From Geosiphon pyriformis (Eukaryota; Glomeromycota; Glomeromycetes; Archaeosporales; Geosiphonaceae), in assembly GCA_016748015.1 (NCBI GenBank), contig JAAOMT010000661.1, positions 124,001 to 188,000 on the forward strand: a DNA stretch of 64,000 nt, read 5' to 3'. The notes under the pieces were generated by a model. That model saw only the letters and a list, made by a program, of their open reading frames with translations. It did no database searches and was not told the DNA's origin. Both the position numbers and the translations under genes were made by a program. The first letter of the stretch is position 1. Each line of letters begins with the position of its first letter. Positions 1 to 64,000 of the stretch are shown piece by piece.

Positions 1-2277
1 TCCATTTCAAGTTTCGGCCATGTTTTAGTAAGAATGAAATTTTTTAATAATGAGCAAAATAATTGAAGTGTAGATGCATGTTCTTTGAACCAGGAAATCT
101 TTTTGACTTACAAGGGTTATTGATGCAATAAGACATTTATTTCCGAAAAGTGAATATCTTAAAAGAATGCAGCAACCATTACTTTTAAAAGTGTAATACT
201 TTTAATTCATGCATGTGAATTGACAAATAAATGAAATTATTTCATTGATATTCCTTTTTTTTGTTCATAAAGCTAATAATTATGTAATTTCAATAAGGTT
301 TCATTCAGAAGTTACTCAAAACTAACAATAAAATTTTTAGCAGCCTTCTTGATCTTATTTAAAGATTGGTTTTAAATAAATAAATATATATATATATATT
401 ATAATTTGTTAATAATAGTTTGAATTATATTTAATAAAGCTGAAATACCCTTGCAGATGGTAATACAAAATTGTTGTTTAGAATAACTCAGTAGAAGATT
501 TGAAATACTAGTTTGTAATGTTCTTAAATTTGAATGAAAAACTATTGAATTAATAAACAAATTAAAATAGAAAGTTATACAAAATTATATTAGCAAACGT
601 TTTTTTATTCATTCAAAAAATATTTTAGATTCACAATATATTATTTTTGTAATAGTCAATTTTAATTTATAAAATATTTATATATATTTTGTTTTTTTTT
701 ACCCTATTGACAACCACATTTATGGCAAGATTTCATTTTAATCGTGTTTCAGCATTTTCTAAAATTGTCTTTTATATTAAAAAATTTAAGCCACGAGGTA
801 ATAATCTACTATTTACGAGTTTCAAAGAAGTATGTCATTTATTAATTTGAGTTTTTGAGTTAACTTTTTTGGTCAAAACAAATTTTACCTTGTTTTATCT
901 TTTATTTTGTTGAAAAAGTTATAATATTTAGATTTAAATCTTTTTTATCTCAATTTAGATAAATCTCTTTATTTCTTTTACTTGAAAATTTTTAATAATC
1001 TTTTAGATAATTTAAAAAATCTTTGTAAAAAATTATCTTAGATTTATAGGGTATCAGAATTAAATTAGAACCAAACCTAAAGATACATGTATATTTGAAA
1101 TTGATATAATGTTCAACAACTTATATATCCTTAATAGAGGCTGCTTCATTCTAACCATGGATAAAAGAAATTAATTAACTATATTTCTTGAATAATGTCA
1201 TATAGTTATCCTATTGTTTTTATTAAAATTGATCATCGGTAGTATAAAAACTAAGCTATTTTAGATATGACGTCTATGAACACAATGAACAAAAAAATCC
1301 AAGTTTGGAAAGATTTCACTCAAAGATATTTTTGCTGATAAACTGTAAAAATTTCCAAATCACCTTCAAACCATAAAGAGGCAAGCTTAAAAATTTGAAA
1401 TGATATCTGATTATGACCGATTAGAATATCAAGCCAAAGTTTAAAATATCTTGAAAAACTTATATGTCAAAATCTTGTTATTACATGTATCAAGGTGTAT
1501 GAAAAATTTCTTTATTGGAATGAATGAGCCCAAGTAATCCTCACCAAGCGATCCAAATTTCTTTTCCTTATAGAATTTCGGATAAGAGATAAATTTTAAC
1601 TGGGCCATTTGGTATGACTATAGGTAAAAACGCCCCCACTTTAATCTTTATAGGATAAATTCATGAACACTAGTATAATTCAACCAATTTAAATTTTAAA
1701 AGTTAAAAATTAGTTTACCTGATTTTGATCTATATATTTTAATTACTTAGGACTCATTTATGACACAATTAAACTTGAATATCCATGTATATTGCTTTAT
1801 GTATTTGAAATATAAAAAGATCTAAAAAAGGTTAATAGGTATCAAAAAGCCTGTGTTTGAGATTTTTCTCAATAGTGGGATAAATGTAAGTCACGTTATG
1901 CTAAATGATTGCGATTTCCATAAAAAGTTTAGTCGCATTAGATAAAAATGATGAGGTCTATTACTTTCGGCCATTTTTCAAAATTTAAAGTCCCCTTTCA
2001 AGAAGCATGGCTACTTTAACTCTTTTTTTGATTTTGATTTTTCATTTTGCTCAATATTTCTGATTTTATTCTTACTAAGCATTACGAATAAATCAACATT
2101 TGACGAACCCCGCGGTATGAAGGGTCCGAGAAACTTGTTAAAACTTAAATTTATGCTCGCGAGTGTTAGAGTATTTATAGGCACACAATATTGCTAACTT
2201 TTCGTTGCTTCATTGTTCTTGTGTTTTCAGGTATAAACTATCCATTCCTAAACATTAAATTATACTTAAAAAAACTC
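1..2277. other. AT-rich intergenic region
   Basis: No convincing gene is seen. It contains a short TA run near 385-400 and long A/T homopolymers. The sequence near 24-60 and the reverse complement of about 2045-2085 share an imperfect motif (AGTAAGAAT followed by GAGCAAAAT), which could be the ends of an old decayed element, but the similarity is short and weak. Confidence 0.5.
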
Positions 2278-2928
2278 ATGGAGAATTTTTCCCAAAATGG
2301 CTTTGAAATTTCTTCCTTAAAACCGCCTTTTCCCCCACGCATTACATCAGAGGAATTATTTTCAAATGCTGTTACAAAACTGAAAGAAACAGGAGAAATC
2401 CAAAAAACTCCAAATGCCTTTTTTGTTTATTCAAAGGTTTTCAGAAATCATATAAAGACAAATACTAATTTCTCTAAAATGCCTATACAATCAAAAATTG
2501 TCGCGAGGCTTTGGAAACAAGAGCCAGATTATGTAAAATTAAAATATAAACAACTTGCCAATGAAGCAAAAAATCAATTTCGCAAATATTCGGAATCTTC
2601 TCATCCTCTACAAAATATTTTTCATTATGTGCCCCCTCGTCCTGCTGTAAATAATGTGACTTCTGAAAACAGTCATTCGCAAGAAAATATTTCAACTTCC
2701 ATAGAACCAATCCAGAACCCAGTTAGCATTCAGACATCCCCTCTGGTTCAGCCTAATGAAATTCTCCCTCAAACTAATCAAATTAATACACCATACCTAT
2801 ATTTTTTATATGAACCTTTATATTTACAATTTATTTCAAACCAGCACCCCTATTTTACCTTCTATACATCTTCGAATGCTCCTGAACCCGATCAAAATCA
2901 ACCCGAAGGGTTTGAACCTTTTTCTTAG
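2278..2928 (+). CDS. HMG-box protein (MATA_HMG-like)
   Basis: Single-exon gene of 216 aa. An upstream in-frame TTG at 2191 would add 29 residues, but ATG 2278 is the natural start because it places MENFSQNG before the conserved PPFPPRITSEELF segment. The HMG box runs over about residues 45-108: it opens with KTPNAFFVYSK, has the helix-2 segment with KIVARLWKQEP and closes with YKQLANEAKNQF. The tail is rich in Asn, Pro and Gln with no recognised domain. HMG boxes of this type bind DNA by bending the minor groove, and the fungal MATA class includes mating-type regulators; in mycorrhizal fungi the family is hugely expanded and mostly of unknown function. Four other intact copies and one broken copy lie in this window. 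The family call is firm; the biological role is unknown. Confidence 0.85.
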   Translation: MENFSQNGFEISSLKPPFPPRITSEELFSNAVTKLKETGEIQKTPNAFFVYSKVFRNHIKTNTNFSKMPIQSKIVARLWKQEPDYVKLKYKQLANEAKNQFRKYSESSHPLQNIFHYVPPRPAVNNVTSENSHSQENISTSIEPIQNPVSIQTSPLVQPNEILPQTNQINTPYLYFLYEPLYLQFISNQHPYFTFYTSSNAPEPDQNQPEGFEPFS

Positions 2929-4765
2929 AATAGTCGTGGAAATTAAGAATCCTACTTTTGACGCAATTTCTGCGAGATAGTTTTTGAAAAATAGTATTTA
3001 TAATCGATCTGCTTTAAATTTTAAATTATTTTATTTTAAAAGAAAAATTTCAAGCTTTTCGGATTTTTCATGATATTAATTTGTTTGACACAAAAAATTT
3101 TCAAACCATTTATCTTAAATCTATTATATAATTTAGAGGCTGAAAAATTTTGAGAGTCTAAAAATTTAGGTCTTTTATTTGCGAGTTTATATTGGGTTTA
3201 TGAAATATCTCGTTCAAATTGTATTCAAAAATATTATTTTTATAATTAACTTTTATGTTTTGGATAATTTTTTATGCATATTAATTGTGTAATCAGAAAT
3301 TTCATTCATTATTTTTTTTTAAAAATTTATTGCTTCATATTAAAAAAATAAATTTTGTCTAATTTTGATCTTTCTCATTAATTTATATAAAAATATTTTC
3401 TTCAGCATTGAGCTTTGAAGGATTTCAAAAAATAAAATAAATTTATACTTCTTGCAAGAAAATTGTTCGAATGTGTTACCGAGTCTCGTTCATCTGGCTA
3501 GATCATCTCTGTGACGGCAAGGAGTAAAATCAATTTTTCCACTAATGAGACAGGCAAAGATTTCTTTAGAAACTAAAACTAGAGAATTGCATGCAGAAAA
3601 TCAAACTCTGATCGCATGTTGGAAATTCATAGAAAATGTCCATAATAGTTAGATTATAATTATTAAACTAGTAATTTTCTAATGAATTTCCTCAGCCCAC
3701 AATGGAATTTTTTGTAAAACCTGAAACCTAAGATCCTAAGATTTTCGCCGGGAAAAATATGTTATGAATGAAGGAAGTTGAAATTTCGAAAATAAATTAC
3801 AATGCAATTATTCCAAAAATTTATTTTTTGATTTATTTTTAATTTTGACTAAGCAACTTGCAACAAACCTAAGACATTAAACTTTTCGGTAGAGAAAATC
3901 CCAAAACCTTATTTTCTTAAAAAGCTCTGAACCTTGTAAATAAGCTCTCAAAAATTAGATCTATTTCTTTCAAATGTCAATCGTCATAAATTGAGAAAAG
4001 GATTTTACGGAAAAGTTTACTTTACTTAAAACAGTGTGAAGAAGGACATGATTTTGTCTTGTTTATTTATGTAAAGTAAAAAAAAAAAAAGAAATTAACT
4101 CAATATAATTTTAATCTTCAAATATTGTAGCAAATAAATTAATCGTTCAGAAAAGGAATTGTGAAAATTTTTAATTGTCAATTTTTTTTATTTTATGCTA
4201 AATGCAATTTAAATTGAAATATTTGGGATTGGTAAAAAAAAAGTTTGCGTAGTGAAAGAGACTTAAGTTCAACAAATTATGTAGACCCAACTCAAAATTC
4301 AAATTGTAAAAATTATTTGAGCACATAAGTCAACATAAAAACATTACTTCGTAGTATAATCGATTGGATGAAATATTCTCTTAACAATATCAAGAGGGCT
4401 AAATCATATTTTTTCAATTTCTAATTTTAATGGTTCAAAATTATACTTGAAAGTGGATGACAATTTTTTAAATCTTGAAGCGCAAGCTGAATTTTAACAA
4501 TGAAATTTTCATATTACTTGGTTTCAAAGGAAGATAAATTTACATAGTTCAGTTTTCCAGAATTCATGAATCAGTTCATATTGTTGATAGAAGCTTTCAT
4601 TTGTTCAATGATGAGCCGTGAATCCAGGAAAACATTAGTAGGGAAAATATTCAATGAACAATATAAAAAGAAACCTTGGCCAGAGAAATTAAAAAAGTGT
4701 AGGTATCGTCACCCTTATAATTATCAAGTGAAGAATATATACACACCAGATCTCTTAAGGCAACT
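2929..4765. other. AT-rich intergenic region
   Basis: No gene is recognised. It holds homopolymer runs and short open frames without family resemblance. It separates the plus-strand HMG gene from the convergent minus-strand zinc-finger gene and so should contain both 3' ends. Confidence 0.5.
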
Positions 4766-5869
4766 TTAGGAGAATTGTGGGAAGAAACCGGCGACGTACG
4801 CTTGTGGATCCACCCTAATGTAAATTTCGTCATCATGGATTTCAGATAGGCCATGGACTTGACTCCTTAAGTGAGCATACATATCATCGTAGCAACACAA
4901 TTCCCTTTCATCTGCCTGACATAGACGACATTGAAATATCTGACGATCTCTCATTCGAAAAATAATAGCCTCCTTTACAGTCAAGAATAGAGCTGGTTCT
5001 TTTTGAACTTCTAAAGCTTCTCGACCCAAAAGAGGAAGCAGTTTATTGAGAAGAAATTTATCCTCCCAAATTGCCAGTGGATCACCTTTGCTGGAAGGTA
5101 AATTACGAAAGGAAGGACATCGTGAAAGCAAGAATTCTCGAGGTTCATAAAATAATTCTGACAATTCCGGAACAAGACGCCCTGTTTCATCGGGATAAAT
5201 TCGTGTGACAGTGATAGTTTGAATGCTGGTTTGTCCTTGATGTCTCTCTTGGGTTGCCACCATAAAGGGCATTACATCCGACTTTGAGGCAAAAGAGTCC
5301 AAAGTGAGTGCTAGAGAAATTTCCGAATTTGTAGGAAATGCTGGAATCGGCCACAAAAGGCGAATCCATGAAATTATTTGTAATCTTTTTCTCCGTGTAA
5401 CTTCTTGAAAGACATACTTTTCTTGATCCGATATAGGATATGGTTCAAAGTTTAGAGAGGACATAGAGCTTGTGTTAGACATTACTTCATCAGAATTTGT
5501 TGAGGATACAGTGAAAGAATTTGTGCAAGTTGGATCTGCACCCTTCTTCTCTTTGAGATTGGTTTCATTTTCATTTCGAGATACAGGAGCAATAGTGACA
5601 TTTTGTTCCACACCTTTAATTTGTTGTTTTTGGTCTTCTTTGTTATCATCCCTTGCGAGTAAAACCTTCTTACTTGGCTGTGAAGATGATTCAAGTTTCT
5701 TCGCTTTGCTCATTAAATCTTTGAGACTAATAAAAATTTTATCAGGCATAGTTTCCATGCTTGAATCACTTGAAAAAGATTCAGAGTCTTCGTCGTTAAT
5801 TTTGATATTCAAAGCTGTTATGGAATCGGAAATTGGGGTTTCGGCGGAGATTGGATGAAAATTTGACAT
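4766..5869 (-). CDS. Single C2H2-type zinc-finger protein, paralogue A (unrecognised family)
   Basis: Intact 367-aa frame starting at a clear ATG (5869). Residues 1 to about 150 are acidic and Ser/Thr/Asn-rich (probably disordered) with Lys-rich patches. From about 150 the protein aligns along its whole length with the next gene (6399-7115): a basic RRKRLQIISWIRLLWP segment, a central region with EPREFLLSRCPSFR, and a C-terminal part with ALFLTVKEAIIFR. A single putative zinc finger near the C terminus has spacing C-X2-C-X15-H-X5-H (CRLC ... HLRSQVH). The same spacing in the paralogue suggests it is functional. One short finger rarely gives sequence-specific DNA binding alone, so it may serve RNA or protein contact. 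I do not recognise a named family. Tandem, same-strand arrangement with paralogue B indicates local duplication; the long N-terminal extension is unique to this copy. Confidence 0.8.
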   Translation of the reverse strand: MSNFHPISAETPISDSITALNIKINDEDSESFSSDSSMETMPDKIFISLKDLMSKAKKLESSSQPSKKVLLARDDNKEDQKQQIKGVEQNVTIAPVSRNENETNLKEKKGADPTCTNSFTVSSTNSDEVMSNTSSMSSLNFEPYPISDQEKYVFQEVTRRKRLQIISWIRLLWPIPAFPTNSEISLALTLDSFASKSDVMPFMVATQERHQGQTSIQTITVTRIYPDETGRLVPELSELFYEPREFLLSRCPSFRNLPSSKGDPLAIWEDKFLLNKLLPLLGREALEVQKEPALFLTVKEAIIFRMRDRQIFQCRLCQADERELCCYDDMYAHLRSQVHGLSEIHDDEIYIRVDPQAYVAGFFPQFS

Positions 5870-6398
5870 TGTTTACCTATTCAAATTCTGAAATTTCCCA
5901 AATAGTTTTGGTTTCAAGTGGATGGATAGTACGAAAAGACAAATATTTATTCTTTACATTAACATACATAAATTTAATTAGTTTTCCTCTTAATATGACT
6001 GTGTAACGCTGAAATTATAAAACCATTTTAATATTCATATTGTCGAGCTGACAGGAAATTTTCAAAGGATCATTTAAAACATGAAGATTTGCCTTTGTCA
6101 CAATGGACAGAGTGAAACAAAATTCATTAGCGGTTTTAGAATAACATGATTATAAAAGATTTCGGCTAATAAAGTTTAGCCGAAACAGTAATTGAACAAT
6201 ATCAATCACATGTATCTTGATAACAAAAAAAAGCCGATCATTTCTTCAGAATGATGAAACCCATAATAGCAATATTTTAATTTTAAAAAAAACATTAATT
6301 TTTACCCCCAAAAATTGTATTTTATTTAAAAATTTGTCGTCGATGACTTGAAATATTTGTTTATTTTGAGGTCTCTATTTTAGGTAAAATATCTCGAT
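5870..6398. other. Spacer between tandem zinc-finger genes
   Basis: About 530 bp between the two minus-strand paralogues. It should include the promoter of the 4766-5869 gene and the 3' end of the 6399-7115 gene. No distinct motif was identified. Confidence 0.4.
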
Positions 6399-7115
6399 TT
6401 AATCGTCTTTAATAATTTTCCACTTGGTTGAGCTTGGATAAAAGGACATAAGATATGCTTTTGGATTGACCAAAATAAAAATTTCATCATCATGTATTAG
6501 ACTAACGTTATGCTTGCTACTCTTCAAGTGTTCAATTATTGCACTATATCGATAAAGTTTGTCGCATGAGTTTTTGCATAATTGACATTTAAATATCAAT
6601 TCGTCCTTCTTTCCTCGCAATAAAGCTTCCTTAACAGTCAAAAAGATAGCAGGTAATTCTTGAATCGACAAAGCTTCCTGACTGAGACGTGGCAATAGTT
6701 TATTGAGCAGAAAAGAGTCATCCCAAGGCAAAAAGGGATCATTCTTAAAGGCAGGTGGTTTTTGGAAAGAGTTACATTGAGATACAAGGAATTCACGTGG
6801 ACCATAAGTAAATTCACCAATTCGGTATATAGGAATTCCATTTTCGTTTGATGATTCTTTTATTACGTTATACGTATGGATTGCATAGCCGCCAAGATAT
6901 GCTTCTTTTTGTGCCACGATTGAAGGACGAGTTTGGCCATATTTGAGCAGTAATTCCTTTGTCAATTCTCGCGCAAGTTCAGAATTGGTTTTAAAATTCG
7001 GATAAGGCCACAGTAATCGAATCCAAGCTAAAATTTGAACCCGTTTTTGCTGATAAATCTGAACCAAATTTACTTTGTTCTCTATGAGTACTTCTTTGGA
7101 AGTCTTTTTATTCAT
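6399..7115 (-). CDS. Single C2H2-type zinc-finger protein, paralogue B (unrecognised family)
   Basis: Intact 238-aa frame with ATG at 7115. It corresponds to the C-terminal two thirds of the neighbouring 367-aa protein and lacks its acidic N-terminal extension. Shared blocks are RVQILAWIRLLWPYPNFKTN near the N terminus, YGPREFLVSQCNSFQ in the middle, and LPAIFLTVKEALL before the finger. The finger is CQLC ... HLKSSKH, spacing C-X2-C-X15-H-X5-H, identical in layout to paralogue A. Both then share an HDDEI(F/Y)I segment and end near a PxAY motif. Conserved blocks with divergent surroundings argue for an older duplication under constraint. Function is unknown; nucleic-acid binding is an inference from the finger only. 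Confidence 0.8.
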   Translation of the reverse strand: MNKKTSKEVLIENKVNLVQIYQQKRVQILAWIRLLWPYPNFKTNSELARELTKELLLKYGQTRPSIVAQKEAYLGGYAIHTYNVIKESSNENGIPIYRIGEFTYGPREFLVSQCNSFQKPPAFKNDPFLPWDDSFLLNKLLPRLSQEALSIQELPAIFLTVKEALLRGKKDELIFKCQLCKNSCDKLYRYSAIIEHLKSSKHNVSLIHDDEIFILVNPKAYLMSFYPSSTKWKIIKDD

Positions 7116-8289
7116 AATAGAATAATTTTATTTCCTATATTTATAAAAGAATAAGTTTCAATAAAGCCTAAAAGGCAAGAGTAAATTCAGAATATATAAA
7201 AGTTTCCCTCATACCATCTAATGATGTTTCGCTTGCCCCACTTGTAGTCAATTTATAATTTAATAGAAAGAATGGGAAAGTCCAAAGATTCTAATTTTTT
7301 GAAAGAGTTCTAGTAAAATTGGTTATCCAAGAGTAGCATAATAATAACAAAAGCTAGAAATTATGGAGAGATTCAGTTTTTATATGCGAAATATTTCCAC
7401 GCTGGAAAGCCTTTGTGAGTATGACGCATATACAATTGCTTATCTTATCAAGTAACAGTGGATTTTCCTATAGCTGAAATGCCAATATTAAGAGCTGATT
7501 TTTTTCATTTTTAAATTTAAATAGCAATTTTTTTTGTGCAACTTTCTGTTGCATGGTTGTACAAACAAAGTAAAACAGTGATCATTTTCAAAAATTCGGC
7601 AAGTCAATATATATGAAAATCAAATCAAAAAGTTGCTCACCTCTTTTTGATCCAAATAATTTTAGGGAAGTTTGTATTAATGCATAAACTTGATTTAGCT
7701 ATAATTTTACAGAGTCTGTGGAGATATCAAACTTTTAAATTTTAAAATGCTTTAATTATAAAGCTTTTGAATATGAAACCAATTTAAGCGAAATTTTTGC
7801 TGTGAAGGAAAACTCATAATTTAGATTGTAAATTTGACTTGGATTCCTGTTGTTCCAGATTTATTCTTTAAAGGAAAAAAGTTGAAAATTACGAATTGTT
7901 TTAATCTAAAACTAAAATTTAAACGATAGTTTGAGTTCGGGCCAATTTTAAAGTGTTTGACAGTGCATTTAGAAATGAATATTATACAGATGGATTGAAT
8001 CAAAAAGAAATGGCCAGAGAAAAATTTCCCACATAGTCAAGTTAATGCGATAGACAACCCACTACCAATTCGCATTCTGTAGCATGGAAATGAAACATAT
8101 GCCTGTAAAAATTTTCGTGTTTGATTGCTATTATTTTTCTAATACTTTCAGTGTGAATGTCAAGAAGCACAACGCCAAACCCTATTACATTGTGGAACGA
8201 AGGTGTGCGGAATGCAAAAGCAATACAGACTGGGAAAAATATCCTCCTCTCTATGATACATTATAACCTCAAAAAACTTGAAAAAAAGG
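7116..8289. other. AT-rich intergenic region
   Basis: Contains the upstream region of the zinc-finger paralogue B. A 60-codon open frame at 8084-8266 with several Cys residues shows no family match and is not called. No other structure was noticed. Confidence 0.4.
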
Positions 8290-8985
8290 AATAGTGAAAC
8301 ATATAGGTGCTGGAGAGCGACCAAAAAAGATGAAGGAAAGGCTTCGCGAGCGCTAGGACAATAAATTCTTCTAATTCGACAAGAATTTTGGCAACAAAGT
8401 TGTCAAAAATGGGTATAGAGGTATATGCTATAAAAAAATGGAAAGCATTTAGTAATTCTTGGATATAAAAAAGACCTTCCTTTAGCAACACCAATGCTTA
8501 TAAAGAAAAGTGCGTAGAATGAGCCCATAAACATTTGAACAACGATTGGAATCGGACCATTTTTACTAATGAAGCAGCTTTTTGTCTCTTTAGGGTTAAA
8601 CACGGTAGGAACACTGGTATAGAGGTTTTAAACCAACTCTCGCCCTACCAAAAGATCGAAGAAAATCTTTGCTTGGAGTGGTTTCTATAAGGAAGGTAAA
8701 ACAAGTTTATTCTGTTTTCCTAGAATAATGAATGTCGAATTTATTTAGAAATTCTTCATACCTATTTACCTGAGATGAGACGAAAGCTGGGAAAAATAGG
8801 TGGCGGTTCCAACAAGACAATGATAAAAAACATAAAAGTCAGATTACTCAAGAATTTCTTACCGCCAATATGCCCAAAGTTATAGACTGGCCCGCCAACA
8901 GTCCTGATTTAAATCCTATGGGAATATTGTTAAGAGTAATGTGGAAAAAAGAATACCCAAAAATTTAGAATTAGAATAATTTATA
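8290..8985 (+). mobile_element. Tc1/mariner transposase remnant
   Basis: Conceptual translation with frame changes and stops recovers the usual Tc1 order: KKDLPLATPMLIKKS, then WAHKHLNNDWNRTIFTNEAA (first catalytic Asp region, here in degenerate form), and after a gap QQDNDKKHKSQ and PKVIDWPANSPDLNPMGIL, which carries the second and third acidic motif regions. The last 180 bp stays in one frame. The N-terminal helix-turn-helix part is not recognisable and no inverted repeats were found. It is a dead element, one of four Tc1-like remnants in the window. Confidence 0.8.
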
Positions 8986-11394
8986 TTCCCGAATATTACT
9001 TAATTGGGATTAGTCCGATCGATGAAGCGGCAGTGTGAGCTCGTGATTGAAATGAATGATGATCGTATATCTTATATGATTTTATGCATTTAATTAAGAA
9101 TTGATTAATTCCAAAAAAGATACTAAATGACAGTAATTTTTTGGAAATTTCGAGAGCTTGTTGCAATTTCACTTTTGTGATTGAAAAAAAATAGGACATG
9201 AATGACTAAGTAATTGAGACTGCAAAAAATAAGAAGATATAATAACTTTAGTGATTATTAAATTATTATATCCTTTACATATGCAAATAATGAAAGTTTG
9301 TCATATTGGGAAGTCTTTTCGTTATTAAAATGAAACCGAACCAAATTTTTAAAAAAGATGAACCTTGTTATGCCATATAATTTTCCTATAATGGACCAAA
9401 AATTTCTGTTTTTTAATTCACCTACCGCGCATCATTCATTCATTAAATAGAGTTCAGAATACGCCAAATGTGTTGCACAAAGTTTCTAACAATATAGTTA
9501 ATTAATGGGATTACCTGAGTACCAATTAAACTTTCACTTAATGATTTCCTACGTGTGAATTTAAACTTTAATTTTGTCACAATGCAATTCTAATTTCCTT
9601 TTTCTTAATTAGAATGGCAAGTGTTCAAAAAATAAAATAAAATACATAAACTGAATCAAATGGGTTTTTCCTGGGGTTCATTTGTTTATTATTCGGAGTT
9701 TCTAAATCTAAATTAAAAATTCTCCGTGATGACGCAAAAAGCATAACTGAGACAAACAATATGACTATTAATTATGACTTAATTTAATTTAAGGGTTGCA
9801 ATTCCCCAAATCTAAGATTGGCACTTTTCTAAATTAAACGCATTGTGAAAAAAAAAGATTTTAACAAAATATTTTTCCAAAGGTAGTGTTAAACTCTCTT
9901 CAATATTATTATTATTATTATTATTATTATTCTTTTCGCATTTGACACTAAAAAATTTTAAGGCATGTATAGTTATTCAAAACGTAACACTTTTTTCCAA
10001 AATTTATATTCGATTTTATGTATCACCAAGGATTCTCACAATTCTTGATGACGTTATATATACCATTTATAATTTTTATTCCACAGCAAGAGAACCAAAT
10101 TTAAGTTTTAAGAGGAATTCTCTTCTCAAGCATATCAAAAGTTAAATATATTTTTCAAGTAGCATTTCAATAGTTTAGTATATATGAAAACCTTTTTGCA
10201 TATATTATAAAAGATAACTTTTAAAAAATTTCAAATTATAGTCTAATTAAAGATAATCAAAAGTATTCTGAATTGATATAGTGACAATATGAATTTAACA
10301 AGAATGAGGAAACAAATTGGCCTCTAGATTTTACCACTTCTAGGAAAGCAGAACCACCATACAACACTGTTTCTTTACAAAACTTTTAATTCCCAAATTT
10401 TTTAAATTTGTTTCTCCTAATATTTTAGAAACTCAAAAGAATTCTTTACCCTTGATAATAATAAAAATATTGATATAATTTCTTAGTAAAAAAAATTAAA
10501 TTTATTTTTGAATAGATTCAGATTTATTCAATCGAAAACTAAAATAAAAATATTTTAAGCAAAAAAACTAAATTAGTTAGTAATAAAATGATTAACTTAC
10601 AATTAAAGCAAATTTGATTGGTCTTCCTCTTTAATGAGAATTCTAAAATTATAATTCGAAACCTGTTTTATTTAGTTTATCATCTATTTGAATGTTCAGT
10701 GCCTGTATCTGGCCATTTTTGTACCTAGGTACCAGATTATCATTATTGAACTGTAATGCTCATATACAAATTATTTTAAATTGGTAATTTGGATATAGTC
10801 TCATTTATTCAGTGTCAATGGGCTACTAAGTTAATGAAAATGATGACAAAATTAATATAATGACTATTGCTTGTAAGGGAGGCTCTCATTGGTAGAGACC
10901 CATAGATAAAATATAAAAAAAAGTTGCCTTTTGTTAAGAAAGATGACCGACTACGTTTGTTAATAAATAATCTACATTCAACCATTGCCTAAAAAGGTCC
11001 CATAGAGGGTTTCACAAATGTCAAATACCGACTATTTTTGAAAGTTTATGCAGGGAAACTAAACCTAGTTTCCAAATTTCCAGGGACTATTACCACGCGA
11101 TTTCCCATTTGCATTAGAAAAAATTAAGATTTACAAATACCCCTTTTATTTTTGAAATAAATTTTTTTGAACCAATTAAAAAATATATATTCATCCAAAA
11201 TATCAAGGGGGAATTTTGTGAAATTTCAAACATGAATAAATATGAGGCTTTATTTCAGTTTGAAATAAATGATTTAAAGCATCCCACCCTTTAATAATAA
11301 AATTACCGACTTTTCTTCTTTCTTTTATTTCACCTGATATTGAATAAAATTACTTAATACATACCTACTCTTTGTTAAAACCCTCTAATCAAGA
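8986..11394. other. AT-rich intergenic region
   Basis: No gene is recognised over about 2.4 kb. A (TTA)n microsatellite lies at 9905-9931. A 67-codon frame at 9942-10145 has no family features and is not called. The last few hundred bases form the upstream region of the HMG-box gene at 11395. Confidence 0.4.
9905..9931. repeat. (ATT)n microsatellite
   Basis: About nine uninterrupted trinucleotide units of TTA/ATT. Confidence 0.95.
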
Positions 11395-12546
11395 ATGAAA
11401 TCTAGATCATTGGAAATTTTGAAAAATCATAGCTGTGTTTTAGTAAAGCAAACATGTAATGGTTTATTTTCAATCACAATTAACATCAAGATCGGATCAA
11501 AACCTATACTACTTGAAGCAGAAATCTTCAACATCTCAAAATTTGTGTCGCGATGTCAAACAAAAATTAGTCCCAATTCTTTCCTTCTTTATCGTATGGT
11601 CGTCCAAGAGGCTGTTAATCTGTCAGGGTATTGCATTGAAAGGAAAGAGGTTTCCCAAATCGCGAAAGAAACCTGGAAAAATTCTGATTGGCTCAAATCA
11701 CATTTTAAGTCGGTGTTCATGAAGGTTAAGGAGGCTTTGAAGACAGATCCGAGTCGTTTTATCGCCGAAAATCCTATTGATGGAAGTAGAACAGTAATTG
11801 AAAAAAGTACCCTTTCTCATGATGCTTCATCAATTGAAAGTATAAATAGTCAATATCTTGTGCCCGACTTCATAATTTCTCAAAGCGAAAATTCTTTGAA
11901 TTGTCCATCAAACCAGTTTTTCAGCCCACCCTACACCCCAAATTCTTTTGACTCGAAAACTTCTTTGATTGTACCCACGGAAGAATTTTTGAATATGCCC
12001 ATGTATTGCATTGAAAGGAAAGAGGTTTCCCAAATCGCGAAAGAAACCTGGAAAAATTCTTATCGGCTCAAACCACATTTTAAGTCGGTGTTCATGAAGG
12101 TTAAGGAGGCTTTGAAGACAGATCCGAGTCGTTTTATCGCCGAAAATCCTATTGATGGAAGTAGAACAGTAATTGAAAAAAGTACCCTTTCTCATGATGC
12201 TTCATCAATTGAAAGTATAAATAGTCAATATTTTGTGCCCGACTTCATAATTTCTCAAAGCGAAAATTCTTTGAATTGTCCATCAAACCAGTTTTTCAGC
12301 CCACCCTACACCCCAAATTCTTTTGACTCGAAAACTTCTTTGATTGTACCCACGGAAGAATTTTCGAATATGCCCATGGAAGAATTTGTTCAAATTCCCA
12401 ATCAAGCTTTGCAGTTATATCCAAAATTTTTTACTCTAAAAAATCCTATCTATGGGAATAAACTAGTAATTGACACTGAAATTATTTGTTCTCCGCCCGT
12501 TATACCATCACAAAAGGAATCTCAGCACTTTCATCCTATTTATTAA
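11395..12546 (+). CDS. HMG-box protein with internal 125-aa tandem duplication
   Basis: Intact 383-aa frame, ATG at 11395. Residues about 60-118 form a divergent HMG box: it begins ISPNSFLLYRMVVQEAV, continues with EVSQIAKETWKNSDWLK and closes with FKSVFMKVKEALKTD, matching the PNAF...YR / W / Y-KQLA pattern of the other HMG genes here. The second half of that box plus the following tail (125 aa; nucleotides 11629-12003) is repeated immediately in frame (12004-12378). The second unit has only box helices 2-3 and lacks helix 1, so it is unlikely to be a complete HMG domain. The unique C-terminal tail follows. The gene is clearly a member of the expanded mycorrhizal HMG family, altered by a very recent duplication; its function is unknown. 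Confidence 0.8.
   Translation: MKSRSLEILKNHSCVLVKQTCNGLFSITINIKIGSKPILLEAEIFNISKFVSRCQTKISPNSFLLYRMVVQEAVNLSGYCIERKEVSQIAKETWKNSDWLKSHFKSVFMKVKEALKTDPSRFIAENPIDGSRTVIEKSTLSHDASSIESINSQYLVPDFIISQSENSLNCPSNQFFSPPYTPNSFDSKTSLIVPTEEFLNMPMYCIERKEVSQIAKETWKNSYRLKPHFKSVFMKVKEALKTDPSRFIAENPIDGSRTVIEKSTLSHDASSIESINSQYFVPDFIISQSENSLNCPSNQFFSPPYTPNSFDSKTSLIVPTEEFSNMPMEEFVQIPNQALQLYPKFFTLKNPIYGNKLVIDTEIICSPPVIPSQKESQHFHPIY
11629..12378 (+). repeat. 375-bp in-frame tandem duplication (2 copies)
   Basis: Copy 1 is 11629-12003 and copy 2 is 12004-12378, directly abutting, 375 bp = 125 codons. By eye only five bases differ, and all five change the amino acid: D to Y, W to R, S to P, L to F and L to S. No indels were seen. 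Confidence 0.95.
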
Positions 12547-12574
12547 ATTAATTAATTAATTAATTAATTAATTA
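12544..12574. repeat. (AATT)n microsatellite
   Basis: Tetranucleotide TTAA/AATT run directly following the stop codon of the 11395-12546 gene, within its probable 3' UTR. Confidence 0.9.
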
Positions 12575-13300
12575 AAACTAGATTACTTCATTTTAATCCC
12601 ATAAATCACTAAGAACCTCTCAATTATAGAAATAAACTTTAGAATTATTAATTATGTAAATTTAAAGATAATTTTTAGAATTCATGAGAAAATTATAGGG
12701 CTATAGAGTATATATATTTTTTACTTATTATATTCGGTGTGAAAATTTCAATCAAAATTGAACTCTAATGGTTCAAATTAACATAAAGTATATATTTTAA
12801 TTTCTATTTGAATTATTAAAAATTCTCACGTAAGACCATAGAAAAAAATATTTATTAAACTAATGCTATAATAAAAATTTAAACAAATAAACTATTTAAG
12901 TAAATGCTTGCATTTTTGTTATAAAGTATTTTCGTGGAGGATAAGGTTTTAATGCACGATATAAGCAAGCCGCATTTTATGATTTACTACTTTCGGCAAT
13001 TATAGTTTGAGCTCTTAGTTATTCCCAAAAATGTATGCATTTAATTAGAGTGATTTAATTGAGACCAATTACGGACATGGGGAATTTCTCAAGCTATTAT
13101 GCATTTTATCATAATCAAATGATTATTTGGGGCTATGATACAGTTCTCAGTCTGTCATCTCTTTAGATTGGAAATGCCTCATATATTTTATCGGTTGACC
13201 ACTATATTTAAGCACGCATTTCAGTTATTAGCATCCTCTATAATCAAAAGCTCACTTCAAAAAATAAGCCTTTAGATTTCTTATTCTCGGCTTTTGCTCT
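12575..13300. other. Upstream region of GIN1
   Basis: About 700 bp of AT-rich DNA between the HMG-box gene and GIN1, both on the plus strand. It should contain the GIN1 promoter. No specific element was identified with confidence. Confidence 0.4.
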
Positions 13301-15131
13301 ATGTCAACCCAAACCATTAATGGCACTTTTCAGTTTTCGTATCCACCTATTCTCATAGTTGGCCAAACGGGCAAGTAGGAAGTGATACATTGCATATGAA
13401 GAAATTTTAGGAAATTAACACCTTTTAATTAAGGCGTTGGAAAAAGTACTTTGGGAAACTTACTTCTTGGCCTTGACCCAAGTAATGGATATTTTTTAAC
13501 GGGTGATTCTGGGGTATGGAAAATGTATGTGCATTTCGATAATCTTCGCGGCTTAATCAGCTTTCAAGCTTCCATTTTAACAGGATTCAGTAACCACAGC
13601 TTGTCAAACTGCCTGCCTGAAAATTGATGAACAAAATTTTACGCTAATCGATACCCCAGGTCTCTTTGAAATCGGAATGAGCAACGCCGAAAATTGGCGG
13701 AAAATTACGAATAGCCTCAATCATTGTGCCTATGGAGTAAAGGCAATTCTTTTTGTCATGCGTATGTCTCCTAATAGCAAGTTTTTCCTTTTATATGAAA
13801 TAGAGAAAAAAAATTCGATTTTTTAAATATCCTTGAAAACAGGTGCAGGAAGATATTCCATTATCCAAGATTTCATTATTGAGGGAATTATTAATAATTT
13901 TGGGCTTTATTGTTTGGATCATGTAATCATTGTCTTCTCCAATTGCACTCGACTTCAAACCGAGGACCGGCAGAAATTTTTCGCGGGACTCAATGAACGT
14001 CAAAAACGTTTAATCAAAAAAGTTGATAACCGATATTCAATTTTCCCAAATCCTGATATTTACTGGCCAGACAAATACGAGATCATTGAAGAAAATATCA
14101 GGATCCTTAAAAATTTTATTTTAGCCATTCGAGGTCATTATAATCATAGAATTTCCCGGATAATTCGACAAGCGTGTACTACCCAAAATGAAACGCAAAC
14201 TATCGAGGTTCAACAGGCAATTTATACATATGAAGACAACTTAAAAATTATGACACCTGATGAAGCATGGTCTCATTTACAGAATGATATGAAGCGAATC
14301 TTTCAAAATTCTACAAAAGAGAATTTTCCGGAAAGTCCAGATGGCAACGATAATTCAAAAGCTATTCCCGAGGTCTTTCTCCCGGACAGCGACAAATCTG
14401 GCTGTTTTTCCCTTTCGACACAAGTCATTCTTGAGAATGGGAAAGCCATAAATATGGAAAAGCTTAGAGTTGGAGATAAAATTTTATCTCAAAGTATGGA
14501 TGGAAAATTGGAGTTTTCTGAGGTCTATGTCATCCCTCACGCCGATTATGATACTCCAACTGAATTTTTGGAAATTAAATTTCTTCTGCCGCAATTGAAG
14601 GGCAAGTTTCACGAAACTATATAATGATTTAAAAAAGGAACTTTTCAGATACTAAATTTTGATTTTTCCACAGGTATACGGCGACTTCTGGTAACTTCTG
14701 ACCATCATATTTTGGTTGATGGTGATAAGTTTCGATATGCGAACGAAATCAATCCAATGAAAACAACTCTTTTGGCTTTAATGGATGATGAATTGGACCG
14801 AGTTCGAGTGCTCAGCCTTAAAAAGGTTAAAAAGCCTTTTTTAGTCATGTTTTATTTTCAAATTAACTTATTTGAATATATTTAGGTTATCCGTAATGGC
14901 TATATTTCCGTTTTTACTCGTTGTGGTACTATAATTGCTGATGGAATCGTGTGCTCTTGCTACAGTTACTGCTATCCGTATCAAAACATGATTCATCTTT
15001 TAATCGAACCTCTTCGATTATATTCAAAGCTCTTTAATTTGAGTGCTTCAAAGGGCTCTCCCCATATCTATCTCAAGGGGCTAAAACTAATTTATGACGG
15101 ATCAGTAAAATTCTTGAAAACAATTAGTTGA
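13301..15131 (+). CDS. GIN1: GIN1: AIG1-type GTPase fused to a Hedgehog-type (Hog/Hint) autoprocessing domain
   Basis: Six exons by eye: 13301-13370, 13434-13513, 13584-13761, 13843-14601, 14674-14825 and 14886-15131, giving 494 aa. N-terminal AIG1/IMAP-like GTPase: P-loop GQTGVGKS (21-28), switch SVTTACQ (52-58), DTPGLF (73-78), and the family RAGR motif (110-113). From Cys297 a Hog domain: GCF splice site with catalytic Cys297, T-x-x-H block (Thr370, His373), and C-terminal GTIIADGIVCSCYS with Cys438. In Hedgehog proteins this module cleaves before the Cys through a thioester and can attach a nucleophile such as a sterol to the released N-terminal part. All key residues are present, so self-cleavage releasing the GTPase is plausible. 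No cholesterol-addition region is recognised; the domain is short (198 aa). The layout matches GIN1 of Glomus mosseae (from memory). Introns 1 and 4 appear to use GC-AG sites. Confidence 0.9.
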
Positions 15132-15329
15132 GCTAGTATATCAACTTCCAAAAGTTGAAATTGAAGGCGTAACGCTTTTAGCCTTGAGATTTTTATTACC
15201 GAATACGGGTTTAAGCTAAATTTTCGCATTTTTCAATGCTCCGATGAAGGAGAGTTTCTATTAACCTAATATGCACTTTTCACCGAGTTGACCCTCTATA
15301 TTAGCTTGTTATTTCAATTTGTAATAATA
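15132..15329. other. Downstream of GIN1
   Basis: Roughly 200 bp between the GIN1 stop codon and the Tigger element; probably the GIN1 3' UTR. The element inserted beyond the coding region and left the gene intact. Confidence 0.4.
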
Positions 15330-15503
15330 TACAGTCAAACCTGAGATAACCCATACGCTTGGTGGATACAAATTGCTATGGGTTATTAAAGGTTATGGGT
15401 TTTCTCAGGTTTAAGTATATATAGTATACATATAATAAAAATAAATATAATATTATTAAAAAATAAATTTATTTGCATATTCTTATAAGAATCTTTAATT
15501 AGA

Positions 15504-17147
15504 TTATGCAATATTAAAGAAACTTGTAAGATTTGTTTGTTTTTGTACATCTTGCATTCTCTTATGAAGTATACGTTTAACATGAGCAAGCTTACTAACT
15601 GCATCATAAAATTCCATGCTATTTTCAAGCTCCATAAACTGTTCAAGATTTGTAATAGCAGTTAGTGCATCCTTAATACTCATTACTTTCTGTACTTCTT
15701 GTTCTTCATCAGAGCTATCATGCTTTGTTTCACGATTTGTTATAATATAATTTGCAATCTCATCATCATCCAGATGTTCCAAAGTAATTGTATCATTTTC
15801 TTCAGATAGATTTACCAACCCTTCAATTGATAAGTATGTACGATTTGGCTGTATGCAATTGAACTCTTTGTAGCAATCCTTAATTTTTTCTAATACTATC
15901 TCTTGATTATAATTAGCTATTATTTCCAAGTTTGTAGCTTCATTCTGAAAGTTGTCATTTGTATTGATTGGAAGAATGCCAACTTTGTGCCAGCAATAAG
16001 CGATTGTTTGATTTGAAACATTCTCCCATGCCCTATAAATTAGACGCATTGCTTGAAGTTGGTTAATTGCATAAATATCATCTGCACCATCATCAAAAAG
16101 ATCTAATACATGGCGAAGAAAATAGCGACAGTAATGTGCCTTAAAACAATGAATAATTCCAGCATCCATAGGCTGAATATGTGCTGTTAAGTTAGGTGCA
16201 AACCGTTCTACATGAATATTTGTAATAGATCTCATATCATAGTTGTGACCAGCAAAATTGTCTACTAACAACAATATTTTTCGGTTTTTTTTATGCAGCT
16301 GATAGTCCCAATCAACAAGCCATTGTCAAAAAATATCACCAGTCATCCAAGCACGAGTGTTTGAATAATATTGGAAACCAAGTTGCTCTCCTGTTTTTTT
16401 TTGAAAACAGTGTGGACGTTTAGCATGACCAATAATAAGTGGTGGCAAATGCTCGGTTCCATTAGCATTGGTTGTAAAGGCAAGTGTCAGTCGCACTTTT
16501 GATTGTTTGGTGCTATGACGTGGTATTGTAGCAAGACCTTGATTTGGTGATATGGCATAAAATAGTGCAGTTTCATCCATGTTGAAAATATCGTATAACT
16601 TCCAATCAGCAAGAAGTGTTATTACACGCACTCACTCATCTTCAATATGCTCAACATTGGCTGATGATCCATCACCATGAAAGCGAAGTGAACGCAATCC
16701 AACATGGTCTTTAAAGCTCTCAAGCCAGCCATTGGATAGTTTTTGGCACTCATTTTCTGGAATATCCAATTGATCATAGAACTTTATGCCAGCAGCTCGA
16801 ATTACATCTCCAGTAAGTGTCATTCCACGCGATTCTGCCTCTTGAACAAAAATAACAAGTGCTTTATCAAAGTCAGGATTACATACTGTGCGTATACACT
16901 TGCTAGTCAAGTCATGCATTGTATTTGCTCGTGCATGAAGATTTGGTTCATCTTTGACCCAAGCCGAAACTAGAGGCTGTTTCATGTATAGAAAACCGTT
17001 TTCCTTAAAGTGCCTTGCAGTTTTTGATTGGTTTTTATCATTTGCATAATACCAATCAAGCACCATAAGCTTATCATGAAGTGTAGCATTCTCACGACTT
17101 TGCAGAACGCAAGCTGAAGAGATAGCATGCTTTTTGCTATTAGGCAT
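15504..17147 (-). pseudogene. Tigger-like transposase (DDE, CENP-B-type HTH) with two nonsense codons
   Basis: One continuous frame from ATG 17147 to 15504 (547 codons) broken only by TGA at 16634-16632 and TGA at 16328-16326; there is no frameshift. N-terminal half: helix-turn-helix/CENP-B-like DNA-binding region (for example QSKTARHFKENG and LVSAWVKDEP). Catalytic DDE_1 core: NMDETALFY (first Asp), LLLVDNFAGHN (second Asp) and QPMDAGIIHCFK (third Asp). The C terminus QTNLTSFF fits the PCNA-interaction (PIP) motif known from pogo transposase. Both TGA codons could come from CGA by a single C-to-T change: the first follows EDE and the second follows TGDIF, where related transposases have a basic residue. 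Apart from these, the protein looks full length. Confidence 0.9.
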
Positions 17148-17202
17148 GGTGGAATCAAAAGGCAAAGGAAAAGTACGATTAGGATGAGGCTGATCCAAAA
17201 AT

Positions 17203-17460
17203 CCGACTTGATTACTCACACAATTGATAATAATTTAAAACTTGGAACAATTCGAAACTCTGATTTGATTACTCACACAATCAATAATAATTTAGAACTT
17301 GGGACAATTCGGAACTCCGACTTGATTACTCACAAGGTTTGTAATAATTTAAAACTTGGGACAATTCGAAACTCCAACTTGATTACTCATACAATCGATA
17401 ATAATTTAGAACTTGGGACAATTCGAAACTCCGACTTGATTACTTACACGATTAATGATC
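17203..17460. repeat. 57-bp tandem repeat inside the Tigger element
   Basis: About 4.4 units of 57 bp, each containing a GACTTGATTACTCA-type start and an ACTTGGGACAATTCGAAACT-type end. The array lies just upstream of the transposase start codon and happens to be open on the plus strand as a 19-residue repeat; that reading frame is probably a by-product. It could be a subterminal or promoter array of the transposon. Confidence 0.9.
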
Positions 17461-17710
17461 ATTCTGTTGAATAAGTGATGTTACATTATCATATAGCATT
17501 TTTAGTCATGGAAATATTGGTTTGCTTTACTGCAATTTTACCAGAATTAGCAGAATTTAAACTAAATCTAGCACCTGAGATAACCCATACTGACAGTAAA
17601 AAGTTATGGGTTATAAACATAAGAATTCTTTAACTACCAAATTGGTAGATTCAAAATGCTATCACAGGTTATGGGTTATCTCAGTATGGGTTATTTCAGG
17701 TTTGACTGTA

Positions 17711-18103
17711 TTAACAAAAAATAACTTTTGTTTATTAAAATAATTAACATGCTAAAATTTTTTGTTAATTAAACCTTAAATTGTTTAAAAAGTTTCATGT
17801 TGTATAAAATTTATTTAAAATATTTAAAATATTAAAATTTTGTTAATTTGATTATTAATTCAATTATTGTTTTTTAGGAAAAATAAATAGTATTTTATTA
17901 CAACCAACTGTTATCTCATTAAAAAAAATTATTTAAAATTTAATATATACATATTAACACAAATTATTCTTTAGCTTAATTTTTTATATACTTAATCAAA
18001 TTAACAAAAATTATTAACTTGATTAATTAATTTTTTAATTATACAATTAATATTTTTCAAGACTGCTATTTTATTTCTAATTTTTTATTTTGAAAAATAA
18101 TTA
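17711..18103. other. AT-rich spacer between two DNA transposons
   Basis: About 390 bp of extremely AT-rich sequence; nothing else noticed. Confidence 0.4.
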
Positions 18104-18200
18104 TCATATGGTGTAAGACATTTGAAGTCATTAAAAAATTGTACTTAATTTCTAGTCTTCCAAAATTTTAAATAATTTAAATTGCATCTGATAAAATGAT
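18104..18200 (+). repeat. Left terminal inverted repeat of the decayed DDE element
   Basis: Inverse match to 20143-20239. Confidence 0.85.
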
Positions 18201-20142
18201 AAATTCGGTTAACTCGATTTCAGAAAGATCAGCAAGCATTCTGACCAATTAAGTCACAGTAACACATGATCAATTCTTCGAAAATTCGGTTTGAAAAAAT
18301 CTCACAATGTTCTGGATATAAAAATATTAAGGAATAATAAAGAGAAAGATTAGGGATAATGAAAAGGGAAATAGTTAAAAGAAAAATGACGAGAAAGGAA
18401 ATAGTGAAAAAAATATTGGAAAAATGGAAAGAAAGATAATTGGAAGAATGAAAAGAAGGAATATTGAAGCAATAATAAGGAAACATATTGGAAAAGTGGC
18501 AAGAAAAGAGATTGGAGCAATAATAATAATAATAGTTGAAATAATAAAATTAATTTAGAAAAGAAAACTAAAATTTAAAAACTAATAGCAACTAAATTGG
18601 ATTTAGCATAGAATAAAAATTCAACATTTGAATAAGAAAAATGTGGTTTTTATTTTACAGACAAAACCAAAAAATTAACTATTATGAAAAATATTATTGA
18701 AACAGATTTTGGACAAAAGCTGCCAATAATACTGCCAAGATTACACAATATTTTGTTGTAAGGAATATTGAATCTTTTTTACATGAATCTAATACTTATT
18801 TTAGTGTCAACCAAAATAAACAAAAATTCAACTATTATCCAATAAATTTAGAATCAATGCAAAAAAATATTAACAAAAAATAACCAAATTTTTAAATATT
18901 TTTAGCAATTAGATGAATATAGTTATGACAGAATGAATATTAGTTTAAAAGTTGCAACAATAGTATTTATTAATGATAGAATTTGGCATACACAACAAAT
19001 TAGATATTTAGCAAATTATTAGATAGTTAATAATATATTGCCAATATTACATTAAGAAAAAACAAAAAACAAATAAATTAACTAATGATAAAGATGTGGC
19101 TTTACATTGCAAAAAATGGTTAAAAACACAAAATTTTACTGTTACTTTAGCAAAATTCAAAAAATACAATAATTAATAAATATAAAAGTTGCAAAAAAAA
19201 TTGATTACAATTAGAACTGTTTTATATTGGCTTAATATATTGGGTTATAAATTTCAATAACACTATTAAAGAATTTTTATAATGGCTATAAAAGAAACAT
19301 ATATTAGTAATACATGATAAATGTATATTTTATTCTAATAATAACCAAAAAGAAAAATAAAGAATTGTCATTATACAAAAAAGAAAAGAAAAAATTAATT
19401 ATGGTTAATAAATTTCTTACAGAGGTAAAAAAATATTAAACTGCTGAATATTTAATAAACAATTAGAAAAAAAAGCAATTACAATTTTTAAAGTATTTTA
19501 TCCAAATTATATAGGCATTTTGCTTTTGATAACAGTTCAAATCATGCAGCATACCAAAAAAATGCTCTAATACAACAGTAAACCTGGTAGAAAACAACCA
19601 AAAATTCATGATACATATTTTAGACCAAATAATTAATGATATTTCTATCAAATTATTCTAATAAAAATTTAAGAAAAAAACCTAAAGGATGCATCAAATT
19701 TTATTAGAAAAACTTTTGGTCAAATACAAAAAATACAAAAAAAATTACAATCACAATTATACTTTTTGTTGTGTATGCTGAGTGATTTCTTTGGAACCAG
19801 ATTTCTTAGCACAAAAAAGTGCAATTACAGAAGTAATTGAAAAAACAAAACATAATGTATTTTTATCCTAAATTTAATTGTGAACTGAATTTTATTGAGA
19901 TATTGAAAAACAGCCAAATGTCATGTCAAAGAAAACTGTGATTATTTATGAACAGAATTACAACAAATTGTACCTTAAAGTTTCGAATCTATGTATTTAA
20001 TTACAATTCGAAGATTTACTAGAAAAACTTGGTATTATATAAATCTTTATAGAAAAAGAATTTGTGGTTGAATAAATATAGAATTTTATTTTAATTAATA
20101 AAATCGTTTTTATATAACTGAATTAAATAATAATATACAATT

Positions 20143-20239
20143 ATCATTTTATCAGATCCCAATTTAAATTATTTAAAATTTTGGAAGATTAGATACATTT
20201 AGAATTTCTTGATGACTTCAAATGTCTTGCACCATATGA
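20143..20239 (-). repeat. Right terminal inverted repeat of the decayed DDE element
   Basis: Inverse match to 18104-18200. Confidence 0.85.
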
Positions 20240-21035
20240 GTTACAATTATGCAGAAATTAACTTTATAAATAATTAAGTAGCTACTTTTATTATAAGTTT
20301 TTGGTTGTAGTATGAAATTCTTAACATTTAAAAAACAATATCTTTAACAATTTTTTACTTTCTTTGACTTGACAAAATTTTCATTTTTTAACCAAAAATA
20401 GAGCATTGTATTTTTGATTTTGTATGCAATAAATGAAATAATTATTTTAGTAATTGGGTTAAGTTGTTCAATCATAATAAAATTATCAAAATAATTATTT
20501 TCTTATTTTGGATTAAAGGTCAATAGAATAAATAATGACAAATTCTAAATATTTAGATTTATTTTGTTAATCTGAAGGTTATTACTTCTCTAGTTTACCC
20601 ATCTTCAGCTTAACGGGAGCCATCATGTACTTGAGCACCTTCTGACTTAGAATTTTGTCCGAAATATCGTTTCTGCTGTCAGTTGTTGGAATCATTTTTT
20701 AGTTATTAACCTAAAATACCTTTAAGTAAGAGTAATATCTTTATTGATTGTAAAAATTCGCAAACATTGATATAAACGAAAATAAATTATATTCTTAAAA
20801 TTTTTCATAGAAATTATTGCAAATTTAATTTATCATCCGAATTGATCATAAAACATAATCTTGAGAGCTTTAAAGAAATTGTAAAATTTAAGGGGCTTTA
20901 TAATCTAAAAATTTACGCTATTAATTTAAAAACTTTGTGGTTGAAAGTCTTGTACGCGTAGGCGCAAATAATTAAGGGTGTATCGTGACATATCATATAT
21001 ATTAGAATTTAAAAACTTTGCATGATTTTGGATAA
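20240..21035. other. Intergenic region downstream of the histidine kinase
   Basis: AT-rich; includes the presumed 3' end of the minus-strand kinase gene. A short, less AT-rich patch near 20580-20690 was read in all frames without a recognisable product. Confidence 0.4.
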
Positions 21036-24000
21036 TCAAGTGGTTTGATTATCTCCAAGCCATTGCAACAGCTTTTCTTTGAGCTGTAAAAGTTTAAGCG
21101 GTTTCGTTAAATAATCATTCATTCCACTCTCCAGGCATTTATCCCGAGTGCCTTGAACTGCGGAAGCAGTCAATGCGATGATGGGTATTTCAGATTTAGG
21201 TGGCCCCAAAGCACGAATTGCCTTCGACGCATCGAAACCGGACATAACTGGCTATAATATACATTTAAAATGCTCATTAGAAAATTGCAAAGTTGGGAGG
21301 GTTGGAATAAAAAAAGTAGCAATTACCATTGCACAATCCATTAGAATCAACGAAACTCTATCGGATCCAATGGAAGAGTCAAGATCGCCTTGCATAAGGT
21401 TTACGGCCTCTTGGCCGTTAGTAGCCGATAAACATTGGTACCCAAGTTTAGAAAGCTGATGTTGAATAACCTAGATAAATAAAAAAACAAAATATGAACA
21501 TTATCAAACATATGATGGATGAAAGTTCTTGTGACATAAATATTTTTTATAAAATAGGAACTTGGAGCACTGACCTTCAAATTAATAGGGTTATCTTCCT
21601 GCATGTCAAATTTGAGTTAAATAGTGAATTTTAAGATTCTTGGTCAAAAATAATTAAAGGACAAAATACGTACAACACATAATATACATCTTGATTGTGA
21701 GACAGCACGAGTTCGAGATTTATGATGTGTTTCAGGCTGGTCCGAGTCTTGAGCCTCACAAGAAGCCGACCTCTTACTTGGTGGCCTCTGGGATACATCC
21801 TTCAATGCTTTTGTTGGAGATTGTTGATCAGATGAGGCATTAGTTGATGAGGTGAGAAGTGTCTCACGAATCATATCCACGTCAATTTCAGAATTATTTT
21901 TCGCCTCCTTTAGCTCGGTAGTCGTATTTTTGGTCATCGTAGATTCTTGACTACTGCTTGAAGGAGTTGGTCGGTTGTGTTGTTCATAATCGTCAATTCG
22001 GAATCGATTAATAGAAAATCCGACGTTTGACTTGAGTTCAGCCACCTCAGTGGAATTGAATATTTCATTATTATGCAAACACTCCAACAATCTTCTCTGC
22101 ATGATAGGTTTGCAAATTGCAGCCGCATTTCCTCCAATCTTTCGGATTAGTTCTTTACCAAGAGCACGACCACACACGGACCAAAATACTAATAATCCAA
22201 TTGTCAGATTATTCTTTCCACAAATAGAAATGAATTCTTTGGCAGATTCCAAAACTTGCTCGGCATTCTTTTCAGTCACATTAAAAAAAACCATATCACA
22301 TGGCGATTTATGGTATTGCTGATGCCAAGCTTTTGCTGCCATAATTGCTTTGGAACAATCACTAAATGCCTCTACTTTTTGAACGCTAGGGCTTAACATT
22401 GCCGACATAGCAGATCGAGCAGTTTCAACTGGGTCTATTATGATTACACGTTTCGATTTAACTATGGCAGGTACAGCAAATAATGCTTCACCAGTTGCTA
22501 ATTGAGAAGGTGATGTCAATGGAGTGGCCGAAAGGGTGAGGGGTTCTACGTTCCAGGTGAACCAGAATCGACTGCCTTTTCCTAATTCACTCTGTACCCC
22601 TAAATCACCTCCATTAATTGACACTAAATGTTTACAAATTGAGAGACCTAAGCCAGTTCCATCCTGTCGCCTAGTCATTGAAGGGTCACCTTGTGAAAAA
22701 CTTTCCCAGATATCTTTCATGAAAGCTGGATCAATTCTAATAAAGAATTGAAAATAAAATTATGTTTCAAATATTTCATAATTGATAGGTTTGAACTAAA
22801 TCCCAGTGTCCTACCCAATTCCAGTGTCAGTCAATTCGACAAGAAGAGTGCCAGTTTTGACGATATTTGGTTCTGTATCAGCTCCTGTTTCTTTAACTTG
22901 TACATCGGATGAAGCTAAAGAAATTTTAAGCACGATTTCACCAGACTCGGTGAATTTCACACTGTCAAATGAGAAGTTATTTTAACAATTTCGATATGTA
23001 AAATAAAAACTATTGGCTGGGTTTGAGAATACTTACGAATTCGATAATAGATTCATGAGAATTTGTTGTAATCTATAGGTTTGTTTTCGTAATGGTCAGC
23101 ATTTAGGACTCAACTTCTCAAACTTAAATATCAAAAGAAAAAATTTAGATGGCAAGACTTCGTACCTTTCAGGATCAGACTTTACATATTTTGGCAGTTC
23201 AGTTGGTGCAAAAAGCAACACCAGTTCAATTTGCTTGGTGCCAGCCCGTTCGCCGAAAATTTCAATAGTTTTTTCCACGAGATCAAATAAATCAAAGGTT
23301 CGATTCATCAGCGTGATTTTTTGTGCTTCAAGTTTCGCGGCGTCCAAAATATCGTTTACAACGGAAAGAACCACATCAGAAGCACGTGTCATTATTTCAA
23401 CCATATCCCTTTGATCCGAGGAAAGAGGGGTATCTTCAAAAGCTGATAGTACACCAATTATTGCTCCTAAGGGTGTACGTAATTCTGATTTGAAGTTGAG
23501 AATTATGAGTAAATGCTTTCGATGTTAAAGGTTTGCTTGAAAATTGAAACGCAAGACTTCAAAGATACCATGGGAGGTATTGGCCAGAATTTGGCTTTTA
23601 GCCTCATTTGCCGCCTTGGCCGCTTCCATTTGCGCTTCACGTTTTAGTTTTTCTTCGGAAAGTTTGGAATGGGTGATAGCTAAGCTGATTTGATTGGAAA
23701 TCTGTTGCAAAAAAATCTTTTCTGCGTTGGACCAATTCTCATTGGGCTTTCGATGAGCAACAATCCAGCCCCAGAAAGAAGAATTCAGGCGAATAGCAAC
23801 TGACATTGAAGATACATGCTGATTAAGAATTTGGGAAAAATAATTTTTGTGACTTTCGATTTCCAAATCAAGAATATCATTATCGGTGTCTCCTATGTTT
23901 AAAAATGAGGGTAACTCATTGTTTACAGGTGCTGTTTGTTCCTGTAAGGCTCCGGTGAAAGATGCTAAAAATGATGAAAGCGGATAAGCTGGTGAATTGA

Positions 24001-27000
24001 CATCAGATGAGCCATCCAATTGGTCACCCCAAGATTCTTTAGAGTCAATTGCTTTACAAGAGATTTGGGTTCCAACCAAAGCTTGAATTTCGGGGTCAAA
24101 AGCTGAAGCTGCCATTATCTGTGCCGACCCTTTATTCATTGGATCACTAAAAAGGACAAGTAATGATTCACAGACTAAAATTCGATGAATTTCTTCAACC
24201 GCCGTCGATAAGATTTCTTTAATATTAAATCCGGAACGAATTTTGCTGCTAATAGAGAATAGCAATTGTTTGGTTTCAGCTTGAGAACGTTGTTGAACCA
24301 CCAATTCATGGCGAAGATTAGATAATTTAATATTGCTTCGTACACGAGCAATCAGCTCACGAGCATTAAAAGGTTTGATCAAATAATCATCAGCCCCTCG
24401 CTCCAATCCTTAAAATAAAAGTAAAGCATTTTTACAAGCTTAGATACTAGTGCTTTGAAATAAAATTTTTATGAACAAACCTTCGACGCTAGCCTCTTCA
24501 CCAGCTCGAGCCGATAAGAGAATCACGGGAATCATTTTAGTTGATGGATCCGAACGTAGAATTTTTAATAACTCAAAGCCATTCATGTTAGGCATCATAA
24601 TATCTATTTTTAAGTGTGTAAATAAAATTATCAATTTACATAATCAAGCAAAAATTCAAATTTTAACTATGATATTAACCGCTTAACACAAGATCGGGTT
24701 TTATCTCATGCTTAGTGATAATGTTAAGTGCGTCACGGCCGTCAGTGGCACTTCGCACCTCAAATTCTGTTTTTAAGATGTTACAAAGATAGTTTCTAAT
24801 CGGAGAGAGAAATAATTAGTCAATAAAAGCTTTGGCGTTACTGATACATCGAATCATAAAGGATATTCGATATCTTAGGATTCAAATACCTCATATCAGC
24901 ATTATCATCCACAACAAGAACACGTTTAATTCTGTTCGGATCACTTCCGAATTCTTCTAGTAAAAATGGAGATCGAACATCCTTAGCGGCGCCTAACGTT
25001 GGTGAAGCGATCGATAGAGTCTTCAAATGTTCAATTGTGTTCTTAGCTTCGTGATCGTCTTCCTCAAATTTAGTTTGGAAACCTTGGGAATCATGTTTTT
25101 CCGTATTCCATTGTTTACATTCCTCCAAATACAAATCGACATTTCTAGAAAACTGATTTTCCCGAAGTGATGGTATCGGATATTTCGCGTTTCCTTCTCT
25201 AATACCATTAATGTAAACATTTTTCCTAGGCAATTGATCATATCCGGTTGGTATCCATACTCGGAATGTAGTGCCAACATCAACTTCTGAAGTGACACTT
25301 ATATCTCCTCCGTGACGAATTGCTAATTCTTTAACTAGAGCAAGACCTATACCTGTGCCTTCATGACTACGGGATTGATGCGACTCAATTCGATAAAACC
25401 GTTGAAAAATATTAGGTAGATGCTCTGGGGAAATCCCGACACCTTGAAATTTGAATTAGATGAAGTATTTGTATGAATGGTTAAACTTTATCAAAAATTT
25501 ATATATATAAGAATATAGACTTATAAATTGGATAATTTTACCTGTGTCAGTAACTTCTAATATAACAACTTCTCCACATTCCATTTTGTCAGCATAAAGC
25601 CGAATGGTAACCCCTCCATCCCAGGTATATTTGAAGGCATTTGAACCTAGGTTGACATAGTAGTTTTGTGTGAATATGTATTTTCTATTATCCCAGAAAC
25701 TTTTTTATCAAGAGTAAAAAACTTACATAGGTTAAATACAATTTTTTCATACAAATCCAAATCCAAATAGACTTTGTGTTCCAACTGAAGTTGCAGCGTT
25801 TCATTGCTGGGAATGTCTAAAGTAAATGTTAGGCCAAAAGATTTGGCCATGCTCTCAAAGTTGGAGGCCAATTCGGTGGTGACCTTCGCAATATCTGTTT
25901 CACAGTAATGAGCTTCAAGACGACCTGCTTCAATTCGTGAAAACTTTATAGATCGGGAAAGACGTTACATCATGGCCGAATATAATCAAGAGTGATAATT
26001 TATTATGTCAATAACTAACCTGTAAGAGAGTATTCACTAATTTTAGTAGTCTTCTCGCATTACGTTGAATCATTTTCAAATTGTAAAGAATCGGTGAATC
26101 GGGTGCACATGAAGAGATTGCATCCTCCAGGGGAGCCAGCATGAGTGTAAGTGGAGCTTTGAAAACCACACATTTTTGGTGTAAGCAATTTTTCAATTGG
26201 TGAAAAATCAATAAGACACACTCTAATTTTTGAAATTAAAATATTACTTCGCAATTCGTGGCTAATATTTTGGAAAAACATTATCTTTTGACGATTAAGA
26301 TCGGCTAAAGTTTCTGCCTGCTTTCTTTCTTCTTCACGTGATCTTCCATTAGTTAGGCTAGAACTGACGTGGCCAACAACGAGCTGGGAAACAAACAAAA
26401 AGGATTAATTTTCAAATTTTATTTTCCCGAAATTCAAGCTTACTGACCTGGCAGAATTCCAAGTATTCTGTGTCTAACGCTCGGCGTACATTAACTCCAC
26501 ATATTAGGATTGCGGTTAAAACGGTTTTCCCAGCAAACGATGTTAAAACGGGAAGAAGTATTGCTTGCGATTTGTCAGCAAGTGTGACAAGTACATGTTG
26601 GTTTGTTCGAATCACTTGCTCAATAGGCCACGATTCAGGAGTGAACGAGGAAAATGATGATTTTGTTAAACTTTCTGTCTGTGTCAACGAGTCTGAAGAT
26701 TGTAACTGCGATTTTTGATCCATCTCATTATTTTTTGATTTTTGAATATCTTTTAAGAAAGCTTCCATCGCATTAGTAACATTTAAAACATGATGTGACT
26801 TTGGTAGCTGATCAGGTAAATTTCTTGAAGATTTTCCCGTAACAAATATTAATTCTTCGACTCCATCATCACCGGATTGGGTATGTAGATTATCATCAAA
26901 AGTGGTAGCAGTCAAACGAGCCACATAGGTTTGGTTATCTTCGCCTGCTTCATTCTTCCCGATGAGATATATGAGGGCATAGGTGATGTCGGCATTATTA

Positions 27001-28390
27001 TCTCGAAGAGCGGCAGTAGCTAAATGACAAGAAGCTTCAACAGATTTTGCACCTGATAAATTTAGATAAAAACGCAGGCATTTTGAGTATTCCATGTTTA
27101 TTGTACAATCATAGAAAAACCAGCAATTCCCTTCACCCTTTTTTTTTTTTTTTACTTACCAGGAGTTCGATTTCCCAACTCGCCCAAAGTTTTTAGACGG
27201 CGAGCAGACAGAACCCTTTGTGTTGTTTCCTGTACTGCGGTGAATACGCCACCAACTGATCCATCTTCCTGGAATACGGGACTAAATGTAAAGGAAAAGT
27301 AACATTCCTCGGTATATCCGTCTCGTAAGAGAAGAAGCATGAGATCGTCATTGAATTGTCCTTGACCCGTTGATACGACTCTAATATAGATCCAAATGTT
27401 ATGAAAGATGATATAAAACTCTTGATTTCTTTTGAATCGAATAAAATAAGATATTAACCCGTCAAAGATAGGCCCTATCACATCCCAGATTTCGGGCCAT
27501 ACCTCCCATGCTGGTTTACCCAGCGCTAAAAATTAAAATGAAATGGTGAAAATCTTTGAGCATGAAATGGGTAAGGCGAGGAACAAAAGTTAACCAATTA
27601 TTGAAATAATGCTACTTGAGATAATTAAAGACACGGGATCCGTGTAAGGAGATCACATGACTCAAATAGGAATTCCTAAGATGTTGGTATTTTGATTTAA
27701 CGAATCATTTAAAGTTTGAATTTCTCACCTTCTGGATGTTTCAATTTTAATATAGGCCGCCACACTAAAAATCACAAAAAGCAAAAAAATCTTAGGAATG
27801 ATAGCCTTCGAGAAAATATTTCAGGAATCAGCGGGAAAACTTACTTTGATTATAGATTAACAATTTTTGGGGCCCATAATACAATGCCATTGGGAACACC
27901 GAGTGAAGACATAGATCCTGTAATATGAAAAACCCAAAAAGATTGGATCTATAAATATTTGGACTGTAATTGGGGGCATGCGAACAAAAATTCAGAGATT
28001 CGAGTCTAAAGTTGTTTGGAGCCCAGACTAGGCTGAAAAATATTGGGGGGGGGGCGGTTGTTGAATTTAAATAACGTCTAGATATTGGTTGAACTTTATA
28101 GCTAGTTGAATTTTTGGGATCAAGCCCAAAGGGTATATGAATTTCCCGGGTATCATAATTGAATATGTTGCATATAATTTGGGTTTGGATAAATTTATCT
28201 AAACATTCACAACACACACCACAGTTGTTCTTAAAGACGTAGTCCATGTACTCATAGCCCCCAGTTGTGTTGTCGACCAGTCAAAAGAGTAGACAAGTTC
28301 GGCAACTGGTATTTCACCTTCATATGGGTTCAATATTTCCTTGTGAGAAGTGCTTTGACTGAACGACATGTATTCCTCTGCTATGTTCAC
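21036..28390 (-). CDS. Dual hybrid histidine kinase (PAS-HK-REC-GAF-HK-REC), about 21 exons
   Basis: Joining exons by eye gives about 1,790 aa. Order: PAS-like sensor (about 28390-27160; [26 protein letters not shown]); linker/GAF-like (27050-26448); HisKA-1 with [10 protein letters not shown], phospho-His near 26260; HATPase-1 (25945-25260; [21 protein letters not shown]); REC-1 (24940-24330; [20 protein letters not shown] with acceptor Asp, LIKPF); GAF (24300-23700); HisKA-2 (NTSHELRTP, split by an intron at 23570/23490); HATPase-2 (23090-22530; [21 protein letters not shown]); a receiver-like domain that lacks the acceptor Asp (about 22450-22060); and terminal REC-2 (CVEDNPIN, ILMDCAMPVMSG, YLTKPL). 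Such proteins autophosphorylate and pass phosphate to an Hpt protein and response regulators. No transmembrane segment seen, so probably cytosolic. The start is uncertain: ATG 28390 is used, but an upstream exon from ATG 28769 is possible. No inactivating change was found. Confidence 0.9.
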
Positions 28391-28434
28391 GAAAACCAGT
28401 CGATGTAAAAATGTTTTTTTTTGGATTGATTATA

Positions 28435-28478
<44 letters not shown>
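28435..28478. repeat. (ATG)n/(CAT)n microsatellite
   Basis: About 15 perfect trinucleotide units located immediately upstream of the first recognisable exon of the histidine kinase, in its 5' UTR or first intron. Confidence 0.97.
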
Positions 28479-28479
<1 letters not shown>

Positions 28480-28769
28480 AAGAAGAAGAAAAGAATCAAG
28501 AAAGAACAGAGAATGAGTATGAGTTTTAAAATAGCCTCTGAAAAAATGCCAACAGGCTCTTACAGCTATGTATTATCACGCATTTCTGTTATGACTTGTA
28601 CACCACGGCAACAGAAATTGGTCCCCGGAAATTTGAATAATAACAGATACTGACCACAAAGTAGTTTTGGGTCTGCTTCCAACGGCAAATTCATATTTTT
28701 TCTTGGAGTAGTTGATAAAATGGGTTGGGATATACGGTCGAGAGCGGTCCAGACCGCTTTTTTGTTCAT

Positions 28770-31484
28770 TTTTTAAGTTGATGTTTTCATTGATCTACAA
28801 TAAGAATAATTTTTCTATTGTAAAATTTATTCTTAGATACATAAATGCTAATAAAATATTTATGTGTTTGTATAATGTAATAAAGATATGGTTAGATTTT
28901 CTTCATTAAATAAATTCTTTCTCCCCTGATCTACTGCAGTTTTACTTACCCATTCCATTTATAGATTAGTTTACAAATTTGGGTTTTTTATGCTATTATT
29001 GTCTAGATTCCGAGTTTTTTTGCTCAATGCCAAATTGGAAAACAGGGATAAAAAAACTGTATATATTCCAAGAGGAAAATTTTTTGAGATTAGGTACAGT
29101 TATTTATTTTGATAAAGCACGAGTTATCGCAAGATGTTTGTGTAATATCTTGTTTGCTTGCTTGTTTATTTGTTTGTCCATTTTGCTTACTTACCCGTTT
29201 TGCTTGCTTGTTTATTTTCTCTATGTAGTTTCAAATTTGTTTATCTCTTATAAAATTCTGTTAGTTTGCATTTGATGAGTAATGTCCAGATTATTATTTT
29301 TTGCATTTGATGAGTAATGTCCAGGTTATTATTTTTTGCATTTGATGAGTAATGCCCAGGTTATTATTTTTTGCATTTGATGAGTAATGCCAAGTATTTA
29401 CTTATGTAAATAAAAACTCAAAACAAATTAATCCCGAATCAAGGTCGCAAGTTTATTTTATAATTTTCTATTCAGAATAAATATAGATAGATACTGTATT
29501 ATGATGAAAAATGCTTTTTTAAATGAAATTTTTTTTTAAAAATAGTTAATAGATAACTATCCAATTATTATTTTTGAATGATTAGTATATTTTGAACAGA
29601 AAAATATCCATTATCAATAAATATTCATGGAAAAGATTCAACTTTGACTTTTGTAAAAAATTAATTTATATATTCAAAATTGATTTGACATGTATGATAA
29701 TTTTTATTTTTATTTTACTTTGAACTTTTCATTAGGAAAAGATGGCAGCTGCAAACTGGTTTTGATAAAAGTTAATTTTGAAGCTTCATTTGTGATTAAA
29801 ATTTCAATCTCTACTTTCTATTATAAAGAATTTTGATCCTCTTTATTTAGCATCAAATGAATGATATGTACTTTTTAAGATATTTTTAAACTAATATTAA
29901 ACAAAAGTACTTTAAAAAAACAGTTTTAAATAAATAAGTGTGCAAACATTACTTGAGACTATTTTAATTTAAAAGGATATATAAAATTATGTAGTTATTT
30001 TTTAATAAATAATTTTCTGTGGCTTTAGAAAAATGATTTTTGATCTGAATATTGGGCATATAAATATATATAATTTGACAATATTTATCCCTATTAAATG
30101 TAAAAAATTCTCTAACAAGGTTGGAAATATAAAATGAAAATTTGAAAGATATTCTAATCTTTCCAAATGATTTTCTAAAATATGAGATGAAAAATCTTTC
30201 AATAATTATAAGAATCCTTCAATGGCTTGAAATTTTTATGTCTAAAAAAATTTTCAGGTGAAAAACTTATCTTGAAGAATGAAACCTTGTGATTTTAAAC
30301 CATCAAAAAAAGGCTAATACCTACATCTTTAATGAAGACACAAAAAATTGTCAAGACATTAAAAAATCCTCTCCCCTCAAATTAATAAATAAAAAATCCT
30401 GGAAATCAATTTAGCCGTTGTTTTTAAATTTCAAGTTTTAATTATTCTATAAAGTTGAATTTTGAACCCCTCCTAAAATTAAAAAGATATAAATGTGAAT
30501 ATTACGAAATATTCAAGTAAAATGGCTCTTGTAATACATTTGAGTCATTTTAATCAGTTCACAATAATGCGCAAAATTTCGCCAAAAAAATAAAAAATTG
30601 AAGAGAAAATTTTTAAACGAAAATTTAGTTTGAACATGAAAACGACAAAATTGGTTAATTTAGAATAAGGATTAATTGTAATTGGAAAATCCAAACTTCA
30701 TCAACGGGATAAAATTTGTTAATTAAAAAATCAATAATTTATTGATTTAACGAATACTTAATTCCTTATTATCAAGCATCTCTTATTAAAGAAGGCTATT
30801 TCTTGGTAAACTTTTTTAATCCTAATTTGAGAACTTTAATGTTAAAAAAAAATGAAGATGAAATAGACGAAGAATTTCTTTTGTATACTAAGTAAAGTTA
30901 CAAGAATGCCGAGAAAAATAAATAAATGGGTGGTTAGTTTCAATTTTATGTCTTGGGATAGAAGTATAAACAAGTCATAATAACAGAACAGGACAGGACA
31001 GGAGAGGACTATAGTTTAACACACGTTGAAAAAATGAAAAAAAAATTTCAGCCAATTTTTAAAACATTAACAATTCACTCGTACCTCAATTTTTAACGAG
31101 AAGAATTGAGAAAACTAATAATATTTACTATTTTGAAATTAAGAAAAAATTTATTTTGTAAATTACATTCTTGAAAAAATTCAAAGAAACCCTAAAACTT
31201 GAACAATATTTTGAAATGTCAAGAATCAAGAAGGCTATCCAGCACTGGTCGCGAGAGACTCAGACTCTCAAACATTTAAAATCTTCAACTAAAATTTTTT
31301 CAATAAATTCACACAACCAATTAGATATTAATAAAGGAGTGTAGCTTTTGTAGATTATTATTAAATCGAATCAAGGGGGTGTCATATTCAAATAAAATTA
31401 GTACTATATTACAATAAATCGGCTGAGCTTCTATAAAGAGATTGAACATCAAATATATTAAATCACTGAAAACCATTTTTAAAT
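28770..31484. other. Gene-poor AT-rich region
   Basis: No recognisable gene in about 2.7 kb. It holds a 35-bp tandem repeat (29268-29392, listed separately). An open frame of 98 codons at 28979-29275 is hydrophobic, overlaps the repeat start and has no family features; not called. Confidence 0.4.
29268..29392. repeat. 35-bp minisatellite, about 3.6 copies
   Basis: The unit starts GCATTTGATGAGTAATG and is followed by a CCAGGTTATTATTTTTT-type half. Units start at 29268, 29303, 29338 and 29373 and differ at one or two positions. Confidence 0.95.
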
Positions 31485-32009
31485 TCACAAGTGCAAAGCA
31501 GGGTTGAAAAAACGATTTGCTATAGTAGTTTCAAGAAAAACCCCTAATACAAAAAGCTTCAAAAATCCGAATACGACTCCACCAAAAAAGATTTTGTAGT
31601 GGCTTATGGTTATATCTTGATATTCGGCCGATACAATAGGTTGAAATTGGAACCCAACCAAGTTAAGTGTGTATTTGCTACCAGATTTTTGGAGACGGTT
31701 CTGAGACTTATTATAAATGAGATCAAGTTCTTGGACTAAGAAGATTTCACCTTGTGAAGCCTCGTTAGCGTCATTTTGATTACTAGTAGGAAACTCGAAT
31801 TCAAAAATTTCTGAGGATACAAACATTTTGAACAAGCGTAAAAAAGTATGTATAATTTCTCTATCATCAATCATGTTAGATTTTATGATAATTATGTTTG
31901 ATTCTGGGGTTATTTTAATTTCAAGAAAGTTTGAAAAGTCCATCCCATGGTCTGAGAAGCATCTTTTCAATACATCTTGAAGGTTATTAGCGCCTCGAAC
32001 GATTTGCAT
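31485..32009 (-). CDS. Hypothetical protein, possible membrane segment
   Basis: Uninterrupted 174-aa frame with ATG at 32009. The N-terminal 110 residues are mixed and soluble-looking with an acidic patch. Near the C terminus a hydrophobic stretch (FFGGVVFGFLKLFVLGVFLE) could be a membrane segment or amphipathic helix. No family is recognised and there is no neighbour within 2 kb to inform function. Length and composition argue for a real gene over a chance frame in AT-rich DNA, but additional exons cannot be excluded. Confidence 0.5.
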   Translation of the reverse strand: MQIVRGANNLQDVLKRCFSDHGMDFSNFLEIKITPESNIIIIKSNMIDDREIIHTFLRLFKMFVSSEIFEFEFPTSNQNDANEASQGEIFLVQELDLIYNKSQNRLQKSGSKYTLNLVGFQFQPIVSAEYQDITISHYKIFFGGVVFGFLKLFVLGVFLETTIANRFFNPALHL

Positions 32010-34260
32010 TTTTATAATGTGAAATATGTTATAGTTTTGAACTTTTTTGAATTTTTTTAAAAAGCTATTGAACCTCTATATATATATATATATGATTTTT
32101 AATGAATGAAAGTGAAAATACAGACGGAAAAAAATATCCGCTAAGATGAATATATAAATTGCCAAACTTGTTTTTAAGGTTTACAAATGGAACTATCAAG
32201 AAATCACCTTCATTTAAACACTTCCATATTTCATATTGGTGATACGATTACATGACACATGATACCTGTTATTTATAACAACTAAAATGAACTTTTTCAT
32301 AAGCTTTCTAAATATTAATCTAATTCAGCAAGAATTCATTTTCCTCAATAATTAGCAAATGAGTATATATGCACGAAAATTTCTGTATCATAAAAATCGA
32401 AAATGAAATCTGGGACAGTCAATTCATTCATGGAATTTCTTTCTTCCATCGAGTCATTATGATGCAAAAATTAATTTCAAATTTATACGACACAAGCATT
32501 TGACGAAATATAAGTTTAAAATTCTAAAATTTTAATTAAAAAATTTAGGATGGTCATCAAAATTATTTATGAACACAATCGTGACCAATATTATCATACA
32601 ATCGCTAAGAATCTCTTTTGCAGCAGCAGCAGCAAAATTTTAAATATATCGGACTTTGATGCCTGTCACGTCACATGACTCACTTGGGCTCACGAACACC
32701 AAAATTGGTGATCAAGAAAAATAGAAGGATTGCTTTTTTCAGGTGAAAGTATTTTCCAGGAGACATTATTTCCATCTTTTATTTTCTAAAAATTTGATTT
32801 AGTTTTTATAAAGTATATTATCATAATTTTTTTTATCAAGTTCAAACTCCAAAATAATTTTTTGCTAGATTTTTATTTTCTTAGTCATGATTGATTTTCA
32901 AAATTCGATATTTAAATGAACGTTTTTATTAAATTGTTTATAACATAATTAATTACTGAACTTGATGCTACAATAAATTTTAATTACGAGAAATCTCTCC
33001 AAAGAATTTCTATATAGGAAAATTAAAATTATATGATTTAGTTTCCGTCTCAAAGAAAAAATTCAAACTTAAAAGGTCTAGTCGAAAATTTTTGAATTTG
33101 AACAATTTTTTTTGTCCAGTTAGGCAACTTGTCTGCTGAGAAGTTTTGTCAACGACTTCAATAATACTAAAATTTAGGACGGGAGCTACCTTCTCATAAG
33201 CTATCTTTAATAAAAAGAGACATCTATATTGAATAAAACTCCTTTCATTCTCTATTGCTTGGAAAGAAAAATAAACAAACTATTTTAGATATCTAAACTA
33301 TTTTTTACAAATTCATAATTTATTAGAAATATAAAGTTTATAATTAAACGCTAAAAATTATGCTATTACTTAATTTTTAATATAAAGAGAAAATGATTAA
33401 AATCAGAAAAAATGGCCATTAAATAATATTAACATTGGATAATTTTCTCCACTCTATAGAATTGTTGCAAAAAGCATATCAACAGATATAAGAAGACATT
33501 GTTTTTATATTGTAATCATAAAATTAGAAATAAGATTGTGTTGGAAGCTATTCAGTTTATCTGGAAAACAGCTTCATTCATTGACGCTTTATGTGTGCTT
33601 CACAGACCAGAATAATTTTCTTCGTCCCGAAAACTGCCAAACTTTTAATGTTGATTGGTTTAAACGAAATATGCTTTCCTTTGAAAATATAGCTTGATTT
33701 CAATCAAAATCTTTATGATTTTTTCCCTATTGTAAACGGTTTTTTTGTGTTTGATGTTGAATAAAGGTTTGGAAAGTTTACCTATATATTTACCCTCACG
33801 TGAATGTGTCTACACTAATTTTAACCTTTTGTTTTTTCCTTTCCCGTTGTATATCAGTGGCGGTTAGATTAATTATTTTTTTTGCAAGTTGTACAATTTT
33901 GTCATCTTGCTTTGGGGGTTGTGATTCGATTTTGTCAGTTTTAGTTGGTCACTTAGTTCTTTTGTTTCCTCTCATTTTTTAAACTAATAAAGGGCTGTAG
34001 CTTCAAGTCCAAGTAGCTTCTTTGGCTTTTGAGCTTTAGGGATTGAACCTTCCCGCGGGGTCGTTCCCTTAGCTTGAGTTAGCACTAAAGAAGGAAATTT
34101 ACATCCGAATTTACAACGGCAGCAATTAGTGATCGATAATATGGATGGTGAAAATGAGAATGCTGGCGTAGCAGCTGTTGTCGCAATTGAAATTATAGAG
34201 GTTGATATTGAAGGAGAAATTGTAGATGTTGTTATAAAAACAGTTGTTACTGGCTACTCT
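32010..34260. other. AT-rich intergenic region
   Basis: Upstream part of the 31485-32009 gene with a (TA)n run at about 32077-32093. A slightly GC-richer segment at 33780-34260 includes AATAAAGGGCTGTAGCTTC, a weak echo of the LINE-like 3' end described elsewhere. No coding gene is supported. Confidence 0.4.
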
Positions 34261-34341
34261 TTAGGCTGACCATTTCTTTGGACTACCATTTAGTAACATA
34301 ATATTAGCTGCTGTCCGGTGTCCAAAAAGTGGAGAATTATG

Positions 34342-34405
<64 letters not shown>

Positions 34406-34427
34406 GGATGATTATCAGGAGGATTAC

Positions 34428-34462
<35 letters not shown>

Positions 34463-34701
34463 GTTGTGTTTGGATTGGTTGGAATCAAAACTGGTTCGAA
34501 TCCTTGTGGAATGAAGTAAAAATTTCCCTTTTTTTGTTCATACAAACTTATAAGCTTATAAATAGACATCATTTCAAAGGTAGGGGCCTTTATATTAGAA
34601 GAACACCAGGTAGAATCCAACGAATTCTTACTCGATGATGAAGTTTTGTTATTATTACTATTATTATTGGTTGACTCCGAAATATTTTTTAAAATTGTCA
34701 T
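34261..34701 (-). CDS. Hypothetical low-complexity protein with Asn and Tyr tracts
   Basis: 146-aa frame from ATG 34701. Non-repetitive parts (for example IYKLISLYEQKKGNFYFIPQ and FEPVLIPTNP) flank an Asn run encoded by AAT repeats (34427-34462) and a long Tyr run encoded by TAT repeats (34342-34396). The Ser/Asn-rich N terminus is also low complexity. Both homopolymers are microsatellites in the same frame, so length would be polymorphic. It may be a genuine gene that has gained repeats or simply a frame running through two microsatellites; the non-repeat peptide is the only support for coding. Confidence 0.4.
34342..34396. repeat. (TAA)n microsatellite
   Basis: About 18 units; reads as poly-Tyr on the minus strand. 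Confidence 0.97.
34427..34462. repeat. (ATT)n microsatellite
   Basis: About 12 units; reads as poly-Asn on the minus strand. Confidence 0.97.
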
Positions 34702-36404
34702 ATATTCATTTTGTCAATTGCTTTTTGCAATAATGTAACGATAAGCTTTGAACTAGGTGAAAGAAAGCGAAAATAAGCAAAGAGAATGAATGATGGGGTG
34801 TGAAGTAATATTGAGTTTACCAAGGTCTGTTATGATGATTATAATGATGACGACAACGATGATGCTAATGAAAAAGGTGTCGCGGAGTCTGCCAGAGAAA
34901 AATTATTAAAGAATTTCTTTTTGCAAATGGAAGTGCGAAAAGCTATTCTTTTTATCGACCTTGGTCTGGTAGTACAAATTTCATGTGTTGAAATAGAAAT
35001 GATCATCTTTATATTAGGTTATTTTAAAATTATAATGTCTTGTGAATATTTTTATATAATAAAAAGCTACTTGCATTGTCTGACAGATATTCGAAAACAG
35101 GAATTTGAAATAATATATATAGACTTCTATTAAACTAAAAAAAAATTTTTTTTTATAATAATAATAAGTTAAACCGATTTCTTAATATTTGATTTTCTTT
35201 CTGCTATGAAGCTTTTCCCTTTTATTTTAATTATATATCATTTCAAGGCAATTAAAAGGCGGGTTTTTAGTTTAGTATTATTGATAGGTAAAGGAAAAAA
35301 TGAAGTATTTACAAGAATTTTTTAATTTGTGGAACTGAAGATTTAATGCATTAACAAGTTATATGCATAGGATCTTTATCACCTCTCATAAATTATGGTT
35401 TTTTCAGAAATTTTGAATAAAGTGGCCTTTTTGAGATAAATTTGCCATTTGAATTTGTAAATCAAAATATTAATAAATTAAAGTAGTCTATTACTATTTT
35501 CCATTCCATTTTTGATTTTTTCTAGTCTTTACTCACCAAAAAATAAATTAATATATTTACAAAAAAAATTTTTTTTTTGCAGGACAGTCTATAATCTCTT
35601 GTAATATGAGAGATGAACTAATATTTTTTTTTTCAATAAATTTTTTTTCTCTTGTCTTCCATTTCTAGCAAATTTTTTTTTTTTAAAGAAGATGAACGAG
35701 ATTTAAAAGATTTACCAAAATTCTTTTTTGATTTTGGTTCACAATCTTTTAATGATAAACGCCGAAAAGGAAGCATATCGAACACATCAATTATTAAAGG
35801 AATTTTCGAAATTATTTATTTCAAAACTAATTTGGCTAGAAACAGTTTTTTGAATTATGAATTTGGTGTTAGTCTTTGAAATTATCTGCGCATTTAAAAT
35901 TCATAAAAATATGTTTTTTGATGAAGGAGATAAAATTTATCATTTCTTATAATGCATATTCACTCCTAATTTTCAGTAGATTCTAAAACTATTTGTTCAA
36001 TTGTTATTATTATTAGAAGAAAATTATAGGCTTAGTAGGACACCCCGTTTCCCGTATAGACCATTCAAATTTAAGCCTAACTTAAATAATGATTCATGAT
36101 TGAACAACTGAAATATCAAGGGCCTAAAATATTTTTGGGAATCTAAATTTTTAAATGAAAGACGGGCTAAACTAAGTTTCATGTACTGGGAATTTTATAA
36201 TTACTTGTAGCCTTTTTTTCAAAGTATAATTTGATCATACTATTATTCTATTGTATACGGTGTGTGTGACAAAAAAAAACAAACTTTGCAAATCGATCAC
36301 AGTTCCACGAAGATCACAGGAATCATATGATTAAATATGTTTTAGAAAGGCCAAAAGCCATTGATTTTATTTTTATAAAATTTAATATTTCATATATCAT
36401 CATA
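34702..36404. other. AT-rich intergenic region
   Basis: Short open frames at 34921-35133 and 35652-35879 lack recognisable features and are not called. Long T homopolymers lie near 35560-35690. Confidence 0.4.
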
Positions 36405-36830
36405 TTTTGGTATAGATCCAGACTACACGACGGCCAGTCAATAACTTTGGGCAAATTTTCCATAAGAAACACCTTAGCTACTCGATTTATATGCTCGGGA
36501 TCATTATCCTATTGAAAACGCCACTTCTTCCCAAGTATTCCATTGTACTAATGTTTAATTGTGTTTGGGAACAGTTGAATGCTCTTTCATCCAAAAAAAA
36601 GTTTTTTCCATTTATCATTAAGATAAAATTTGGTCCATTCAACACGTTTTTGCTTTTGAACTTGGATGAGCATTGCCGTAGTAATTTGTAGGTTTTTCAT
36701 ATATCCAAATAATTTTAAATATTGGCAAATTGTGTGATATGAAATGTTTACTTCTTCTGTATCTAGTTTAGTAGAAATTTTTCGCAGAGACGAAAATTTT
36801 TATGAACACATTGATCTACTATCTTGGGTA
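36405..36830 (-). mobile_element. Tc1/mariner transposase remnant
   Basis: Minus-strand translation with stops and frameshifts recovers, in order, TICQYLKLFGYMKNLQ, KRVEWTKFYLNDKWKKLFF, DNDPEHINRVAKVF and LPKVIDWPSCSLD. These are the leading helix-turn-helix tail, the first catalytic region and the second/third acidic regions of Tc1-like transposases. The element is truncated and inactive; no inverted repeats were found. Confidence 0.8.
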
Positions 36831-37114
36831 GCTTAGTGATTACTTAATTTTGTGACCCTCACTTCAAGAGGAGATCAACTTTTGCTTTGTTACCGACAGA
36901 TTCATAAACAAAGCCGCAAATTAATTCCGAGTGGAAATGAAGTCTATTACATAGGCTTTTGTTTTATTTGTAGTAACTTTTGCCTGTTGATCGTCAAATT
37001 TTTTTGTTACACAACGCATATTTGTCCAAAGGCATGTTATTACAACTTTGAGCAATTTCATGAACATATTAATTTACAAACGGCCTTAATTTTAGAATTA
37101 TGTGGTTCTTTGTG

Positions 37115-37280
37115 AATAGCATATGGGCTATTAATGGAAAAAGTCTGGGATAAAGACCAACCGCCTCCGTTTAAAATAAATGAAATTTTTAGCAATGTAT
37201 TACCGATTTTTTGTAAAAAGTCTTTACCGACACTCACAGCCCAAGAGTTTACTATAGCTGAGGAGATAAGTTAATTGAAA
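37115..37280 (+). pseudogene. Protein kinase C-terminal fragment (remnant)
   Basis: Short plus-strand segment reading MEKVWDKDQPPPFKINEIF followed by a region with LPTLTAQEF. It is alignable with the larger remnant at 55060-55335 (PWDKDPKKRP ... LPTLIPNS). Both resemble the end of the expanded kinases of mycorrhizal fungi (CWDSDPxKRPTA followed by a C-terminal tail). Only this piece remains, so it is a degraded duplicate. Confidence 0.5.
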
Positions 37281-38076
37281 AGCTGAAAGTTCATCCTCAA
37301 TTTATTTATACTAATCAACCCTTATATTTCTCAGAAGTGAAGAGTACTATAATAAAATCATGAAAATAATTTGAAAACCAATTTAGATTTTGTATCCTAG
37401 AAAAATATTTACAATTCACAGTTTTTGCTAAAATGAAAAAAATTTAGAACAAATGCTAATTTTATATTTCTCCACTGTTCTGTTTTATTTTATTCTTTGT
37501 ATCATAATAATGGCTTTTGCAAGAATTTTGAAATAATTTTTATTGACATCCAAATGATGAAAATAACATATATTTTTTTTCTTAAACTTTATGATATTTT
37601 TTACAAAAAAGAGTTTAATTTTTTGCTTAAAAGTTATTGAATTTATAAATTTATATTAGATTAGGCATTTTCAAGTTTCTGGCAAAGGCATTTTGAAAGA
37701 TTATATCATATTTTTAGATAAAAATTAATTTAAAGTTTTTATATCTTTAATAAAATGTAGAGTTGTTTAAGGGATTAAAAATTACACTGAATCAAATAAT
37801 AATAGATGGAAGATACAAAATAGTAAAAGCATTAGAAACAGGTTTTAACGAATATAAAACGTCTCAATTGCGCTATAAATTTGAATCAAAAATAGGTCTA
37901 ATAATTTACTATTCAAAAATATATTAAATTAATTACGTATAATGAAAATTCCTAATCCTTAAACAAAGTCTGGGTTTAACTCTTATTTTATTTTTATTCT
38001 TATTCTTAAATTTTAAAAATATGAAGCATAGAATCTTAAATGGATATTATAGAATGAGAATATAAAGTTTACTCAA
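37281..38076. other. AT-rich intergenic region
   Basis: No gene is seen; it includes the probable 3' end of the minus-strand HMG gene at 38077. Confidence 0.4.
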
Positions 38077-38874
38077 TCATCCACTCAGATTAAAAACTGA
38101 TAATAGCATTTCCAGGTAAGATATTCTGTCTTGAAGTTCTGCAGTAGGGTCTGATAACAATTTCAGACCTTGAACTTGTAGCAGTTTATCAACAAAATTC
38201 TCCAAAAGAGCAACTCGATTTTCCAAGTTTTGAATCACTGAATTATTTTTCAAGAGAGAAACTTGATTTTCCATGTTTTGAAACCCTGAATAATTTGCCA
38301 ACAGAGCAACCAACGTTCCAGGAAACTCATAAGTTTCACTAGTAAGTGAATTTTCACGAATTGTTTCAGAGGTAATGGGAAAATTGTCGTTTTGAGGAAG
38401 ATGGTTATTCATTTCTGGATTACTCAATTGAATAGGACTTCCATTTTTTTTCGATATTTGAGATAAATAGGAAGATTGCATTGGGTGAAGAAACTCCCCG
38501 ATTTGTGAAGAATCCGTCTTGTCTGGTACTTGGAAATGGCGAATTGGAAATAATGTTTGACAAATCTCATTAAATCGAACTTGGGCCTCAAAATGAAGTT
38601 CGTTGTATTTTGTCTTAACATGAAGTTTTTCCTTTCCCCAAAGGACCGACGCATAGGATGCCAGTGCACGCATTTTTGTAGCTCCAATATTCCTTTTAGT
38701 ATATTCTTTTCGGAGGGCCATTAAGTATATCATGAATGCATTAGGAATTTTCGAAACTTTCCCAGCTTTCTCAAGTTTTTTAACTGCATTAAAAATTATA
38801 TCTTCAATTAAAACTTGAGGTGGAAAGGAAGGTCGTCGAATATAGTCGATTCTGAGAGAATTTAAATTGGACAT
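38077..38874 (-). CDS. HMG-box protein (MATA_HMG-like)
   Basis: Intact 265-aa protein from ATG 38874; the frame is open 20 codons further up to a TTG, which is a less likely start. An N-terminal RPSFPPQVLIEDIIFNAV segment precedes the HMG box at about residues 40-105 (IPNAFMIYLMALRKEY, then ASYASVLWGKEK, then YNELHFEAQVRFNEI), the arrangement shared with the other HMG genes of the window. The C-terminal 100 residues include two imperfect copies of an N-LEN(Q/R)V(A/S)LL heptad-like segment and a final leucine-rich stretch that could form a short coiled coil, suggesting dimerisation. DNA binding is expected; targets are unknown. It shares its C-terminal style with the 42852-43649 gene, so those two may be closest relatives here. 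Confidence 0.85.
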   Translation of the reverse strand: MSNLNSLRIDYIRRPSFPPQVLIEDIIFNAVKKLEKAGKVSKIPNAFMIYLMALRKEYTKRNIGATKMRALASYASVLWGKEKLHVKTKYNELHFEAQVRFNEICQTLFPIRHFQVPDKTDSSQIGEFLHPMQSSYLSQISKKNGSPIQLSNPEMNNHLPQNDNFPITSETIRENSLTSETYEFPGTLVALLANYSGFQNMENQVSLLKNNSVIQNLENRVALLENFVDKLLQVQGLKLLSDPTAELQDRISYLEMLLSVFNLSG

Positions 38875-41800
38875 TCTCTGACAATTTTGGAGGGTATAGA
38901 CAGAGGAGCTTTCGTTTAATAATAAATTACCCAATTTTAGAGGATTAAAACTGGACCCTGGTAAAAAAAACTTTCCAGCAAAATGTCTCTATTTATAAGA
39001 TACAGGCTTAAAGTCCAAGAGTTTATCGGAAGAATTTTACCTGGTTTTAAAGACCAAATTAGGTCTCATAAGGTATTTTGTCGCGTTCAATTATTTCTCT
39101 CGGAAATCGAAACTTTATTTTCACGTACTATATGACGTGAGATTTATTAAAATTGGAATTTCTAAGAATCTGAAAACTCTTTCTAATTTCAATTGTTTTC
39201 GTCACAAGAGCCTATAATTAAAATTTTATACATAAACTTTTAGGAAACCATTTTAAAATTTTCAAAAGAAATCCGTAGCTCTAAATGAAGTTTCTAAAAA
39301 GCTTTTCCCTTGTTATAGGTAGGATAATTGATAAAATTGAAAATATCTATGCAGACAATGGGAAAATTATGTCACAAAAGGCGATCGCAATGAAAAGATT
39401 TCATTGTTCGGGTGTGGCTGTGCGTTGTAGACAAGATTGAATTTACCAAAAAAGAGTTGGTGATTGATTTGATCCCACATGTTCAAATACGATTTTATTG
39501 TATTTATCAGTGATAAAGTTAGAAAAAAAAAATATCAATTTTTTTTTATTTGAATCCAGTTATAGAATTAAAAGTTCTAAAATTATCAAAGTATTTTTAA
39601 ACTGTCAACATTTAAAAAGAAGTCAGCTTTTTCTTTAATTTAAGGGCAAATTAAGGTAGCGGATATGATTAATTTGGCAATCCCAGAGAATCTCTCAAAT
39701 AGGATACATTTTTACACTATAAGTAAAAATATTTTCTGTGCGTTCTTTATTTTTTTTTTAATCTAAAATTTTTAGTATGACATATTTATTGATCATAATG
39801 ATCATGATGAAGAAAAATCTAAAAAAGAAATAAGAAAATAAAAGTTTCAGAGGAAGCCTTAGCCTAAAAAAGGAATTCATGAATGGAAAATACTACGAAA
39901 ATTTTAAGCATGATTTTTTATCAAGTACAATCGTGAAGCTGAAACTCAATCTCGTTGAAATTATAAAGTTAGTAAGGTAAGATAAAATGTATTGTCCATA
40001 AATGTGCTCCAAAGTAAAAAGATCAGCAGATGACATTTATTATTTTCAACAAAGGTGCTTAGGTAATTAATTTTTTATTTTTGGTCACACATTTTTATAA
40101 AAACCATTTTTCGATTTTCTTCAAAAATATTTATTTAAAATGAAAGATTAAATATGCTCAGAATAAAATTTTAATTTCAAAGAAATTTATTTTTTATTTT
40201 AATACGAATTATTATCTAAAAAATCTATAAAAAATAATCATTTGTATACAAAAAAAAAACTTGAACATTTATTTCCAAAACCATTGAAGAATGTTTATAA
40301 AATTTTTTATTCGTGTTTTGAATCTCTGAGAGAAAAACGATTACTACGTTCCTAAATTTAGCTATGTTCAAAAAAAGTAATAAATTCATTTGTTGTCTAT
40401 TATATTGTTTGAAATATATAAATTTGGGTTTGTGAAAAAAAAAATTTTATTTGTAATTGATTAGTAAAAATTTATCAGATTGTAAATTTTTTTTTAATAA
40501 AAACAGGAAACCGTTTTTCGTAAAATTAAACGATTTTCATCTATTAAAATAGAAATAATAGTAAATTTAATATTTTTTCATCCATTAAAATAGAAATATT
40601 AGTAAATTTAATATTTTTTTCAAACCCATTTTAATCTTGTACACTACTTAAAATGAATTACTTTTTTCTAAAAAAAAAAAAAAGATTAAGACGAGCATTA
40701 CTTAAATCAATCCTTAATTAAAAATTTATAAAATAGTTTTTTACTTTGCTAGCATTCTATTTTATTCCCAAAAAAAAAAGAAACTATCTTATGATTCAAG
40801 AGTTCTTTTTAGAAGACAGGCTTTCATAAGAAAGATCATCTTTAAGCTAACAATTAAGTAAAATTCTCATTATATATTTTTGTATGTTGAACTTTTCATT
40901 ATGCAGTGAGCTATAAATAAGTTTATTAAGTCTGGTGTCACAATTTGGTAGCCAATAGAATCTAACTAATTCTCTACAATTAACCCTTTTTTTCGGATAA
41001 ATTTTCTGAGACTATATTCATCGGAAAGTATAATTTTAAAAATTAAACTACCACTTTAGTGAAACATACTACACTTCTATTCATTTTAAAGATTAGATTT
41101 TATCAAATCTCATGATAGGCTAAAAATAGCTTCAAAGGTTTTTATGGTCTTAAAAGTAACAATCCATAAAGGATTAATCCGATATTCTAATTTCGAAGGT
41201 GTTTTTCAATTTATTTAAAAAAGTAAAATAAAGGTTTATTTACCTCATAAAATCTCTTATTATCGATCAATTTTATTGTGAAAAGGTAAAAACCTTATAT
41301 TAATATCATACTTTTGTGCTCATAACAATATATTAATCTGACATTTGAAATAAAAAGCAAATTACAGTACCCACATTAGTTTTGTGTTGAAGAAAAAGCT
41401 AATCAGAGTGATTATAGAAAAATTGAAATTGCTTTTTGGGAAATTCCTTTAGTCTTAAGTAAACCTTTTTTTAATATAAAGTTTAATCACTTTCGTAACT
41501 CATGAACCGAAAATCCGGAAAATCTTTTCCCAAGGAATACATATATGCTATAATACAATGTATGAGAGCAATACTCTTTGTTTTCAATCTATCCCCAAAT
41601 ATTGGGTATTTATTAAAACTTTTATTTAATAAATTGAACCAAACAGAATCGTTCAATTTTTACTTCAAGATGAATATTTCTCTAAAATTTCCGAATATAT
41701 TCTAAAGAATTAATATTTTGAATTTCACTTGTTAAACTTTTATGAAAATTCAATCATCTCCTCGTTTGACAGTAAGGTTTATTAAAGTAAGCCATTAGAA

Positions 41801-42851
41801 ACTGAATAGTTTTACACAAAAGATACTCTGTTTTTTAAAAAAACTAAAAAAACTAGAAAATAACTGATTGATTTTTTAACTTCTTTAAATGAAATATTAG
41901 AAATACAACAAATAAAATTTATTATTATAAACTAAAACCTCAACTTCACTTTTTTAAATTGAAACCAAATAAATGTTCGGGTATTCTAATGACAATATGG
42001 AGTCTGGCGCAAGAAATGAACAAATGTACGTATTTTAAACCTCTAACCATTAATTTTTTTGAAGAAATCTTTTAATAAGAAAATCTTTCCTAAAAAGTAT
42101 ATTTGAATGGTCATTTATCATGCACGGACAAGTGATTTTAGACTAGTAGTGAATATGCTTAACCGTATATATCGGTCATTAGTTCCGACTCTTTCCAATA
42201 ATATTTGAACTTTTTTTGTTAATAGAAAGTTGGGAAATTTGAAACGTTCAAATTATGCTCTTTTTTCCTTTATTAATGGTGTTGGATGATTCTGGATATA
42301 AAATTAAAAAATTAAATTTTTCGTACCTTATTATCCTTAATAAATTCAATATTTTTATTTCTTTAATAATGTTTTTTAACAATTTTCTTTAATTTTGTGA
42401 AATCTGACTCATGTTTCGGAAATTAATCCGGCTTTCCAAGAAAGATTTATCCTCGTTATTTTCTAAATAAAAGTTAACTAAATATTATGAAGCTATTATT
42501 CAAAAAGATTAAAAAAATTTTTAAGTTTCAAGTTTTAGGCTTTAACGCGCGACAAAAAGGAGGAATTATCGTAAAAAAGCAAAGATTGAATTTAATTTTT
42601 TTTATGCCCTTTTTTAGAAAAATTATAAAATAGTTTTTTATAATGACAAATTTAAATGTAAAAATAATAAAATTCCCCTCATAGATCAATTTTTTTTTCT
42701 ACATTTTTTTCCAAATTTATATCTTTATTTAAATAAATTTATTATTATTACTAAATCTTAGATGATCTTATCATAGAATCTTGAGCTAAACTATTTTTGG
42801 AACAGGTATTATAATCAAAAAAACATATATTCTAGCTGTAAGAAATTTGAT
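38875..42851. other. Gene-poor AT-rich region
   Basis: Four kilobases without a recognisable gene. It contains a near-duplicate of about 43 bp at 40534-40619 (units with TTTTCATC(C/T)ATTAAAATAG), many A/T homopolymers, and one 67-codon frame at 41502-41705 without family features. Confidence 0.4.
40534..40619. repeat. Short tandem duplication, unit about 43 bp
   Basis: Two adjacent copies containing ATTAAAATAGAAATA and AGTAAATTTAATATTTTTT, with few mismatches. Confidence 0.8.
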
Positions 42852-43649
42852 CTAATTTTCATCTTGTAAAAGAATTAATAAGATATTCTCTAGGAATGAA
42901 ACTCTTTCTTCAAGATTTCCCGGTGGTGGAAACTTAATGAACCTCCTTTTTACAGCAAACAAAGATTCGATTGCGTTCTCGAGAATTATAATCCGATATT
43001 TCAATTGATATTCGTCATATTGTTTGGATATACTTTTTTCAGAAAGTATAGGAAAATTCTGAGAAATAATTTGAATTCGGCTTAGTTCAGGTGGAGAAGG
43101 AGATATCACTTTATGAGTTGTTGGATTTAAATGATTTTCAAATGAAAAAAAATTAGGATCATCGTGACTTTCAAAACCCATAGGTGATGAAGATCCCATA
43201 TTAAGTGAATCTTGCCAAATAATATTTGCTTTTCCATAAGGAAAAATCTCTTCAGTTGCTATACAATTATTGGAATTTTCATAATAAGAAGGAATAATTG
43301 GAGGTGTAGTAGCTTTTGATATTTCATCAAGTCTTTGTTGAGCCTTCATTGTTAGTTGATAATACACATCTTTAACATGGGTAGGTTCCTTCGTCCAAAG
43401 GTATCCGGCGACACAGGATAAATGGCGCATTGCAGGACGTTGATTTTTTTTAATGAATTCTTTTCTTACTTCTTTTCTATAAATTATAAAAGCGTTTGGG
43501 ATTCTTCCGAACTTTCCAGTTTTTTGAAAATTGATCAAAGCACTCGATATGAATTCGTCGATTGTCAAGTTGGTTGGAAACTTTGGAGAAAAGGTTTCAA
43601 AATTTTTATCCATATCTAAAGCTACTTTATTTGATTTAGAATCTGTCAT
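42852..43649 (-). CDS. HMG-box protein (MATA_HMG-like)
   Basis: 265 aa from ATG 43649 (an upstream in-frame TTG adds 15 residues; a downstream ATG 12 codons in is also possible). The leader FPTNLTIDEFISSAL precedes the HMG box at about residues 45-110: RIPNAFIIYRKEVRKEFI, then CVAGYLWTKEP, then YYQLTMKAQQRLDEI. The Pro/Asn-rich centre is low complexity. The last 60 residues (LKYRIIILENAIESLF ... LEERVSFLENILLILL) resemble the leucine-rich ends of the 38077-38874 protein, arguing for a shared origin and possible coiled-coil pairing. Reading frame intact. Likely nuclear DNA-binding protein of unknown targets. Confidence 0.85.
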   Translation of the reverse strand: MTDSKSNKVALDMDKNFETFSPKFPTNLTIDEFISSALINFQKTGKFGRIPNAFIIYRKEVRKEFIKKNQRPAMRHLSCVAGYLWTKEPTHVKDVYYQLTMKAQQRLDEISKATTPPIIPSYYENSNNCIATEEIFPYGKANIIWQDSLNMGSSSPMGFESHDDPNFFSFENHLNPTTHKVISPSPPELSRIQIISQNFPILSEKSISKQYDEYQLKYRIIILENAIESLFAVKRRFIKFPPPGNLEERVSFLENILLILLQDEN

Positions 43650-44034
43650 CGTCACTGAATGTTTTTTTTTTGTTTTCTGGATAAGGGTGTTCAAAAATTT
43701 CTTGACACTAATATGGTGTATTAAGACCTTTAATATTAATATTTGAATTAAAATTTTTCATAAAGAATTGAAGTAGTGTCATTTCTCAATCTCTCTCAAG
43801 CAAAGAGTTTTCTATGAACTTTTAAACATGTTTTACCTTTGGACACTTGATTGTTTATATATATTTTTTTTATGAGTGGGCTGTGGTGATTATTAGATCT
43901 TACAATAAAATTTATTTTAATTTTAAAATATAATTCACTCAACTTCTAATTCACATTTTATACGGAAACCTCGGATTTCATTGTCATTCCAAAATTGGAA
44001 ATTTTAAATAGTCCCCACGTTCTGTCGTTGGTTT

Positions 44035-44073
44035 GGGGGGGGGGGAGGGAAAGGGGGAGAGAAAGGAGGAGGG
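44035..44073 (+). repeat. G-rich homopurine tract
   Basis: Begins with an 11-base G run, followed by further runs of three and five G separated by A; several G-tracts of three or more could form a quadruplex. It is highly unusual in this AT-rich context. Confidence 0.85.
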
Positions 44074-44379
44074 TAAATATACTAAGAATTTTCGAATACA
44101 CAATCAAAATAAATTTGATCTAAACTTCTTTCAATTAAGGAAGGTTTTTTGGCACAATAATAAAATGAAGTTTATGCTGTCTTAATAGCCATAAATTGCT
44201 TACGCTCGTTAAAATTTTTAGAGGCTTAACAATATTGAAAATTTGTAGTCAAAATAAGTAAAATAAGGTTCATTGGATTGACAGTATTCAAAATTGAAAA
44301 TCAAAAACTTTAACATTAAAATATCCTTATTTAATTATTTTGTCGTTCAATACAAAAATTCAGATAGAAGCCGTGACTC

Positions 44380-44445
44380 TTATTATTATTATTATTATTA
44401 TTATTATTGTTGTTGTTGTTGTTGTTGTTATGATCCAACTACAGC
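44380..44445 (-). mobile_element. 3' end of a LINE-like element with AAC/AAT tail
   Basis: On the minus strand GCTGTAGTTGGATCA (44445-44431) is followed by (AAC)n then (AAT)n (44430-44380). The identical 15-mer occurs at the end of the LINE-like remnant at 57371. A common 3' terminus running into a simple repeat is typical of non-LTR retrotransposons. Only the tail is recognised here. Confidence 0.45.
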
Positions 44446-45594
44446 CTAAGGATATGTAATAAAAAATATATATTACATATTAGGATCTTTTTACCAATTT
44501 CTTTAGAATCGATTTCTATTTTTATCTATGCTCTAGAGGTTTTTTAAAGTAATCATACTAAAATTATCTTTTATGTATCCGTGAGTTTATTGATCGCTTG
44601 AGCTACTAAGCTTACTAAAAGTGTTAAACAATTTCTGCTGTCTTGAAAGACCTCTTTCGTAGCGAACTTATTTTTTTTAGTGTTCGGATCAAAAAACTGT
44701 CTTTGGGATGGGTATAAATTGGCGGAAATTGTCAAGAGAACAAGTTAAAAGTTATTAATAAACTTTTCAATATTAGAAGACAGAAAATTTTCTGTCCAAA
44801 TTTCACTTGGGGCATATTATGAAAACTATTTTTTAAAATGCCCTATTTCGGCCTTTGAAATGTACGATCGATTGTTTTTTGTCAAACTTTATTTGGAAGG
44901 TTCATTTGTAGAAATGTAAAACTATTCCCAATTTAGCACTGAAATGCCAAGCAATTAATTACAAGTTAAAGAACCTTTTTAAGCAATGTTAATGATTTCT
45001 TTTAAATGTATTCTTAGTTATTCAACCTCAGTTTGTGGATAGATTATATTATAGTATCGAGCCCTGTGGCTGGATCAATTCCTTTCTTAGTTATTCCACC
45101 ATATTATTAAAAAATAGTTTTTTTGAATATTTATAGCCATCTTTTTCTAGTTGCAAATAAATGACCCAACTAGCTTGTTTACCTTCTTTCGATTATTAAT
45201 AATATGGTTATTTTTGAATTTATAACAAATTCAAAATTTTTTATATAGTAAAATAAAAATTATGTTACATATTTCTAGCATACAAGAAAATGCTTCTTTA
45301 AAATGGGGAATTTTTTATTTAAAAATTTCCTTCTTTATAATTTGTTTAACAGATGATGATTGTTAAAAAACTATGACATCAAGTTATCATGCATGCGTGC
45401 ACGATTTTGTTGCATAATAATAATAATAATGATGTCACCTTCCATAAATGAGAAAATTAACGTTCCAGATTGTCCAGTTAAATACACTAAAACTACGCAA
45501 GTCACTTTGTGCCATGCAGCAAAAAAAAAGTTATTTCTTTTGGAAAATCAAGCAATTTAAGCGAGTATATTATTTATGACGTGTGTTATCTTTT

Positions 45595-46075
45595 CAGATG
45601 AAACGAGCATAAAAATCGAAAAAAATTATAACAATGAAGGTATGGCATCATATAGAAGAAAAATTATTAATGTAAAATGTTTAACTCCAACTTTCAAGAG
45701 TGGTCGGAGCTCGATAATGGTTTGAAGATGTTTTATAAAAGAGATGAAGAATTTGTTAGTATTTTTTAACAAATACAAAGAAGAAAAAAAATAAAACTAT
45801 GGATTGGCCAGCATCTCTCGCGACTTTAATCCTATAGAAGCTAATGAAGGTAATATTCAGAAACGCAAAAATTTTCCAAAGACTTAAGGCTGCTCTAAGA
45901 GAGGAATGGGTCTACTTTTACTTCAATTCTTCAAAAAGTTATAGACTCAATACCGCGAAGAATTAAAAAATTCTTGGATATGAATGGAAAGCCGACAAAA
46001 TATTAAAATATTCTAAAAAAATAATATAATCATGTATATATTTAAATTTTTATTTAATAAAAAGTTCGGGTGTTA
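45595..46075 (+). mobile_element. Tc1/mariner transposase remnant
   Basis: Translation with a few breaks gives DETSIKIEKNYNNEGMASY, then CLTPTFKSGRSSIMV, then MDWPAS with NPIEA in a shifted frame, then LREEWVYF and KADKILKY close to the end. This is the catalytic half of a Tc1-like transposase. The N-terminal DNA-binding half is absent or unrecognisable. It is better preserved than the other Tc1 remnants but has frameshifts and stops. Confidence 0.8.
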
Positions 46076-46104
46076 CTTTCTGAATTTACAACCAATAGTA
46101 AAAT

Positions 46105-46440
46105 TTTCTGGCGATGGCATTGTGGGTATAAAAAAAGCAGTTACCAGATGATTTCATCGAAAAACCTTAAACGGTTTGATTTGGGTACACAAGGCATCAT
46201 TTCCTAACATTGAGGATCCCCAGACCTAAATCCGATTAAACACTTGTGAGATGAGGTCGATTGACGTTTTCGTCATCTACCTGGGCAAGCTCATAGCAAA
46301 ACAAAGAGTTGTGGGAAAAATTCAAAACGTTTAGAAAAATATTGAATCCATGCCCAATACAGAAGGTGATAACGTAATAGGAGCATAACACAATTATCGT
46401 GAGCAAGTCGAATAAATGCCATATTCGTTACTATTAACGA
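46105..46440 (+). mobile_element. Second, more decayed Tc1-like remnant
   Basis: Contains GSPDLNPIKHL followed by DEVD and a HLPGQAHSK-type segment in shifting frames, then ELWEKF: the third-acidic-residue end of a Tc1-like transposase of a different subfamily from its neighbour at 45595-46075. Inactive. Confidence 0.65.
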
Positions 46441-47550
46441 TTTGATATAGAACCGACGAAAGATCTAATATATTTTTCAAACTATTCTTGACAAAGCCTG
46501 TTGTTATTTGTACATTGCGCTGGAGAAATTTAAAATAAAATATCACAGAGTTGTCAGCAATAGATAAAAAGATTTGTCACGTAAATATCTGGGTCTTTAC
46601 AAACCAAAATGAATCTATCACTTGTTTACTATTAATTAAAAAAGAAACCTTTTATGCCTGTTTATTAAGGATAAGTCTTTAAAAAATACCAGTATTAAAA
46701 AAAGCTTTCCTTTTTAGGCGCATTAATGTAATTTGAAATTATTGAAGCATTTCCACGAGACGAATTTCCAAATCTTTATGTACTCCTTCTTGTACCTAAG
46801 AATCTTCAATGTCGTTCTTGGTCATTTAATATGTTACGATCAAAAATTAAATTTCTTACAAAATTGGCATCATCGCCAGATGATAAATATGACTTTGAAA
46901 ATTGTGTAATTAAAAGTATGTCCGATTTTTATGATTTTTGAATTCATAAATTAACCTGTAAAGAGTGAAAAGTAGGTAATTAAATATTGAATCTAAGCTA
47001 AAAACCAAAAAAAAAAATTATTTATTCTAATTTCAAGCAGAATATTTTTGATAAATATGGGAGGAAATATTATAATGTCTGAAAGGAAACATATGAGTAG
47101 TCTTAGTAAGAAAAGCCAAAAAATAATAACTACCATTCTGTACATTGGCTCATCGACCTTAAACGCTCCTATTAAAGATACTGCTATGACAGAGAAACCA
47201 ATAGGAAAACTTTAAACATATCTATACAATCTCCCCTTTAGAAGCTGGTAATCTCGAGTTCATCCGAAATTAAAAAATAATTTCCAAGTCTTATTTTTAT
47301 AAGGCCTAGCTATTGAATTAGAACCTTATAGTAATTGCAATTTTTAAAAATAACTTTCTAATAGAAAAAATTCATTTAATTGATAAAAAACTCAATAAAT
47401 ATTTTGAGTTTAACATTGAACAGTTTATCATATTCTCGTAAAAATGATTGATCTAAAAAAAGCATCATATCTCAACTGGTGTTTGGCATGATGAATAGAT
47501 ATCAATAAAAAGCTAATTAATGTGATATTCAAGCATCCAAAATAATATAT
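46441..47550. other. AT-rich intergenic region
   Basis: No gene is recognised in about 1.1 kb. A slightly conserved-looking patch near 46730-46920 reads EIIEAFPRDEFPNLYVLLLV-like residues on the plus strand but remains too short to assign. The end is the upstream region of the 47551 gene. Confidence 0.35.
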
Positions 47551-48348
47551 ATGTTAGTGGGATTAAAAAAAATAGATTTTACATATATGTTTGACAGCTT
47601 GAAAATATTTTTTACCATCATGCTTTATGAAATTTTTCGATTTAACTTGATATTCCTCCTTTTTTCTTATGCTTATGCCCAAATAGAAGATCCAAAAACC
47701 GCTTACATGCCTCAAAATCTTGGACCAACAAAACTCAAAGATAAAAATCCTTTATTCAATGTTAATACGCAATGGGAAATTAATGATCGTCATTGTATGG
47801 ATGTTTTGACACCACCCCCAAATTCCGTTCTCGTTCCATATTACGATGTTTGGATTCGTTGGAACAAAACTGAAGAATGTAATCCTATTATACCGTTAAC
47901 AAATTTCGACATCACTCTTTATAACGATCTTAAAAGTTCAGGGAATCTACAAAATCCTAGGGTCAAGTCGGCTTGGGATAAACCGATAGCCCGAGGAGTT
48001 CAAGAGTTTCAATATAAATGGAAGGTACCTTTGATCCCTGATGATGAGGTCAAGAATATTAGCTTGTATTACATTCGTGTTTCTACTCAAACGAACATCA
48101 ATAGTGGAATGTATACGGTTTTTGGAGTTACTGGACCTTTGACAATTTGGACAACTCCTGATAAAGAAAACAAAACTCTTTTCAGCCCTCCAGAAATTAA
48201 AGATATTAGAACAAATAAGACTGAGAAAATAGGAAAGTTTGCAAGTGAATGTAATAACTTTATTTCAGAATTACGCCTTGGAATTCTGTTCAATTTAGTA
48301 ATATCTTGGTCTTTAATCGCTGCTAGTGTAGCATTTTTTTTCTTGTAG
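47551..48348 (+). CDS. Putative secreted, GPI-anchored cell-surface protein
   Basis: 265-aa frame; the start is ambiguous between ATG 47551 and internal ATGs. ATG 47620 would give the neatest signal peptide (MLYEIFRFNLIFLLFSYAYA, predicted cut before QIEDPK). The mature part has a W-rich beta-sheet style (WEINDRHCMDVLTPP, YYDVWIRWNKTEEC, FQYKWKVPLIPD, YYIRVST, YTVFGVTGPLTIW) recalling Ig-like/Kre9-type fungal wall proteins, although I cannot place it in a named family. Four N-glycosylation sequons (NKT, NIS, NKT, NKT) are present. It ends with a hydrophobic tail (LGILFNLVISWSLIAASVAF) and no cytosolic residues, typical of a GPI-attachment signal, after a Cys/Asn/Ser-rich spacer. Predicted location: plasma membrane or wall. 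Confidence 0.75.
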   Translation: MLVGLKKIDFTYMFDSLKIFFTIMLYEIFRFNLIFLLFSYAYAQIEDPKTAYMPQNLGPTKLKDKNPLFNVNTQWEINDRHCMDVLTPPPNSVLVPYYDVWIRWNKTEECNPIIPLTNFDITLYNDLKSSGNLQNPRVKSAWDKPIARGVQEFQYKWKVPLIPDDEVKNISLYYIRVSTQTNINSGMYTVFGVTGPLTIWTTPDKENKTLFSPPEIKDIRTNKTEKIGKFASECNNFISELRLGILFNLVISWSLIAASVAFFFL

Positions 48349-51300
48349 ACCAATAAGATGAAAATTCTTTTTTTGAATTCATTTCATAAAACAAACCAAT
48401 TTAAACCTTTTATTTTGTTCAATCAGGAAAGATTTGAAGAAATTTTTCAGTATTTGAACATTATATTTTAAACTTAGAATATCCAAATAGATTGTTTGGT
48501 AAAATTATTAGCATTTAATGTTTTCTTTAAATAGTTTATGATTCTGAAAGAGTTCTCAAGAGTCACTTAATATTTTATAAATTGCATATAATTTTTATGA
48601 AGAAAAAATTTTCATTCTTCATTTTTTAGAACCATCGATAAGTTTAAATTATGTAAAATAATGCCACAGTTTTGATGAGTTTTGAAGAGATGCCAAAATA
48701 TTAATAAATTCATAAAATACTTGCGCTTTTGATACTTTCTTTCGAAAGATTCAAGATACAATCTATTTGAAAACATTCTCAAAAAATGAAGGACCAATTA
48801 AAAAAAAGGGGTAAATAGTAAAAAAAAATTTTCGTTTGTTTGTATTTTTACGCAAAATAGAAAATTTAGCCTAAAAAAAGAAATTTCCATTGATATTGAA
48901 TTACTTAGAATTTCATATTTTAAATGATTGGCCAAGCCGACGTTTTCAAGATAAATTTTCCGTATAATTTGTAAGACATGATTTTATAGCATTTTCGTAA
49001 TTAAAAAAAAATTATCCCTATTTTAAGTGGTAAAACTTCATTCAACCTATATTAGGATATTTAAACTTTATTTTCTTTTAATCACTGTAGTTTGGTAAGA
49101 AAATATGCAAGCAAAACAAGATTAAATTTAATTCGGAAAAGATATGATCTTCTGATCCAACTGTGTTACCATCATGCTTTAAAAGCTTTTTGGTGGACAT
49201 AACAATTTTTATTTGTTCATTTCATTGAGTAACATAACTCTCAGAGATTATTTAGAAATAGAAAAACTATCTTATAAATAAAGAATACACTGGTGAAATT
49301 GTGTTTGTGAACCAATTTTGTTTGATGTCTATTTTTTCTATTCAGGGTTGTGAATAGTGATATGCCATGCTATTCTATGTAATAAAATTATCTCCACTTA
49401 AACAACTATAGCCATGATGTATTAGCAAGCTGAATTAATTTATGAAATCCTTAAATTAGTAAAGGAAAATAGTTATTTAGATATTGATTACTATTCAAAG
49501 CTAATATGGAATGCTCAAATTTATGGATTACTTTTGTTTTAACACCAAACCCTAAGCCTAAATTTCATCTCAACAATAAATACTCCAAATTAAATTTAAT
49601 TCAAATAGAATTTAAATACTTTCTGATTGTGTACAACACTTTGTGACTGTAGCTAGAATAGAATTTTCTCGAAAAAATCTATACTAAAATTTTCTGAAAT
49701 TTTTAATGCATAAAAATGATTAGAATGGTTTATTCATAAACATCTATAGCCTTATTTTTTCTAAGATCTTAATATTTATTAAAAATAATTTTTAATAACA
49801 CTATTCATAAAAGAAATATTCTGTAACCAAAATTTTTTAAGGAGAACAAGATGAATTTTCGATTGCCTTTTTGTTAATTAAGTAGCTTCTTTATGTTAGA
49901 GCAAAAGTATTATATTTGTCGTTTTTTTTTTTAATTTTAATGAGAATATATTCAGAATTAATATACATGGAAACTTCTTTCATAATAATCAATTTCTCTT
50001 TAATTAAAAATTCTCTTGCATTAATATTATTTATAATTAATTTTAAGTTTTCTTATTATGGAACCAATATTTCGTCGTGTGGGGTGACATTAATTGTTAA
50101 AATTACTAAAATTTATTTTCATAATAATCACAATTTAATAACAGTGAACATTTTCGACAAATTTATTCATCAAATCGTTTCATTGGCAGTGAACCTTGAC
50201 GACAAAGTCTTTTTTACACTTGATCGGTTATTATTTTTTGCTATTATTACCAGTACAGAAAATTTTTTACATCTTGAGCCGAAAATTGAAAAATATTTTT
50301 GTTCAATTTTGAGAAAATTCTTCGGCCATCTTTTGAAACACGGGAAAATTTTCAAAAAAAAGGACAACGATTTTTGAGAACAATGAGAACTTGAAATGGT
50401 AAAAATATACGATCATTGTGATATTCATCATGCATTCTGCGTGAATCATGTCGATCTATATCGTTTTACCTTAACTGGAGCAATTTTGTATTGTTAATCT
50501 ATATTTTAGGTTAATAAGCAACCTTGAAAAATCAAATCAAATTTATCGTCATTTTGATGAAAAACTTTTCTTATGTTCCTTTTAAATGTTATCAGTTCAT
50601 TATTAAACTTTAAATATTAATGATAAAGAATGAAAAACAGGAAATTACTAAATATATTCTAGGCGGGAAAATTTTTTCCATCAAAGGACGACCTTTGTAT
50701 GCATAAAAAACCATGTGTTTATCAATGCAAGCAACTCATATGACTTAATCAGATATGTTAAAGACTTGAGCGAAGTTTTGGTTCTGAAGAAATTTTAGGT
50801 TCAAATTTTTTTATTAAATTATGCATTTATGCAGAACACTGCTATGTTAATGATTTTAAATTCAAATCTTCTGCATTTAATTTAAACTTTCAAAAAACTC
50901 CCAATAGCAAAAAAAATTTTTACTCTTATTCTAAACTGTGACTGACCGAAATCTTATTTAAATTAGATGATCCATGCATTATATCATTTTTCGTCATAAA
51001 AAACACGAGGTTAAAACATACTTTTAAAGAAAAAAATACGAGAAAACCAAAGCTCGAATAAATTGGGTCCACACTGACCATAAAGTTAATCTTAATAATA
51101 AAACGTTCCTATAAAATTTTTTTAAAGTAAAAAGTGAATTTCTTACATAAATGTGCATCACATGAAAAACGTTCATGCAGTGGCGGAATTCCGGCGCCAC
51201 AATTACTTCTTCTTTTGGATATTTTTTGCCGCTTCAAATATTTGTACTTTTCATTTTTGATTTTTCTCGGTTACCGTTGCATTTGAAAAAATCTTTTTGA

Positions 51301-51553
51301 CTCCCAAATCTAATATCTTTTTACCTTGTAATTAATGTTGTGAGTCGAGATCTACAAGAAAATGCGAGAATCTTCGTCTAAGAATATTAACTAATAACAA
51401 GTCCCTGGCTTTTCAATTTCTATAAAATTATATTTTGGGATAGTTTTCTCCAAATATATAAACAGCAAGATTTCCTTAATCAATTCATTACAATTTCAAA
51501 GCTATCTTTTAGATAATTTTTTGGTTGAAGATTTTCTTTTATTTCTCTAAAGA
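48349..51553. other. Gene-poor AT-rich region
   Basis: No gene is supported in 3.2 kb. A 153-codon plus-strand frame at 49916-50377 is very Ile/Phe/Asn-rich, as expected of random AT-rich DNA, and was not called. A perfect 6-bp-arm hairpin (GTGGCG ... CGCCAC) lies at 51180-51200, upstream of the HMG gene. Confidence 0.4.
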
Positions 51554-52834
51554 ATGTCTCATCCGCCACCTTTTTCTCTCATTTTTGAAGGTCCTTTATC
51601 CAATGAAGAATTAAAGGAGCTTTACAAAACCCCACCACCTTGTCAGCTATGGTTAACAATAGATGAACTAACCATGCCAAAGACCATTGAAACCCCTTCG
51701 AAAAATAAAAAGCTTCCCAAAGTTCCTAATTCATGGATCCTTTTTCGAAAGAATTATTGTGCTGGTCTGGAAAAATCGCAACCAGGCAAAAAATTTCATG
51801 TTCATGAAGTTTCAAAAAGTGCATCAAAAGCATGGGAGGATTCATCAATTAAGGTGAAAACCTACTTTGCGAAATTATCAAATAAGGCCAGAACCGAATT
51901 TGAAAGATTGTATGGTGATAGTTCGTCCATTGTCCAAAAAAATAACTCTAACCAACCCTTAAATACTGTTCAAAAGCCATGGCCTTATTACAAAAAATCG
52001 GTAAAAGTGATCAAAGATTCAAAAAGTAAACGCAATCGAAAAAAAGGTGCACAAAAAGATTTTGGGGCAGAGCCTACAAAGGATTCTCTTTTGAACTTGC
52101 CAAAAGATGGAAAAATTCTCACTGAGCTTCCAACAATTGATCACTCTCATACCCAAATCATTTCAAGCATTTCAGAGAGTTCAATAACTAATGAAGTGCC
52201 AGCTTGCCAAATAAATAGCTCTTGCCAATCGAATTTACTTGATGTTTTCGAACAACTCCCTTCTCTAGAAACAGTTTCAAATCATTTTATTCCTGAAAAT
52301 CCAAACCAGGAATACTCTCCTGAAGTCAATCTTCTTGAAATACACTATGACTTTATGAATTCATCAGGTCATTTCTTAAATCGAACATGCGAGAAGCATT
52401 TAAATGAGAGGCTAGGAAGTATTTCACCAAATTCTCACCTATCTGAATATCAAAATATTTCACCTCGAGGTCAAGGTCAAAGAAATAATTCCTTAAATTT
52501 ACTGCCAAATATCGAAATACTTGCCGATGAAGATAAATCAATTCTTCAAGTCCCGACAAAGCAATTTTTTAGAAACGGGATCTTTGAAAATAACACTTTA
52601 AAAAAATCTCAGCCTGAAGCAAGCTCTCAGGGGTTTGAAAATATTACTCTTTCACAAACAGAAATTTTCGAGAAGAATCCTTCATCTATGTCAAATGAGT
52701 CTTCCTTTACATTTTTGGAAGGACTAGAAGTTCGAGACTCACTCGGTTTTGATTTCTTACCGATTGAAGTATCTGAATGCCCTCAAGTTCCAAATTCTTC
52801 ATTTGAAGACGCAACAAATTTCAAATCGTTCTAG
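51554..52834 (+). CDS. HMG-box protein, long form (426 aa)
   Basis: Intact 426-aa frame from ATG 51554. The HMG box lies at about residues 55-120: KVPNSWILFRKNYCAGLE, then HEVSKSASKAWEDSS, then YFAKLSNKARTEFERLYG. The divergent box keeps the PNSW/F start, Trp and the final Tyr/Ala-rich helix. A basic stretch after the box (SKRNRKKGAQK) is a good nuclear-localisation candidate. The remaining 280 residues are Ser/Asn/Gln-rich and acidic, without a recognised domain; this could act as a transcriptional activation region. It is the longest of the HMG proteins here. The Met-Ser-His-Pro-Pro-Pro start is well placed and no in-frame ATG lies just upstream. Confidence 0.85.
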   Translation: MSHPPPFSLIFEGPLSNEELKELYKTPPPCQLWLTIDELTMPKTIETPSKNKKLPKVPNSWILFRKNYCAGLEKSQPGKKFHVHEVSKSASKAWEDSSIKVKTYFAKLSNKARTEFERLYGDSSSIVQKNNSNQPLNTVQKPWPYYKKSVKVIKDSKSKRNRKKGAQKDFGAEPTKDSLLNLPKDGKILTELPTIDHSHTQIISSISESSITNEVPACQINSSCQSNLLDVFEQLPSLETVSNHFIPENPNQEYSPEVNLLEIHYDFMNSSGHFLNRTCEKHLNERLGSISPNSHLSEYQNISPRGQGQRNNSLNLLPNIEILADEDKSILQVPTKQFFRNGIFENNTLKKSQPEASSQGFENITLSQTEIFEKNPSSMSNESSFTFLEGLEVRDSLGFDFLPIEVSECPQVPNSSFEDATNFKSF

Positions 52835-55059
52835 TTCAATACTCTTTGAAAACCTCCCTTTATAAACATGCCATCCAATCAACTTAATACTTTTCCCAAA
52901 CTTTCTTCTGATTAATGTAGGCTTTCTTAATGAATCACACTGTCTTAAATTTCCTGAAAAAAATAACAATGGAAGTCCTATGAGAAAACATGGAATGAAA
53001 TCTTAAAACTAATTAAGAGTCTAATTAAAGAATTCCTAATTTTTAAATTAAGAGTTATATAAGATATTTAAACAGTAAAATGAGGAAATTAATATTTTTA
53101 AGATGGTCATTTTTACAGAATGGTATTTTTAGTATAGTCAAGAATTTGTCTCAAATGAGATTATTTTCTCAATTTCTAAATAGCAAAAAAATTAAGCAAA
53201 ATGAGCAGTTAACACTCCAACATTAGCACAACCTAATCTAAAAGATATGAAAAAATAGTCCAATTTAACGGTTAGCAAATTTTTAGCTTTCACAAGTAAT
53301 ATATATGCAGCAAAATAGGTGCCTTCTTTGAGAATTGATGGAAAAACTAGAATTTTAATTATTATAAATACCTAATAATTTACTAAAAGATATTCCTAAA
53401 AAAATATGCTTAAGCAATGAGTTTTTATAAATAAATTTATAAAACAAATTTTTTATGATTCACTAAAAACCTTTCACACGTCAAGATTTTCCCGAGGAGG
53501 TAATCCCTTTAAAAAAACCAATCTCAATAAGCATAACTAAATGATTTTTTCTTAAAAAATTTTCAATTTCTTTTAAAAATACTGTTTTCACTTGATAGAA
53601 ACCAATGGCATTTTCCTCTAAATGAAAAAGACAATGATTTAAACACAAGTCGTTAAAAATTAACTTATTTAACAATAGATAATTTTGCCTGCAGATTTTT
53701 TGAGGTATAAATTATGACTCGTGATCTTAATTCATGTGCACTATAAAGGGCTATTGATTGAAAGTCACGTTTTTTTTGGTTTTACAAGGATCAATAAAAA
53801 ATGCAGGGGATTTTATAAGATAATGACCCAAGAGATCAGTTGTTAATGTAAGGTATCTGAACATTGGATTCTGTCAAGCATTCAAATGCTTAATTCTCCC
53901 ATGTTTGTCTAAATTATTTAGGCTGTCCATGCTTTTCTTGATTTTCCAGTTGCTGCTGTGCTGATTATTCTACAGCTGTGCTGATAAAGCGATCACTGTT
54001 TGGGCTTCTACGTTTCTTCTCACGTCGCTAGCTTTATCAGTTATTTCTGCAGAAATTTTACCGGACAATTGATACTCCCGTAAAAAAGCACAAGTATAAA
54101 ATCTCACCCTTGCCAAGTAAAGGTACCTTAAAAAGTTTCCCACTAACACAGCTAATTATTGGTGTTTAGATTTGGGTTTGATTCTAATGGTATTAAATGT
54201 GGAATAATAGCATTTTTTTTAAAAAGATGTTTATTTTGTAAGGCAATAGCTCTAAACGGTAAACCATATTATTATACGAAAAGCCTATTATAAAAACTAA
54301 CTAAATTTAAATTTGATATCATAAATATTTTCAATTTTATTGAACTCTCATTGGAAAAAAAATTCATATGGAACATTTTTATTTCCACTCCTGTATGATT
54401 TTGGCAAGAAATCCAATCCAATCATGTATTATCAGATTTTTTCTAAAAAAAATTTAATTTTCAATGCTTCATAAATAATCATTGAATAATATATCCATAT
54501 GAAAATAAATATGGATAACAATTACATAGGCTAATTTTCTGAATCCGGGAGTATACCTTTAAACAAGTTAAAATCTCATCCTGATTTTCAGTAGGATACG
54601 AAATTACGCAAAAAATTATACATCGAATGTAATTAATTTTGCTAATTTAAAAATGCCAAACGACATACTTTGTCGAAAATTTCTTAAATTGGACTAGGGG
54701 AAACACTATATTAGATGAGATTATTCAATTAACTCAAATGGAGTGCTGATTATTTAGAGCGGATCCCTTTCGATCAATTTAAGCCACTTGAATTTTATGG
54801 AAAGACACTTGAGGCATCTATGGAATTCGAATAGTTTTTAGAGCAAAATATAATAAAATTGGTTAAGCTGTAAAATTCTTTTATTTTACAGATTCGACTT
54901 TCTCACCATTGCATTAATCTAGGAGTTTAGCAGATACTTTGGGGTTATACGTTTTTAATGAAATTCTATGAAAACAGCAACTTATGTAATTTAAACCATA
55001 TACGTGGAAATATTTGCTTTGGGGAGTAATTGTTGATCTGGAAAACATTCATCATTCTG
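52835..55059. other. AT-rich intergenic region
   Basis: No gene is recognised. A slightly GC-richer part at 53930-54060 carries a short direct repeat (GCTGTGCTGAT twice) with no further support. Confidence 0.4.
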
Positions 55060-55335
55060 ATCTTACTATGGTATGATTGAGGACGAGGCAATTTCTACTA
55101 ATGACAGAATATCCGATACCGGAATTTGGGAGTTCTCCCATTTCTGCGGAGATCGGCCTTTTGCAGATGTCCCACATGAAGGTCACTTTAGCACCCATCA
55201 GTGGAAATTAAAACCCTGGGATAAAGATCCAAAGAAAAGACCAAACTGCCTTTAAACTAAATGAAACTTTTAATCAATGGATTACCGATATTTGTGATAA
55301 TCCTTTACCGACACTCATTCCCAACAGTTTGCTAT
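55060..55335 (+). pseudogene. Protein kinase C-lobe remnant
   Basis: Reads SDTGIWEFSHFCGDRPFADV followed by PWDKDPKKRP and then, after a frameshift, LNETFNQWITDICDNPLPTL. These correspond to the SDVYSxGV-WE ... PFADV and CWDxDPKKRPTA segments at the end of tyrosine-kinase-like domains, followed by the tail typical of kinases amplified in mycorrhizal fungi. The N-lobe, catalytic loop and activation loop are absent, so this is a dead fragment. A shorter copy of its 3' part lies at 37115-37280. Confidence 0.75.
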
Positions 55336-57370
55336 AATTGAGGAATATAGATGGGTTATTCTAAGATCAAGCGATAATAAGTTTTTGCAAAAAACCAGTT
55401 ACTTTGAGAAATTTTTAATAAACCATTTATGAGAGTTTGCAAATTTAAGAAATCAATTTTTTGGATTTTATTTTAATTTCGTTAATATATTTAAAGAAAT
55501 TCCATTTTCTTTTAATTAAAATTTGCATTCTTTTAATTTTTTTAAAAATTTTGTTTAGCAAAATATTTTTGATATTAATTGTATATAATAAATAGTGTTT
55601 TCAAAATACAAAAATATTATTCAATTAGATTATCACAAATTGATTTACATACTTTCAAAAAGTATTATTTATAACCTATTAGTTTAAATTAAGCATAGTA
55701 ATAAGGCTTTGCAAGGTGTTTTTATATGTGAAGTTTGATTTTTATTCATTCTATAATGGAAGAGTTTTCAGATGATAATGCATAACGTAGTATGAGTAAA
55801 AGAGAGAAAATTGAGCTGGTATAAACCCAAAAGGCCATTTAAGAGTCCAATTGGGATTATTACATGACTGTATAGTATAGTTAATAAATCACAAATTGCA
55901 ATTCACTAGATTAAGTATAATTATATAAAAGTGATCTTACAGGTATTGAAATCAATAATAATATCTTTTAATTTAATTATTGAAAACTGGCAATTGTATT
56001 AGGATTTTAATTAATCAACGATAAATAACGCGAACAATTTTATAATTATTTTGATAATAGGTTAAACCTCAGTTAAAAAATTCAAAGAACTTTGAATTTA
56101 AAAATTGACTGATTAATTATAAAGAGAGTTTGTTTAGCATTGAGGCTTCACTATCTATGATATGATATTATTAACCGCTTCAGAAATTAGTGCTATATAT
56201 ATTTAAGAAATTCGGATTTTCAATTCTTTTAAACGGTATTTAGGAATAAGCTATAATTTTTAATTTAATTTAAAATTTTTGCTGTTTTGAAAATAATAGT
56301 AAGTAACGGAAACGAATACAAACTTTTTCACAAACAAGTCTTTACAAATTCCTAAACCTTTAAATATTTGCTGCCATTTTTTATTTATTGGATAAATTTA
56401 ACTAGATATAACTCATGTCTAGAAAGTTATTTTATACAAGCAGAAGATATAAAATTTTCAATCGAGTTATTTTAATAGCAATATTTATATTATCTTCAAA
56501 TAAATATTAAAAATAAGATGCAAATGGAAAAATTATTCATTTTTCAATATTTTAATCTCGTGACCTTTTTTCTGCTCCCAAGTTTTGATTGGCCCCTTAA
56601 TTAGTAATATTCAAAGTTTTTGGATATCATCAAGGTTTTGGGTTTAAAAATTAAATAAGCCGTCCCATCTGGAATGATGTAAAACTATCCATCCGGCTAT
56701 GATGTAAAACTACCCGTCAAAGGAAAATGACGGTAAATAAAATCTGACCGTGATCTCTAATGTAAATAATTTTTTTTATTAAAAAATATAGTTTTTTTTA
56801 CTTTCACTATTGGTTTTGTTTTTTTCTTCTTAGACTCATAAGACGCCCATAAACAATTTTTTAATTTACCTCGACTATCTGTTTTTTTTTATGCAAATGC
56901 ATACTTTCTCTATTGGTTTCTCTTTCTAAACAACGTCTCTAATGTTAAAACTCATAAACGAGTTTACAATTTACCTGAATATTTGTTTTCATACTTTTCT
57001 TTGTCATTGTTTCTTTTTTCTTTTAGCTTATTATTGGCTCGTGCTACCCAAGGTGAAGAATTATATTTATCAGAAATAAATATACTTAAATATATATTTA
57101 TAGTAGATATAAGTTGTCCAAATAGCGGCTGATAAACCTATTACAATTCATCCCACCAAGTAGACCTGCAAATATGGAAACAGCGAATCCAAAAAACAAT
57201 GCCTCTAGGAGTGGTTCTTATAAAGTAAAAGCTTTACAACGGTTAATAATATGATAACAGATTAATATAAGAATTTTAATATGACAGTCTTTAATTCAGA
57301 AATTTGATTTTCTAACTGTAACGTTTCTTTAAAATTTAAAATGTTTATTTTTTTTTTTGCTTAAACGGTG
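55336..57370. other. AT-rich intergenic region
   Basis: No gene is supported. Around 56665-56720 there is a direct repeat of ATGATGTAAAACTA. A patch at 57120-57230 reads, on the minus strand, a short hydrophobic peptide (FAVSIFAGLLGG) that could be a fragment of a membrane-protein exon but cannot be extended. Confidence 0.4.
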
Positions 57371-57960
57371 TGATCCAACTACAGCTCATGCTTTTTATAC
57401 ACGTGATAAGCCACCTGAGCCGATCGAGATCACACTATTCTACGCCACTCAGAGAACCAAATCCTCAACTAATTTAGTCGATTTCCTCATAGTCTAACCA
57501 CTAAATCCAACCGAATTTTAGGTTCAACAAACACCTCAATATGCGATCTTATCTCCACAGAAGGTTTCCAAATCTTTACACGGTGCAGATTTATGAACAT
57601 CCTAATCAAACCCTCAACCCCGGATTTAGTTGAGCTGGAATCAACAATCCATTCCTTAAAAACGAACCCTTTAACCAAATTAGCATACAAATCCATCACC
57701 AAATCAGCGCATTCCACCAAATCGGGATACATCAACGATGTAAAACTTCGCAAATGCTAGAGCGGATCCAAGGTTTCATAAGAACATCTCCCAAACTCCA
57801 AACATTCGCGTGCGATATCAACTTTGGTGTCTCTATTAGCACAGTAGACAATTCCACCTCACCCTACTTCACTGCTATAAACTTTTTTTCTCTCAGCAAC
57901 CGGCAAAAGGCCGTGTAAAGTCTTCATAGCGTATGTACGGAAACCAGCCGTTTTTCGGCT
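57371..57960 (-). mobile_element. LINE-like (non-LTR retrotransposon) 3' remnant, probable
   Basis: This 590-bp block is markedly more GC-rich than its surroundings. On the minus strand it reads LLPVAERKKVYSSEV, a segment with CANRDTKVDIARECLEFGRC, then SFTSLMYPDLVECADLVMDL in an open frame (57753-57487) ending VEPKIRLDLVVRL. Cys/His-containing spacing before ARECLEFGRC resembles the zinc-binding tail of reverse transcriptases in fungal LINEs. The minus-strand end is GCTGTAGTTGGATCA (57385-57371), then an A-rich tail. No reverse-transcriptase core is present: 5' truncation, as usual for LINE copies. The alternative is a fragment of an unknown host gene. Confidence 0.5.
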
Positions 57961-58502
57961 CGTTGTTCCTGATTTCAGATGCGAATCTTGATGCCTTTGT
58001 CAAAATATAAATGATATTCATTATTAAAAACCTTTGTTTTCTGATAGTCAAAATATTTAGTTATTTATCCTTAATATTAAAATAAAAGTTTCTAGATATT
58101 TTGATAAAATTAATTTAATGAAGATATTGAAAAAAACCTTTGAAAATAATACAATGCAAAATCAGTTAATTGAGCTATTTATACTGGTAACATATGCTCT
58201 CGACTGTAGGCAATCATCGGTTTACAAAAAGACAATATTACATGCTTTTAAACATAGTATAATACATAATTATACATTGGTGGCCAGGTATTTTCAAAAC
58301 TAACTTTCAATCGTTTTTAAGTTAACGAAACTAGTCATTTTCATATTTTTATTAAATAATAAAAAAACAAAATACAACACTGTTTTTATAACTTAATATT
58401 AATAAAATTTACTTCTCAAGTTAAAAATTTAAATTTAAATTTAAAAAATAAAAAAACATCAAAATAGGAAAATAGGAAAAGGATTGGAATTAATTTTTAT
58501 CG
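57961..58502. other. AT-rich intergenic region
   Basis: No gene beyond a 61-codon frame (58118-58303) with no recognisable features. Confidence 0.4.
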
Positions 58503-59072
58503 TTACCGAAAAGAAAGCGTCTTAACTGAGCTGATTCCCGCTCTAAATTCAAAAGGTGTTGAACCAAAAATGGGTGGGGGGTTTTGCTGACTAATTAAGG
58601 ATTGATTCAATTGGAAACTATAATTTTGAGTAAAGTCAATTTGTTTATCAGCTGGGAGAAAGTTTAGACCACTATTCTTCCTAGTGTATTGCAACTGGAT
58701 AGGCATGATGGATCTATTTTGTTCTTTTTGAATGGAATTATTCATAATTTCCAAACCTGAATTAAAAGAGGGTGGCATTTCAGATTGTGAATTTGATAGC
58801 TGACGAATTTCTGATGATCCTGGATGTGTTAATGTAAAAGCATTCACATAATCTTTGGTTTGGTTTAATGATGAATTTGCATCGTTCACATTATCATGAG
58901 CAAAATTCTGGTTTTGCTTATTAAAAAAAGTAATTTGTGATGGCTCCACATGACACTCATTTCTGACGAATTGATTTTGATAAAGTTGTTGTTGATAAGA
59001 ATGTCTGTTATCATGACAAATAGGTTGTCCAATAGAGTTTGATCTTTGATAAGGTTGATTTTCGAAATTCAT
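58503..59072 (-). CDS. Gln/Asn/Ser-rich protein of unknown function
   Basis: Intact 189-aa frame starting MNFENQPYQRSNSIGQP at ATG 59072. Composition is dominated by Gln, Asn and Ser, without domain, signal peptide or membrane segment. Low-complexity, prion-like composition is typical of the tails that follow HMG boxes in this family (compare the tail of the broken HMG gene at 62438-63105). It may be the orphaned C-terminal part of such a gene or an independent disordered protein. No upstream HMG-box exon was detected within 500 bp. Confidence 0.55.
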   Translation of the reverse strand: MNFENQPYQRSNSIGQPICHDNRHSYQQQLYQNQFVRNECHVEPSQITFFNKQNQNFAHDNVNDANSSLNQTKDYVNAFTLTHPGSSEIRQLSNSQSEMPPSFNSGLEIMNNSIQKEQNRSIMPIQLQYTRKNSGLNFLPADKQIDFTQNYSFQLNQSLISQQNPPPIFGSTPFEFRAGISSVKTLSFR

Positions 59073-59204
59073 TTTTCTTGAGAAAGTGATTTTTAGAATA
59101 TAATGAAGTTTGATTAAATTTCAAACCTCCTTTAAATAAGAATAAATATTGGGGATCTTCATTCAATTTCAAATTTACTTTTATATAATTGTCTTACCTA
59201 AACA

Positions 59205-59860
59205 AGTCACAAAATGACTTGTACTCAACGCTCTGCGAACAGAAACTTCATTATTGCATGATTATTCTTTTTAATTAAATTTAAATTTCGTTTAATAACT
59301 AATGAGACATATGAAATTTTAATATTCAGAAATAGAAAATTTGATATTTTAAGAAAATAAAATAATATTGCTGTTGAAAATATAAAACAATTTTTAAAAA
59401 TACAGAAACTCATTCCTTATCGATTGGAAAATATAATATAATTAATAAAGTTATTTTATATTGATATAGTAGGTATCTCAGAACAAAAGGATTAAATAGG
59501 TAAAAAATTTAAATGCTATCTCATATTATAATATAAAGATCTCTCCGTGCCGTTATCTTTTTCTTTTCGTCCAAATTTGCATTTTTATTAATAAATTATG
59601 CAATATAATATGAGAAAGCTTTATTTAAATTAATTTCTTGACAAGATATTAGGATCTTTTTACATTTTATAAATTTACTAAAGATTTCAATTACCAAAGG
59701 CTAATAGCGAATATTTAATTCTTTAAAAAGTATATTATATTAGAACACAAATTAATTTATATCTTTTATATCTTATTAATTATGTATTCAATTCTTATTT
59801 TTTAAAGCTTCACAGTGATGATTCTGAATTTTAATTTCCCAATTCTTTTATGATATGTTT
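59205..59860 (+). repeat. Local dispersed repeat, copy 1
   Basis: Shares AAAATGACTTGTACTCAACG and CAGAAATAGAAAATTTGATA with 61029-61170, and ACCAAAGGCTAATAGCGAAT-type sequence with 61199-61230. It is also related to the block at 61555. Non-coding, identity unknown. Confidence 0.75.
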
Positions 59861-61019
59861 AAACAGTAAAAAGGTGACAACATAATTTAGAAAAAAGACA
59901 TTTCCGGCCAAATGTAAAAATGACAGGAGATATTGAGCAGATATTAACTTTAAATTTTACATTTATTTCTTGATTTTATGTTTAATCATTTTGCCAGTTG
60001 GGGCATTTTTGGACCCCATCTAACTTGCCAAGCCGCGTGAAACTGTTTTCTGACCGCCAAACCTTCAGATCGTTCTAAAAACATCAAGAAAGAAATTGTT
60101 GTTTGGCTTTTTGGCAAAAGATATAATGCATTGTGTGACATACGACATGAGATTTTAAGTCAGGGACGCCTCAAATAAACCATTCTATTTCCTTTGATGG
60201 TATATGCACATATCTGAATAATGACGCAGGCAAGCGTTACCTCTCTTTTTCACATTGTTTGTTTTATCAGGTTAAAAAGGACTATTTCTGCTGCGGTGTC
60301 ACTGTGCAATGCATCTTTTATTGTGGCCGAAACAAAAATTTATAATGTAAATTCCATGAATATACAATGATGTGGCGAAAATTTTTTCAAGAGATCAGCT
60401 GTATCATAATGAATTATTGAATTTTTGCTCCAGAAACATTATTTCTTGATATTTTCTAATTAATCGAAACAAAAATAATGAATTTATGAGTCCTAGCATT
60501 TAGGGTTTCATTGACAGTCAAATTTTCATGAGCTATGTTAAGAGAATATGTTGACTAAATTGATAATTAGCTACCCTTTTTCAGAAAACTTGAAAAATGG
60601 AATTTTACATTTATCAAATCATTTTGATGTGAAGATAACTGAGCTAAATCAATTACAACGTTTATTTTTGAAGAATAGAGAATACGAGAATCAAAATTTA
60701 TTTTGCGAAGAAATCAATTCTTTGTTCTTCATGCAAATAATTAATCCAGCGTTGACAAAGGAAAAATTTATGTCACACTAAAAATTACTTCAGTTTTTAA
60801 GAATGAATTTCAATATAATTACTTGAAGTAATTTTCTAAAAAGGTTGAGAAGAATCGCACAAAGTCTTCTTTAATTGAAATATGGGTTATTCAGGTGATG
60901 AGAGAGGAATATTCCTTTGATATAAAGAAACTTGAGATTAGATATCAAATCTGAAATAAAATCATATGCTTCGGATTATAAACCTTTTAATATGTAATTC
61001 CAAATTTGGTTGCAAATAG

Positions 61020-61390
61020 ATAACAACTCACAAAATGACTTGTACTCAACGCTCTGTGGAACAAAAACTTCCGTATTAGATGATTATTCTTTTTCATTGA
61101 ATGACTATTGATCGGCGCGAAGAATTATGAGATTTTAATTTTCAGAAATAGAAAATTTGATATTTTAAAGAAAACCAATTTATTAAAGATTTAAATTACC
61201 AAAGGCTAATGGCGAATATGTAATTCTTTAAATTTAATAAAAATGAATGCTTATATTTAGAACACAAATTATCTTATAAATTTTATAGTTCATTAATTGT
61301 GCATTCAATTCTCATTCTATAAAGCTCCACCGTGAAGATTTTAGATTTTAATTCCCCAATTCTTCTATCATATGGTTAAACAGCTCCTTT
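61020..61390 (+). repeat. Local dispersed repeat, copy 2
   Basis: Same order of shared segments as copy 1 with an internal deletion of the middle part. Confidence 0.75.
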
Positions 61391-61554
61391 CGCATTACAC
61401 CCATTTTCAGTATTTTTCTACATGAAATCAATATTTATACTAAAAAGGGTTATATACAAGCTGCATTCATATGACAACACAATTTAGGAAAAAGTCATAT
61501 CGAAATATTTATTGGTGCAGTTTCTATTAATAACGGTAATCTTTTATTTTTAGT

Positions 61555-61880
61555 ATGATATTGAATGATTATTCTTTTAATTTTTTTTAATGACTAATGA
61601 GCTACCCGAACGTATTAAAGTTATCAAATTATAATATTCAGAGATAAAAAAATTAATGTTTTAACTCATTCTTAGGCTTCGTCACCCATTAGAAAATATA
61701 ATATGACGAATAAAGTTATTTATATTTATAAAAAATATATATTAGATATTTTAGAACAAAAAAATCAATTAGATTAAAAAACTAATTTATCTTGTTCGCT
61801 TTACTTTAAATCCGTATTTTCAGTAATGAATTATGCAATATATATCATAGAAAAGCTTCGCCCAACTTTATTTCCTAACA
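61555..61880 (+). repeat. Local dispersed repeat, copy 3 (partial, more diverged)
   Basis: Matches the middle part of copy 1: TGACTAATGAG, then GGAAAATATAATAT-like, then TTTTAGAACAAAA-like segments. Confidence 0.6.
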
Positions 61881-62437
61881 GGTGAAGCAGCATCCTCTTT
61901 TTGCATTCTAAACCCTAATATTAACATGGCAGTTGTGTAATATATAATTACACAGAATATTCATAAAGTCATACCTCCAAACGGCTGAAAAGTCAAAAAT
62001 CTCTATTTTATGTTTCATTCCTAATTGTTTTGCAACTGAATGTAACTTTAAATTTAATCCTCTATAATTCAAAACAACTACTAGCACCAATGGCTTTTTA
62101 ATATATTTGAAGAGCTAAGTGAAAAAAACATCCAATCGAAAGTTTTCCTCGTCAAATTTTCAGATTTTAATTTGGTGAAACGTCACATTAAATTCCTAAA
62201 CCAATTTGAAATAGTCCATTACTATACAGTTGAAAAATAGTTTTTGAATTGCAAAAAATTAATTCCATGCATTTGAATGAACTTCACGGGCATAAATTTT
62301 TTCATCATATTTGTGATTTGTGGAACCGGTCAAAAAGTAAGATAAAAAGCTACTGCTTTAACAAAAGAATTTTCGAAATAAAATAAAAAAGCTCTTTTTT
62401 AATAAAAAAACATATCAAAAATCTAGTTATTGGGAAA

Positions 62438-63105
62438 ATGAATCCATTATCAATCAAATTACCCTTCCCACCGATCCTAACTGTCAATGAGTTTTCTCAG
62501 CGACTACAAGAAAAAGCAATAAACAACGAAGTCGAGCTCCCAATTGTTTTTTAATTTATCGTAAATGTTTTATTCAGGAAATGAAACTAAAAGGGATGAA
62601 TCTTCCTCCAATGCCTGAACTATCTGGAATAGTAGGTAAATCATGGAGACAAGAGCCGGAATATGTAAGAAACGAATATAAGCGTCTGGCAACTGAGGCA
62701 TACCAACTTCACCTTCAACATAAACGATTAGCTTCAGAAAGAAATTGGCAGCCCGAGCACTACAGCAAAGATATTGTCACCGTCTCCCGTGAAAATCAAA
62801 TTGACGTGAACAATCGAAATATGCCTAACCCAAATTTTATTATGACAAATGATTTCAATTAAAACAACGAGCCTTCATATCGAAGAGTAAATAATATACC
62901 AACATACGGTCTTCCATCACAATACGCGCCAAACTTTTCGAGCCAAAATTTTGCTCAAGAAAATCATCAATTACCAGTGTATGTTGAAATAACGAATTTT
63001 CCTATAAGCATTTCAGATAGTCACGGAAATAATTTTGTCATTTTAGAACGAATTGATCAACCAGAAGCTAATAATCAAGAAATGTTCATATGGTACAATT
63101 TTTAA
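62438..63105 (+). pseudogene. HMG-box gene with one frameshift and one internal stop
   Basis: The frame from ATG 62438 reads the usual leader (KLPFPPILTVNEFSQRL) and runs into a stop at 62550. A one-base shift near 62540 would continue it as an HMG-box start of the PNxF-IYRK type, followed by ELSGIVGKSWRQEPEYV and EYKRLATEAY, all characteristic of this family. That frame meets TAA at 62860-62862, yet 80 further open codons of the same Gln/Asn-rich type follow to TAA 63103. Two lesions in an otherwise well-preserved family member suggest recent pseudogenisation; a sequencing error at the homopolymeric frameshift or an unseen intron is the alternative. Confidence 0.8.
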
Positions 63106-63430
63106 AAAAAAAATCAAAATAAATTCACATGATTTAGAACTTCTTGAAATAGCTCAAAGAAACTTTGATTTAACAATCTTCTAACAAGGCTGCCCTTAAA
63201 TATATCAAACTTCTAGGTATTTCAATTCATTTTTTTATACCTCTATGAATTAATCGCTCTTTGTATTGAATAATTGAGAATTATTTCTATTATTCTTATT
63301 GAATCTCGAAAAAATTAGAAAAAAATTCTATAATCATGTTCAGCAAAGATAGAATTTTTCTATTTTTCAACTGTTATAAATATTCTGGAGCTTAAAATAA
63401 CTTGCATCATAATTTCACATTGAAAGTATT
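63106..63430. other. AT-rich spacer
   Basis: Nothing recognised between the HMG pseudogene and the 120-bp minisatellite. Confidence 0.4.
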
Positions 63431-63730
63431 GTTTCAAGATCGCGCGAATTTGATTAGAGTTTATATCTTGTCACTGGTCACCGCGATCGGAACTGCTCTG
63501 GATCGAGAATCAAGCTATTTCTATAATTATTTTCTTAATCACTCATGCTTGTTTCACGATTGCACGAATTTGATTGGAGTCTATATTTTGTGACTGGTCA
63601 CCGCGATCGAAACTGCTTTGGATTGAGAATCAAACTATTTCTATAATTATTCTCCAAACAACTCATAATTGTTTCAAGATCGCGCATATTTGATTGGAGT
63701 TTATATCTTGTGACTAGTCACCGCGATCGG
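63431..63730. repeat. 120-bp tandem repeat, about 2.5 copies
   Basis: Units start at 63431, 63551 and 63671 with GTTTCA(A/C)GAT(C/T)GC. Each includes CACCGCGATCG, unusually GC-rich for the region, and a CTATTTCTATAATTATT segment. The third copy is truncated. The array is open in one frame by chance. Confidence 0.93.
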
Positions 63731-64000
63731 GAACCAAAATTTTATTTTTCACACAGATGTATTAATTTTCAGTTTTATTTATGATAATTTAAGAATTTGC
63801 ATTCGATAAACTTTAATACTTTGATATATGTAAAATTATTCCTTTTCTTTTTATTGAGATTACTTTCAAATTATTGAAATAACAGTTGGAAATATGCTAA
63901 GATTCTTAATGGAAGCTTTATATATTAGTTCTTGAAAGCTTAAAATATTATTAGAAATTCTTAATATAATTCTCTAATTTTGTAGTGACTATAAGAAAAG

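What the first reader, a model, noticed from the sequence alone, without database searches (positions are those of the whole stretch)
13301..15131. Complete GIN1-type gene: AIG1-like GTPase fused to a Hedgehog Hint domain in a fungus
Seen: intact P-loop, switch and RAGR motifs, followed by GCF, T-x-x-H and a C-terminal SCYS, all in one spliced frame. Known: Hog domains autoprocess metazoan Hedgehog; a Hog-like C terminus was described from Glomus mosseae GIN1. Inference: the protein cleaves itself before Cys297, releasing and possibly lipid- or nucleophile-tagging an immune-type GTPase. This would be a non-animal use of Hedgehog chemistry on a GTPase, with a fungal sterol as a conceivable adduct.
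Basis: partly seen in the sequence, partly recalled or inferred. Interest (0 to 1): 0.85.

Follow-up and report, generated by a model that had tools for sequence, protein, structure and literature searches.

The report
Fungal GTPase with Hedgehog-type self-cutting tail
This fungal gene encodes an immune-type GTPase joined to a Hedgehog-like domain that probably cuts itself off; the pairing is already known from related fungi and some animals, but here the domain has a histidine where animal Hedgehog has a key aspartate, which may change what gets attached to the GTPase.

Summary
Six exons (13301-15131, +) give 494 aa with AIG1 (Pfam E 3.7e-28) and Hint (6.4e-21) domains. The domain junction lies in one uninterrupted exon, so two separate genes are very unlikely. 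Introns 1 and 4 are GC-AG. Catalytic residues align with Drosophila Hedgehog: C297 (C258), T370/H373 (TxxH), C438 (C400); but the general base D303 is His342. The engineered fly D303H keeps activity and accepts more sterols (PMC9163320, section 9). A first sterol-region helix motif (H-x4-P-x-R-L) is supported, with limits; the second helix is not. The GTPase's G4 guanine-specificity motif is degenerate.

The architecture is not new: GmGIN1, a family expanded in Glomeromycotina, coral, snail and amphioxus. I file it as a new member of a known kind. Two details may be new: the natural histidine, and an apparent single copy in this 124.7 Mb genome, though relatives could not be compared and the counts are lower bounds. 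Self-cleavage before C297 is likely but inferred; a sterol adduct is plausible and undemonstrated.

The parts
13301..15131 (+). whole AIG1-Hint (GIN1-type) gene, six exons, 494 aa, stop TGA 15129-15131
   Evidence: gene model; Pfam
13301..13370 (+). exon 1: start and first part of the P-loop
   Evidence: first ATG of an open stretch that begins at 13268
13371..13433 (+). intron 1, GC-AG (GCAAGT donor); the GT four bases further in would break the P-loop frame
   Evidence: and reading
13434..13513 (+). exon 2: rest of the P-loop, up to the switch I region
13584..13761 (+). exon 3: SVTTAC switch region, DTPG (13650-13661)
13843..14601 (+). exon 4: rest of the AIG1 GTPase, linker, and about the first third of the Hint domain in one open frame
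14400..14405 (+). codons of Gly296 and Cys297, the predicted scissile bond
   Evidence: codon positions; cleavage inferred
14538..14540 (+). codon of His342, aligned with the general base D303 of Drosophila Hedgehog
14602..14673 (+). intron 4, GC-AG (GCAAGT donor), inside the Hint domain
14674..14825 (+). exon 5: TSDH motif (T370 14694-14696, H373 14703-14705)
14886..15131 (+). exon 6: SCYS motif (C438 14958-14960) and the C-terminal tail with H-x4-P-x-R-L

Best explanation
It is a GIN1-type AIG1-Hog protein of a fungus, probably of the Glomeromycotina. Shown: one spliced frame, an AIG1 GTPase domain, a Hedgehog-type Hint domain with its catalytic Cys, TxxH and SCY cysteine, a natural His at the general-base position D303, and a tail resembling the first helix of the Hedgehog sterol-recognition region. 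Inferred: Cys297 attacks the carbonyl of Gly296 (N-S acyl shift), His342 activates a nucleophile that resolves the thioester, and the freed GTPase leaves with that nucleophile on its C-terminal glycine. The likeliest nucleophile is a membrane sterol, which would tether a cytosolic GTPase to membranes, the job that hydrophobic tails do in some animal GIMAPs (recalled). Layers, my own estimates: membership of the AIG1-Hint architecture 0.97; self-cleavage at 296/297 about 0.7; sterol adduct about 0.35. The figure below is for cleavage with transfer to some small nucleophile.
For: Pfam AIG1 3.7e-28 and Hint 6.4e-21; solved relatives GIMAP7 3e-16 and Hedgehog 6TD6 2.1e-10; Hint part alone: 6TD6 5.6e-11, 6TYY 5.4e-9, 1AT0 1.1e-7. 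C258->C297, D303->H342, T326->T370, H329->H373, C400->C438 in a global alignment. D303H in the fly domain keeps structure, pKa and activity and widens sterol tolerance (PMC9163320, section 9 read). H-x4-P-x-R-L is reached in 144 of 400,000 shuffled tails; it covers human H374, P379, R381, L382, of which H374 and R381 are needed by alanine scan, L382 by its glutamate change, and P379 is invariant (PMC7242414, section 7 read). Tail against the fly sterol region: reached by 40 of 5000 shuffles.
Against: No cleavage, adduct, transcript or structure evidence. Tail against the human sterol region is no better than shuffles (2565 and 2376 of 5000); against the fly region with loose gaps 264 of 5000. 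HWY of helix 2 is only HIY, and an H-x-Y occurs in 81,994 of 400,000 shuffles, so helix 2 is not established; F377 is Ile. No hydrophobic N-terminal leader is apparent by eye (no predictor was run), so it may not enter the ER, where animal Hedgehog is processed. G4 of the GTPase is degenerate. The helix-1 motif was chosen after I had seen the alignment.
Confidence: 0.5

Rival explanations
1. The Hint domain cleaves, but by hydrolysis or a soluble thiol: it only releases the GTPase, with no lasting adduct.
For: No leader seen by eye; helix 2 not established and F377 not kept; Hedgehog mutants lacking the sterol region undergo proteolysis without cholesterol (PMC7242414).
Against: H-x4-P-x-R-L motif kept; His at the general-base position is a known active substitution.
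Confidence: 0.3
2. The Hint domain no longer cleaves and serves as a binding or regulatory domain of the GTPase.
For: General base replaced and GTPase G4 motif degenerate, so drift of the whole protein is possible.
Against: Nucleophilic Cys, T, H and SCY cysteine are all kept in a domain only 28-33% identical to the fly one in the parts that match; five introns splice to an intact frame.
Confidence: 0.16
3. Two neighbouring genes (GTPase and Hint) wrongly joined.
For: No RNA evidence was available here.
Against: The second half of the AIG1 domain, the linker and the start of Hint are in one uninterrupted 759-nt exon, and the same fusion is in print for related fungi.
Confidence: 0.02

Closest known systems
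GmGIN1 of Glomus mosseae (Burglin 2008, PMC2362128, passages read; original Requena 2002 seen only in a reference list)
   Same: N-terminal AIG1-like GTPase, C-terminal Hog domain with motifs J and K and a region like L, no signal peptide reported
   Different: its letters were not available, so identity to this protein and the residue at its D303 position are not known here
AIG1-Hint family (MEROPS C46) of Glomeromycotina, incl. R. irregularis (PMC8778642 and PMC6956056, passages read)
   Different: described as hugely expanded; only one locus was found in this genome
AIG1-Hint proteins of coral (PMC3723955), snail (PMC7053062) and amphioxus (PMC12373286), passages read
   Same: AIG1 with C-terminal Hint
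   Different: animal; amphioxus forms often add CARD, which Pfam does not report here
Hedgehog C-terminal Hog domain (PDB 1AT0, 6TYY, 6TD6)
   Same: catalytic Cys, TxxH, SCY motif, first sterol-region helix motif
   Different: no Hedge domain, His instead of Asp at 303 (as in the engineered 6TYY), short loop and unproven second helix

Membership tests
GIN1-type AIG1-Hint proteins | AIG1 domain followed by Hedgehog-type Hint in one protein | tested here: met
   junction inside exon 4
GIN1-type AIG1-Hint proteins | closest relative by sequence is GmGIN1 or a paralogue | not testable with these tools
   outside PDB and the own genome no collection of eukaryotic sequences was on hand; GmGIN1 letters not held
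Hog (Hedgehog autoprocessing) domain | nucleophilic Cys after Gly, TxxH, SCY cysteine | tested here: met
   G296-C297, T370/H373, C438
Hog (Hedgehog autoprocessing) domain | general-base Asp (D303) | tested here: not met
   His342 in the aligned place; D303H is active in the fly protein
Hog (Hedgehog autoprocessing) domain | sterol-recognition helix 1 | tested here: met
   H-x4-P-x-R-L in 144 of 400,000 shuffles; F377 is Ile; alignment to fly 40 of 5000 shuffles, to human 2565 of 5000, i.e. no support
Hog (Hedgehog autoprocessing) domain | sterol-recognition helix 2 (HWY) | tested here: inconclusive
   HIY only; H-x-Y in 81,994 of 400,000 shuffles
Hog (Hedgehog autoprocessing) domain | autocleavage and sterol ester | not testable with these tools
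   needs protein
Hedgehog ligand | N-terminal Hedge signalling domain | tested here: not met
   not among the 21 Pfam families listed at E up to 10
Hedgehog ligand | signal peptide | not tested
   no predictor run; P-loop begins at residue 21 and no leader is visible by eye
AIG1/GIMAP GTPase | P-loop, DTPG, AIG1 conserved box | tested here: met
   GQTGVGKST 21-29, DTPG 73-76, RAGRYS 110-115
AIG1/GIMAP GTPase | G4 guanine-specificity motif | tested here: not met
   NCTR (143-146) aligned with RKEE, RKDD, HKED, RKED of four GIMAPs
Intein | intein-type C-terminal end with a second extein | tested here: not met
   chain ends ...KTIS, 54 residues after SCYS; intein-associated model Hom_end_hint 14.3 bits against a cut-off of 32.1

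The most novel reading that the evidence does not exclude
A natural counterpart of the engineered D303H 'base-swapped' Hedgehog: a fungal Hog domain with a broadened sterol taste that esterifies the C-terminal glycine of an immune-type GTPase with a fungal sterol, giving a membrane-anchored, sterol-tagged GTPase outside the secretory pathway.
Probability: 0.2. Interest if true: 0.78.

Novelty: new member of a known kind. Interest (0 to 1): 0.38.

Why it matters
Whether Hog domains outside the true Hedgehogs transfer sterols looks open in the passages read (Burglin 2008 calls even the nematode case unclear). This locus offers an apparently single-copy test object with a specific prediction: His342 should permit processing with sterols that the animal Asp enzyme handles poorly. 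If true, sterol-tagging of proteins would be an older and wider reaction than the Hedgehog signal, and would reach a family of immune-type GTPases.

Tried and rejected
Paralogues. The own genome was searched with Pfam Hint (1 match), the Hint protein (three window matches and one at E 0.213), the AIG1 part (four window matches and five at E 0.166-0.426) and Pfam AIG1 (two window matches and one under the cut-off). I translated the frames of 7 of 7 weak loci. Pfam (3 of these 7): L012 is a reverse transcriptase, L017 an MMR_HSR1 GTPase (AIG1 19.1 bits, cut-off 27), L005 gives no family. By eye: L011 resembles L012; L010, L013 and L014 are broken by stops and unrecognised. L005 deserves a remark against my reading: its local alignment to the Hint tail (score 80) beat 2000 of 2000 shuffles (best 71), yet the genome-wide E is 0.213, it has no Cys at the SCY place, and the reading frames before it look by eye like a LINE-type retroelement (Pfam gave none for the one frame tested). 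I take it for the best chance match of a whole genome, not for a second Hint gene, but this is not proven.

Sensitivity control: the Drosophila Hog domain (28% and 33% identical in the parts matched) found two of the three Hint exons of the window gene, at E 0.158 and 0.483, and nothing else, so a paralogue of like divergence would probably have shown. The tool states that counts are lower bounds. Kinases (146 matches) and HMG boxes (118 matches) show that it reports large families.

So conservation of His342 across GIN1 proteins could not be tested.

Species: a Glomeromycota SSU primer site recalled from memory had 0 exact matches, which is against a glomeromycotan or uninformative if rDNA is not in the assembly; the SSU rRNA search did not complete. 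Genome size and G+C resemble Geosiphon pyriformis (129 Mb, 29.25%, PMC9453076, passage; own genome 124.7 Mb, window bins 21.6-38.0%), which is no identification.

Papers: AM-fungal sterols were sought (listing; passages on ergosterol) without usable result. That a natural His at 303 may be unreported rests only (listing) and the section and passages of PMC9163320; the primary paper (Zhao 2019) is not held. Passages only were also seen of PMC4695875, PMC5784728, PMC7490403, PMC4771724.

Structure prediction was not used: its stated rule takes proteins that the DNA gives letter for letter, and this product exists only after joining six exons; I did not send it.

Full report
OBSERVATION. Three introns are GT-AG, two (1 and 4) are GC-AG with the donor GCAAGT. 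The GT four bases further into intron 1 would break the P-loop frame; the GC donor restores GQTGVGKST. The open stretch 13827-14621 holds the second half of the GTPase, the linker and about the first third of the Hint domain, so the fusion does not depend on any splice choice. No RNA data were available.

DOMAINS. Pfam reports AIG1 (E 3.7e-28, 98.8 bits against a cut-off of 27) at 17-179 and Hint (6.4e-21, 75.4 bits against 29.7) at 293-468. Among solved chains the best are GIMAP7 (3e-16), GIMAP4, GIMAP5, GIMAP1, then Hedgehog 6TD6 (2.1e-10). The Hint part alone matches 6TD6 (5.6e-11), the engineered D303H Hint domain 6TYY (5.4e-9), wild-type Hint 1AT0 (1.1e-7) and Sonic hedgehog 7E2I (0.0015). 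That 6TYY and 1AT0 are the Drosophila D303H and wild-type domains is from PMC9163320.

CATALYTIC RESIDUES. A global alignment with the Drosophila domain maps C258 to C297, T326 to T370, H329 to H373, C400 to C438 and Y401 to Y439, but D303 to His342. The ungapped run SEV-x4-H against SEV-x4-D makes the register secure. In the fly enzyme D303 is the general base that holds the thiolate and activates cholesterol; the engineered D303H keeps structure, pKa and activity and raises activity on coprostanol and epicoprostanol more than 200- and 300-fold (PMC9163320, section 9 read). The fungal protein thus carries in nature what was made as a base swap in the laboratory. I saw no mention of a natural case in the passages read, but the primary paper is not held, so I make no priority claim.

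ADDUCT REGION. After SCYS come 54 residues. PMC7242414 (section 7 read) reports that alanine changes of H374, F377 and R381 in helix 1 and of each residue of HWY in helix 2 strongly cut cholesterol transfer in cells, that glutamate at L382 or L386 abolishes it, that P379 is invariant, and that the loop between the helices is dispensable. The fungal tail has H-x4-P-x-R-L; this is reached in 144 of 400,000 shuffles of the tail (I chose the motif after seeing the alignment, though its residues come from that paper). The local alignment to the fly region is reached by 40 of 5000 shuffles with strict gaps and 264 of 5000 with loose gaps; to the human region by 2565 and 2376 of 5000, that is, no support. 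F377 is Ile, and HWY is HIY; an H-x-Y is found in 81,994 of 400,000 shuffles. So helix 1 is supported, with limits, and helix 2 is open.

GTPASE. P-loop, DTPG and the AIG1 box are intact, but at G4 the protein reads NCTR (143-146) where the four GIMAPs shown read RKEE, RKDD, HKED and RKED. Guanine specificity should be tested, not assumed.

COPY NUMBER. The window lies in a genome of 124.7 Mb in 406 contigs. Four searches found no other clear AIG1-Hint gene. Of seven weak matches, two are assigned elsewhere by Pfam (L012, L017), one gives no family (L005) and four were judged by eye only. L005 aligns with the Hint tail better than 2000 of 2000 shuffles, but it lacks the SCY cysteine and its genome-wide E is 0.213; I take it for chance, unproven. 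A query as distant as the fly domain found two of the three Hint exons of this gene and nothing else. Family C46 is described as hugely expanded in Glomeromycotina and absent from the other fungi analysed (PMC8778642, passage), so one copy is unexpected if this is such a fungus. Counts are lower bounds by the tool's own statement, and the assembly may be incomplete.

WHAT IS KNOWN. GmGIN1 was described as Hog plus AIG1-like GTPase without signal peptide (PMC2362128, passages). R. irregularis transcripts with both domains were reported (PMC6956056, passages). An Aig1 gene is up-regulated when two R. irregularis isolates share a root (PMC7490403, passages; its text holds no mention of Hint; PMC8778642 links C46 proteins to a putative mating response, apparently citing this paper). 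AIG1-Hint proteins are known from coral (four, PMC3723955), snail (PMC7053062) and amphioxus, where CARD+AIG1+HINT is said to be shared with a few fungi (PMC12373286). The finding is therefore a new member of a known kind.

MECHANISM. Best reading: N-S acyl shift at Gly296-Cys297, then attack on the thioester by a nucleophile activated by His342, leaving a C-terminally modified GTPase. Cleavage is likely from the conserved catalytic set; the nucleophile is undecided between a sterol and water or thiol. The sterol reading rests on helix 1 and on the behaviour of fly D303H; against it stand the unproven helix 2 and the lack of any visible secretory leader.

SURROUNDINGS. The neighbourhood holds HMG-box ORFs, a DDE/Tc5-type transposase remnant directly downstream and pieces of hybrid histidine kinases; 20 of the 30 ORFs of 110 codons or more listed were scanned. 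HMG-box matches number 118 genome-wide and cluster on several contigs, so their presence here is not specific to this gene. More than 100 HMG-box factors are reported in Gigaspora rosea and large families in R. irregularis and G. margarita (PMC4771724, passages), which agrees with, but does not prove, a glomeromycotinan source.

Noticed in passing
2170-2925 (+), 38080-38988 (-), 42855-43757 (-), 51551-52831 (+), 62491-62859 (+): Five ORFs with an HMG_box match (38080-38988 is under the Pfam cut-off) in 64 kb; 118 matches genome-wide at E <= 0.001, four of them in this window, with more on contigs C207 and C283.
   Followed up: partly
11389-12543 (+): A 385-codon ORF just upstream with, by reading, a nearly exact internal tandem duplication of about 125 residues; no Pfam match.
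   Followed up: partly
15507-17234 (-): DDE_1 and Tc5-type DNA-binding matches in separate ORFs: a transposase remnant directly downstream of the gene.
   Followed up: no
21647-25455 (-): HATPase_c, HisKA, GAF and a second HATPase_c in successive ORFs: pieces of one or two hybrid histidine kinases.
   Followed up: no
13371-13433 and 14602-14673: Two of five introns use a GC donor (GCAAGT); whether GC-AG introns are common in this genome was not counted.
   Followed up: no
own genome, many contigs: Large protein kinase family: 146 matches reported, 597 first-look candidates of which 144 were scored.
   Followed up: no
L005:1471-1917: A frame that aligns with the Hint tail (score 80, best of 2000 shuffles 71) without the SCY cysteine; the frames before it look by eye like a LINE-type element; no Pfam family.
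   Followed up: partly
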